From Bacteroidales bacterium (GTDB taxonomy: Bacteria; Bacteroidota; Bacteroidia; Bacteroidales; UBA932), in contig JAFZBH010000012.1 of the NCBI GenBank assembly GCA_017561865.1, forward strand, positions 1-49,740: a stretch of DNA of 49,740 nucleotides, in the 5' to 3' direction. Below the pieces are notes generated by a model, which worked only from the letters and a program-made list of their open reading frames with translations, was not told the origin of the DNA and ran no database searches. The position numbers were made by a program, and so were the translations under genes. The stretch's first letter is position 1. The number at the start of each line of letters is the position of its first letter. Below are positions 1-49,740 of the stretch, one piece after another.

Positions 1-415
1 CCGCAGGAGCCTGGGGTGCGGGGCCCGCAGGCCGCCGCGGCATGCCGCCCAGGCGGTATTTCAGACCGATCACCGCGACACCGCGCTCGTTCAGCCAACG
101 GGCCATGCTCTCGACGTCGTTGCCCCAGGAATGGAACATCAGCCCGCCGCCCGCGCAGATGATCACGGCGGCTCCGGTATTGCTCTCCGGGACCGGAAGG
201 AAGACTTTGAGAGCCGCTTCCGTGGTGCCGGAGATGCCCTGGATGGCACCGTCGGCATCGTAGGTCACCTGGTCGGCATCGCCAAGCAGCGGAGCCTGCC
301 GGCCGTCCAGGTCCAGGGTGAACACGCGCGGGGCGGATGCGCTCTGGCCCGGCAGCGGGAGCTGGCTCAGCAGCATCAGGCAGGCCAGCAGGGAAATGAC
401 AGGACAGGTTTTCAT
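1..415 (-). CDS. Secreted alpha/beta hydrolase (esterase-like), C-terminus cut by window edge
   Basis: This reading frame starts at an ATG whose first base is 415 and runs off the left end of the window, leaving 138 residues. The first 24 or so residues form a signal peptide (MKTCPVISLLACLMLLSQLP). The frame then reads AAVIICAGGGLMFHSWGND, the oxyanion-hole region of alpha/beta hydrolases in the acetylxylan-esterase/BD-FAE group, followed by WLNERGVAVIGLKYRL, a typical strand and helix of that fold. The catalytic Ser, Asp and His would lie outside the window. It begins 18 bases after the mltG stop and is probably co-transcribed with it. The fold is fairly certain; the substrate is unknown. 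Confidence 0.8.
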   Translation of the reverse strand, partial: MKTCPVISLLACLMLLSQLPLPGQSASAPRVFTLDLDGRQAPLLGDADQVTYDADGAIQGISGTTEAALKVFLPVPESNTGAAVIICAGGGLMFHSWGNDVESMARWLNERGVAVIGLKYRLGGMPRRPAGPAPQAPA

Positions 416-433
416 ACTATGATGTAGTTGGGA

Positions 434-1468
434 TTATCGGCGGGAGCGGCGGTTCAGCTCGGCCTGGAAGGCCGCGGCGTTGCGGTTGTGCTCGGCGAGG
501 GTCTTCGCGAACACGTGCGTGCCGGAGAAATCGGCGTTGGCGCAGAAATACAGGTTCCCTGCGCCCCAGGTGCCGCCGAAGTCGGGATTCAGCACGGCCT
601 CCATCGCGGCGCGCGTGGGCACGCAGATGGGCCCCGGCGGCAGGCCGGTGTGCTTGTAGGTATTGTAGGCGGAATCCACCTCCAGGTGCCGGTTCAGGAT
701 GCGGCTGAGCTGATAGTCGTAGCAGAAGGCGATGGTCGGGTCGGCCTGCAGGGGCATCCCGATCTTGAGCCGGTTCAGGTACACCCCGGCGATCTTGGGC
801 ATCTCGGCCTCGTTGTTGGACTCCGCCTTCACGATGGAAGCGAGCGTGGAGACCTGCTGGCGCGTCAGCCGGACGGCCTTCGCCTTGGCATCACGCTCTT
901 CCGTCCAGAATGCATCCCAGGCGGCTTTCTGCTTGTCGAAGACGTCCGACATCGAGGCCGTCCAGTACAGGTCGTAGGTGTCGGGGGTCAGCAGCGAGAA
1001 GACGTTGCGCGAGGTGAAGCCGTAGTTCGCGAGCAGCCGGTCGTCGTTCAGCGCTTTCAAGACCGTCGCGGAATCCAGCAGCAGCTGGCTCGCGATCTTC
1101 GCGGCGATGTTGCTCTTCACCCGCAGGTTGCCCGTCAGGGAGAGCCGCACGGGACTCTGCCAGCCGTTGTTGAGCATACGCGCCACGTACACGCTGGGGT
1201 CGCGCGGGGAGACGGTGTAGTGCCCGGGCGTCAGATACTCCGCCACCCGCTTGGCGGCGAAGCAGCGCTCGAGGCTCTTGCGCGAAATCACCTGCGCCTT
1301 GTCCGCGATCATCTCCAGCACCTTGCCGGCGTCCATCTCCGGATAGACATAGATCTCCGCCTGCTTGCGGAAATTAGGTAATTTATTATCTCTCAGCCAG
1401 TTCCAGCCAAGAAGAGCTCCTATCAGCAGCACGGCCAGGAGCGAAAGGATCAAGGGCGCCTTCTTCAT
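434..1468 (-). CDS. mltG: Endolytic murein transglycosylase MltG
   Basis: The product is a 344-residue inner-membrane protein of the YceG/MltG family, which cleaves nascent peptidoglycan strands inside the periplasm. Residues 1-24 are a short positively charged start and one membrane segment (LILSLLAVLLIGALLGW). The catalytic domain shows the family block ASIVKAESN, with the presumed catalytic Glu, then KIAGVYLNRLKIGMPLQADP and TGLPPGPICVP, all hallmark MltG stretches. The start at 1468 is chosen because an upstream in-frame extension only runs antisense through the GH3 gene. A TATCTTTG promoter element lies 8 bases upstream, so the leader is very short. The next gene on the same strand is the partial hydrolase. 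Confidence 0.93.
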   Translation of the reverse strand: MKKAPLILSLLAVLLIGALLGWNWLRDNKLPNFRKQAEIYVYPEMDAGKVLEMIADKAQVISRKSLERCFAAKRVAEYLTPGHYTVSPRDPSVYVARMLNNGWQSPVRLSLTGNLRVKSNIAAKIASQLLLDSATVLKALNDDRLLANYGFTSRNVFSLLTPDTYDLYWTASMSDVFDKQKAAWDAFWTEERDAKAKAVRLTRQQVSTLASIVKAESNNEAEMPKIAGVYLNRLKIGMPLQADPTIAFCYDYQLSRILNRHLEVDSAYNTYKHTGLPPGPICVPTRAAMEAVLNPDFGGTWGAGNLYFCANADFSGTHVFAKTLAEHNRNAAAFQAELNRRSRR

Positions 1469-1476
1469 ACCGAGTA

Positions 1477-1484
1477 CAAAGATA
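1477..1484 (-). promoter_or_regulatory. Bacteroidota -7 element for mltG
   Basis: On the minus strand this reads TATCTTTG, a perfect TAnnTTTG. It ends 8 bases before the mltG ATG, which predicts an almost leaderless mRNA. No TTTG box stands at the usual 19-21 base spacing; a TTTG 11 bases upstream is too close. Confidence 0.55.
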
Positions 1485-1570
1485 CCATTTTTGTTCAAAT
1501 GTTTATTCCCTTGTTTGGGAGCGGAACAGGATTCCGCGAAAAACATTATCTTAGCAAAAAACACGACGTG

Positions 1571-3868
1571 ATGAAAAGGATCCTCCCGATGCTTCTGTTG
1601 CTCCCCGCCCTGCTGTCCGGCTGCGGCGCCGCGATCCAGGAGACCGATGCCGATGGCTACAGGCTCATCATCCAGAAGGGCGGCGCCACGCTCGGCGTCA
1701 CCTCCGCCCCGCTGCTCGCCGAAGGCCGCTACCGCTTCAAGGACCTCAACCGCAACGGCGCTCTCGACGTCTATGAAGACTGGCGCCGGACGCCCGAAGA
1801 GCGGGCGAAGGACCTCGCCGCGCAGCTGAGCATCGAGGAGATCGCCGGCCTGATGCTCTACAGCGGACACCAGGCCGTCCCGGGACCGGACATCACGGAT
1901 GTGCAGCGTAAATTCCTCGAGGAGGACAACCTCCGGGCCGTGCTCGTGACCACCGTGGAAAGCCCCGAGGTGGCCGCCCGCTGGAACAACAACGTCCAGG
2001 CCTTCGTCGAGGCCCTGGGCCACGGCATCCCCGCAAACAACTCCTCCGACCCGCGCAACGAACCCCGCGCCACGGCCGAATTCAATATGGGCTCGGGCGG
2101 GAAGATCTCCCTGTGGCCGACGCCCCTGGGCCTTGCCGCCACCTTCGATCCCGAGCTCGTCCGGCTGTTCGGTCAGACGGCCTCGGCCGAATACCGGGCC
2201 CTCGGCATCGCCACGGCCCTCAGCCCGCAGATCGACCTGGCGACCGAGCCGCGCTGGAGCCGTTTCAACGGCACTTTCGGCGAAGACCCCGAACTGGACA
2301 TCGCGATGGCCCGCGCCTACGTGGACGGCTTCCAGACCACTCCGGGGAGCCCCGACGGCTGGGGCACGCAGAGCGTCAACGCGATGGTCAAGCACTGGCC
2401 CTCCGGCGGCCCGGAGGAAGGCGGCCGCGACGCGCATTTCAATTACGGCAAATACGCCGTTTATCCCGGCGGCAACTTCCGCACCCACCTGCGTCCCTTC
2501 ACCGAAGGCGCCTTCCGCCTGGATGGCGGCACGAAGAGCGCCTCCGCCGTGATGCCCTACTATACCATCTCCTACGGCGCCGACCCCTCCGGCAAGAACG
2601 TCGGCAACAGCTACAGCCACTATATCATCAGCGACCTGCTGCGCGGCGAGTTCGGCTTCGGCGGCGTGGTCTGCACCGACTGGAACATCACCTATGACAA
2701 CGCCGCCGTCGAGTCCTTCGACGGGAAGTGCTGGGGCACGGAGACCCTGACGGTCGCCCAGCGGCACTACGAAGTCATCAAGGCCGGCGTGGACCAGTTC
2801 GGCGGCAACAACGACAAGGGCCCCGTCCTGGAGGCTTACAAGATGTGGGTCGAGGAATATGGCGAAGAGAGCGCCCGCGGGCGCTTCGAGCAGTCGGCCG
2901 TCCGCCTGCTGCTCAACTCCTTCCGCACCGGGCTGTTCGAGAACCCGTATACCGACCCGGAAGAAGCTTCCCGGACCGTGGGCAACGCCGACTTCATGGC
3001 CGACGGCTACGACGCCCAGCGCAAATCCGTCGTGATGCTGAAAAACCGCGGCGGAGCGCTGCAGGACCTGCATTCCAAGATCGAAGGCGTCTTCGACGAG
3101 ATGGCGCCCGACTCCGACACGATGGCCCCCGTGCCTGGCTCCAAAGTCTATGTACCCAAACGCTTCTACCCCCAGAGCAGCGGCATGTTCGGCCTCACCC
3201 CCGGTCCCGCCGCCCACTGGGATTATCCGCTGGACCGAGACGTGGTGGAGCGCTATTTCGACTGGGTGGACGACCCGGACGAGGCGGATTTCGCCCTCGT
3301 GGTCATCCAGGAGCCTTCCGGCGGCAGCGGCTATGACGTGGGTGACCGCCGGAAAGGCGGCAACGGCTATGTCCCCATCACCCTTCAATACCGGCCCTAC
3401 AAGGCCGAATACGCCCGCGCCGTGTCCGTGGCGGGAGGCGATCCGAAAGAGGAGTTCACCAACCGCTCCTACAGGGGAAAGAAGGTCACCGCCGCCAACG
3501 AGGCCGACCTCGACCTCGTGATCGACACCAAGAAGAAGATGGGCGAGCGGCCCGTGGTGGTCTGTGTCCAGCTCTCCCGCCCGTTCGTGCCGGCGGAGAT
3601 CGAGCCCTGGGCCGACGTGCTCTTCGTGCATTTCGGCGTGCAGAACCAGGTGCTGCTCGACCTCGCTGGCCGGAAGGCCGAGCCGACGGGCCTGCTGCCG
3701 ATGCAGCTCCCCGCCGACATGCGCACGGTTGAGGAGCAGGCCGAGGACGTCCCCCGCGATATGCGCCCCTACGTCGACAGCGAAGGCCACACCTATGACT
3801 TCGCCTACGGCCTGGACTGGAACGGGGTCATCGAAGACGAACGCACCGAAACATTCAAGAAACACTGA
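1571..3868 (+). CDS. Glycoside hydrolase family 3 lipoprotein
   Basis: A 765-residue GH3 enzyme, a retaining exo-acting beta-glycosidase such as a beta-glucosidase or beta-xylosidase. The start at 1571 gives a lipoprotein signal (MKRILPMLLLLPALLSGCG) with the lipobox Cys at residue 18; an in-frame upstream ATG at 1499 would bury it. The (beta/alpha)8 domain contains PQIDLATEPRWSRFNGTFGE and KHWPSGGPEEGGRDAH, and the nucleophile block GVVCTDWN places the catalytic Asp near residue 370. A C-terminal alpha/beta sandwich follows (MLKNRGG onward). It is the first gene of a tight plus-strand operon, 6 bases before the next gene. A weak promoter-like TATCTTAG lies at 1547-1554. Exact sugar specificity cannot be read from the sequence. 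Confidence 0.9.
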   Translation: MKRILPMLLLLPALLSGCGAAIQETDADGYRLIIQKGGATLGVTSAPLLAEGRYRFKDLNRNGALDVYEDWRRTPEERAKDLAAQLSIEEIAGLMLYSGHQAVPGPDITDVQRKFLEEDNLRAVLVTTVESPEVAARWNNNVQAFVEALGHGIPANNSSDPRNEPRATAEFNMGSGGKISLWPTPLGLAATFDPELVRLFGQTASAEYRALGIATALSPQIDLATEPRWSRFNGTFGEDPELDIAMARAYVDGFQTTPGSPDGWGTQSVNAMVKHWPSGGPEEGGRDAHFNYGKYAVYPGGNFRTHLRPFTEGAFRLDGGTKSASAVMPYYTISYGADPSGKNVGNSYSHYIISDLLRGEFGFGGVVCTDWNITYDNAAVESFDGKCWGTETLTVAQRHYEVIKAGVDQFGGNNDKGPVLEAYKMWVEEYGEESARGRFEQSAVRLLLNSFRTGLFENPYTDPEEASRTVGNADFMADGYDAQRKSVVMLKNRGGALQDLHSKIEGVFDEMAPDSDTMAPVPGSKVYVPKRFYPQSSGMFGLTPGPAAHWDYPLDRDVVERYFDWVDDPDEADFALVVIQEPSGGSGYDVGDRRKGGNGYVPITLQYRPYKAEYARAVSVAGGDPKEEFTNRSYRGKKVTAANEADLDLVIDTKKKMGERPVVVCVQLSRPFVPAEIEPWADVLFVHFGVQNQVLLDLAGRKAEPTGLLPMQLPADMRTVEEQAEDVPRDMRPYVDSEGHTYDFAYGLDWNGVIEDERTETFKKH

Positions 3869-3874
3869 TAAGCG

Positions 3875-5062
3875 ATGAAACGCATTCCCCTCCTCCTCCT
3901 TGCCCTGGCCCTGCCGGCGGCCGTTTCGGCCCAGCAGGCCCTCGGCCCGGGATCGGGCCTCGTCTCACCCGAGATCAATCCCGACCACAGCGTCACCTTC
4001 CGCCTGCACGCCCCCAAGGCCGTGACGGTGCAGGTGACGGGCGACTTCCTGCCTGCCCGCGCGATCGAATACGAGCAGGACGGCCGCAAGATGGTCTATG
4101 AAGCCCCGGGCGTGGCCGACCTGCGAGAAGGCCCCGGCGGCGTCTGGACCTGGACTTCCGCCCCCCTGACGGGAGAACTGTACTCCTACAGCTTCCTGGT
4201 GGACGGACAGAAGACGATGGACCCGTCCAACATCTATCAGAACCGCGACGTGGCCACCTGGACCAACATCTTCACCCTCAGCGCCGAACCGGGCGACAAG
4301 GGCTGGTACTACGAGGTGCACGACGTCCCGCACGGAACGCTCGCCCACGTCTGGTACGACAGCCCCACCCTGGGCGCCCGGCGCCGCATGAGCGTCTACA
4401 CCCCGCCGGGATATGAGGACAACCCGAAAGCGAAATACCCCGTATTCTACCTCCTGCACGGCTCCGGCGGCGATGAAGACGCCTGGACCGACCTCGGCCG
4501 CACCGCCCAGATCCTGGACAATCTCATCGCCGAGGGCAAGGCCGTCCCGATGATCGTGGTGATGCCCAACGGCGTTTTCTTCAACCAGGCCGCGCCCGGC
4601 GCCGCCGTCAATATGTTCCAGCCGACGATGCAGAACAGCCGTTCACAGTCCACCGCCGAGATCGAGCAGAGCTTCCCCGACATCATGACCTGGGTGGAGA
4701 AGCACTACCGCGCCGCGAAGGGCGCCGCCAACACGGCCGTGGCCGGCCTGTCGATGGGCGGCCGCCAGTCCGGGATGCTGTCGCTCCGATATCCGGGCCG
4801 CTTCGGCTACGTGGGCCTGTTCTCCGGCGTGGCCACGCCGGAAGGCAACGAGGAAGCCCTCGCCGCCGTGTTCGCCGCCAAGCCCAGGCTCTACTGGATC
4901 GGCGTGGGCAGCGCCGACGGCGTCAAGGCCAACTCGCTGCTGCTCAAGGAGTATTGCGACGCCCACGGCTATCCCGTCACCTACCGGGAGTCGGACGGCG
5001 GCCACATTTGGCGCAACTGGAGGATTTACCTGACCGAATTCGCACAAAAACTTTTTAAATAA
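3875..5062 (+). CDS. CE1-type secreted esterase with N-terminal E-set domain
   Basis: A 395-residue secreted enzyme of the esterase-D/feruloyl-esterase type, expected to remove acyl or hydroxycinnamoyl groups from glycans. Signal peptide residues 1-19 (ending VSAQQ). Residues 25-125 form an immunoglobulin-like E-set domain related to CBM48 (VTFRLHAPKAVTVQVTGDF). The alpha/beta hydrolase domain follows: oxyanion loop LLHGSGGDEDAW, nucleophile GLSMGG (Ser near 293), probable Asp in GVGSADG, and His in DGGHIWRNW. It lies 6 bases after the GH3 gene and 12 bases before the next GH3, so it is an operon member. It most resembles the esterase at 20160-21383 (shared GDFLP, YEAPGV and DGGHIWRNW). Whether the acid released is acetate or ferulate is not decidable here. 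Confidence 0.88.
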   Translation: MKRIPLLLLALALPAAVSAQQALGPGSGLVSPEINPDHSVTFRLHAPKAVTVQVTGDFLPARAIEYEQDGRKMVYEAPGVADLREGPGGVWTWTSAPLTGELYSYSFLVDGQKTMDPSNIYQNRDVATWTNIFTLSAEPGDKGWYYEVHDVPHGTLAHVWYDSPTLGARRRMSVYTPPGYEDNPKAKYPVFYLLHGSGGDEDAWTDLGRTAQILDNLIAEGKAVPMIVVMPNGVFFNQAAPGAAVNMFQPTMQNSRSQSTAEIEQSFPDIMTWVEKHYRAAKGAANTAVAGLSMGGRQSGMLSLRYPGRFGYVGLFSGVATPEGNEEALAAVFAAKPRLYWIGVGSADGVKANSLLLKEYCDAHGYPVTYRESDGGHIWRNWRIYLTEFAQKLFK

Positions 5063-5074
5063 TTTCTAACCAAG

Positions 5075-7336
5075 ATGCACAAGCTTCTCACATTCCTTTC
5101 CGGCGCCGCGCTGCTCCTGAGCGCGTGCGCGCGCCCGGACACGACCCCGCAGGGCCGCCTGGCGGTCAACGACAAGAAGATTGACGCCGTGATTGCGCAG
5201 ATGACCCTCGAGGAGAAGGTCGCGATGCTGCACAGCAAGACCAACATGTCTTCCGCGGGCGTACCCCGCCTCGGCATCCCTGACATGCAGTATGCCGACG
5301 GTCCCTTCGGCATCCGCGAAGAGGGTGTCCCCAACGGCTTCCAGTCCGCGGGCTGGCAGCTCGACTCCGCCACCTACTTCCCGACCGGCTCGGCCCTCGC
5401 CGCGACCTGGTCGGAAGACCTGGCCCGCCTCTACGGCAAGGGTATGGGCATCGAAGCCCGCCTGCGCGGCAAGGACGTCATCCTCGGCCCGGCCGTCAAC
5501 ATCCAGCGCCTGCCCGTCGGCGGCCGCACCTATGAGTACCTGAGCGAGGATCCCATCCTGAGCGCGGCCCTGGCGCTGCGCTATACCGAGGGCGTCCAGG
5601 AGCAGGGCACGGCCGTCTGCATCAAGCACTTCGCCGTCAACAACCAGGAGACCAACCGCGGCAGCGTGGACGCCCAGGTGGATGAGCGGACCCTCCGCGA
5701 GATCTACCTCAAGCCCTTCGAGCGCGCCATCGTCGAGGGCGGCGCGATGTCCGTGATGCCCGCCTACAACAAGGTCAACGGCGACTACTGCTCCGAGAAC
5801 GAGCACCTGCTCAACGAGATCCTCCGCGGCGAGTGGGGCTTCAAGGGTATGACCGTGTCCGACTGGGGCGGCACCCACAGCACGATGGGCGCGATGCTCC
5901 ACGGCCTCAACGTCCAGATGACGGGCGACACCTACCTCGGCCCGCCGGTCATCGATTCCATCAAGACCGGCGCCCTGACGGAAAAGCTCGTCGACGAGAA
6001 GGTCCGCCAGATCCTCCGTGTCCGCTACGCCATCGAATCCGTGCCCGCCGACGTGGCCAACACGAAGATGACCTCCCAGCCGGAGTGCCAGGACATCGCC
6101 CGCCAGGTGGCGGAGAAGTCCATCGTCCTGCTGAAGAACGAGGGTGGCATCCTGCCGCTTGCCAAAGACGTGAAGAAGATCGCCGTCATCGGCCAGAACG
6201 CCGTCCTGAAGACCCAGTCCGGCGGTATGGGTGCCGGCGTGAAGGCCCTTTATGAGGTCACTCCGCTCGACGGAATCCGCAAGCGCGCCGGCGACGGCGT
6301 CCAGGTGCTCTACGCCCCCGGCTACAAGAACTTCCCGGGCCGCCGCTGGGGTCCCGCTCCCGCCAAACCCAACCCGCTCGAGGCGGCCGCCATCGATGAG
6401 GGCGCCGACAAGAAGCTCCTCGCCGAGGCTGTCAAGCTCGCCAAACAGGCCGACATCGTCATCTTCTTCGGCGGCACCAACAAGAGCATCGAGACCGAAG
6501 GCAGCGACCGCTCCAGCATCGACCTGCCCACCGGCCAGAACGAGGTCGTCAAGGCCCTCTACGCCGCCAACAAGAACCTCGTCACGGTGCTGATCTCCGG
6601 CGGTCCGACCGACCTGCGGCAGCTCGAGCCCGTCAGCCCGGCCATCGTCCAGGGCTGGTGGAACGGCACCGAGGGCGGCACCGCCCTCGCCGAGGTCCTC
6701 TTCGGCGACATCGCCCCGTCCGGCAAGCTGCCGTTCACCTTCCCCGCCAAGCTCGAGGATTCCCCTGCTTTCGCGATGGGCAACTTCCCGGACAAGACCC
6801 AGGGCGGCGACCTCTTCACCCTGATGTATCGCGCCGACGCCACGCGGATGACCCGCGAGGAGCGCCAGAAGATGCTCGACGCCATGCCCAAGCCCGTGTC
6901 CAAGTACACCGAGGGCCAGCTCGTGGGCTACCGCTGGTTCGACACCAAGGGCGTCAAGCCGATGTACGCCTTCGGCCACGGCCTCTCCTACGTCGAGTTC
7001 GCCTACGGCCCGCTGACGGCTTCCGCCGGCGCGGACGCGGTCCAGGTCAGTTTCGACCTGACCAATAAGGGCCAGATGGATGCCGACGAGGTGGTCCAGC
7101 TCTATGTCGCCAGGCCCGGCGCCAAGGTCGAGTGGCCCGCCAAGGAGCTCAAGGCCTTCGCCCGCGTGACCCTCAAGGCCGGTGAGACGAAGGCGGTGAG
7201 CCTGACCATCCCGGTGAAGGACCTGCGCTATTGGAACGTCGACAAGAACGCCTGGGATCTCGAGCACGGCACGCTGCAGCTCCTGCTCGGCGCCGCCTCC
7301 GATGACATCCGCCAGCAGGCCGAGGTCGCTATATGA
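5075..7336 (+). CDS. Glycoside hydrolase family 3 beta-glucosidase-like lipoprotein
   Basis: A 753-residue GH3 protein with the classic three-part layout. The lipoprotein signal is MHKLLTFLSGAALLLSAC. The N-terminal barrel carries GPAVNIQRLPVGGRTYEYLSE (substrate pocket), CIKHFAVNNQETNR and the nucleophile block MTVSDWGG, placing Asp near residue 263. The alpha/beta sandwich begins at IVLLKNEGGILPL. The fibronectin-III-like domain begins near YAFGHGLSYVEFAYG and ends with the TKAVSLTIPVKDLRYWN type of strand. This is the best match in the window to a canonical beta-glucosidase. Its stop codon overlaps the start of the next gene (ATGA), implying translational coupling. Confidence 0.92.
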   Translation: MHKLLTFLSGAALLLSACARPDTTPQGRLAVNDKKIDAVIAQMTLEEKVAMLHSKTNMSSAGVPRLGIPDMQYADGPFGIREEGVPNGFQSAGWQLDSATYFPTGSALAATWSEDLARLYGKGMGIEARLRGKDVILGPAVNIQRLPVGGRTYEYLSEDPILSAALALRYTEGVQEQGTAVCIKHFAVNNQETNRGSVDAQVDERTLREIYLKPFERAIVEGGAMSVMPAYNKVNGDYCSENEHLLNEILRGEWGFKGMTVSDWGGTHSTMGAMLHGLNVQMTGDTYLGPPVIDSIKTGALTEKLVDEKVRQILRVRYAIESVPADVANTKMTSQPECQDIARQVAEKSIVLLKNEGGILPLAKDVKKIAVIGQNAVLKTQSGGMGAGVKALYEVTPLDGIRKRAGDGVQVLYAPGYKNFPGRRWGPAPAKPNPLEAAAIDEGADKKLLAEAVKLAKQADIVIFFGGTNKSIETEGSDRSSIDLPTGQNEVVKALYAANKNLVTVLISGGPTDLRQLEPVSPAIVQGWWNGTEGGTALAEVLFGDIAPSGKLPFTFPAKLEDSPAFAMGNFPDKTQGGDLFTLMYRADATRMTREERQKMLDAMPKPVSKYTEGQLVGYRWFDTKGVKPMYAFGHGLSYVEFAYGPLTASAGADAVQVSFDLTNKGQMDADEVVQLYVARPGAKVEWPAKELKAFARVTLKAGETKAVSLTIPVKDLRYWNVDKNAWDLEHGTLQLLLGAASDDIRQQAEVAI

Positions 7337-7995
7337 AAAGAATGATCACATTGGCCGTCGCCGCCCTGTTCGGGGCGGCTGCGGCCTTGTCGGCGCAGGA
7401 AGGCAAGGGCATCACCAAGGAGGTCTTCTACCTGATGCCCGATATGGCCCGCGGCTCCGTCTATTTCAATGACAGGGCCCCTGCGACCGGAGACCTCAAC
7501 ATCTGCGCCGTCGACAATACCGTCCGCTACAAGGACAAGTACGGCGCCGAACTGGCGGTCGAGATCGACGAAACGCTGACCCGCGTGGTCATCGACGGCG
7601 TCATCTTCGTCCCCTACGAAGGCGTGTTCCTGCGGCTGTATCCCTGCGGGGAAGACGTGGGCGTGGCCGTGCGCCGCAACGTCCTCGTGCTCAGCGACGG
7701 CAAGATGGCCTCGTACGGAATGGAAAGCAACACGACGGCCGTGACCTCCATCGTCGGCATGAGCACGACAGGCAAGGTCTTCTCCCTGGAGGACAGCCTG
7801 GAAATCCCGTACCGGATGTCCCAGGTGGCCTATGTCTATCGGGACGGCAACATCATGACCCTGAACAAGCGCAACCTCCAGCGCTGCTTCCCGAACGCCA
7901 AAGCCCGGATCGAAGCCTGGTTCTCGGAGAACAAGAAACTGGAAAACAGCGATATTGAAAAGGTCCTCTCCCTCTGCCGGGAGTGGTCGGAGTAG
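7333..7995 (+). CDS. Secreted protein of unknown function, last gene of the GH3/esterase operon
   Basis: A 220-residue protein that I do not recognise. Residues 1-21 are a signal peptide (MKRMITLAVAALFGAAAALSAQ), so it is periplasmic or exported. The mature part is beta-rich up to about residue 150 (YKDKYGAELAVEIDE, VVIDGVIFVPYEGVFLRLY) and ends with a helical segment (ARIEAWFSENKKLENSD) and a Cys-containing tail. It has two or three scattered cysteines and no metal-binding or catalytic motif that I can name. Its ATG overlaps the GH3 stop by 4 bases, so it is almost certainly co-expressed with the two GH3 enzymes and the esterase. A strong hairpin follows at 8013-8049. Confidence 0.8.
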   Translation: MKRMITLAVAALFGAAAALSAQEGKGITKEVFYLMPDMARGSVYFNDRAPATGDLNICAVDNTVRYKDKYGAELAVEIDETLTRVVIDGVIFVPYEGVFLRLYPCGEDVGVAVRRNVLVLSDGKMASYGMESNTTAVTSIVGMSTTGKVFSLEDSLEIPYRMSQVAYVYRDGNIMTLNKRNLQRCFPNAKARIEAWFSENKKLENSDIEKVLSLCREWSE

Positions 7996-8012
7996 CGTTC
8001 GCCGCCGTTAAC

Positions 8013-8049
8013 GGAAGCGGGCCGGTCCAGATGGACCGGCCCGCTTTCC
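8013..8049. terminator. Long perfect hairpin between convergent operons
   Basis: GGAAGCGGGCCGGTCC and its near-perfect complement flank a 4-base AGAT loop. The hairpin sits between the plus-strand unknown gene (stop 7995) and the minus-strand esterase (stop 8065), where a two-way terminator is expected. There is no long T run, so its efficiency is uncertain. Confidence 0.7.
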
Positions 8050-8064
8050 GTCATACGCCGTCTG

Positions 8065-9207
8065 CTATTTGAAGAGCAGCTGGGCGAAGGTGTTCAGATA
8101 CAGGCGCCAGTTCTTCCACACGTGCGCATCTTCGCTCACGTACAGGGTGTGAGGCATCCCGTTCTTGGTCAGGTGCTGGTCAAGGATCAGGGAGCCGTTG
8201 TAGGCACCCGTATCTTCCTTGCCGACACCGATCCAGTAGAGCTTGTAACCGGCCTTCTTGATGCCCTGGAGCTGGTTGTCGAGCTCGTCGCTCTCGCGGA
8301 TGCCGCAGCTGAGCGGGCAGATGTAGCCGAACACGCCGGGATAATTGAGGGTCGCAGCGGTGGTGTGGCCGCCACCCATCGACAGGCCGGCGATGGCGCG
8401 GCTGTCAGCCTTGGGGATGGCGCGGTACTCCTTCTCGATGAAGGGGATGATCTCCTTGACGAGGCTGTTCACATAAGCGTTCTGTCCCTCGACCTTGCCG
8501 TCGTTCGGGAGCTTGAGGGTCTGGGCGGCACGCTGGTTCGGGTTGCCGTTCGGCATCACCACGATCATCGGCTCGGCGAGGCCCTTCTCGATCAGGTTGT
8601 CCAGGATCTGGACGGCGCGGCCCATCGAAGGCCAGGCGTCCTCGTCACCGCCGCCACCGTGGAGAAGATAGAGCACCGGATATTTCTTCTTGGTGTTCTT
8701 CTCGTAGCCGTACGGGGTGTAGACGGCCATGCGGCGGCTGATGCCGAGCAGCTGGCTGTCATACCAGCGGTACGTGAGCGTGCCGTGCTGTCCCTGGGAC
8801 TCGTAGTAGTTCTCGCTGCGAGGACCCGGGATGAAGAGCATGTTGAGGTAGCGGTTGCCGTCGCGCTGCACCTGGTTGTTCAGCGGGTCGTTGACGGACA
8901 CGCCGTCCACGATGAAGTTGTAGGTGTAGATCTCCGGCTCCGGAGCGTCGATGGTGAGTTCCCAGACACCGTTGGGGCCTTTCTGCATCTCTTCGGTGCC
9001 GGTCCAGGGGTTGGCCATCCAGTTGCCGGACAGCTGCACGCGGGTGGCGTAGTTGGCGTTCAGGCGGAAGGTGACCTTCCCGTCTTTCAGCTCGGGCGAG
9101 ACGATCTGCTGGCCCTGGCCCTGACGGGCGAAGTTGGCGAGCTCCTGGCCGAAGGCGGTCGAAGCCGTGAGGGCGACGGCGGCCAGGACAATGGCTAATT
9201 TCTTCAT
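8065..9207 (-). CDS. CE1-type secreted esterase (QELANF subgroup)
   Basis: A 380-residue esterase with signal peptide residues 1-20 (ending TAFGQ). An E-set domain (RVQLSGNWMANPWTGTEEM) is followed by the hydrolase domain with LLHGGGGDEDAW, GLSMGGGHT (Ser near 276), candidate Asp in GVGKEDTG and His in SEDAHVWKNW. Its mature N-terminus begins QELANF, as does the esterase at 17743-18924, and the two share VDGVSVNDP and VVMPNGN. They are probably products of a duplication. It lies 27 bases after the minus-strand GH3 gene, so the two form an operon that ends at the 8013-8049 hairpin. Confidence 0.87.
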   Translation of the reverse strand: MKKLAIVLAAVALTASTAFGQELANFARQGQGQQIVSPELKDGKVTFRLNANYATRVQLSGNWMANPWTGTEEMQKGPNGVWELTIDAPEPEIYTYNFIVDGVSVNDPLNNQVQRDGNRYLNMLFIPGPRSENYYESQGQHGTLTYRWYDSQLLGISRRMAVYTPYGYEKNTKKKYPVLYLLHGGGGDEDAWPSMGRAVQILDNLIEKGLAEPMIVVMPNGNPNQRAAQTLKLPNDGKVEGQNAYVNSLVKEIIPFIEKEYRAIPKADSRAIAGLSMGGGHTTAATLNYPGVFGYICPLSCGIRESDELDNQLQGIKKAGYKLYWIGVGKEDTGAYNGSLILDQHLTKNGMPHTLYVSEDAHVWKNWRLYLNTFAQLLFK

Positions 9208-9234
9208 ACTGTGTACTTTTTAGTTAATAAAAGG

Positions 9235-11436
9235 TTATAGTTTGACGTTCTTTTTCAGGCGGATGTCCTCCGAGGAGGCGCCGATCTGGATCTTGGCGCT
9301 GCGGCCTTTGAACGCGAAGGCATGGCTGGCGCTGTCCCAGAGCTTCAGGTCGTCCGCGGGGACGCGGATCTCCACGGGAACGGTCTCCCCTGCCTTCACG
9401 GCGACGCGCTCGAATCCGCGCAGGCGGCGGGCGGCGTCGTCTCCCTTGAACGTAGCGTACAGCTGGACGACTTCCTCGCCGTCACGCGCGCCCGTGTTCT
9501 TCAGGTTGAAGCGGAAGACATAGTCGTCGCCTTCCTTGACGGCCTTCAGGCCGGAATACTGGAACTTGGTGTAGCTCAGGCCGTAGCCGAAGGGGAAGAT
9601 GGGCTTGCCCTTGAAATACATATAGGTACGTCCGTGACGGATGTCGTAATCCAGCAGGTTCGGCAGGTCGAGGATGTCGCTCACCCAGGTCTGGGTGAGG
9701 CGGCCGGCCGGGTTGTAGTCGCCGAAGAGCACGTCCGCGAGGGCGCTGCCGAGCTCCTGGCTGCACTGGGTCAGGTGCACGATGCCGGGCACGTTCGCGG
9801 CCGTCCAGTTGATGGCGAAGGGGAAGCTGGAAATCAGGGTCACGACCGTGTTGTGGTTGACCTGCCAGATCACCTTGATGAGGTCTTCGGTCTCCAGCTG
9901 CAGGCTGCGGCGGTCGAGCGCCTCGCGGCCGTCGCCGGCCACGGTGCCATAGGCCCAGGGGGCCTGGATGGACTGGGCGTCCCAGTCAGGGCTCGTGGCG
10001 GGGTGGTTGCCCACGCACACGATGCAGACGTCGGCCCACTTGGCGAGTTCCTGGGCGGAACCGTCGGAGTCCCAGCGCTGGAAGCGCACCTCCACGTCCG
10101 TGCCCTCGACCTTGGCCTTGATGCCCTCGAGCGGGCTGATGCGGTAGGTCGGCAAGGCGCCGTACCAGTCTTTCAGGACGGTCTCGGCACGGTTGCCGAA
10201 CACGGCGATCTTCTTGACCTTGTTCTTGTCGATCGGCAGGATATTGCCTTCATTCTTCAGCAGGACGATGGACTTCTGCGTCACGAGGCGCGCCTTGTCC
10301 TTGAATTCCTGGCGCTCCCAGGGGATGTCCTCGTCGGAGCCGAACTCCTGCTGGTCGTACGGGCACGCGGCATCCATCAGGCCGAGCTTGAGCATCGTCC
10401 GGAGGTTGCATTTGGTGCGCTCGTTCAGGACCTCTTCGGAGATCAGGCCGGCGTCCCAGGCCGTCTTCACCTGCTGGAAGTTGGAGTCGATAAAACGCGT
10501 CAGGCCGGCCTCGAGAGCCATCTTGACGGCTTCGTTGATGTCCTTGGCGTAGTTGTGCGGGGCGACCATGAAGCGCAGGGCGCCGGCGTCGTCCACGATG
10601 GTGCCGTCCATCCCCCACTCGTCGCGCAGGATCTCCACGATGAAATCGTTCGCGATGCAGGGCACGCCGTTGTAGGCGTTGTAGGCGGTCATCACCGACT
10701 TGGAGCCGGCCCTGGCGCCTTTCCAGAAGCCATAGCTGTAATAGTCGCGGAACAGAGCCTCGTCGAAGCGGGAGTCGGTGCCGTAGCGGTTGTCTTCGTT
10801 GCTGTTCGCCAGGAAGTGCTTCATCAGGGCGGCGCCGCGCCAGTAGGTCGGATCGTCACCCTGGATGCCCTTCACCTCTGCGGCGACCAGTTCACCCACC
10901 AGATACGGGTCCTCGCCGAAACTCTCCTCGGTGCGGCCCCAGCGGGGGTCACGTGCGAGGTCGGCATTCGGGGCCCACAGGATGAGGCTCTTGCGGGGAT
11001 TGTCCTTGGAATAGAAGCGGGCTTCATAGGACATCACGTCGCCCACGATCCAGGCCATCTCCCGGTCCCAGGTCTCTCCGATGCCGTAGGCCTGGGGGAA
11101 GGCGGTGCTGTTGCGGTACTTGGGCGGAGTGTAGCCCGGCCAGTTGCCGCCGAACTGTCCGGCGTTGCCCATATTGGGAAGCTCGTTGGAACCGCCCTTG
11201 ACGATGCCGTGGATGGCCTCGGTGGCGCCGGGATTCTCAATTCCGAGCCGGGGCACGCCCTGGCCCACGACCGTGCCGATCTTCTCGTCGACGGTCATCA
11301 GCGAGACGGCGTTGTCGAGCCTTTCATCCTCGGAAAGGGCGGGATTCTGGAAGGGATAGGTGTATTCCTGGGCGCGCAGCAGGCACGGAAGGGCGAGCAG
11401 CGCGGCCGCCAGGAACAGGCGGAATGCGGTTTTCAT
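9235..11436 (-). CDS. Glycoside hydrolase family 3, beta-xylosidase-like
   Basis: A 733-residue periplasmic GH3 enzyme. The start at 11436 gives a clean signal peptide (MKTAFRLFLAAALLALPCLLRAQ); a longer frame from 11505 would add an unlikely N-terminal extension across the upstream terminator. Motifs in order are GPNADLARDPRWGRTEESFG-like (here WAPNADLARDPRWGRTEESF), KHFLANSNEDNR and the nucleophile region TIVDDAGALRFM, with Asp near residue 283. The sandwich domain starts at IVLLKNEGNILPI and the FnIII-like domain at PFGYGLSYTKF. The nucleophile is followed by Ala-Gly rather than the more common Trp-Gly, as in some xylosidase-type GH3 enzymes. It precedes an esterase, an obvious partner for side-chain removal. 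Confidence 0.9.
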   Translation of the reverse strand: MKTAFRLFLAAALLALPCLLRAQEYTYPFQNPALSEDERLDNAVSLMTVDEKIGTVVGQGVPRLGIENPGATEAIHGIVKGGSNELPNMGNAGQFGGNWPGYTPPKYRNSTAFPQAYGIGETWDREMAWIVGDVMSYEARFYSKDNPRKSLILWAPNADLARDPRWGRTEESFGEDPYLVGELVAAEVKGIQGDDPTYWRGAALMKHFLANSNEDNRYGTDSRFDEALFRDYYSYGFWKGARAGSKSVMTAYNAYNGVPCIANDFIVEILRDEWGMDGTIVDDAGALRFMVAPHNYAKDINEAVKMALEAGLTRFIDSNFQQVKTAWDAGLISEEVLNERTKCNLRTMLKLGLMDAACPYDQQEFGSDEDIPWERQEFKDKARLVTQKSIVLLKNEGNILPIDKNKVKKIAVFGNRAETVLKDWYGALPTYRISPLEGIKAKVEGTDVEVRFQRWDSDGSAQELAKWADVCIVCVGNHPATSPDWDAQSIQAPWAYGTVAGDGREALDRRSLQLETEDLIKVIWQVNHNTVVTLISSFPFAINWTAANVPGIVHLTQCSQELGSALADVLFGDYNPAGRLTQTWVSDILDLPNLLDYDIRHGRTYMYFKGKPIFPFGYGLSYTKFQYSGLKAVKEGDDYVFRFNLKNTGARDGEEVVQLYATFKGDDAARRLRGFERVAVKAGETVPVEIRVPADDLKLWDSASHAFAFKGRSAKIQIGASSEDIRLKKNVKL

Positions 11437-11471
11437 TTCGTACAGGTCTTCGGGTCTTTGTTGACAAAGAT

Positions 11472-11510
11472 GAAAAATGCCGGTCCAGTATGGCTGAACC
11501 GGCATTTTTC
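11472..11510 (-). terminator. Intrinsic terminator after the SusC/SusD/DUF3823 operon
   Basis: On the minus strand GAAAAATGCCGG, a loop region, then CCGGCATTTTTC form a symmetric A/T-flanked hairpin 10 bases after the stop at 11521. It separates the SusCD operon from the GH3 gene. A CATCTTTG (one mismatch to TAnnTTTG) at 11465-11472 could restart transcription for that gene. Confidence 0.8.
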
Positions 11511-11520
11511 AGAAAGCATA

Positions 11521-12447
11521 CTACCAGTCGGTCACTTCCGAGATCTGGCCGTTCTCCAGCTTGAAGACGGGAGAGTAGTTGTAGGCGCCGCTGCCGTTGA
11601 TGTTGCCGTCCAGGGTGTAGGCCGCAGGATGGTGGATCTTGACTTCCTTGTATACGACGATGTCGTTGAAGTTGCTCCAGTCATCGGCAAGCTGGTCCCA
11701 CGGGAAGTTGTCCCAGTCGATCTCATAGGAGACCTCGTCATAGGCGGGCATACCGGCATAGCTGCCGCCGACAGCCGCGAGGCGGAGATAGTGCGGGCGG
11801 TCATACTGGAATTCGTCGCTGTTGGCAGGAAGCTGCGTGTCGATATAGAGCGTAATTTCCTCACCGGCAGCAGGGTCGACGTCCTTGATCACGGCACCGG
11901 GATCACCGAGAGCCTTGTTGGCAGACTGCTTCACGAAACGGTCCGGGTAGATGCAGAAATACACATAACCGATGTTGTTGACACCGGCGAGACCGGCCTC
12001 CACCTTGAAGGTCGCCTTGATCTTCGTGCCTTCAACCGTGAACTTGGGGTCAAGGATGCGGCAGAACGGGGTGACTTCGAAGTTCACCGTGTTCGCGCCC
12101 TTCTTCAGCTCGAAGGACTGAACGTTCGACTGGAAGTTGTTGGTCCTGGTGTCCATCTCGTACCGGCCGGCGAAGGTCAGGTTGTTCACATAGGTTCCGT
12201 TGTTCTTGACGAGCCAGCTGACGCCTGAACCCTCGTCCCACGTCCTGTCGTACTGGGCGCCGTACTTCTCATAGACCGTGATGCTGGAGCCCTGCTCCAT
12301 CTGGACCGGCTGTTTGGTCTTGGAGTCGATGATCTGACCCTCGACCTGGGCGTCCCAACCGTCCAGGTTGTCAAGTTTGAACCAGTCGCAGGAAGCAAGC
12401 GAGAACAATGCGATGATGCAAGATATGATGGAAATGATCTTTTTCAT
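11521..12447 (-). CDS. DUF3823-type surface lipoprotein of a SusCD operon
   Basis: A 308-residue lipoprotein with signal MKKIISIISCIIALFSLASC (lipobox Cys at 20). The following VEGQIIDSKTKQPVQMEQGS is the carboxypeptidase-regulatory-like start of DUF3823 proteins. These commonly follow SusD in Bacteroidota glycan loci and are thought to help bind glycan at the cell surface. The second half (FKVEAGLAGVNNIGYVYFC, LRLAAVGG) is a second beta-sandwich. It starts 15 bases after the susD stop and ends just before a clear terminator, so it closes the transport operon. Confidence 0.82.
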   Translation of the reverse strand: MKKIISIISCIIALFSLASCDWFKLDNLDGWDAQVEGQIIDSKTKQPVQMEQGSSITVYEKYGAQYDRTWDEGSGVSWLVKNNGTYVNNLTFAGRYEMDTRTNNFQSNVQSFELKKGANTVNFEVTPFCRILDPKFTVEGTKIKATFKVEAGLAGVNNIGYVYFCIYPDRFVKQSANKALGDPGAVIKDVDPAAGEEITLYIDTQLPANSDEFQYDRPHYLRLAAVGGSYAGMPAYDEVSYEIDWDNFPWDQLADDWSNFNDIVVYKEVKIHHPAAYTLDGNINGSGAYNYSPVFKLENGQISEVTDW

Positions 12448-12462
12448 AATCGATCGTATGTT

Positions 12463-14433
12463 TTATTTGCCCTGGATAGGGTTGCGGGTAATGTTGTTCT
12501 TGGTGTAATTGCTGATCTCTCCGTAGTAGCTCAGAGGGCTGTAGGAGAAGAGGCCCGGGCGGCGGTCCGTATCGTGGCTGAACCAGTTGGTACGGATGAA
12601 GATGTACTTCGGCGTGCCGTCACGCAGGTCGAGGATGGGCAGCAGGGCGTGCTTGCGGCCGCCGTCCGGGTTGGATACCAGGTCGCGGTCCTGATTGAAG
12701 AAGGCGCGGCGGCGGTACAGCGTACGGGAATAGTCATCCTCGAAGGCAAGCTCGACCAGACGCTCGTGGAGAACGGTCTTCACGGTAGCGTCCCGGGTGT
12801 CCAGGAAGTAGGCGCGGCGACGGATGTCGTTGAGGTACTTCTGGGACTGGCCGGCATTGTCGCCGTACTGCTCGACCTCGGCCTCGCAGTAGTTCAGCAG
12901 GACCTCCGCATAGCGGATGTCATACCAGGGATTCTGGGACTCGGAGACAGCCTGGTCCGGATTGAGGAACTTGCGAAGGCCGAAACCGGTGGTATACCAG
13001 GAACCGTCGTTGGTGTTGCCCCTCTTGTAGAAACCGGAGTAGTAGGACTCGCTGCTGGCGCCATAGGCGTAGTAGTCCGTACCGGCGACCGTCGCCTTGG
13101 GGTTCGAGTCGTCCAGGATGTTGAGGGTGCCGTCGGCCTGCCACATACCGGCCTGGATGACGATGTCCGTACCGCGGAAGTTGATGCCCGGATAGATGAC
13201 GGAAGCCAGGAAGCGGGCGTCCTTGTCCTTGAACGGATCGGTGATCTTGTCGTAGACGATGAAGTCGCTCTCAGCCGCCTTGACCGCGTTGTTGCCGACG
13301 GCGTTGTGCGTCTGGGCGAAGTACCTTTCACCGTTGGAGAGGGTCTTGACCGTACCGTCTTCGCCGCCAAAGGCCGCGTTGTAGTTGTCATAGGCGTCCA
13401 CCATGTCGAGGGTCACGCCGTAGCAGCCGAATTTCCACACACCGGTGCCGGCACCGTGGATCTGGTTCGGGGAGTTCTTCAGGTCGATGCCGTTGGAGTT
13501 GGTGGAGACACCGTTCTTATAGCTGCGGCCATAGATGAACTCTTCGTTGCGGCGGTCCTGGAACAGGGCGGTATAGTTCTTCACGGCTTCTGCCACGGAG
13601 CCCGGATTGGCAGCGTAGAGCTTGAACTTGCCGGAGTTGATGATCTGCTCGCTGGCTTTGATGCACTCGTCATAGAAGAACTTCGCATCGTTCTTGTCCA
13701 TATAGGCAAGCTTCTGCTGGACGGCCTGGTAGTCGTTGCCGATGGCGGCCTGGTCCCAATACTTGGCCACGGAAGCAGCCCACAGGGCGACGCGGGACTT
13801 CAGGCCGAGGGCGGCCCACTTGGTCGCGCGGTAAGCGCCGTCGGGATGCACGTCCGGGAGCAGTTCCGCCGCCTTGTCCAGTTCGGTCAGAACGAATTTC
13901 CAGGTGTCGGCCTCGGTGCTGCGAGCTACGAAAAGGCCGTCGAACTCGTCATCGCTGACATATTTTTCGTCCAGCACCTCGGTCACGATGGGGACACCGC
14001 CATAGCGGCGCACGGAGCCGAAGTAGCAATAGGCGCGGATAAAGTAGGCTTCACCCAGATAGTATTTGTACCGGTCTTCCCGGACATTGCCTTTCTCCTT
14101 CGCCTTGTCAAGTTCGGCGATGAAGGAGTTGATGTCACGGATCACGGTGTAGCTCCAGAATCCGGTGACACCGGTGGTGGAGGTGGTGAAGTAAGTGGCA
14201 TCGCCGGATGTTTCGGCCGCGATGGGCGTACTCTTGTCTCCGTCGCCGAAGGGGGACATCGGGACCTGGGCGTAGATGGACGCCAGCACACGGTCAATAC
14301 CCGCCTCCGTAGAGAACAGGTCCTCGGAGGACATCTTGCTCAGGTCTCCTTCAAGGCTGTCGAAGAGCTTGTCGCAGGAAGAGAATCCCAGAACGAGCGC
14401 GGCGGCGAAAAATATAGAGAGAATCTTTTTCAT
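12463..14433 (-). CDS. susD: SusD/RagB-family glycan-binding lipoprotein
   Basis: A 656-residue SusD homologue, the outer-membrane lipoprotein that caps the SusC channel. The start MKKILSIFFAAALVLGFSSC gives the lipobox Cys at 20. An ATG 9 bases upstream (14442, MKHMKK) is an alternative. SusD hallmarks include KEKGNVREDRYKYYLGEAYF, IRAYCYFGSVRRYGGVPIVT and the C-terminal WYDIRYAEVLLNYCEAEV, followed by YLNDIRRRA. At about 650 residues it is longer than starch-type SusD and fits those of complex-glycan loci. The gene follows susC by 13 bases, which implies tight stoichiometric expression. Confidence 0.95.
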   Translation of the reverse strand: MKKILSIFFAAALVLGFSSCDKLFDSLEGDLSKMSSEDLFSTEAGIDRVLASIYAQVPMSPFGDGDKSTPIAAETSGDATYFTTSTTGVTGFWSYTVIRDINSFIAELDKAKEKGNVREDRYKYYLGEAYFIRAYCYFGSVRRYGGVPIVTEVLDEKYVSDDEFDGLFVARSTEADTWKFVLTELDKAAELLPDVHPDGAYRATKWAALGLKSRVALWAASVAKYWDQAAIGNDYQAVQQKLAYMDKNDAKFFYDECIKASEQIINSGKFKLYAANPGSVAEAVKNYTALFQDRRNEEFIYGRSYKNGVSTNSNGIDLKNSPNQIHGAGTGVWKFGCYGVTLDMVDAYDNYNAAFGGEDGTVKTLSNGERYFAQTHNAVGNNAVKAAESDFIVYDKITDPFKDKDARFLASVIYPGINFRGTDIVIQAGMWQADGTLNILDDSNPKATVAGTDYYAYGASSESYYSGFYKRGNTNDGSWYTTGFGLRKFLNPDQAVSESQNPWYDIRYAEVLLNYCEAEVEQYGDNAGQSQKYLNDIRRRAYFLDTRDATVKTVLHERLVELAFEDDYSRTLYRRRAFFNQDRDLVSNPDGGRKHALLPILDLRDGTPKYIFIRTNWFSHDTDRRPGLFSYSPLSYYGEISNYTKNNITRNPIQGK

Positions 14434-14446
14434 ATGCTTCATTCGA

Positions 14447-17400
14447 TTAGAAGTTGAGGTTGGCACCGATTGCAAAGTTCCTCATAAGCGGCGTACCGGC
14501 GACACCCAGGTAGCTGTTCTGGTTACGCTCGGGATCGTACGGCTTAAGCAGCTTGTTGCAGAAGGTCAGAAGGTTCGTGCCGTTCGCGTAGATGCGCAGG
14601 GAACGGACGTGAATCCTCTGGAGGAAGCTGGCCTTGACGGTGTAACCGATCTCAAGGCTCTTCAGACGCAAGAAGGTTCCGTTCACGAAGGTGTACGGCT
14701 GGTTCGCAGCGTAGGTGAGCACGCGGCTGTCATAGGCGGACGTGGCCGGATAGAGGGCGGGCCAGAAGCCGGATACCCACTCGGTGTTCGGATCGCGCGG
14801 ATCGGCGCCTGTCTGGGCCACGTGCCAGCGGTCGAGGTAGTTCTCGTAGAAGGTGCTGAAGAAGCCGTAGCCCATACCGCCGGCCAGGGAGATGCTCTTG
14901 TTCACCAGGGTCGCGGCGTTCCAGTTCATATTGATGTCGAAGTTCTTCCAGGAAGCGGACAGAACCAGACCGAACTGCAGCGGCGGATTGGTCTCCTGCC
15001 AGGTATAGTAGTAGTCGCTGTCGTTGATGGTGCCGTCACCGTTGCGGTCCTCGATCTTGTACATACCCGGGAGCATGTTCTGCATGTCGCCGTAACGTAC
15101 TTTGGAATCGTTGATGTCGGCCCAGCTGCTGAACTGCTGGTTGCCGGGCAGCCAGTGATAGGTATAGGAGGAACGGGCGTTGCTCCAACGGCCGACCGTG
15201 CGGTTGGCATAGTAGTATGCGGAGCTGTAGTACGGCGTCGTAGCCTCGTTGGCGTGGTAGGTGTCGCGGTTACGGGCGTAGGAAGCCGTGAACATCACGC
15301 GGTAGTTGACACCCTTGACGGTGTTGCGGTGGCTCAGGGACAGGTCGATACCGACGTTCTCGGAGGAGTTGAGGTTCTGCTGAGGGATGCTCACGCCCAG
15401 GAAGTCGGGGATGGCTGCGGTAGTCGCGGCGGGGAGTTTGGTGTTCTCTCTCCAGAACCAGTCGATGCTACCGCCGATCAAGCCGCGCCAGGCCTCGAAG
15501 TCGAAACCGAAGTCCATCATCCGGTGCTTGGACCAGGACAGATAGGAAGGCATCGAGTGGCTGGCGTAGCCGGTGATCGAAGAACCGTCGTCGTAGATGC
15601 TGCTGCCGTTGGTGGAGTAGCCGGTAAGGTAGGAATATGCCGTACCCTGTGCCTGACCGGTGAAACCGTCGGACCAGCGGAACTTCAGGTTGTTGACCTT
15701 CGGGAAGAGAGCCTTGAAGAACGGCTCCTCGGAGATGCGCCAGCCGATGGAGTAGGACGGGAAGAGGTTCCAGCGCTGACCCGGAGCGTAACGGTAGTTA
15801 CCGTCGTAACGGGCCATCACCTCCACGAGGTACTTGCCCTTGTAGTCGTAGTTCAGACGGCCGACGTAGCCTGCGGTGGCATTGTCGGAACGGCTGCCGC
15901 CGTTCGTGGCCGTGGAGCTCATACCCTGGTCGAGCAGGTCGTGGGTGAAGAAATCACCGAACTCGCGGCTGCCGGTCAGGCTGCTGTTCTTGTTGATGCG
16001 GGCCTCTGCGGCGAAGGTGGCGCCGACGTGGTGGTCCTGGCCGATGCGCGTGTCGTAGTTGGCCTGGAAACGGCCATAGTAGGAGATGAACTGGTTCCAG
16101 TTCTCGCTGACCTGGTTCTTGTCGGAGTTGTAACCGGCGATCTCGTCCGTGTCGATGTCATACAGCGGGAAGTGCTTCGAGACGCTGTGACGATGGCGCT
16201 CGGTCACGTCGTAGGCGGCGGAAGCGGTGAGGGTCAGTCCCTTCAGGAACGGGGCCGTGTACTTGAGGTCGAGGTTGTTGCGGAACACGATATCGTTGTC
16301 CGTCTGCGAACCGGCGACGTCGGAGACCATCAGGGCGACGGCGTTGCGGTGCTCGACCACATTATAGGTATAGTGGCCCGGGGACACCTCGGCAGGATAG
16401 AAGCGCTCGGTGAGGAGACCATAGTACATCGCGTTCTGCGTGGTGTTTGCCGGCGGCATTTCCTGATGGGTCACGTTGATGGCCGTCTGGAAAGTCATCG
16501 ACAGGTTCTCCGTAAGCTTCGAGGTGAAGTTTGCGGTCAGACCGTAGCGGTTGTAGTCACCGGTGTTGGCCCGGTAGATGGCGTCCTGGTTGGTGTAGTT
16601 GGCACTCAGGTAGTACTGGGTCTGCTGGTTACCGCCGCGGACGGAGAAGTTGTGCACCTGGCTGAAGGTGTGGTCCTTCATGATGGCGTCATACCAGGAG
16701 AACTCCTCGTAACCGGGATCGTGGTTGCGATAGTGGGCGATCAGCTCTTCGGAGTAACGCGGGGAATCGCCTTTCTTGTTGCGGCGCATTTCGTTGTCCA
16801 TCTCCATCCAGGTCGCGATGTCGGTCTCCTTGGGGAGAGCGGTCGGGACGCCGAAGGTGAGCGTGGTCGAGTAGTTGATCGTCGGGGTGCCGATCTGGCC
16901 CTTCTTCGTGGTCACGAGGATGACACCGTTCTGGGCGCCCAGACCGTAGATGGATGCGGAGGCGTCCTTGAGGACGGTGATGCTCTCGATGTCCTCAGGG
17001 TTGAGTTCGGCGAGAGCGGCGGTGGAGCTGTTGTTGTCCTGCGCCCAGCCCCAGTACTGACGCTGGCGGGAGCCGCGGGCGACACCGTCGATGATCACGA
17101 GCGGGGCGCCGTAGCCACGAAGGCTGAGGGCATCGTCGAACCAGCCGACTGCACCGGATTCCTGACGGATCATAAGGCCCGGGACCTTACCCTGGAGGGA
17201 GGAGGTCAGGTTGGCCTGCTTGGTCGAGGTGATGTCCTCGGCCTGGATGTTGGTGATGGCCGAGGTCAGGGACGCTTTCTTCTGCGTACCATAACCGACC
17301 ACGACGGACTCTTCCAGTTCGGAAGCTTCCTCCTGAAGCGTGATGTTCATCGTGGAGGAAGTGACTTTGATCTGCAGGGTCTCATATCCGATGGCGGATA

Positions 17401-17635
17401 TGGTCAGGTCTGCACCCATCGGCACGGAGAGGGTGTAATTACCGTCGAGATCCGTGGCGGCGCCGTTCGTGGTGCCCGTCTGCATGACGGCCGCACCGAT
17501 GACCGGCTCCTTGTTGGGATCGAGAACGGTACCCTTCACCGTAATCGGGTTTTGGGCAAGCAGCGTCGCGGCGCTGAGCGCGAGAGCGCCGAGCACCAGA
17601 CAGAGCCGCTTGAGCAAATAGTTGGTTTTCATCAT
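14447..17635 (-). CDS. susC: SusC/RagA-family TonB-dependent transporter
   Basis: A 1062-residue outer-membrane transporter. The signal peptide runs to about residue 28 (ATLLAQNP). A carboxypeptidase-regulatory-like domain starts at ITVKGTVLDPNKEPVIGAAV. Then come the linker QEEASELEESVVVGYGTQKK, typical of SusC proteins, and the plug (GAPLVIIDGVARG, LKDASASIYGLGAQNGVILV). The beta-barrel ends in Phe (FAIGANLNF). Two in-frame ATGs, at 17635 and 17632, are equivalent. It would import oligosaccharides released outside the cell, powered by TonB. The leader upstream contains an AT-rich stretch and a large GC-rich hairpin (17691-17739) but no clear TAnnTTTG. Confidence 0.96.
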   Translation of the reverse strand: MMKTNYLLKRLCLVLGALALSAATLLAQNPITVKGTVLDPNKEPVIGAAVMQTGTTNGAATDLDGNYTLSVPMGADLTISAIGYETLQIKVTSSTMNITLQEEASELEESVVVGYGTQKKASLTSAITNIQAEDITSTKQANLTSSLQGKVPGLMIRQESGAVGWFDDALSLRGYGAPLVIIDGVARGSRQRQYWGWAQDNNSSTAALAELNPEDIESITVLKDASASIYGLGAQNGVILVTTKKGQIGTPTINYSTTLTFGVPTALPKETDIATWMEMDNEMRRNKKGDSPRYSEELIAHYRNHDPGYEEFSWYDAIMKDHTFSQVHNFSVRGGNQQTQYYLSANYTNQDAIYRANTGDYNRYGLTANFTSKLTENLSMTFQTAINVTHQEMPPANTTQNAMYYGLLTERFYPAEVSPGHYTYNVVEHRNAVALMVSDVAGSQTDNDIVFRNNLDLKYTAPFLKGLTLTASAAYDVTERHRHSVSKHFPLYDIDTDEIAGYNSDKNQVSENWNQFISYYGRFQANYDTRIGQDHHVGATFAAEARINKNSSLTGSREFGDFFTHDLLDQGMSSTATNGGSRSDNATAGYVGRLNYDYKGKYLVEVMARYDGNYRYAPGQRWNLFPSYSIGWRISEEPFFKALFPKVNNLKFRWSDGFTGQAQGTAYSYLTGYSTNGSSIYDDGSSITGYASHSMPSYLSWSKHRMMDFGFDFEAWRGLIGGSIDWFWRENTKLPAATTAAIPDFLGVSIPQQNLNSSENVGIDLSLSHRNTVKGVNYRVMFTASYARNRDTYHANEATTPYYSSAYYYANRTVGRWSNARSSYTYHWLPGNQQFSSWADINDSKVRYGDMQNMLPGMYKIEDRNGDGTINDSDYYYTWQETNPPLQFGLVLSASWKNFDINMNWNAATLVNKSISLAGGMGYGFFSTFYENYLDRWHVAQTGADPRDPNTEWVSGFWPALYPATSAYDSRVLTYAANQPYTFVNGTFLRLKSLEIGYTVKASFLQRIHVRSLRIYANGTNLLTFCNKLLKPYDPERNQNSYLGVAGTPLMRNFAIGANLNF

Positions 17636-17690
17636 AATAAAGATGGTTAGATGATAATAGGTAGGATATATATATAGTTGAATATTGCTA

Positions 17691-17739
17691 CCTGACGAGG
17701 TAACGGGCGGCCCGGAGGGTAACCCGGGCGCCCGTCAGG
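17691..17739. terminator. Large GC-rich hairpin between esterase and susC
   Basis: On the minus strand CCTGACGGGCGCCCGGG and CCGGGCCGCCCGT...CGTCAGG form a stem with a small internal bulge, starting 3 bases past the esterase stop at 17743. It may end or attenuate read-through from the esterase block before susC. There is no T run behind it, so an mRNA-stabilising 3' end is equally possible. Confidence 0.55.
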
Positions 17740-17742
17740 ATC

Positions 17743-18924
17743 CTATTTGAACAGCTTCTGGGCGAAGGTGTTCAGGTAGAGGCGCCAATTGGCCCACACG
17801 TGACCGCCGCCGGAGACGAAGAAGATGTGGTCCAGGCCCTGCTCGGTGAGGGTCTTGTCCAGGGTCTTGGAGCCTTCGAAGAGGAAGTCCTCGTCGCCGC
17901 AGGCCAGGAAGTAGAGCTTCACGCCGGCTTTCTTCAGCGTGGCGACCTGCTCGGGCGTGGCGCTGCCGGCTGCGGAGAGCGGGCAGATATAGTCGAACAT
18001 CTGCGGATAGAGGTTGGAGGCCGTGATGGTGTGGCCGCCGCCCATCGACAGGCCGGCGATGGCGCGGGCCTCAGGCTTCGCGATGACGCGGAAATTCTTC
18101 TCGATGAAGGGGACGATCTCCTCGCAGAGGCTCACGACATAGCCGTTCATCAGGCGGTTGCGCTCGGCCTCAGGCATACCCTGGAGCTGGTCCTGCATCC
18201 TGCGCCAATCCTGCTGCGGGGCGGTCGGAATGCCCAGGGTCACGGCAGCCTGCTGGTTGGCGTTGCCGTTCGGCATCACGACGATCATCGGCTCGGCCAG
18301 GCCTTTCTCGATGAGGTTGTCAAGGATCTGGGCGGTGCGGCCCATCGAGATCCAGGCTTCCTCGTCGCCACCGGCGCCGTGGAGCAGATAGAGCACGGGA
18401 TACTTCTTCTTGGGGTTGTTCTCGTAGCCATACGGGGTGTAGACGGTCAGGCGGCGGTTGATGCCGAGGACCTTGCTGTCATACCAGGGATGGCTGACGG
18501 TGCCGCGATGGTTGGCTTCGGTGTAGTTCTCCGTACGCTCGCCGGGGACGATGAGCATATTGAGGAAACGGGTGCCGTCGCGCTGCACGAGGATGTTCTG
18601 CGGGTCGTTCACGGACACGCCGTCCACCACGAAGTTGTAGGTGTAGATCTCCGGGGAAGGAAGCGGGAGCTTGACGGACCAGACGTTGTTCGGACCGCGG
18701 AACATATCCACGGTGCCGCCGTAAGGATTCGGCATCCACGAACCGCTGAGCTTGACCACGGTGGCGTAGTCGGCGCGGAAGCGGAAGGTGACGCTGTCGC
18801 CCTGGATCTCAGGGGAGACGACGGGGGCCATGCGACCGCCGAAGTTGAAGTTGGCGAGCTCCTGGGCCTGCATCGATGCGATGGCAGCCAGGCAGATGGC
18901 GATGGAAGTTAAAATGCGTTTCAT
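17743..18924 (-). CDS. CE1-type secreted esterase (QELANF subgroup)
   Basis: A 393-residue esterase with signal peptide residues 1-20 (ending ASMQAQ). E-set domain: VVKLSGSWMPNPYGGTVDM. Hydrolase domain: LLHGAGGDEEAWISMGRTAQ, GLSMGGGHT (Ser near 293), candidate Asp in ACGDEDF and His in GGGHVWANW. It carries an insertion of about 20 residues after VVMPNGNANQQAA relative to its closest relative at 8065-9207. It stands alone between two gaps: its own promoter at 18963-18970 upstream and a hairpin downstream. It could therefore be expressed separately from the esterase cluster at 19-23.6 kb. Confidence 0.87.
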   Translation of the reverse strand: MKRILTSIAICLAAIASMQAQELANFNFGGRMAPVVSPEIQGDSVTFRFRADYATVVKLSGSWMPNPYGGTVDMFRGPNNVWSVKLPLPSPEIYTYNFVVDGVSVNDPQNILVQRDGTRFLNMLIVPGERTENYTEANHRGTVSHPWYDSKVLGINRRLTVYTPYGYENNPKKKYPVLYLLHGAGGDEEAWISMGRTAQILDNLIEKGLAEPMIVVMPNGNANQQAAVTLGIPTAPQQDWRRMQDQLQGMPEAERNRLMNGYVVSLCEEIVPFIEKNFRVIAKPEARAIAGLSMGGGHTITASNLYPQMFDYICPLSAAGSATPEQVATLKKAGVKLYFLACGDEDFLFEGSKTLDKTLTEQGLDHIFFVSGGGHVWANWRLYLNTFAQKLFK

Positions 18925-18962
18925 TATGCGTTAATGATAAATATTGGCTATTTCTCTTGATG

Positions 18963-18970
18963 CAAAAATA
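18963..18970 (-). promoter_or_regulatory. Bacteroidota -7 element for the 17743-18924 esterase
   Basis: The minus strand reads TATTTTTG, a perfect TAnnTTTG, 38 bases before the ATG in an AT-rich gap (18925-19074). No matching upstream TTTG box is visible. Confidence 0.5.
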
Positions 18971-19074
18971 TGTATTATTCTCCCCTTGGACGTGCTCCTG
19001 CGTACAATTGTTTTCCAAGAACGGCAGGCCGGGAAAAATCATTTGTTCATATCTTTTTCACATTGTTCAAAAGC

Positions 19075-22184
<3,110 letters not shown>

Positions 22185-22188
<4 letters not shown>

Positions 22189-23648
22189 TGCAGGGTGGAT
22201 TCGATGTTCAGGATCATCGTCCGCGGATACGGCTCCCACTCCGGGATGCCGTCGGCCGAGGGGACGCCCGTCTTCGCGAAATTCGTCCACAGGCGGCTGA
22301 CGCGGTGGCCGAGCTCGACCGCGTCCGCTCCCCCGCCCGTGAAAGTGCGGTGCAGGGCCACGTTGTCGAACACAAAGGGGATCTCGATGCAGTGCGTGCT
22401 GCCGAAGACGCCGTCCAGCACCGGGGACTCCCAGGTGAACTGGTACAGATACACCGGGGCACAGCCTGCGGCGGTACGGTCGGAGGCCTGCTGGATGGCC
22501 AGCGGCTTGAAGATCGGATCCTCGGTGTCACGCGTGAACTCGTGGTAGGTCGTGCCGACGATCAGCGGAATGTCCTTGGAGACGGCCAGCGATGCGGGAG
22601 CGCCGGGCTGTGCGGGAAGGATGTTCCCGTCCACCACGGGACGCGTGCCGAAGATGAGCTGGTTGAGGAGGTTCTCCGGCAGGGCGCCGTCCTGCTCGGC
22701 TTCGGCGCGCACCGTCGCGACGGCGCGGTCATAGGCGGCGAGCAGCGTCTCGTACGGGACTTCGCCGATGGCGTCGATGCGCGAAGGGTTGATACCGAGT
22801 TCGCGGACCGTGGCGGCCCCGATGCGGCGGGAATATTTCTGCGGCAGCGCCTCCAGGATGGAGCCGCTCTCGACGATGGCCTTGGTAAAGAGGCCCCTGG
22901 CCGAAGGCATCGCCAGCAAGGTGCTGACCTTGCCGCCGCCGCCCGACTGGCCGAAGATGGTCACGTTGGCGGGATCGCCGCCGAACGCGGCGATATTGTC
23001 GCGCACCCATTCCAGCGCCTTGACGATGTCGGTCATTCCGAGGTTGCCGGAGGCTGCGTACTTGGCGCCGAAGCCCGACAGGTCCAGGAATCCGAGGACG
23101 TTGAGGCGATGGTTGAGCGTCACGACCACGACATCGTGGCCGCGAGCCAGGTTGGCTCCGTCGTAGCCGATCTGCTCCTGGCCGGAACCGGCGCTGAAGC
23201 CGCCGCCGTGCAGCCACACCATCACCGCCCGCTTGCGACCGTCTCCGATCCCTGCGGTCCAGACGTTGACCCGCAGGCAGTCCTCATCCGGGAATCCGTC
23301 GTCCCAGTGCATCGCGAAGGCCTGGTTGTCGTCGTACCAGCCGGCGCGCTTGCCCTGGGGGCAGGTCGGACCGTAAGCCCGGCTGCTGCGGACGCCTTCC
23401 CACGGATCGGGATCGACCGCGCTCTGGAAGCGCTCCGCCTTGGCGTAAGGGATGCCCTTGAAGGTGTAGACGCCGTCCTCGATATAGCCGGCGACGCTGC
23501 CGGACGTAGTACGGACCGTCGCGCTCCTGGCCGAAGTCTCCAGCTGGTGCCGGTTGGTGGAAAGGACCGTCACAGGGCGGTTCTGGCAGGAAATAAGGGC
23601 TAGCAGGGCCACTACAGGCAGGAAAAGATGGAAGGGGTTTCGTTTCAT
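22185..23648 (-). CDS. Type-B carboxylesterase lipoprotein
   Basis: A 487-residue member of the carboxylesterase/cholinesterase family. Lipoprotein signal: MKRNPFHLFLPVVALLALISC. Family blocks visible are GSVAGYIEDGVYTFKGIPYA, SEDCLRVNVW-like (here DEDCLRVNVWTAG), VMVWLHGGGFSAGSG and the nucleophile elbow FGQSGGGGK (Ser near 235). The acidic member is probably Glu in TTYHEFTRD and the His is in GSTHCIEIP. It is the first gene of the minus-strand esterase cluster and is divergent from the HTCS regulator. The acyl substrate is unknown; aromatic esters are plausible for this family. Confidence 0.9.
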
Positions 23649-23675
23649 TGTTTCCTGTGGTTATTTGTACTGATG

Positions 23676-23683
23676 CAAAATTA
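23676..23683 (-). promoter_or_regulatory. Bacteroidota -7 element for the carboxylesterase operon
   Basis: The minus strand reads TAATTTTG, a perfect TAnnTTTG, 27 bases before the ATG at 23648. It lies in the 155-base divergent gap with the HTCS gene, a natural place for regulator binding. Confidence 0.55.
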
Positions 23684-23754
23684 GCCGAATTCACCCTCTT
23701 CGTCTTTCCCCTGCTGACATATGTTTTCCTTGGCGTTCAAACGCCTGTTTCGCT

Positions 23755-23786
23755 TTTGTTCATTTTTTTCAAAATTCTTATATTTG
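23755..23786 (+). promoter_or_regulatory. Full Bacteroidota promoter for the HTCS gene
   Basis: TTTG at 23755-23758, a 20-base spacer, then TATATTTG at 23779-23786 match both boxes and the spacing of the primary-sigma consensus exactly. The start codon is 17 bases further on, so the leader is short. Confidence 0.8.
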
Positions 23787-23803
23787 GAATAAAATCAATC
23801 GAT

Positions 23804-26800
23804 ATGAAAAAACCTGTCTGGATCCTCCTGTGCCTGCTGATGGCGTCCTGCGCCCATCTCCAGAGCGCAACGGGCCCCGCCGGGGCCGACAGCGAGGTAC
23901 TTGTCTCGGACCATATTTCCAACCGGAAGGTCAACGCCTTCGCGGAAGACGCCGACGGCCACATCTGGATCGGCACCTTCCGCGGACTCAACAAATACAG
24001 CATCCACGAGTACCACCAGTACTTCTGCCCCGACGACACGCTCGGCCTGCCGGACAACCAGATCACGGCCCTGCATTCCGACGCATCGGGCCGGCTCTGG
24101 GTCGGCACCGTGAACGGCGTGGCGCTCCGGACGGAAGACGGCGGTTTCCGCCGGGTTCCGGTTCTTGCCGACGGCGCCAACATCAGCGAAATACTCGAGA
24201 CTCGCGACGGGCGCGTGCTTTTCAACAATTCCAGCAGCCTGCTGCGCTACGATCCCGACGCGGACTGCATCCGTCCCGTCATCCGCGAATACGGCGGCAA
24301 CCGCACGGTGCTCGGCCAGGACGGCCGCATCTGGACCTACGACCTGGGAGGACTCCGCTGCTATGATCCCACGGATTTCCGGCAGACCGGCAGCTGGACG
24401 GCCACTCACCCGCTCTATCACTTCACCCTGGCGGCAACCGGAGAGATCTGGCTGTCCGGAATGGGCGAACTCAGCATCTTCGACCCGCGTTCCGAGACCT
24501 GGCTGGACATCCCCGAACCCATCCGGCGCGAAAAGCGCCTGGTCGGGGGCGACATCGACATCCTCTACGCCAACGGCCCTGACCTGCTCCTGCACACCAT
24601 CACCGACGGAATGTTCTGCTACAACCAGGCCACCGGGCGCCTGCTGCACCAGAGCGATCCGCAGTTCCCCTACGACATTCCTGACGCCGAGATACGGACC
24701 CTTTTCCGCGACAGCCGGGGCAATCTGTGGTTCGGCCTGACCGACCAGGGCTTCGAAATCTGCCCGACCGACCGGAACGGCTTCAACAGCAACCGTTACC
24801 TGACGGATTTCTTCGAGCGAAAATCGGTGGTTTCCCTCTGCACCGACCAGGGCGGCCGCCTGTGGATATCCACGCTCAACGACGGCCTGTATGCCTATGA
24901 CCTGGCCACGAAAACCCTGCAGCAGGTGGACCTGAAGCGTCTCGTCCCGGACAACAACATCGGCTATATCCGCTGCTCCGGCATCTACTGCGACGCCCAG
25001 GGTGAACTGTGGCTGGTGATGATGGAGAAATACCGCGTCCTGCGCTGCCGCTTCGACGGCAGGCAGCTGCAGGTCACGGACCGGATCGACCAGTTCAACC
25101 CCCTGACCGTCTCACAGGACGACCTGGGGCGCATCTGGATCTCTTCTTATTCCGGGGAGCTCCTGCGCTACGACAAGGCCAGCCGCCAGATCGACCGCCT
25201 CCAGCTCCCGGATGCACAGTGGACCTATGTTCCCGCCCTGCTCCAGGTCGCGCCCGGCCGCATGCTCGCGGCCGCCTACGGACTCCCAATGTACGAAGTC
25301 TTCACCAATGCGGCCGAAGCCCGTTCCTTCGCCACGCCCGACGACGACTGGCGGCAGTACATCCGCCATTCGGTGATCAACCCGACCTGCCTGTTCCGCG
25401 ACAGCGCCGGGGACATCTGGCTCGGCACGGTGGCCAACGGCCTGCTCCGCTACAGCCAGCAGTCCCGCCAGACAAGCGTCGTCTCCGGCACCCCCTGCCC
25501 CGACATCTGCGCCGTCATCGAAGACCGCCAGGGCGGCATCTGGGTCAGCACGATGAACGGACTGGGCCAGTACGACCGCACGGTGGGCAGTTTCACCAAA
25601 TATTTCGAAGAAGACGGGACCGGAGGAAACCAGTACTACGACCGCGCCGCCTGCCTCCTGCCCGACGGCACCCTGGTCTTCGGCGGTACGCACGGCCTGA
25701 CCTGGTTCAACCCGCTTGATCTCCAGCACAGGCAGTCCGCCCCGCTGGTCTTCGAGGACCTCAAGATCCACAATCACGTGGTGCACCCGGGTCCGGACGG
25801 TCCCATCGACCGGGAGCTCTCCGCGCACCCGGACATCACCCTACGCCACGACCAGGACGGCTTCAGCATTTCCTTCGCCGCCCTGGACTACAGCGAGAAC
25901 AATCGCGCGCGCTATGAATATATGATGGACGGCTTCGAGGACTATTGGATCGATCTCGGCACAGCCCACGAAGCCAACTATGCCAACCTGCCCGCCGGGC
26001 ACTACCGTTTCCGCGCCCGCATCCAGGGGGAGCCTGACAGCGAGCAGTCGCTGTCCGTAAGGATCCTTCCGCCCTGGTACCGGACCTGGTGGGCCATCCT
26101 GCTGACCGTGCTCGCCGGCCTGGGCATCCTTTCCGTCGTCTGGATGTCCTGGCGCCGGATCCGGCGGGTACGCAAGGAAGCCGCGCGTCACATCCGCGAA
26201 GTGCGCCGTGAACAGGAGCGGGCCGAGCGCGAAAAAGAGGAGGAGCAGCGGCTCAACCGCATCCAGATGAACTATTTCGCCAACGTGGCGCACGAATTCC
26301 GCACCCCGCTCACGATGATCGCCGGACCGGTGGAGCAGCTCTCCGCCTCGCCCCTCATCCAGGGGCAGGACCGCAAGCTCGTGGGCATCGTCCAGCGGAA
26401 TTCCACCTGGATGCTTTCGCTGGTGGGCCAGCTGCTCGACTTCAACCGCATCGCCAACAAGAAGCTCCAGCTCAAAGTCGCCAAAGGCGATGTCGTGGAG
26501 CCGCTGCAGGGTGTCGCGGACCTCTTCCGCTTCAACGCGGAAATGAAGAACATCGAATTCAACACCTACGGCCTGGAGGACAGTTTCACGATGTGGCGCG
26601 ACGCCGACAAGCTCACCAAGATCACGATGAACCTACTGTCCAACGCGATGAAGTTCACCCCGCCGGGCGGCAAAGTCTCGCTCTCGTTCGACGTCCTGCC
26701 GCGCGAGCAGGCCTCCGTCGACTTCCCGTTGACGGAGGCCGACACGGACGCGCAGTATGCGGCCATCACCGTCGCAGACACGGGCCGCGGCATCCCGGAG

Positions 26801-27832
26801 GGCGAAGAGGAAAAGATCTTCGAACGCTTCTACCAGGCGGGACGCGGCGAGGCCACCGGCTCAGGCATCGGACTCTTCTACGCCCGGGCCCTGGCCGGCC
26901 TGCACCACGGCCATATCCGGGCCTGCAACCGTCCGGAAGGCGGCGCCTCCTTCACCCTGATCCTCCCGGTAAGCGCAGAATCATACACCGAAGACGAGCG
27001 CACCACCGACGATCCGCTGCGCCCGCGCACCCCGGCCGTCGCTTCCACCGCTCCCCTCCCGGAGCCGGAAGATCCCGAGGCCAAGCGCCGGATCGTGGTC
27101 ATCGACGACGACATCGACGTGGCCAACTATGTCAAGATCCTGCTCTCGCCCTACTACAACGTGATCGTCCATTTCGACGCCGACTCCGCGCTGAAAGCCC
27201 TCGAGGAAGAGGCGCCGGACCTGGTCATCAGCGACGTGGTGATGCCCGGGAAGAGCGGATTCGAGCTCTGCGAAGCCATCAAGGGCGATCTCCAGCTCAG
27301 CCACATCCCGGTGATCCTCGTCACGGCCAAGGTGGCCGTCGAGAGCCAGGTCCAGGGCCTGGACAAGGGCGCCGACGCCTATGTGACCAAGCCTTTCAAT
27401 CCGTCTTACCTGCTGGCCCTGGTGAAGTCCCAGCTCGAGAACCGCGACAAGCTGCGCCGGCGCCTGGGCTCGGTGACGAGCACCGAGGACATCGAGCCGG
27501 AAGTGCTGTCACCGCGCGACAGCGCCTTTATGAAGGAGCTTTACGCCCTGATGGACAAGGAGTTGGACAACCAGGAGCTGGACATCACCCGGATCACGGA
27601 GATGATGCGCATCTCGCGCACCAAGTTCTACTACAAGGTCAAGGGCCTGACGGGAGAGAATCCGGGCGTCTTCTTCAAGCGCTACAAGCTCAACCGCGCC
27701 GCCGACCTGCTCAAGGAAGGGAAATACAACATCTCGGAGATCGCCTATATGACGGGCTTCAACACCCTGTCACACTTCTCCACTTCCTTCAAGAAGCAGT
27801 TCGGCGTGACTCCCAAGGAGTATTGCGGATAG
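23804..27832 (+). CDS. Hybrid two-component system sensor/regulator (HTCS)
   Basis: A 1342-residue one-protein signalling system. The start at 23804 follows a full promoter and gives the signal MKKPVWILLCLLMASC. Residues 30-660 are two-component-regulator propeller repeats (AFAEDADGHIWIGTFRGL, LHSDASGRLWVGTVNGV). A Y_Y_Y domain follows at about 665-755 and a membrane span at about 763-783. The kinase has His near 830 in VAHEFRTPL, then NLLSNAMKFTPPGG and ADTGRGIPEGEEEKIFERFY. The receiver domain has Asp near 1144 in VISDVVMPG. An AraC-type DNA-binding domain ends the protein (ITEMMRISRTKFYYKVKGL, ISEIAYMTGFN). HTCS proteins bind a glycan fragment in the periplasm and activate the neighbouring locus, here the esterase/GH3/SusCD genes. 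Confidence 0.95.
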   Translation: MKKPVWILLCLLMASCAHLQSATGPAGADSEVLVSDHISNRKVNAFAEDADGHIWIGTFRGLNKYSIHEYHQYFCPDDTLGLPDNQITALHSDASGRLWVGTVNGVALRTEDGGFRRVPVLADGANISEILETRDGRVLFNNSSSLLRYDPDADCIRPVIREYGGNRTVLGQDGRIWTYDLGGLRCYDPTDFRQTGSWTATHPLYHFTLAATGEIWLSGMGELSIFDPRSETWLDIPEPIRREKRLVGGDIDILYANGPDLLLHTITDGMFCYNQATGRLLHQSDPQFPYDIPDAEIRTLFRDSRGNLWFGLTDQGFEICPTDRNGFNSNRYLTDFFERKSVVSLCTDQGGRLWISTLNDGLYAYDLATKTLQQVDLKRLVPDNNIGYIRCSGIYCDAQGELWLVMMEKYRVLRCRFDGRQLQVTDRIDQFNPLTVSQDDLGRIWISSYSGELLRYDKASRQIDRLQLPDAQWTYVPALLQVAPGRMLAAAYGLPMYEVFTNAAEARSFATPDDDWRQYIRHSVINPTCLFRDSAGDIWLGTVANGLLRYSQQSRQTSVVSGTPCPDICAVIEDRQGGIWVSTMNGLGQYDRTVGSFTKYFEEDGTGGNQYYDRAACLLPDGTLVFGGTHGLTWFNPLDLQHRQSAPLVFEDLKIHNHVVHPGPDGPIDRELSAHPDITLRHDQDGFSISFAALDYSENNRARYEYMMDGFEDYWIDLGTAHEANYANLPAGHYRFRARIQGEPDSEQSLSVRILPPWYRTWWAILLTVLAGLGILSVVWMSWRRIRRVRKEAARHIREVRREQERAEREKEEEQRLNRIQMNYFANVAHEFRTPLTMIAGPVEQLSASPLIQGQDRKLVGIVQRNSTWMLSLVGQLLDFNRIANKKLQLKVAKGDVVEPLQGVADLFRFNAEMKNIEFNTYGLEDSFTMWRDADKLTKITMNLLSNAMKFTPPGGKVSLSFDVLPREQASVDFPLTEADTDAQYAAITVADTGRGIPEGEEEKIFERFYQAGRGEATGSGIGLFYARALAGLHHGHIRACNRPEGGASFTLILPVSAESYTEDERTTDDPLRPRTPAVASTAPLPEPEDPEAKRRIVVIDDDIDVANYVKILLSPYYNVIVHFDADSALKALEEEAPDLVISDVVMPGKSGFELCEAIKGDLQLSHIPVILVTAKVAVESQVQGLDKGADAYVTKPFNPSYLLALVKSQLENRDKLRRRLGSVTSTEDIEPEVLSPRDSAFMKELYALMDKELDNQELDITRITEMMRISRTKFYYKVKGLTGENPGVFFKRYKLNRAADLLKEGKYNISEIAYMTGFNTLSHFSTSFKKQFGVTPKEYCG

Positions 27833-27839
27833 GGGTCAG

Positions 27840-28034
27840 CGAAGTCTCCCCTTTCCCGGCGTAGGCCTCGGGAGTGCGCCCCGTCGGACTAAAAACGTCC
27901 GCCCGGCCGCATCCCGGGCCTTGTCGCCTTCCGTTTTTTTGCGACAGCCGTCCCCACGCACTCCACGCACGGCCCCCGACAGCACGGGCCACCGTGCGCA
28001 GGCCCCCGCACATCCTCCCGCCGGCTGTCGCAAA
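27840..28034 (+). repeat. Structured two-hairpin element, copy 1, after the HTCS gene
   Basis: Starting 7 bases after the HTCS stop, it opens with CGAAGTC. A small hairpin follows (CGGAC 27885-27889, loop TAAAAAC, GTCCG 27897-27901). A long hairpin is closed by a 13-base perfect inverted repeat (27938-27950 with 28022-28034, TTTGCGACAGCCG). Inside the long hairpin is the core CACGCACGGCCCCCGAC (27964-27980) and GTGCGCAGGCC (27994-28004). Copy 2 at 38909-39075 (other strand, after fba) shares the core exactly, while both stems have different but still paired bases. It could be a 3'-UTR RNA, a REP-like repeat or both. Confidence 0.75.
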
Positions 28035-28067
28035 TCCATTCCTTCCACATTCTTTTTAACCTGTCGG

Positions 28068-28100
28068 AGTGTAGTCACCCCTAAAAGTGTAGTCACCCCT
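28068..28100 (+). promoter_or_regulatory. Tandem 15-base direct repeat, operator-like
   Basis: AGTGTAGTCACCCCT occurs at 28068-28082 and again at 28086-28100, an 18-base period, ending where the -33 box of the next promoter begins. Two identical direct repeats in this position are typical of an activator or repressor site. Confidence 0.65.
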
Positions 28101-28129
28101 TGGCTTTCAAGAAATAATCCCTATCTTTG
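28099..28129 (+). promoter_or_regulatory. Bacteroidota promoter for the short transcript
   Basis: CTTG (28099-28102), a 19-base spacer, then TATCTTTG (28122-28129), a perfect -7 box and a near-perfect -33 box. Transcription should start near 28134-28137. Confidence 0.75.
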
Positions 28130-28139
28130 CGATGAGATA

Positions 28140-28199
28140 ATGAAAGCCGACAACGATCGGCTATGTTTTTGGACAAACTATGGAGAGCGCCAAACCTGA
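28140..28199 (+). CDS. Possible 19-residue micro-ORF inside the small transcript
   Basis: ATG at 28140 opens MKADNDRLCFWTNYGERQT and stops at TGA 28197-28199, inside the loop of the terminator hairpin. It would begin 3-6 bases after the predicted transcript start. No ribosome binding site is visible, but Bacteroidota often lack one. It could be a leader-type peptide or chance; codon content alone cannot decide. Confidence 0.3.
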   Translation: MKADNDRLCFWTNYGERQT

Positions 28200-28219
28200 G
28201 AAGGCGTGGCGCTCTTTTT
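28184..28219 (+). terminator. Intrinsic terminator of the small transcript
   Basis: AGAGCGCC (28184-28191) pairs with GGCGCTCT (28208-28215) across a 16-base loop and is followed by TTTTT. Confidence 0.85.
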
Positions 28220-28228
28220 CTATTCAAG

Positions 28229-28249
28229 ATCCCCGATCAAGTCGGGGAT
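28229..28249. repeat. Palindromic repeat, short form
   Basis: ATCCCCGA, TCAAG, TCGGGGAT is a perfect palindrome with a 5-base loop followed by GACGGG. It is the simplest of four related repeats (also 44279, 48699 and 49039). It lies just before the stop of the LysM gene and may double as its 3' hairpin. Confidence 0.7.
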
Positions 28250-28257
28250 GACGGGGG

Positions 28258-29289
28258 TTATTTCAGCTTGCGAAGCAGGACGGTGTCGCCGGGCTTGAGG
28301 GGCTCGTCGCCGCGCCAGACATTGTAGAGGCGGAGTTTCTTCAGCTGCACGCCGAACATCTGGGAGATGTCCCAGAGGGTCTCGTCCTCGCGCTGCACCA
28401 GGTAGCGCCCGACGGCGGCCTGCGGCTTCTTGCGGCCCAGATACACCCAGTTGCCCGGCTTCAGCTCGGAGGGAGCCGTGAGGTCGTTGTATTTCAAGAG
28501 TTGTTTCGGGAAAAGCCCGTAGGCGGCCGCGATGGAATCCCAGGTCTCGCCCTCGAGGGCGCGGATGTATTTCACGCCGTTCTGCTCGTAGACCGGCCGG
28601 GAGAAAGAAAGCACCACGGGGCCGTCTTCCGTCTTTCCGGGCACCTCCTGCTGCTGCTGAATCAGCACCCGCTCCGGCTCCTTCACCTCTTCCGGCTCAT
28701 CGGCGGCCTTCTGTTCAGGCTCCTGCTCCGCAGGCTTGAAAGTCACAACCGGCATTTCAGGCATCTGCTCCATCACTGCGTCCTCTTGCGCCAGCTCGTC
28801 GAAACGGTAGAGCTGGAAGTCTTCGATCAGGTTGATCAGCTTGGTCGCATAGCCCGGATCGGTGGCATAACCCGCCCGGCGAAGGCCTCTCGCCCAGCCC
28901 TGATAGTCGCCGGGCTCCAGGTCGAAGAGCGCCTTGTAGCGGTCGTGCTCCACCAGGTAGTCGGAATGCGCCCGATACGAATCCTCAGCGGTCGGATAGA
29001 CGCGGAAGCACTCGTCGGGCGTCTCGTCGTCATACAGGAAACGCTCCCCTTTCCATTCGTTGTGGCACTTCAGGCCGAAATGGTTGTGCGCCTTCGTGGC
29101 CAGCGGAGACTGCCCCGCCCCGGACTCCAGAAGCGCCTGCGCGAGGGTGATGCTCGCCGGCACGCCCGTGCGCTGCATTTCGGAGACGGCCAGGGCCGAA
29201 TACTGGTTGATATAGGCCTGGCGCGGGTTCTGTCCGGCGCCGAGGGTCGGAGTCGCCACCGCGAGAAGGAAGAGAAGAATACGTTTCAT
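28258..29289 (-). CDS. Secreted glucosaminidase with two LysM domains
   Basis: A 343-residue peptidoglycan hydrolase. The start at 29289 gives the signal peptide MKRILLFLLAVATPTLGAGQ; the longer upstream frame is an antisense shadow of the rnz region. Residues 22-165 are an N-acetylglucosaminidase domain of the FlgJ/mannosyl-glycoprotein-endo type (SITLAQALLESGAGQSPLA, with the probable catalytic Glu, then HNHFGLKCHNEWKGERFLY). A Pro/Glu-rich linker at about 170-220 leads to two LysM repeats (GETWDSIAAAYGLFPKQLLK and DETLWDISQMFGVQLKKLRL) that bind glycan strands. It would act in the periplasm in wall remodelling. It has its own promoter overlapping the rnz stop. Confidence 0.9.
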   Translation of the reverse strand: MKRILLFLLAVATPTLGAGQNPRQAYINQYSALAVSEMQRTGVPASITLAQALLESGAGQSPLATKAHNHFGLKCHNEWKGERFLYDDETPDECFRVYPTAEDSYRAHSDYLVEHDRYKALFDLEPGDYQGWARGLRRAGYATDPGYATKLINLIEDFQLYRFDELAQEDAVMEQMPEMPVVTFKPAEQEPEQKAADEPEEVKEPERVLIQQQQEVPGKTEDGPVVLSFSRPVYEQNGVKYIRALEGETWDSIAAAYGLFPKQLLKYNDLTAPSELKPGNWVYLGRKKPQAAVGRYLVQREDETLWDISQMFGVQLKKLRLYNVWRGDEPLKPGDTVLLRKLK

Positions 29290-29322
29290 CGCCACGAAGT
29301 TACGCGCAAAGCGGCAGAAAAG

Positions 29323-29330
29323 CAAATTTA
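29323..29330 (-). promoter_or_regulatory. Bacteroidota -7 element for the LysM gene
   Basis: The minus strand reads TAAATTTG, a perfect match, overlapping the last codons and stop of rnz (stop at 29328) and 33 bases before the LysM-protein ATG. Confidence 0.55.
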
Positions 29331-30131
29331 GAATTCGATCACCTCGCCGTCCTGGCCCGCGACCGAGTCCGGGAAGACGGCGCGGCACTCCGACAGCAGG
29401 GCGTCGAAATCCGTGATCCGCGAGGAATAATGCCCGATCAGCAGGCGCGCAGCCCCGGCGTCGCGGGCGCAGCGGGCGGCCTGTTCTCCGGTAGAATGCC
29501 CGCGCGCGGCGGCCTTGTCGGCCATCTCGGCGGGATAGGTCGCCTCGTGGTAGAGCAGGTCCACGCCCCGCACCCAGCCGGCCAGCTCCGGGAAAGGAGC
29601 GGTGTCGGAGCAATAGGCAAAGGATTTGGCGTGATAGGCCGGGTTCTCGAGACGGTGCCTTTCCGTCACGGTCTCGTCGAAGCGCCAGCCGTAGCACTCG
29701 ATCTTGTGGTTCAGCGGGAAAGCACTGACGGTCAGCCATTTGGACGTGTGCACCAGCTGCGGCTCCCGGCAGTCGACCGCCGTGAAGACGATCTCATAGA
29801 GGGTCCCTTCGCCGAAGAAGCTCCGGTAGAAATTCAGCACGGAGCCCAGCGCCTGCGGGCCGTAGATGTACAGCGGAGCCGTCCGGCCGTACATCGCCAT
29901 CGTGTTCAGCAGGCCGAACAGGCCGAACAGATGGTCGCCGTGGATGTGGGAGATGAACACCGCCTCCACCTTCAGGAAAGACAGGTGGGCACGCCGCATC
30001 TGCTGCTGCGTGCCCTCCCCGCAATCCAGAAGGAACAAGCGCCCGTGCACGGCGAGCACCTGGGCGCTTGGGTTCCTATCAGAAATGGGCATGGCCGAAG
30101 CCGTGCCCATTATCGTGAGTGTGAAGTTCAT
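29328..30131 (-). CDS. rnz: Ribonuclease Z
   Basis: A 267-residue metallo-beta-lactamase-fold endonuclease that trims tRNA 3' ends. The N-terminus FTLTIMGTASAMPISDRNPS and LLDCGEGTQQQMRRA are family blocks. The zinc site HIHGDH lies at residues 62-67, with further ligands in LNHKIE, YCSDTAP and LIGHYSSR. It is shorter than the roughly 305-residue form of many bacteria, with a reduced exosite arm between GPQALGSVLNFY and the C-terminus, but all zinc ligands appear present. It starts 6 bases after the rpsA stop and is probably co-transcribed with it. Confidence 0.93.
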   Translation of the reverse strand: MNFTLTIMGTASAMPISDRNPSAQVLAVHGRLFLLDCGEGTQQQMRRAHLSFLKVEAVFISHIHGDHLFGLFGLLNTMAMYGRTAPLYIYGPQALGSVLNFYRSFFGEGTLYEIVFTAVDCREPQLVHTSKWLTVSAFPLNHKIECYGWRFDETVTERHRLENPAYHAKSFAYCSDTAPFPELAGWVRGVDLLYHEATYPAEMADKAAARGHSTGEQAARCARDAGAARLLIGHYSSRITDFDALLSECRAVFPDSVAGQDGEVIEF

Positions 30132-30137
30132 CGGAAA

Positions 30138-31988
30138 TTACTCGCCTTTCTCGAGTCTTTCCTTCAGCGCGGCCAGGGCGTCGATGTCGCCGAGCGTGGT
30201 CTTCTCCACGTTGGAGTTGACCTTCTTGACGGCCTTCTTGGTGCTCTCGGCCTCGCTCGCGGCGGCGCGCTCCTTTACCTCCTGGTAGGTGCGCACGTGG
30301 CTGAGGAGAATCCGGCGGGTGGAGCGACGGAGCTCGACCACCTTGAACGGAAGGGTCTCGCCGGCGACGGCCTGCTTGCCGTCCTCCTTGATGAGCTCGC
30401 GGTTGAACGCGAAGCCCTCGGCGTCACCCTCGAGGGTGATGTTGGCGCCCTTGTCGGTCGTGGAAGCGATGGTGCCCTCCACGGTGGAGCCGACCGGGAA
30501 CTTGGCCTCGATCTCGTCCCAAGGGTTCGGGACCAGCTGCTTGTGACCCAGGCTCAGTTTGTGGTTCTGCTCGTCGAACTCGAGGATCTGGACGTCGATC
30601 TCGTCGCCGGGGGCGACCACCTCGGACGGGTGCTTGATCTTGTTCCAGCTCAGGTCGCTGATGTGCACGAGGCCCTCCACGCCGTCCTCCAGCTCGGCGA
30701 ACACGCCGAAGTTGGTGATGTTGCGGACGGTGGCCTTGTGGCGGCTGCCGACGGGATACTTCTCGCGGATGCTCTCCCAAGGGTTCGGCATCAACTGCTT
30801 CAGGCCGAGGGAAATCTTGCGGGCTTCACGGTCGATGGAAAGCACCTGGGCTTCCACCTCGTCGCCGACCTTGAGGAACTCCTGGGCGGAGTGCAGCCTT
30901 GGGGACCAGGACATCTCGGACACGTGCACAAGACCCTCCACGCCCGGCTCGATCTCGATGAAGGCGCCGTAGTCTGCGATGAGGATGACCTTGCCCTTGA
31001 CCTTGTCGCCTTCCTTGAGGTTGGCGTCCAGGTTCTCCCACGGGTGCGGGGTGAGCTGCTTGAGACCGAGCGCGATGCGCTTCTGCTGCTCGTTGAAGTC
31101 GAGCACGACCACCTTGATCTTCTCGTCCAGGGCGACAACCTCCTCGGGATGGTTGACGCGGCCCCAGCTGAGGTCGGTGATGTGGATCAGACCGTCCACG
31201 CCGCCGAGGTCCACGAACACGCCGTAGTTGGTGATGTTCTTGACCACGCCTTCGAGGACCTGGCCCTTCTCCAGCTTGCTGATGAGCTCGGCACGCTTCG
31301 CCTCCTGCTCGGCCTCGAGCAGCGCCTTGTGGCTGACGACGACGTTGCGGAACTCCTGGTTGATCTTGACGATCTTGCAGTCGATGTTCTGGTTGACGAA
31401 CTGATCGTAGTCACGGATGGGCTTGATGTCGATCTGGCTGCCCGGCAGGAAAGCCTCGATGCCGAACACGTCGACGATCATACCGCCCTTCGTGCGGGTC
31501 TTGACGAAGCCCTTGACGATCTCGTCGTTCTCATAGGCCTCGTTGACCCTATCCCAAGACTTGAGGGTGCGGGCCTTGCGGTGGGAAAGCACCAGCTGGC
31601 CCTTCTTGTCCTCCGCGGACTCGACATACACTTCCACCTTGTCGCCGACCTTGATGTCGGGATCGTAGCGGAACTCGGACACGGGGATGACGCCCTCGCT
31701 CTTGCCGCCGATCGTCACGACGACCTCGCGCTTGTTGACGGCGGTCACTTCACCCTCGACCACTTCGTTCTCGACGACCTTGGACAGGGTGGCGCCGTAA
31801 GCGTCCTCGATGGCCTTCTTGTCGGTGCTGCCGTAGACATCACCGCCCTCGAAGGCATCCCAGTCGAAGTCTTCCGGCTTCACGGACGCATTGATCCGCA
31901 CACCGGCAGCCTTGGTTTCTTTTTTCTCCTGGGGGGCTTCCACGACGGGGGCCTCGGCCACAGGAACTTCATTCTTGATTTCTTCCAT
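30138..31988 (-). CDS. rpsA: 30S ribosomal protein S1
   Basis: A 616-residue protein with six S1 RNA-binding domains. Their starts read VEGEVTAVNKREVVVTIGG, VKGFVKTRTKGGMIVDVFG, LEGVVKNITNYGVFVDLGG, VKGKVILIADYGAFIEIEPG, HKATVRNITNFGVFAELEDG and VEGTIASTTDKGANITLEGD. Domains 3-5 carry the GLxHxxxxS core that binds mRNA. The N-terminal 30 residues are acidic and low-complexity (VPVAEAPVVEAPQEKKETKA), as in other Bacteroidota S1 proteins. S1 brings mRNA to the 30S subunit, which matters in a group whose genes often lack ribosome binding sites. The leader is about 70 nt long. rnz follows 6 bases downstream. Confidence 0.96.
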   Translation of the reverse strand: MEEIKNEVPVAEAPVVEAPQEKKETKAAGVRINASVKPEDFDWDAFEGGDVYGSTDKKAIEDAYGATLSKVVENEVVEGEVTAVNKREVVVTIGGKSEGVIPVSEFRYDPDIKVGDKVEVYVESAEDKKGQLVLSHRKARTLKSWDRVNEAYENDEIVKGFVKTRTKGGMIVDVFGIEAFLPGSQIDIKPIRDYDQFVNQNIDCKIVKINQEFRNVVVSHKALLEAEQEAKRAELISKLEKGQVLEGVVKNITNYGVFVDLGGVDGLIHITDLSWGRVNHPEEVVALDEKIKVVVLDFNEQQKRIALGLKQLTPHPWENLDANLKEGDKVKGKVILIADYGAFIEIEPGVEGLVHVSEMSWSPRLHSAQEFLKVGDEVEAQVLSIDREARKISLGLKQLMPNPWESIREKYPVGSRHKATVRNITNFGVFAELEDGVEGLVHISDLSWNKIKHPSEVVAPGDEIDVQILEFDEQNHKLSLGHKQLVPNPWDEIEAKFPVGSTVEGTIASTTDKGANITLEGDAEGFAFNRELIKEDGKQAVAGETLPFKVVELRRSTRRILLSHVRTYQEVKERAAASEAESTKKAVKKVNSNVEKTTLGDIDALAALKERLEKGE

Positions 31989-32061
31989 TGTGTTGATAAA
32001 TCAAACTAGTAGTTAAACAATATTTCTTGTCCCGCCGGCAGGGTGCCGGATTTCGGGCGCG

Positions 32062-32069
32062 CAAAGTTA
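32062..32069 (-). promoter_or_regulatory. Bacteroidota -7 element for rpsA
   Basis: The minus strand reads TAACTTTG, a perfect match, 73 bases before the rpsA ATG. The 129-base gap to recR also carries the recR promoter, with the two -7 boxes 21 bases apart and facing away from each other. Confidence 0.6.
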
Positions 32070-32090
32070 GCAAATAATTCTGATTTTCAC

Positions 32091-32098
32091 TACCTTTG
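32091..32098 (+). promoter_or_regulatory. Bacteroidota -7 element for recR
   Basis: TACCTTTG is a perfect match, 19 bases before the recR ATG. It is divergent from the rpsA promoter. Confidence 0.6.
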
Positions 32099-32117
32099 TA
32101 TTTCAGATTTGTGAAAA

Positions 32118-32795
32118 ATGTATCAGAACGGCAAATACCCCTCCGAAGTCCTCCGCGAAGCGGTCGAAGCCATCGGCTCGCTGCCGGGCGTGGGCTCGCG
32201 CAGCGCCCTGCGCCTGGCCCTGCACCTGCTGGGCCAGCCCGCGGAGAACATCCGCCACTTCGCCTCGGCGGTCGGGCGTCTTGCCGACGACGTACATTAT
32301 TGCCGGACCTGCCAGATGATCGCCGACTCGGACACCTGCCCGATCTGCGCCGACAGCACGCGCGACCACCGCACCATCTGCGTGGTGGAAAGCGTGCGGG
32401 ACGTGATGAGCATCGAGGCGACGGGCCAGTACCGGGGCGTGTACCACGTCCTCGGCGGGGTCATCTCCCCCATCGACGGGATCGGTCCTTCGGACGTTCG
32501 CATCAAGGAGCTGGTGGAGCGTATCGACCGGATGGTCGCGGGGGACGCCGCAGACAGTGATTCCGGGCCAAGCCGGGAAATCTTCCCGGCCCCGGTTCCG
32601 CCCGAAATCATCCTGGCGCTGTCCGGCGATGTCGAAGGGGAAACGACTTCCTTATATATCTACCGCCAGATCGAGGGGCGCGGCGTCAAGGTCTCCACCC
32701 TCGCCCGCGGCCTGGGCTTCGGCGACGACCTCGAATACGCCGACTCCCTCACCCTCGGCCGCTCGCTGCTCGCGCGGCAACCATTCAAGCCTTAA
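32118..32795 (+). CDS. recR: Recombination mediator protein RecR
   Basis: A 225-residue RecF-pathway protein that, with RecO and RecF, helps load RecA at single-strand gaps. The helix-hairpin-helix is at IGSLPGVGSRSALRLALHLL, the four-Cys zinc finger at CRTCQMIADSDTCPIC, and the TOPRIM domain follows (VVESVRDVMSIEATGQYRGV, YHVLGGVISPIDGIGP). About 15 extra residues (GDAADSDSGPSREIFPAP) sit in the TOPRIM domain before EIILALSGDVEGE, compared with the usual 200-residue form. Its TAA shares the palindrome TTAA with the stop of the convergent mntP gene. Confidence 0.96.
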   Translation: MYQNGKYPSEVLREAVEAIGSLPGVGSRSALRLALHLLGQPAENIRHFASAVGRLADDVHYCRTCQMIADSDTCPICADSTRDHRTICVVESVRDVMSIEATGQYRGVYHVLGGVISPIDGIGPSDVRIKELVERIDRMVAGDAADSDSGPSREIFPAPVPPEIILALSGDVEGETTSLYIYRQIEGRGVKVSTLARGLGFGDDLEYADSLTLGRSLLARQPFKP

Positions 32796-33340
32796 AACAA
32801 CAGGGAAACCCCGATACCGATCAGGACCAGGCCGCCGATGATTTCAGCCCAGCGGCCGAAACGTTTGCCGACGGCACTCCCGCCGCGAAGACCCGCGATG
32901 ACGGACAGGGCCGTGATGACGAAAACGGAAACGAGAAGCGGCAGGAAACCCGCGAAGGAGACGTCCTCCATCGACTGCGCCACGCCCACGGCGAGTGCGT
33001 CGATGCTTGTGGCCACGCCACCGACGATGACATTGCGCAGGCCGTCCAGGTTCCGTACTTCTTCTTTACCCCGGATGCCTTCGATGAGCATCGATCCTCC
33101 CACATAAAGCAGCATCAGGAAGGCGATGATGTGGGATATCTTCTCGACCAGGCCGACGAAAAGATAGCCGAACGCCCAGCCGACGGCCAGCAGGCCGGCC
33201 TGGATGACGGCGAAGGCAAACGCCACGGCCAATACGCGTTTCCAGCGGACGTCACGCAGGGTGACGCCGGAGCACAGCGAGACCGCGAAACAGTCGGCGC
33301 ACAGCGACGCCGCAACCAGAATGGCTTCCAGAATTCCCAT
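32792..33340 (-). CDS. mntP: Manganese efflux pump MntP
   Basis: A 182-residue integral membrane protein with six predicted spans, the size of the MntP/DUF204 family that exports Mn2+. The paired Asp motifs are visible as LCADCFAVSL in span 1 and SIDALAVGVAQ in span 4; these repeats with intramembrane Asp are typical of the family. It overlaps the convergent recR gene by 4 bases at the stop. A TATCTTTG promoter lies 8 bases before the ATG. No Mn-responsive yybP-ykoY-like leader is possible in so short a 5' end. Confidence 0.92.
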   Translation of the reverse strand: MGILEAILVAASLCADCFAVSLCSGVTLRDVRWKRVLAVAFAFAVIQAGLLAVGWAFGYLFVGLVEKISHIIAFLMLLYVGGSMLIEGIRGKEEVRNLDGLRNVIVGGVATSIDALAVGVAQSMEDVSFAGFLPLLVSVFVITALSVIAGLRGGSAVGKRFGRWAEIIGGLVLIGIGVSLLF

Positions 33341-33348
33341 TTCAGCCG

Positions 33349-33356
33349 CAAAGATA
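33349..33356 (-). promoter_or_regulatory. Bacteroidota -7 element for mntP
   Basis: The minus strand reads TATCTTTG, 8 bases before the ATG, again predicting a nearly leaderless transcript. The left end of the repeat element at 33388 lies 31 bases upstream. Confidence 0.55.
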
Positions 33357-33387
33357 CTAATTCTTCCTTTATTATTCTCCGCTTTCC

Positions 33388-33482
33388 GCCGGCGGACGGA
33401 GTCTTCCAGACGGGCGGCCGGAAATTATTTTTCGGACAGGTTTGCCGAAAAACCAATTTCCGCTCCGCTTTCCGCCGCCGGC
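33388..33482. repeat. MITE-like element, short copy A (95 bp)
   Basis: Its ends form terminal inverted repeats: reading inward, GCCGGCGGACGGAG on the left and GCCGGCGGCGGAAAGCGGAG on the right. The left 33 bases (33388-33420) are identical to 38689-38721. The right part (33432-33482) matches 38824-38874 with one mismatch. In this copy only 11 bases separate the two conserved blocks, against 102 in copy B. It fills the gap between the divergent mntP and corA promoters. Confidence 0.75.
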
Positions 33483-33484
33483 GG

Positions 33485-33515
33485 GTTGCGAATTGAAAAT
33501 GTTTTTTTACCTTTG
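33485..33515 (+). promoter_or_regulatory. Bacteroidota promoter for corA
   Basis: GTTG (33485-33488), 19 bases, then TACCTTTG (33508-33515). The upstream box begins 3 bases after the MITE-like element ends, so the element may have shaped this promoter. Confidence 0.6.
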
Positions 33516-33519
33516 TAGG

Positions 33520-33598
33520 CTTGCTTCTCCGTGACGCGAGCTATCCCGTAAGTTTAACCCCCTTCCGACAAGTGTGCCGGGACCAACCAGGAAGGAAG
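33520..33598 (+). promoter_or_regulatory. Leader of corA with a possible SD-masking stem
   Basis: This leader of about 79 nt is long compared with neighbouring genes. CCTTCC at 33561-33566 can pair with GGAAGG at 33590-33595, which contains the only strong Shine-Dalgarno-like sequence noted here, next to the ATG at 33599. CCCG (33545) can compete by pairing with CGGG (33578). It does not look like the known Mg2+ M-box. Confidence 0.35.
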
Positions 33599-34552
33599 AT
33601 GATCAAGGTTTTCTACAGACGTGGCGGCCAGATTGCCGTCAGCCAGTCCGAAACGGAGTTTGCTGCTATCGGCAAAGAAAATGTCCTCTGGATAGACCTC
33701 CTGCAGCCGTCAGGAGAGCAGAAGAGGGCTGTCGAGACGTTTCTCGGCACGGAGATCCAGAGCCGTGCCGAAGCGGAGGAGATTGAAAGTTCCTCCCGCT
33801 TCTACGAAGAGAACGGCGCCATTTTCGCCAACACCAATTTCCTCTCCCCATCCTCCGACGAGATGCTGATGGATCCCGTGTCCTTCATCCTCGTGGGAAG
33901 CATCCTCACGACGGTCCGTGAGATTCCGCTGCGTTCGCTGGACACCCTGCAGATGAAGATCCAGGCCCTGCCGGAGCAGTTCCCCGACGGGTTCACCACC
34001 TTCGTGGAGATCATGGACAAGCGCGTGGACCTGGACGCCGACATCGTGGAGCTCATCTCCAAGGACGTGTCGCAGTTCAGCAAGCGCATCAACCAGCAGG
34101 AGGACATCAACGAAGAGTTCCTGCTGGATATCAACCAGTTGCAGGAAAATGCCATGACGGTCCGCGAAAACATCGTGGACAAGCAGCGCCTGATCTCCAA
34201 CATCCTCAAGAGCAAGCTCTGTCCCCGCGACCCGGAGCTGCGGGCGGACCTGAACGTCATCTCCCAGGATATCGCCTCGCTGATCAACCACACCAACTTC
34301 ACCTTCGAACGTCTGGAATACCTGCAGGACACGGTCCTCGGCATTATCAACCTCGACCAGAACAACATCATGAAGATCTTCACCTTCGTGTCGTTGCTGC
34401 TGATGCCGGCCACCCTCGTGGCGAGTTTCTACGGGATGAACGTCACCCTGCCCTTCGCTGAGAAGTGGTGGGCCTGGCTCGCGCTCTTCCTGCTGATGGT
34501 CTGCCTGATCATCAGCATCTGGATCATCTTCAAGCGGAAGAAAATGCTTTAG
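33599..34552 (+). CDS. corA: CorA-family magnesium/cobalt transporter
   Basis: A 317-residue protein with a long cytoplasmic N-terminal domain rich in coiled coil (about residues 130-255, KRVDLDADIVELISKDVSQF). Two C-terminal membrane spans follow, the first ending in the signature YGMNV (Gly-Met-Asn at about 279-281). A short basic tail (FKRKKML) ends the protein. The GMN loop is the selectivity filter of CorA pentamers. The start at 33599 is preferred over an in-frame ATG at 33521, which would fall at the transcript start. The thioredoxin-like gene follows after 2 bases. Confidence 0.93.
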   Translation: MIKVFYRRGGQIAVSQSETEFAAIGKENVLWIDLLQPSGEQKRAVETFLGTEIQSRAEAEEIESSSRFYEENGAIFANTNFLSPSSDEMLMDPVSFILVGSILTTVREIPLRSLDTLQMKIQALPEQFPDGFTTFVEIMDKRVDLDADIVELISKDVSQFSKRINQQEDINEEFLLDINQLQENAMTVRENIVDKQRLISNILKSKLCPRDPELRADLNVISQDIASLINHTNFTFERLEYLQDTVLGIINLDQNNIMKIFTFVSLLLMPATLVASFYGMNVTLPFAEKWWAWLALFLLMVCLIISIWIIFKRKKML

Positions 34553-34554
34553 CC

Positions 34555-35103
34555 ATGAAAAAGAAGATTCTGGGATTCCTGGCATTGGCGGTCATAATCG
34601 TCGTGTCATTCGCAAGCGGCCTGTTCTCGGACCTCGATGAAAACCCGGAAAACGGAACCGGTCAACCCCTGCAGGAGCAGACGGACCAGTTTCCGCCTTC
34701 CGTCAAAAAGGCACCCGACGTCTCGCCGGAAAATATGCTGGACGCCATCCTGGCCCGGTATGCGGGAGAAGTGGTGCTAGTGGACTTCTGGGCCACCTGG
34801 TGCCAGCCCTGCCTGCAGGCCATGGAAAAGCTTGAGCCCCTCAAGGACAGCCGCTTCAAGAATGTGAAGTTCGTCTATGTGACGGATGCCACCTCCCCGA
34901 AGGAAACCTGGGAGCAGATGGTTCCCGGCATTCATGGAGACCACTACTATCTCGAGGGCGCCGGCATGGACCTGATCCTCGGCCAGCTCGGCTCTGGGGG
35001 CTACCCGACCTATCTGGTCGTAGACCGGGAAGGCAATCGGGTCCGGACCTTCATCGGCTACCAGGGCGAGAAGATGCTCAAACTGCTCGACGAGGCGCTC
35101 TGA
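34555..35103 (+). CDS. Membrane-anchored thioredoxin-like protein (TlpA/ResA type)
   Basis: A 182-residue protein with an N-terminal membrane anchor or signal (ILGFLALAVIIVVSFASGLF) and a linker to about residue 60. The thioredoxin fold carries VVLVDFWATWCQPCLQAME, active-site Cys at about 83 and 86. The cis-Pro region is GGYPTYLVVDREG. It faces the periplasm and is likely a thiol reductase or a disulfide-relay partner. It starts 2 bases after corA, so the two are co-transcribed, although no functional link is evident. GH2 follows after 38 bases. Confidence 0.9.
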   Translation: MKKKILGFLALAVIIVVSFASGLFSDLDENPENGTGQPLQEQTDQFPPSVKKAPDVSPENMLDAILARYAGEVVLVDFWATWCQPCLQAMEKLEPLKDSRFKNVKFVYVTDATSPKETWEQMVPGIHGDHYYLEGAGMDLILGQLGSGGYPTYLVVDREGNRVRTFIGYQGEKMLKLLDEAL

Positions 35104-35135
35104 GACTGGATCTGTATCAACAAATAACCACATAA

Positions 35136-38102
<2,967 letters not shown>

Positions 38103-38116
38103 CGATTGAGGGGGAA

Positions 38117-38632
38117 TCAGAAGTTGAAGGCGAAGCTGCAGTACAGGAGATTGGGCTTGGCGTACACATTGACATATCCGTCGTAGCGTGAATATTCCGT
38201 AACCTTTGACACGGAATACTCATAGCCGAGACGGATGCTGTAGCGGCCGAAATCCACGCCGCCGCCCAAGGCGACACCATAACCCAAGTACTCGCTGTCG
38301 GGACCGATGCGCAGTCCGGTACGGACGGCGGCAAAGGGACTGACCGGACGGTTGATGAAATTATACTTCGCATCCAGGAAAACCGGGATGTAATAATCCC
38401 CGTTCAGGTCGATGCCTGCGCCCAGGCCGGCTCCGACAAAGGATCCGTCCCCGAAACTATACCCTTGGGTGGTGGTCAACTGGGCGATACCGCCCACCTT
38501 ATCTTTGCCGAACACGGCATAATTACCGATCTCAACATTGCCCCGATATCCTTTCCGGAACATCCGGCTCTCCTGCGCGGAAAGCACCGCACAACCGAGA
38601 ATCAACACAAAAACCAATAGAATCTTTTTCAT
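38117..38632 (-). CDS. Small outer-membrane beta-barrel protein
   Basis: A 171-residue protein with a signal peptide ending VLSAQ. It alternates short amphipathic strands and tight turns (VGGIAQLTTTQGYSFGDGSF, LGYGVALGGGVDFGRYSIRL) and ends in an aromatic residue (CSFAFNF). This fits an eight-stranded barrel of the OmpA/OmpX kind, common in Bacteroidota. Its specific role is unknown. It is convergent with the GH2 gene (14 bases between stops) and has its own promoter. Confidence 0.8.
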   Translation of the reverse strand: MKKILLVFVLILGCAVLSAQESRMFRKGYRGNVEIGNYAVFGKDKVGGIAQLTTTQGYSFGDGSFVGAGLGAGIDLNGDYYIPVFLDAKYNFINRPVSPFAAVRTGLRIGPDSEYLGYGVALGGGVDFGRYSIRLGYEYSVSKVTEYSRYDGYVNVYAKPNLLYCSFAFNF

Positions 38633-38654
38633 AATCGTTCACAATTTGGGGCCG

Positions 38655-38662
38655 CAAAGATA
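38655..38662 (-). promoter_or_regulatory. Bacteroidota -7 element for the barrel protein
   Basis: The minus strand reads TATCTTTG, 22 bases before the ATG, in an AT-rich stretch. MITE-like copy B begins 27 bases further upstream. Confidence 0.6.
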
Positions 38663-38688
38663 ATAAAATTTTTAAAAAACCCACTACA

Positions 38689-38874
38689 GCCGGCGGACGG
38701 AGTCTTCCAGACGGGCGGCCGCTCTATATGGCGGGGCATATCCCCGAACCCCTGCGGCGCTCAAGTCCCTTTCCGACTTTGCACGGCAAAGTCCCGGGAC
38801 CGCGCCGGTCGGCTGATGCCGACTCGGACAGGTTTGCCGAAAAACCAATTTCCGCTCCGCTATCCGCCGCCGGC
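38689..38874. repeat. MITE-like element, long copy B (186 bp)
   Basis: It has the same ends as copy A (33388-33482). The interior is 102 bases instead of 11 and is packed with hairpins: GGGG/CCCC near 38732-38745, GACTTTGC/GCAAAGTC (38775-38782 with 38786-38793) and GTCGGC/GCCGAC (38808-38813 with 38818-38823). The longer copy is probably the ancestral form and copy A an internal deletion. No transposase reading frame is present. Confidence 0.75.
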
Positions 38875-38908
38875 TGCAGAGCAACGCAGCCGCTGATTTA
38901 ATTTAATT

Positions 38909-39075
38909 GCAGCAGCCGGAGCGTGGGGCGTGCGGAGGCCTGCGCACGTTTGCCCCGCGCAGTCGGGGGCCGTGCGTGGGGTGGGCCGGAGCGGCTGCTG
39001 CCCGGCTGGGAGCCATAACGAAGACCCGGGGTCCACGGGAGCATTTTTCGCTCACGGGGATCCCGGGACTTCGTT
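38909..39075 (-). repeat. Structured two-hairpin element, copy 2, after fba
   Basis: In fba sense it begins 17 bases after the stop with CGAAGTC. A hairpin (39017-39030 with 39062-39075) caps an inner stem GAGC/GCTC with a 7-base loop (39039-39053). A long hairpin is closed by GCAGCAGCCG (38909-38918) and CGGCTGCTGC (38992-39001). The core matches copy 1 (27840-28034) exactly over 17 bases (38962-38978) and 11 bases (38937-38947). The closing stem is GCGACAGCCG in copy 1 and GCAGCAGCCG here, with both sides changed to stay paired. Confidence 0.75.
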
Positions 39076-39090
39076 GGCGGAATAAAAGGA

Positions 39091-40092
39091 CTAGCGGGCC
39101 TTGCCGTTCGAGCCGAGGACGTTGATGATCTTGTGGACGTACATCTTCTTCATCTCCTCGCGCGCCGGCTTCAGATACTGGCGCGGATCGAAATGACCCG
39201 GATTCTCGGCGAGGTGCTTGCGCACCGCGGCCGTCATCGCCAGGCGGCTGTCCGAATCGATGTTGATCTTACACACTGCGCTCTTCGCGGCCTTGCGCAG
39301 CTGAGACTCGGGAATGCCGATCGCGTTGGGCAGCTTGCCGCCGAACTGATTGCACATATCCACATACTCCTGCGGCACGGAAGAAGACCCGTGAAGCACG
39401 ATCGGGAAGCCCGGAAGCTTCTTCTCGATGGCCTTCAGCACATCAAAAGCGAGGGGCGGCGGGACCAGCTTGCCGTTCTCGTCGCGCGTGCACTGCTCCG
39501 GCGTGAACTTGTAGGCGCCGTGGGACGTACCGATGGAGATGGCGAGCGAGTCGCACTTGGTCTTCTTCACGAAGTCGATCACCTCCTCGGGCTTGGTGTA
39601 GTGGGACACCGCGGAGGACACCTCGTCCTCGACACCGGCCAGCACGCCGAGCTCAGCCTCGACGGTCACGTCGTGCTTATGGGCGTAGTTGACCACCTTG
39701 CGGGTCAGCTTCACGTTCTCCTCGTAAGGCAGCGAGGAAGCGTCGATCATCACGGAAGAGAAACCGAAATCCACGCAGCTCTTGCACAGCTCGTAGCTGT
39801 CGCCGTGGTCCAGGTGAAGGACGATCTGGGGCTTCTTCCAGCCAAGCTCCTTGGCATATTCGACGGCACCCTGGGCCATATAGCGCAGCAGGGTCTGGTT
39901 GGCGTAGTTGCGGGCGCCCTTGGATACCTGCAGGATCACAGGGGACTTCGTCTCGGCAGCGGCCTGGATAATGGCCTGCAGCTGCTCCATATTGTTGAAA
40001 TTGAAAGCGGGGATGGCATAACCGCCCTTGACGGCCTTCGCGAACATCTCGCGGGTGTTCACAAGACCCAGTTCTTTGAATGAAACCTTCAT
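39091..40092 (-). CDS. fba: Class II fructose-bisphosphate aldolase
   Basis: A 333-residue zinc-dependent aldolase of glycolysis and gluconeogenesis, splitting fructose 1,6-bisphosphate into dihydroxyacetone phosphate and glyceraldehyde 3-phosphate. The zinc and substrate residues are visible in VLHLDHGDS (His93, Asp95, His96), VEAELGVLAGVEDE and SIGTSHGAYKF, with a further His in FPIVLHGSSS and the phosphate-binding CKINIDSDSR. Its length suits the long-chain class II type. It has its own promoter, divergent from gmk. Its 3' region carries the structured element at 38909-39075, which may act as its terminator or mRNA stabiliser. Confidence 0.96.
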   Translation of the reverse strand: MKVSFKELGLVNTREMFAKAVKGGYAIPAFNFNNMEQLQAIIQAAAETKSPVILQVSKGARNYANQTLLRYMAQGAVEYAKELGWKKPQIVLHLDHGDSYELCKSCVDFGFSSVMIDASSLPYEENVKLTRKVVNYAHKHDVTVEAELGVLAGVEDEVSSAVSHYTKPEEVIDFVKKTKCDSLAISIGTSHGAYKFTPEQCTRDENGKLVPPPLAFDVLKAIEKKLPGFPIVLHGSSSVPQEYVDMCNQFGGKLPNAIGIPESQLRKAAKSAVCKINIDSDSRLAMTAAVRKHLAENPGHFDPRQYLKPAREEMKKMYVHKIINVLGSNGKAR

Positions 40093-40130
40093 AAAAATAT
40101 AAATTTGTGACTAAGATTCAGTAAATCGTG

Positions 40131-40148
40131 CAAAAATAACTATTTTTG
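40131..40148. promoter_or_regulatory. Back-to-back -7 elements of fba and gmk
   Basis: CAAAAATA (40131-40138) is TATTTTTG for fba on the minus strand. TATTTTTG at 40141-40148 is the same octamer for gmk on the plus strand. Only 2 bases (AC) separate them, so the whole is an 18-base near-palindrome and polymerase can probably occupy only one direction at a time. Confidence 0.65.
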
Positions 40149-40164
40149 TGGAAAACACCGCATA

Positions 40165-40734
40165 ATGTCAGGCAAAGTCATCATCTTTTCCGCTCCGTCC
40201 GGCGCCGGCAAGAGCACCGTCGTAAACCACCTCCTGGGGCTCCATCCCGAATTCGAATTCTCCATCTCCGCGACCTCGCGCGAACCGCGCGGCCAGGAGC
40301 AGGACGGCGTGGAATACTACTTCATCTCCGCCCGCAAATTCCGCAGCCTGATCCGCAAGGACGCCTTCGTCGAATACGAAGAAGTGTACAAGGACCGCTT
40401 CTACGGCACCCTCAAGAGTGAAGTCGAGCGCATCTGGGCCAAGGGCCACGTCATCATCTTCGACGTCGACGTCAAGGGCGGGGTGAACCTCAAGAAGTAT
40501 TTCGGCGACGCCGCCCTGTCCGTGCTCATCGTCCCGCCGAGCATGGAGGTGCTGGAGGCGCGCCTGCGCGGCCGCGGCACCGACAGTGAGGAAGCCATCC
40601 GCGAACGGCTCGCCAAGGCCGCCTGGGAGCTTGATTTCGCCGCAGGCAAATTCGACCGCGACCTGGTCAACGACAAACTGGAGGACACCTTCGCCGAATC
40701 GGAGGCCCTCGTGGACGCCTTCTTATGCGGATAG
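40165..40734 (+). CDS. gmk: Guanylate kinase
   Basis: A 189-residue enzyme phosphorylating GMP to GDP. The P-loop is FSAPSGAGKSTVV near residues 9-21. The GMP-binding segment is SATSREPRGQEQDGVEYYF and the lid/arginine region is RLRGRGTDSEEAIRERL. The start at 40165 gives the normal family length; it lies 16 bases downstream of a TATTTTTG promoter. nadD overlaps its end by 10 bases, so the two form an operon. Confidence 0.96.
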   Translation: MSGKVIIFSAPSGAGKSTVVNHLLGLHPEFEFSISATSREPRGQEQDGVEYYFISARKFRSLIRKDAFVEYEEVYKDRFYGTLKSEVERIWAKGHVIIFDVDVKGGVNLKKYFGDAALSVLIVPPSMEVLEARLRGRGTDSEEAIRERLAKAAWELDFAAGKFDRDLVNDKLEDTFAESEALVDAFLCG

Positions 40735-41360
40735 CCGTCTACTCCGGCTCCTTCGACCCGCTCCACATCGGCCACCAGGCCATCATGGAGCGGCTCACCC
40801 TCACGCGCGAATTCGACTGGGTGTATCTGGTCATCTCCCCGCAAAACCCGCTCAAGGACCCCTCCAAGGCGCTTTCCGCCGAACGGCGCTACCGTGCGGC
40901 CATCGACGCCGTGCGGCGCCATCCCGAGCTGCACGTCTGGGTGGACAACATCGAGCTCGAGATGCCCGCCCCCACCTACACGATCAAGACCCTGGACGCC
41001 CTGAAGCGGCGCGAGCCCGAGAACGATTTCACGCTCGTCATCGGCGCCGACAACCTGCAGAACATCCATCGCTGGCGCGACGCCCCGCGCATCCTCGGCG
41101 AATACGGCGTGGCCGTCTATCCCCGCAAGGGCTACGATATGGAGCGGCTGAAAGAAATGCTGCTCGAGGAGTGCCGCCACTTCCCCGTGCCCGACGTGCT
41201 CGACGCCTCGCAGGTCTCCGCCCCCGACGGCGTCAGCCTCGAGGACATGGACCGCTTCTACCACATCCGCCTGATCGACGCCCCCATCGTCGACATCTCC
41301 TCCACCCAGATCCGCCAGATGCAGGCCCAAGGGCTCGACGTCTCGGAGTACCTGATGTAG
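40725..41360 (+). CDS. nadD: Nicotinate-nucleotide adenylyltransferase
   Basis: A 211-residue NAD-biosynthesis enzyme joining ATP and nicotinate mononucleotide. The nucleotidyltransferase signature GSFDPLHIGH is at residues 8-17. The second motif appears as VDISSTQIRQM near the C-terminus, with FTLVIGADNLQNIHRWRD in the middle. It overlaps gmk by 10 bases, which favours translational coupling. A strong two-way terminator follows at 41405-41439. Confidence 0.95.
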   Translation: MRIAVYSGSFDPLHIGHQAIMERLTLTREFDWVYLVISPQNPLKDPSKALSAERRYRAAIDAVRRHPELHVWVDNIELEMPAPTYTIKTLDALKRREPENDFTLVIGADNLQNIHRWRDAPRILGEYGVAVYPRKGYDMERLKEMLLEECRHFPVPDVLDASQVSAPDGVSLEDMDRFYHIRLIDAPIVDISSTQIRQMQAQGLDVSEYLM

Positions 41361-41366
41361 GCGTGT

Positions 41367-41477
41367 AGCGTGATAAGTAAATCATTGATAGAATGCATTT
41401 TATAAAAAGCGTGGGGGCCTTTTGTACCCCCACGCTTTTCAGTTCTTACTGATATACAACGACTTGCTTATCACGCT
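41367..41477. repeat. Imperfect 21-base inverted repeat framing a terminator
   Basis: AGCGTGATAAGTAAATCATTG (41367-41387) is repeated inverted at 41457-41477 with four differences. The terminator hairpin lies in the middle, giving a 111-base element with mobile-element-like ends and no reading frame. Confidence 0.6.
41405..41439. terminator. Two-way intrinsic terminator after nadD
   Basis: AAAAGCGTGGGGG, a 9-base loop and CCCCCACGCTTTT form a perfect 13-base stem with A and T runs on the two sides, suiting both the plus-strand nadD and the convergent protease gene. Confidence 0.9.
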
Positions 41478-41501
41478 CCTCATAATCAAACTGCCAACTG
41501 C
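41476..41501. repeat. 26-base fragment identical to coding DNA of the paralogous protease
   Basis: These 26 bases, touching the stop of the 41502-44207 gene, are identical to 44470-44495, which lie inside the C-terminal coding region of the 44344-47367 gene (codons for SWQFDYEE). The match suggests that the end of one gene was replaced or trimmed during duplication or recombination. Confidence 0.7.
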
Positions 41502-44207
41502 CTATTCGTGAATCACGGGCGGAGCTCCGGGCTCCCAGCCCTCGGGACGCTTGAGCGGCACCGGAACACCGGATTTCGTCGACCCGCGGTTCACCGCATC
41601 ATACTCCAGGAACTTCGCGAAACTATAGTCTTCGCCGCTCAGCTTCATAATCCGCTGGTAGATGGCCCAGCGGGAAGGAGCGTTGAAGCCGCCTATTTCT
41701 TCGTTCATGACGCTATTCTTCGTCGGACGCCAGACTCCCTTCATATACAAGGCGCCGCCTTCGAAGATACCTACAGTGTCTTTGTAACGATCATCGTCCA
41801 GGAAGGCACTCCAGCGTATCTTGGCCGGATCGTTGGTGAAATCCACGTTGGAGAACCAGCCGTATTGATTGTACATCGAATTGTAGTATTCGACGTGATC
41901 GGCCGGGGCGGATTCGTAATAGCTGGAATACTCGTCCGCCAGGAAAGCGAAGCCGTGACCGCCGGCTTCGTGACGCAGCGTGCTGCCATAAAACTCACGG
42001 GCATTGTCGATCGTCGTCGTATATGCCACGGAGGACTGCCTCAGATAACTCATCGACGTGGTACCCTTGCTGACCGAGCTGTTCACCATGACGCAAACCA
42101 GCAGATTGTTCTGATCCGTAATGCCCGGCACTTTCAAAGCATAAGAATAGCAGGCATCGTCATTTCCCAGTATAGCGGTCCCCGAGCCATAGTAGCAGGA
42201 CAGCGCCGTCGAGCAGCCTTCCCCGATCCGGTCATTAGTGGAAACCGCCTTGACGGCATATACGTTGAAACGGTTGCGGAACGTCTTGTATGGCTCGACA
42301 GCAAAGAACTCCTCCATCGATTCTTTCATCACCGTCTCATAGAGTCCTCCGGCTGCCATATCCTTGTCAGTATAGGCATCTCCCAGGAAAACGATGTTGA
42401 TGCCCTTGCCCGCCGAGGCTTTCTGCAGGGTCAGCACTTCACCGTCCTTCGAGAAATCCTTGGAAGTGTACACATCCGAAACGTCCGCGGGACCCAGCAA
42501 TGATTCCAGGAACGGGATCAGTTCCGAAGAAGCCGTCCTGTCGAAACGGTTCCGCACCGGGTCATTCAGTTTGGCGAAACCGCTGAACAGGATGTTACCT
42601 TCGGAATCATAAACTTCGGCGACGGGTACCAGCATAGGATACGAAGACTGGTCTATCTGGAAAAAGAAGAAATTGAGCCATTTGTCATAGCCTTTTTCCA
42701 CCACTTCTTTCTTCTGGCTTTCCTTGGTAGGGAGATTCCCGTCGCTGTCACCTGCGGCTATCGTGGCGATGATTTCCAGCCCGGATTTATGATACTGCGC
42801 ATAATACTCCTTCAACTGAGGCATCAACACCTTGGAGAAGGGGCACCACGTCGCCCAGAAAAGATAGACGGTATATTTGTTCTTTGCCACCACATCCTTG
42901 AAAGAGAACGGATTGCCGTCCAGGTCCTGGACCTCCCCTTCCAGCCAGAATTTCGCGCCGTGCAGTTCCACGTTGGAGATGTCGAAACCATACCCTGCCT
43001 TTTGATAAAGGATGTCATCGATCAGCCAAGCATCATCTCCTATCGCAAGGATAGCCTCAGGAACGACCCCGCTCAGGCAATTGTCGCCTACCGACAGATT
43101 AGTCCCCAACCGGGCCCAGGACGCCGGGATATCTCCGGTAAAAAGGTTGGAATTAAGATGCAACGTCTCCAGTACAGAGGAATTGCCGATGCTGACTGGA
43201 AGCGGTCCGGTCAGTTTTTCATTCCCTACGATTGTAACATTTTTCAGTTTATCCAACCCGCCAAAGACATCCGGTATCGAAGTAATGGAAGTCTGAATGA
43301 TATTAAAACTCTCCAGATTGACCAGATTCCCGAAAGAATCAGGAAGCGATCCCGTCACATCCGGGGCATCCCAAATCGTGAAATGATTCAATGAAGTAAG
43401 TTCTCCGATACAACTCGGGATAGTACCTTTGAGGTTATGGTCATACATAAAACTGATTTTGGTAACCCCGACTCCTTTTGTGTATTCGATATGGGACCAG
43501 GATTCCAGCGGTTTATCCGTGCCCCAGCCGGAATGATTGGTCCAGTTCGGGCCGTTCATCTTATTATAGAACTCCATCAGGATCTCACGAGTCCTGGCAA
43601 GCATCTTATTGCCTTCCTGCGTGATGGTGAACGTCACCGGAGAGGCATTATGCAGTTTGTCCTGAACCGTCACCTTACCGCTTCGAGCTTCGGTCTCTTC
43701 GTTCGCGGCGACCTTGAATTCGAGTTTTCCGCTTGACAGGGCCTTTGTCCCGTTGAAGGTAATCCACGACTTGGCAGAAGATTCGATCCCTACCTCATAG
43801 TCCGCATTGAACTGGATGTCCACCGTGACGATACCACCCTCTGCGGGAACTTCCGCGACATTACCTACCACGACCGTAGTCTTCGCGTCCTGTTCCAATT
43901 TGACGCTGGCGCTCAGGCCTTCGCTTCGGATGGAAAGACTGCCGGTCGCCATGTCGGACGAACTTGCCGGTGAAGCGGTGACCGTAACGGTGGCGTCCCC
44001 CACGCCGGAATCGGGCGAGACCGAGAAGCCGGATCCGCTCGCACTCGCGGTCCAGGGGTAGTTGGCGGAGATCGTCACCGTCCTGGAACCTCCCGCCTGC
44101 GGGAAGGAGAGACTCTCAGGACTGACGGACAGATAAGGCTCCTTCTTGCAGGAATCGAGGAGCAGGAATGCCGTCAGGCACAACAGAAATGCAAGGAAAC
44201 GTTTCAT
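41502..44207 (-). CDS. BACON/leucine-rich-repeat lipoprotein with thioredoxin-like and M64-type protease domains
   Basis: A 901-residue exported lipoprotein (signal MKRFLAFLLCLTAFLLLDSC). Two BACON domains lie at about 24-110 and 112-198. A leucine-rich-repeat region follows at about 200-400 (YNKMNGPNWTNHSGWGTDKP, then HLNSNLFTGDIPASW). A thioredoxin-like domain at about 425-590 has FWATWCPFSKVLMP (Cys near 455 in Cys-Pro-Phe-Ser, no second Cys). A C-terminal M64-type metalloprotease has HEAGGHGFAFLADEY at 746-760. The zinc motif has three rather than two residues between Glu and the second His, as in its paralogue. It probably acts on surface or host proteins. It has its own terminator-promoter module upstream. 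Confidence 0.82.
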   Translation of the reverse strand: MKRFLAFLLCLTAFLLLDSCKKEPYLSVSPESLSFPQAGGSRTVTISANYPWTASASGSGFSVSPDSGVGDATVTVTASPASSSDMATGSLSIRSEGLSASVKLEQDAKTTVVVGNVAEVPAEGGIVTVDIQFNADYEVGIESSAKSWITFNGTKALSSGKLEFKVAANEETEARSGKVTVQDKLHNASPVTFTITQEGNKMLARTREILMEFYNKMNGPNWTNHSGWGTDKPLESWSHIEYTKGVGVTKISFMYDHNLKGTIPSCIGELTSLNHFTIWDAPDVTGSLPDSFGNLVNLESFNIIQTSITSIPDVFGGLDKLKNVTIVGNEKLTGPLPVSIGNSSVLETLHLNSNLFTGDIPASWARLGTNLSVGDNCLSGVVPEAILAIGDDAWLIDDILYQKAGYGFDISNVELHGAKFWLEGEVQDLDGNPFSFKDVVAKNKYTVYLFWATWCPFSKVLMPQLKEYYAQYHKSGLEIIATIAAGDSDGNLPTKESQKKEVVEKGYDKWLNFFFFQIDQSSYPMLVPVAEVYDSEGNILFSGFAKLNDPVRNRFDRTASSELIPFLESLLGPADVSDVYTSKDFSKDGEVLTLQKASAGKGINIVFLGDAYTDKDMAAGGLYETVMKESMEEFFAVEPYKTFRNRFNVYAVKAVSTNDRIGEGCSTALSCYYGSGTAILGNDDACYSYALKVPGITDQNNLLVCVMVNSSVSKGTTSMSYLRQSSVAYTTTIDNAREFYGSTLRHEAGGHGFAFLADEYSSYYESAPADHVEYYNSMYNQYGWFSNVDFTNDPAKIRWSAFLDDDRYKDTVGIFEGGALYMKGVWRPTKNSVMNEEIGGFNAPSRWAIYQRIMKLSGEDYSFAKFLEYDAVNRGSTKSGVPVPLKRPEGWEPGAPPVIHE

Positions 44208-44230
44208 AGGGCTGGGGATTAGTGCTCTTG

Positions 44231-44238
44231 CAAATATA
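44231..44238 (-). promoter_or_regulatory. Bacteroidota -7 element for the thioredoxin/protease gene
   Basis: The minus strand reads TATATTTG, a perfect match, 23 bases before the ATG. It follows directly on the T run of the preceding terminator. Confidence 0.65.
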
Positions 44239-44240
44239 TT

Positions 44241-44273
44241 AAAAAAACCGGAAGAAAAACTAATTTCTTCCGG
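44241..44273 (-). terminator. Intrinsic terminator abutting a promoter
   Basis: On the minus strand CCGGAAGAAA, a 6-base loop, TTTCTTCCGG and seven T. It ends the 44344-47367 transcript and runs straight into the next promoter. The same module recurs at 48991-49032. Confidence 0.88.
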
Positions 44274-44278
44274 GAAAA

Positions 44279-44325
44279 GATCCCTCGACTACGCTCGGGG
44301 TGACAGAAAGAACGCTCGGGATGAC
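44279..44325. repeat. Palindromic repeat, bipartite form
   Basis: GATCCCTCGAC, TACG, CTCGGGGTGACA is followed by a half unit CGCTCGGGATGAC. The same layout is found at 48699 and 49039. Confidence 0.75.
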
Positions 44326-44343
44326 TCCCGGGTCAACCTGTCA

Positions 44344-47300
44344 TTACGGTTTCTTGCCTATCATGACCGGCGGGGTGTGCGGGACAGGGGCCAGGACACC
44401 GCTCCCCGGAACCCGGACGGATGAAGAGGAAGCGGAGGTCTTGCGATTGACGGCGTCGTATTTGACGAACTCCTCATAATCAAACTGCCAACTGCTTCCA
44501 TAGGCCAACTTATGGATGCGGATGTACGCCGCCGCGCGGGAAGGAGCATTGAAACGGTCTCCGTCATGCCCCACCTGCTGATGGTTCATAATACTGTTCT
44601 CGGAAGGACGCCAGACACCTTTTTCCCAAGTCATACCTCCCTCAAACACACCCAGCCCATCAAACTTATAACGGTCATCGGCGAGGAACTTGGCCCATTT
44701 GACCTTCTTGGGATCCGATTCGAAATCAATATTGGCGTAATACCCTTTCGCAAAATAGGCATCCTTATAATATTTCTTTTCATCCTCAGAACACCCCCCG
44801 AAACCGGTATAGTAGTATTCATCCTGAAGCTTCGTGAATCCGTGGCCGTTCGCCTCGTGGTTGATGAGCAGGCGACGTTCCGCATCCTGGCTCTGCAGGC
44901 CGAAACAGGCGTACGCGAAACCGGAGCCAAAATCAGTATTAATAGTCGGATAAGGCATGAACGCGGTTCCGGAGTTGCTGTTCTTGTTGACGATTACAAT
45001 GGTAAGCGTCTCGTCCAGGTTGCTGACGGCCTTACTGCTATAAGCCCTGACCTTTTCTTCATCGCAGCCTACATAGGAGCCTTCGCCGAATATGGCACCG
45101 AGGGCCGTTCCATAATTCGAATAAGCCGTCTTGGAAACCGCCACTACGGCATATACGTCAAAGAGGTTCCTGAACGTGGTGAAAGGCTCGACTCCGAAGA
45201 AATCCTCCATGGTCTGCCTGGCGACCTTCTCGAAATCTCCGGCCGCAATGTCCTGATCCGTAAAGCAGTCGCCGGTAATCACGATGCTGATACCGTTGCC
45301 TTTCTCGTGGGACTGCAGTTTGATTACTTTTCCGTCGCTGGAAAAGTCTTTGGACTCATAATGAGCGAATGAAAGAACATACCCCTGTTGCTGGGGCATG
45401 ATATTCTTATCCGGCGCCCAACTGTCCCATTTGCTGCACGCAACCACTTCTGCGGGGATTTCACCGGACAGCCGGTTTCCATACAACTCCAGACAGGCCA
45501 GTTGAGGAATCTTGGCAAAACAAGAAGGCACCCCGCCCTCCAGATTGTTGTTCTCCACAAGGAAATAATTCAGGTTCTGGAGTTTATCCAGATCGCCCGG
45601 AATAGATCCTGAGATCTGATTCGCCGTTTCCGTGAAAGACCCGTTGGAGATCGGATGGTTTTCAAGGCTGAAATACCTGAGAGCCGTCAATTCCGTTATT
45701 TCCTTGGGGATCGTGCCTGTGAGGAGATTTGTTCCGAGACCGAGCCATTCCAGTTGTTTCGCATTCCGGACGGCGGATGTCAATTGTCCCGTAATCTTGT
45801 TGTCATCAATGGCAAGTTCTTTCAGGGCGGGCATGCTCCAAAACTTTTCGGAGAGTTCGCCCGAAAGTTGATTAGACCACAATTCGATATCGAACAGTTT
45901 CTTCAACTGATACAAAGTCTCGGGTATAGGACCGGTCAGATTGTTGTGTTGTAAATGAATTTCCTCCAATTCTTTTGCATTTCCCACTTCATTTGGAATC
46001 GGTCCCGTCAGATTGTTGTATGATAAATTCAAACAAGCTAACTTGGAAAGGGAGAAAATTTCTCCCGGAATAGTACCGGTAAGATTGTTCGAACCTAACA
46101 GAATACTGATTACATGTCCATAATCGTCTGTATTAATGCCATACCAGTCACGCAACGGCTTGTCAGAACACCAGTTGTCTTTAACCGTCCAATTATTTCC
46201 TCCGGTTGCATTATAGAAGGCACTCAGCGCGGCGCGCTCTTTCGCCACCATATCCTCCACCGTGACGGTACACGTCGCGGTCTTGTCCCCGGCTTTCGCC
46301 GTGATGGTCGCCGAACCGGCGGCTACGGCCGTCACCTTGCCGCCCGCGTCCACCGTGGCCACGCCCGGATTGTCGCTGCTCCAGCTCACGCTCTTGTCCG
46401 TCGCATTGTCCGGTTTTACCGTTGCGACGAGCGTCGCCGACTCTCCGGGGGACAACGTCATACTGGTCATATTCAGCGTCACCCCCGTCACCGCCACGCG
46501 GCCCGCCTGCTTGATCGTCACCGTGTGCGACAGCGAGCCGCCCTTCTGCGAGATCTCCACCTTTCCCTCGCGGGCGCTGTAGGTCGTGTTCTCAGCCACC
46601 TTCAACACCACCGTCGAACTGCTCAGCGCCTTCGTCTGGACGTACTGGATCCAGTCCGCACCGCTCTTCACCTCGAAACTCACGTTCGCCTCCACCTTCA
46701 CGTCCACCTCTCCGCCGCCGTAGGGCATATCGTAGCTGCTATCCTTCACGATCAGCGCGTCCTTCTGCGCCTGCTTCACGCTGATCACCTGCTCCTGCAC
46801 CCCGGGCGTCTGCGGCTTGACCGTGATCGTCGCGCTGCGCGAGTCGTAGGTCGTGTTCTCCTCCACGCTGAAACTCAGCGTCTTGCTCGTCAAGCCCTTC
46901 GTCCCCGTCTGCTTGATCCACCCTTCCGATACGGACACCGTGTAGTCCACGTTCGCCTGCACCTCCACGTCGAGCGTCCGCGCATCGGAGGTCAGGTCGT
47001 ATGACTTGTTCGGCAGGACCACACCCAGGTTAGCCGGCTGACGCACCGTCACGCTCTGCGTCAGGCCCTCACCACGGAGGGTCACCGTGGCGCTGCGGTC
47101 CTCGTAGGTCGTATTCGCGTTGCACTTCACCGTAACCGTTATGGGGCCGTCCGAGGCCGTACCGGACGACGGCGAAAGGCTCACCCACGACTCGGACGAA
47201 CTGGCCGTCCAGTCGGTGTTGCTCGTGAAGGTGATGCTTCCGCTCCCGCCGTCGGCGTTCACGTCGATCGAAGCAGGGCCGGAAAGGGTCAGGAACGGCT

Positions 47301-47367
47301 CCTTCTTGCAGGAATCGAGGAGCAGGAGTGCCGTCAGGCACAGCAGAAAAGCAAAGAAACGTTTCAT
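44344..47367 (-). CDS. BACON/Big2/leucine-rich-repeat lipoprotein with M64-type protease domain
   Basis: A 1007-residue lipoprotein whose signal (MKRFFAFLLCLTALLLLDSC) is nearly identical to that of its neighbour. Three BACON domains (about 23-112, 113-205, 206-292) precede a Big2 Ig-like domain (about 295-372, TLSPGESATLVATVKPDNAT, then VSWSSDNPGVATVD). Plant-type leucine-rich repeats run to about 665 (LNLSYNNLTGPIPNEVGNAK). A C-terminal metalloprotease carries HEANGHGFTKLQDEY at 837-851. It lacks the thioredoxin domain of its paralogue. BACON and repeat modules probably bind mucin or surface partners and position the protease. The terminator at 44241-44273 ends this gene. Confidence 0.84.
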   Translation of the reverse strand: MKRFFAFLLCLTALLLLDSCKKEPFLTLSGPASIDVNADGGSGSITFTSNTDWTASSSESWVSLSPSSGTASDGPITVTVKCNANTTYEDRSATVTLRGEGLTQSVTVRQPANLGVVLPNKSYDLTSDARTLDVEVQANVDYTVSVSEGWIKQTGTKGLTSKTLSFSVEENTTYDSRSATITVKPQTPGVQEQVISVKQAQKDALIVKDSSYDMPYGGGEVDVKVEANVSFEVKSGADWIQYVQTKALSSSTVVLKVAENTTYSAREGKVEISQKGGSLSHTVTIKQAGRVAVTGVTLNMTSMTLSPGESATLVATVKPDNATDKSVSWSSDNPGVATVDAGGKVTAVAAGSATITAKAGDKTATCTVTVEDMVAKERAALSAFYNATGGNNWTVKDNWCSDKPLRDWYGINTDDYGHVISILLGSNNLTGTIPGEIFSLSKLACLNLSYNNLTGPIPNEVGNAKELEEIHLQHNNLTGPIPETLYQLKKLFDIELWSNQLSGELSEKFWSMPALKELAIDDNKITGQLTSAVRNAKQLEWLGLGTNLLTGTIPKEITELTALRYFSLENHPISNGSFTETANQISGSIPGDLDKLQNLNYFLVENNNLEGGVPSCFAKIPQLACLELYGNRLSGEIPAEVVACSKWDSWAPDKNIMPQQQGYVLSFAHYESKDFSSDGKVIKLQSHEKGNGISIVITGDCFTDQDIAAGDFEKVARQTMEDFFGVEPFTTFRNLFDVYAVVAVSKTAYSNYGTALGAIFGEGSYVGCDEEKVRAYSSKAVSNLDETLTIVIVNKNSNSGTAFMPYPTINTDFGSGFAYACFGLQSQDAERRLLINHEANGHGFTKLQDEYYYTGFGGCSEDEKKYYKDAYFAKGYYANIDFESDPKKVKWAKFLADDRYKFDGLGVFEGGMTWEKGVWRPSENSIMNHQQVGHDGDRFNAPSRAAAYIRIHKLAYGSSWQFDYEEFVKYDAVNRKTSASSSSVRVPGSGVLAPVPHTPPVMIGKKP

Positions 47368-47451
47368 AGGGATGTGGATTAGTGCTTGCTAATTACAAAA
47401 AACTAGATTAAATGATTTTTTGGATAAAAAACCTTTCTCCATTACGCCAGA

Positions 47452-48417
47452 TTAATACGGAAAATCTACTGTCATCCGATAGATCTTGCCTGCTTCTTCC
47501 GTTTTTCTAAACGATTCTAACTCAATATTTGTAAAATCGTCATCATCATTGATATAAACCCTTATTTTTTTTATCATATGAACTTCCGGTCTTGGAGCAA
47601 AGGGAACATACACGGTTATTTTTCTACTACTCCCGATTTTTAGGCCTTCAGTTCCCCCCAGAGATAACAGAGGGGTCTGGTATGAATCAGAAGTCCAGCT
47701 TGGAAAATCCCCGATAGAAGAATGATCACCCCAGAAAGCATACTTTTTGTTTCCTTCATTATCCCAAGGTACAATATTCACATTTCTTACAACAAAATCG
47801 TCACTATACGAACTCCCCGAAAAAGTAATCTCCAGTTTTACTATACTTGTAAAATGCTTCAACGGGACCTCAAGAGAACCACCGGATATCGTTCCTGATC
47901 CATAAAGGATTGTGTTATTGTCCAGGAAAGAAAATGAGTTGTCTGTTTCTTGATTGGAAGCTAAATCAAGCCGGAAATCACTTTCGCCATTTTTCATGCC
48001 GTATATTGAACCTGTCGCAGAACGATACTCGCCATCCTTATCAGCATCCTCAACGGCCGGATACAGAACCAGAATAGGATTGGATGCATCACCAGTAAAA
48101 CTTCCGGTGAAATCCACACTTTTTTCCCCTGCGCCCCCTGAATAAGAAAACGTATCGATAGTTTCTACCTTGGCATCATAATCGGTACCGGAATAGGTTA
48201 TGACGGATATTTTCTCACTTGCACCCCAAGTTGCCTTCAGCCCATTTCCATCTGCAGTGTAGCTCAATTTCGTGTCCGCCCCGCCAATTGTTGCCGTCAG
48301 CGTCAACGGCACCCCAGCTTTTGCTTCAGGCTCTTCGCTCGGGTTGAACTGCTTGTTGCAGGAGACACTCGCCACCAGCAACAGACCCGCCAAAAGGATG
48401 TGATTCGGTCTTTTCAT
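47452..48417 (-). CDS. Fimbrillin-like lipoprotein
   Basis: A 321-residue lipoprotein (signal ending LVASVSC). The pattern LTLTATIGGADTKLSYTADG, LKATWGASEKISVITY and the ending GKIYRMTVDFPY are typical of Mfa/FimA-type fimbrillin-like proteins, which build surface fimbriae or act as adhesins. Base composition is more AT-rich than the enzymes to the left, a hint of faster evolution or transfer. It follows a 40-residue small gene after 22 bases and probably shares its transcript. No dedicated anchor or usher gene lies in the window. A weak A/T hairpin near 47404-47440 could end transcription. Confidence 0.8.
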   Translation of the reverse strand: MKRPNHILLAGLLLVASVSCNKQFNPSEEPEAKAGVPLTLTATIGGADTKLSYTADGNGLKATWGASEKISVITYSGTDYDAKVETIDTFSYSGGAGEKSVDFTGSFTGDASNPILVLYPAVEDADKDGEYRSATGSIYGMKNGESDFRLDLASNQETDNSFSFLDNNTILYGSGTISGGSLEVPLKHFTSIVKLEITFSGSSYSDDFVVRNVNIVPWDNEGNKKYAFWGDHSSIGDFPSWTSDSYQTPLLSLGGTEGLKIGSSRKITVYVPFAPRPEVHMIKKIRVYINDDDDFTNIELESFRKTEEAGKIYRMTVDFPY

Positions 48418-48439
48418 CTTTCTTTTCCTCCATTATGCT

Positions 48440-48562
48440 TTAATGAATTTCTCCACCGTCACCAAAATCCGGTGCGCTTGCAGCAATGACGCCCTCGAGA
48501 GTTATTACCTCTATCATCGTCTCCGGAGCCTCATACAATTCTTTTTTGATTAATGGTTCCAT
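48440..48562 (-). CDS. 40-residue companion peptide upstream of the fimbrillin gene
   Basis: A short frame from ATG 48562 (or the in-frame ATG 48568, two residues longer) to TAA at 48440. The peptide begins MEPLIKKELYEAPETMIEVI and ends SAPDFGDGGEIH. Small Bacteroidota proteins with a tyrosine/proline start and a C-terminal FGxGGE-type tail are often found beside fimbrillin or surface-lipoprotein genes. I have seen the pattern but know no proven function. Only 22 bases separate it from the fimbrillin ATG. There is no signal peptide. The conserved tail and placement make it a likely real gene. Confidence 0.65.
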   Translation of the reverse strand: MEPLIKKELYEAPETMIEVITLEGVIAASAPDFGDGGEIH

Positions 48563-48698
48563 AAGCATTTAGCGTTTTTGCAATACATTATCTATTAAAT
48601 AATTACTTTTTTACTTTGGGGCATTTCGGATCAAGAAAAATCATAAATCATTGAATATCAGAAAATTCCAAAAACAGCCGTAAAGGTAAGCGGATGGA

Positions 48699-48743
48699 GA
48701 TCCCTCGACAAGCTCGGGATGACAGGAGAAGCGCTCGGGATGG
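48699..48743. repeat. Palindromic repeat, bipartite form
   Basis: GATCCCTCGAC, AAG, CTCGGGATGACA, then a half unit CGCTCGGGATGG. It is closely similar to 44279-44325. Confidence 0.75.
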
Positions 48744-48911
48744 GGCCCACAAGCGGAGCGCAGTGGGAGGGATGAGCGAAGCGAACTTTCGCCGCGGCAG
48801 CTGCCTGCAAGCGGAACCCGGCCGGACGTGCTTTCTGTTGTCCGAACAGACGCAGCCCTGCCGCTTCCGGCGATTCAATATGTATTTAGCTGAATTACAA
48901 TGATTTACATA

Positions 48912-48920
48912 CCCCCCCCC
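48912..48920. repeat. Homopolymer tract of nine C
   Basis: Nine consecutive C (G on the fimbrillin strand) lie between the promoter at 48991-48998 and the fimbrillin operon. Tracts of this length can slip during replication or sequencing. Confidence 0.85.
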
Positions 48921-48964
48921 ATAAAATGGAAGAGCGCAGCAGGATACATTATGCGGTTCCTTTC

Positions 48965-48991
48965 GTAAGTCATTGGCAACGGATGACTTAC
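48965..48991. promoter_or_regulatory. 27-base inverted repeat at a transcription start
   Basis: GTAAGTCAT and its perfect complement ATGACTTAC (48983-48991) flank a 9-base centre. The repeat begins at the last base of the minus-strand TATATTTG, so it covers the expected start point. It may be an operator or a 5' hairpin. Confidence 0.55.
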
Positions 48992-48998
48992 AAATATA
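48991..48998 (-). promoter_or_regulatory. Bacteroidota -7 element reading toward the fimbrillin operon
   Basis: The minus strand reads TATATTTG, a perfect match, behind a T-run terminator. It lies about 430 bases upstream of the small companion gene. Confidence 0.55.
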
Positions 48999-49000
48999 AT

Positions 49001-49032
49001 AAAAAACTGGAAGAAACGCTATTTTCTTCCAG
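49001..49032 (-). terminator. Intrinsic terminator after fabF-fabZ
   Basis: On the minus strand CTGGAAGAAA, a 6-base loop, TTTCTTCCAG and six T, ending the fab operon. It differs from the 44241-44273 stem by a paired change (C:G to T:A). Confidence 0.88.
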
Positions 49033-49038
49033 AAAAAG

Positions 49039-49093
49039 ATGTCTCGACTCGCTCCGCTCGCTCGACATGACAATAGCCGCGCTCGGGATGACA
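49039..49093. repeat. Palindromic repeat, extended bipartite form
   Basis: GATGTCTCGACTCGCTCC, then GCTCGCTCGACATGACA, followed by the half unit CGCTCGGGATGAC. It is the longest of the four related repeats and lies next to the terminator module, as at 44279. Confidence 0.7.
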
Positions 49094-49107
49094 GTGTATG
49101 GTAAACC

Positions 49108-49536
49108 CTACTGGGCCAGGTCCCCGTTTTCCATCAGATAGAAGGTCAGCTCGCCCTTGCAGGCAAGCTTGCCCTCGACGGTCGCCTGCGCGCCGATCAC
49201 GAAGAGCGAGCCGCGGATGGCGATGGGCTTGGCGGAGACTTCGATCGTGTCGCCGGGGCGCACCATGTGCTTGAAGCGGACCTTGTCGAGGCCGGCATAG
49301 AAAGGCGTATGCCCCTTGAGCTTGTCGCCCAGGATGAGGGTGCAGGACTGCGCCATGATTTCGCATATGATGACGCCGGGCACCACCGGGAAATCCGGGA
49401 AATGCCCCCGGAGGAACCACTCCTCCCCCGTCACGTGGTAAGTCGCCTTGATGCCGTCGCCGTTTCCTTCCGTCCAGTCCACGAGCAGCATAGGCTCGCG
49501 GTGCGGCAGGAATTCCTTGATATCTTCTCTGTTCAT
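49108..49536 (-). CDS. fabZ: 3-hydroxyacyl-ACP dehydratase FabZ
   Basis: A 142-residue hot-dog-fold enzyme that removes water from 3-hydroxyacyl-ACP in fatty acid elongation. The motif LPHREPMLLVD opens the fold. The catalytic His is residue 45 in GHFPDFPVVPG and the acidic partner is Glu59 in IICEIMAQ, with the usual 14-residue spacing. It lies 9 bases downstream of the fabF stop, so the genes form an operon. The terminator at 49001-49032 follows. Confidence 0.93.
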   Translation of the reverse strand: MNREDIKEFLPHREPMLLVDWTEGNGDGIKATYHVTGEEWFLRGHFPDFPVVPGVIICEIMAQSCTLILGDKLKGHTPFYAGLDKVRFKHMVRPGDTIEVSAKPIAIRGSLFVIGAQATVEGKLACKGELTFYLMENGDLAQ

Positions 49537-49545
49537 CGTTTGCTT

Positions 49546-49740
49546 CTAGATTTTACGAAGGGCCACGCTGGCGTCGTGCCCGCCAAAGCCCAGCGAATTG
49601 GACACGGCCACGCGGACCGGCCGCTCCACCGCGTGCAGCGGCGTGTAGTCCAGGTCGCACGCCGGATCTGGATCCGTCAGGCCGATGGTCGACGGGATGA
49701 CTCCGTCGCGCAGCGCGAGTGCCGAGGCGAGGAGTTCGAC
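49546..49740 (-). CDS. fabF: 3-oxoacyl-ACP synthase II (FabF), C-terminal 64 residues only
   Basis: The frame enters from the right edge and stops with TAG at 49548-49546. The visible tail reads LALRDGVIPSTIGLTDPDPA, then RPVRVAVSNSLGFGGHDASV, the C-terminal signature of beta-ketoacyl-ACP synthases, with the conserved FGGH (normally followed by Asn, here by Asp). The catalytic Cys and first His lie outside the window. It elongates acyl chains with malonyl-ACP and would supply the substrate chain handled by FabZ. Confidence 0.9.
   Translation of the reverse strand, partial: VELLASALALRDGVIPSTIGLTDPDPACDLDYTPLHAVERPVRVAVSNSLGFGGHDASVALRKI

Follow-up and report, generated by a model that had tools for sequence, protein, structure and literature searches.

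Two copies of a two-hairpin element lie behind genes in the stretch of DNA analysed here (the window, 49,740 nt, which is contig C37 of genome G000, an assembly of 1.58 Mb in 89 contigs that is 56% complete), and they belong to a dispersed family of intergenic repeats that is probably mobile DNA. The family is best filed as a new palindromic REP/MITE-like repeat of some gut Bacteroidales. The initial annotation of the window had left three options for the element, a 3′-UTR stabiliser, a processed small RNA or a REP-like mobile repeat, and the last of these fits best because the element is multicopy, patchy in distribution and found at sites that are occupied in some genomes and empty in others. 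The other two options are disfavoured by the lack of strand bias, by a promoter motif that is all but missing and by the scarcity of G-T pairs on the strand first read, and together with site occupancy these features, as read from the sequences, favour mobile DNA over regulatory RNA. Overall, the earlier interpretation is partly supported.

Architecture of the element and its copies in the window

The unit of the family consists of a hairpin (A) and a block of about 95 nt (B), with A, where present, directly upstream of B, so that the whole element comprises two palindromic modules in about 180-200 bp. As judged from folds and from reading the sequences, hairpin A is built of a basal clamp (GCCA/TGGC, GGCG/CGCC, GCCGG/CCGGC and similar variants), a variable stem, a small and mostly T-rich bulge before the 3′ clamp, and a loop that is usually A-rich; with arms and loop counted, 40 such hairpins measure 45-92 nt (median 68). 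Block B has a G/C-rich core and, across 42 sequences, 24 invariant columns and a mean column identity of 76%. One subfamily begins at about CGCCAG while others have a longer clamp, and the commonest right end, CTGCCGC, is found in 22 of 79 copies. The left CGCCAGCC of one subfamily and the GGCTGNCGC-like right ends form imperfect inverted repeats, which vary between subfamilies.

The two copies in the window (Table 1) match each other by BLAST with E=5.4e-13 and share the exact 17-mer CACGCACGGCCCCCGAC (shuffled sequences gave a mean of 0.45 such matches, and two were reached in 5 of 100), for which there is no third match at up to three mismatches; that they are copies of one two-hairpin element, as first proposed, is thereby confirmed. 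In both, extrahelical bases precede the 3′ clamp of hairpin A (TGT in copy 1). The short stem with a 7-base A-rich loop that had been described for each copy exists, but it is only the tip of the larger hairpin A. Both copies had also been said to begin with CGAAGTC, and this word does stand 7 nt after the stop codon of the HTCS gene (27830-27832) at copy 1 and, starting at 39073, 17 nt after that of fba (39093-39091) at copy 2. It lies outside hairpin A in copy 1 and in the 5′ arm of A in copy 2, and since just 2 of 79 copies have it within 150 nt upstream of B, its presence is a coincidence and its standing as a family feature is ruled out.

Table 1. Positions and parts of the two element copies and of the genes upstream of them in the window
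Feature	Position	Strand	Parts	Evidence
Copy 1 hairpin A	27858..27928	+	clamp GGCG/CGCC; stem AGGCCTCGGG.../...CCCGGGCCT; tip CGGAC-TAAAAAC-GTCCG	sequence, fold, 88% identical places at G000:C81 and G000:C58
Copy 1 block B	27941..28031	+	closing stem around conserved core, GCGACAGCCG 27941-27950 / CGGCTGTCGC 28022-28031	BLAST in own genome; covariance models R1 and R2
Copy 2 hairpin A	39012..39078	-	clamp GCCA/TGGC; stem ACGAAGTCCCGGG.../...CCCGGGTCTTCGT; tip GAGC-GAAAAAT-GCTC	sequence, fold, G143 orthologue after fba
Copy 2 block B	38909..39001	-	closing stem around conserved core, GCAGCAGCCG 39001-38992 / CGGCTGCTGC 38918-38909	BLAST; covariance models R1 and R2
HTCS hybrid two-component regulator, upstream of copy 1	23648..27832	+		Pfam Reg_prop, Y_Y_Y, HisKA, HATPase_c, Response_reg, HTH_18
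fba, class II fructose-bisphosphate aldolase, upstream of copy 2	39091..40092	-		Pfam F_bP_aldolase, E 5.8e-99

Copies of the family were catalogued in two sets, a first of 48 and a second of 31 (79 in total), the second of which was not used to define hairpin A and includes some orthologues of first-set copies. Hairpin A could be scored in 47 of the 48 first-set copies, one having too little upstream sequence. A symmetric palindrome score of at least 30 was obtained for 27 of these 47, a set on which no control was run, and for 18 of the 31 second-set copies, where the same score was reached in none of 30 downstream stretches (maximum 29) and in none of 62 shuffles (maximum 23) that permuted dinucleotide blocks and were not strictly dinucleotide-preserving. 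Among the copies that score below 30 (20 of 47 and 13 of 31), hairpin A seems to be truncated or interrupted by a contig end in some, and more loosely paired, replaced or altered in others.

A second dispersed repeat, of the GGAAATTGGTTTTTCG type, lies beside copy 2 at 38728-38874 of the window (minus strand), with 94.6% identity over 147 bp to one adjoining the G000:C49 copy. A palindrome of the same kind is found near a RAYT-like gene in genomes G104 and G224, and the GGAAATTGGTTTTTCG-type repeat may be the REP of that gene. In three copies of the element (L092, 1795-1892 of G104:C64; L069 of G104:C22; and L197 of G346:C2) a repeat of this type sits within hairpin A, which looks as though palindromic repeats were able to land in one another.

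Distribution and insertion sites

Block B of copy 1, used as a BLAST query, has 13 matches at E<1e-5 in its own genome, of which five lie no more than 35 nt from a contig end, whereas 60 relatives gave a single remnant (in G008); a search with hairpin A added one further A and B pair in the own genome, cut by the end of contig C81. The repeat tends to end contigs in the draft genomes of these Bacteroidales. A covariance model built from nine own-genome copies (R1, alignment A1) was positive in 10 of 300 genomes of the genus, which may be Cryptobacteroides. The model R2, built from 42 copies (alignment A3, which holds 42 of 45 full-length B sequences and omits three odd or partial ones), was positive in 14 of 400, one of these being G008 with its remnant only, and gave 77 copies in 13 genomes with a maximum of 17 each in G224 and G346. 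In a sample of 393 genomes of the order, in which at least two others of the genus and at least three of the family were among the genomes listed, the own genome was the sole match and block B was found in 0 of the 392 others; in all searches of more than 40 genomes, 10-13 candidates were scored per genome under strict filters, so that weak copies may go undetected in them. When one genome per species (84,980 species) was scanned for an exact pattern, 12 contigs from eight isolates matched; every title names Bacteroidales or Bacteroidia, and three also mention deer or yak. Viral, plasmid and phage sequences gave no match by exact pattern or by blastn (E<=1e-5), and no published family was recognised as A and B in a literature search.

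Gene context was assessed for 48 copies with heuristic ORFs, 39 of which have two neighbours. By raw count the neighbours are convergent in 18 of the 39 and divergent in five, and beside co-directional genes the two orientations are equally frequent (8 versus 8), with no strand preference. The two window copies do share one orientation relative to the gene upstream, as had been noted, but this is not general in the family. No recurrent neighbour gene was seen among the best 25 of 117 families, and there is no common transposase among the neighbour proteins (77 of 83 ORFs scanned, none of them from the window).

Several sites can be compared across genomes. Behind fba the element is present in G000 and G143, while R2 (E<=1) detected none at 29 other fba loci, and in G008 an ordinary T-run terminator stands where G143 has A and B. 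The fba gene of G143 is closer to those of G015 (identity 0.920) and G008 (0.913), both of which have no copy at fba, than to that of G000 (0.905), so that loss, transfer or two insertions are needed. Between the gene for purine nucleoside phosphorylase (PNP) and its convergent neighbour, the element is found in opposite orientations in G082 and G283, with flanks that match crosswise (86.6% over 247 bp and 79.8% over 228 bp); at this site the two genes meet with no spacer in G008, G015 (L211) has another palindrome, unlike A and B, whose arms measure about 30 bp (CATTCCGGCAGCTGCC...GGCAGCTGCCGGAAT), and among 30 loci around the PNP gene R2 finds the element in one, that of G082 itself. A second crosswise case (G082:C71 and G229:C6) involves one flank only and one copy with no clear hairpin A. 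Opposite orientations at one site could have arisen by inversion. Flanks match in the same orientation in 12 pairs, several of them on one flank only, and as several sites are common to different species the activity may be old. In G143 three copies (L064, L071 and L089) have common flanks that hold repeated AACACGGGTG segments, perhaps as parts of a larger duplicated unit.

Target duplications could be sought in the 25 of 79 copies at which both ends fit a pattern. None of these 25 has a flanking direct repeat of 4 nt or more, and two have one of 3 nt; permuted flanks gave a mean of 0.285 copies with at least 5 nt. No target word is shared beyond TCTC in 8 of 40 and ATAT in 5 of 40 copies.

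Covariation, pairing and turnover of hairpin A

The long hairpin of block B had been described as having a closing stem that differs on both sides between the two window copies and yet stays paired, and this holds across the family. In 42 sequences, 95.5% of the cells of the closing stem pair, and seven of the nine pairs have double changes; the 34 double-changed cells compare with a mean of 5.8 in shuffles, none of 500 shuffles reaches this number, and all slid controls are far lower. Further copies and a covarying stem, on which the initial annotation had made its reading depend, are therefore both present (77 copies in 13 genomes). A selected or actively maintained structure is supported for the closing stem. 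The predicted pairs of the core of B vary on one side or not at all, and the core is accordingly conserved as sequence, its structure being putative. An intergenic element may thus covary strongly without being an RNA, and DNA palindromes can be told from regulatory RNA by the types of mismatch, by strand bias and by the occupancy of sites.

The mismatch types are distinctive in hairpin A. In the hairpins that score at least 30, both sets pooled, there are 1,300 Watson-Crick pairs and one G-T pair, the other mismatches being C-T (97), C-C (35), A-C (27) and T-T (3), with no purine-purine mismatch; in 63 terminator-like hairpins from the same loci, used for comparison, no mismatch is more frequent than G-T (26, with 683 Watson-Crick pairs). 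Subfamilies have inherited internal loops in common, which makes the mismatch counts non-independent, and Fisher values are descriptive only. An earlier count by RNA fold in 44 of 48 copies (1,201 Watson-Crick, 12 G-T, 42 A-C, 141 other pairs and 207 gaps) favoured G-U and included spurious hairpins of truncated copies, and it is superseded by the symmetric scoring. From the near absence of G-T, hairpin A on the strand read in the initial annotation is not like a selected RNA. On the complementary strand the mismatches of A read as G-A, G-G and G-T, and the predicted RNA fold is more stable on that (minus) strand for 45 of 45 B and 37 of 40 A sequences; mismatch types and stability together suggest that folding, whether of DNA or of RNA, probably takes place on the complementary strand.

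Hairpin A is well kept at some sites, with identities of 0.81-0.85 at the fba site and 0.94 at an rplY site, and much altered at others. The two copies at one orthologous site, G000:C50 and G143:C4, have an identical clamp, about 86% identity in the 5′ flank and 78-80% in block B; both 25-bp stems of A are perfect, and 11 of the 25 pairs are changed on both sides. Of the 25 positions of the 5′ arm, 14 are identical, a level that shuffles reach at a frequency of 0.0015, and the two stems are thus diverged relatives. In three pairs the identity of A is at the shuffled level (0.60-0.62 versus 0.57-0.59), for which separate insertion is an equally good reading. Block B of G104:C22 is 97% identical to that of G346:C21, and the inside of the G104:C22 hairpin A is replaced by a sequence that holds another repeat. 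Turnover and replacement of hairpin A do occur. A reading in which hairpin A passes on its fold and not its sequence is unlikely; if this were true, an active process would rewrite both arms of A together and renew a folded recognition site, with arm-from-arm copying during replication or exchange of hairpin modules as candidate processes. Should the fast, compensated turnover of hairpin A prove general, it would offer a natural system for the renewal of long palindromes and the recognition of a folded single strand. A guide or target role for A was discarded, as in three genomes, with up to three mismatches allowed, the arms of G000:C50 and G143:C4 matched nothing except the two arms themselves.

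Proposed mode of movement and relation to known systems

The element is probably a non-autonomous mobile DNA repeat that keeps its fold as its sequence changes. It may be moved in trans as folded single-stranded DNA by a Y1/HUH-type enzyme, in the manner of REP and of the ends of IS200/605. This route, drawn by analogy, is put forward tentatively, as a less than even prospect; the missing target duplications and the scarcity of G-T pairs would both fit it. Matches to Y1_Tnp (E<=0.001) occur at 57 places in 21 of 26 tested genomes, whether positive for the element or not, and G143, which is 83% complete, has no such match despite its eight copies. Block B was not detected by R2 (E<=5) in 42 loci that cover 40 of the 57 places, including 22 of the 23 Y1 places of the ten element-bearing genomes searched, with G331, G346 and G388 outside the search and the genomes being incomplete MAGs; R1, used in the search for a RAYT partner, likewise found it at 0 of 30 loci.

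These results bear directly on whether the element is of the REP/BIME type and mobilised by a RAYT (TnpA-REP) of the same genomes, which is rather doubtful. Several RAYT-like genes of the genus are flanked by long palindromes and target duplications are missing, as would suit such a system, but those palindromes belong to other repeat families, no B lies at the 40 Y1 places, hairpin A exceeds the 20-40 bp given for REPs in the available text of PMC3733652, and none of 40 left ends carries a GTAG/GGAG foot within its final 8 nt. A MITE of DDE type with terminal inverted repeats would account for the imperfect inverted repeats of the two ends and for a copy number that is MITE-like, 10-20 copies per genome being called typical of MITEs in the portion of PMC4596501 that was available. 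The dearth of direct repeats at the 25 testable copies makes this unlikely, and a DDE end does not need covarying stems.

The two RNA readings are weighed by other evidence. A multicopy structured RNA on the minus strand, with B followed by A, would agree with the mismatches of A on that strand (G-A, G-G and G-U), with its more stable fold and with the covariation of the stem, but hairpins of single-stranded DNA would look no different, and the element has no orientation bias to genes. TAnnTTTG is a promoter motif of Bacteroidales, and within 100 nt of the ends it is found in 0 of 76 copies on the minus-strand side and in 1 of 78 on the other side. The Rfam search that had been suggested in the initial annotation gave no covariance model match at the gathering score in the window, and in 10 loci (E<=1) only three chance-like miRNA matches below gathering (E 0.018-0.069), so that such an RNA appears unlikely. 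That the element is a 3′-UTR element, or an unusual terminator or stabiliser of the upstream gene, is improbable, even if both window copies lie close behind a stop codon, neither of them has a detected T-run terminator on the gene strand in the interval after the stop, and the element of G143 takes the place of the T-run terminator behind fba in G008. Against it stand the even split of orientations, the five copies between divergent genes, the 29 other fba loci with no element, and the window copies themselves, where neither A nor B is followed by a T-run in the direction of the gene; a single terminator-like site lies inside hairpin A of copy 1, but on the opposite strand. As it lies between gene ends, the mobile repeat may also serve as a passive boundary or 3′ end, as a side effect.

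Among known systems, the element is like REP/BIME/REPIN sequences and their RAYT in being a dispersed, multicopy, extragenic palindrome (77 copies in 13 genomes; contexts of 48) with extrahelical bases in the hairpin and no target duplication seen. It differs as a longer composite unit with neither the short form nor the GTAG/GGAG-type foot of those families, and no RAYT was found beside any copy (40 of 57 Y1 places). Integron attC sites are folded single-strand sites after genes, with a variable palindrome inside fixed ends, extrahelical bases, RYYYAAC/GTTRRRY ends and an arrangement in cassette arrays. The element resembles them in the folded site after genes, the variable palindrome and the extrahelical bases, but no RYYYAAC/GTTRRRY ends were noticed by eye, there is no cassette array, and a conserved B core is present; identity with attC was dropped on reading the sequences, as was identity with a kink-turn.

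Published repeats and RNAs of the same phylum offer further comparisons, each confined to the text of the source that was available. REP units are given as 21-65 nt long in PMC6006769, where TnpA-REP subclass 2.6 of Bacteroidetes is described with atypical palindromes and dispersed structures that flank their own tnpA gene. The phylum and the unusual secondary structures dispersed in the genome are shared with A and B, which are absent from the 40 Y1 places searched and are set apart from that subclass by description, not by sequence; these TnpA-REP genes with atypical dispersed structures (PMC6006769) are, on the text available, the closest lead to a mobiliser. The BrickBuilt MITE of Porphyromonas gingivalis, with 19 elements in a genome and a narrow host range (PMC4596501), is likewise a non-autonomous, intergenic element of Bacteroidales with a narrow host range, but the available text gives it internal 23-nt repeats, IS-like terminal repeats and target duplications in three of four testable cases, none of which were seen in A and B. 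Palindromic candidate structured RNAs of Bacteroidetes are about 80-130 bp long, 230 of 250 being predicted terminators according to the part of PMC8040213 available; they are palindromic and of the same phylum, whereas the window copies have no following T-run, a comparison made by description only.

Elsewhere in the window, a number of segments between positions 4000 and 21800 recur in diverged form, on one strand or the other (D1-D4 and I1-I4), and are probably paralogous genes. Two 100-bp stretches that are 90% identical (44127-44226 and 47287-47386) include the start of the gene at 41502-44207 and are perhaps a duplicated gene start.
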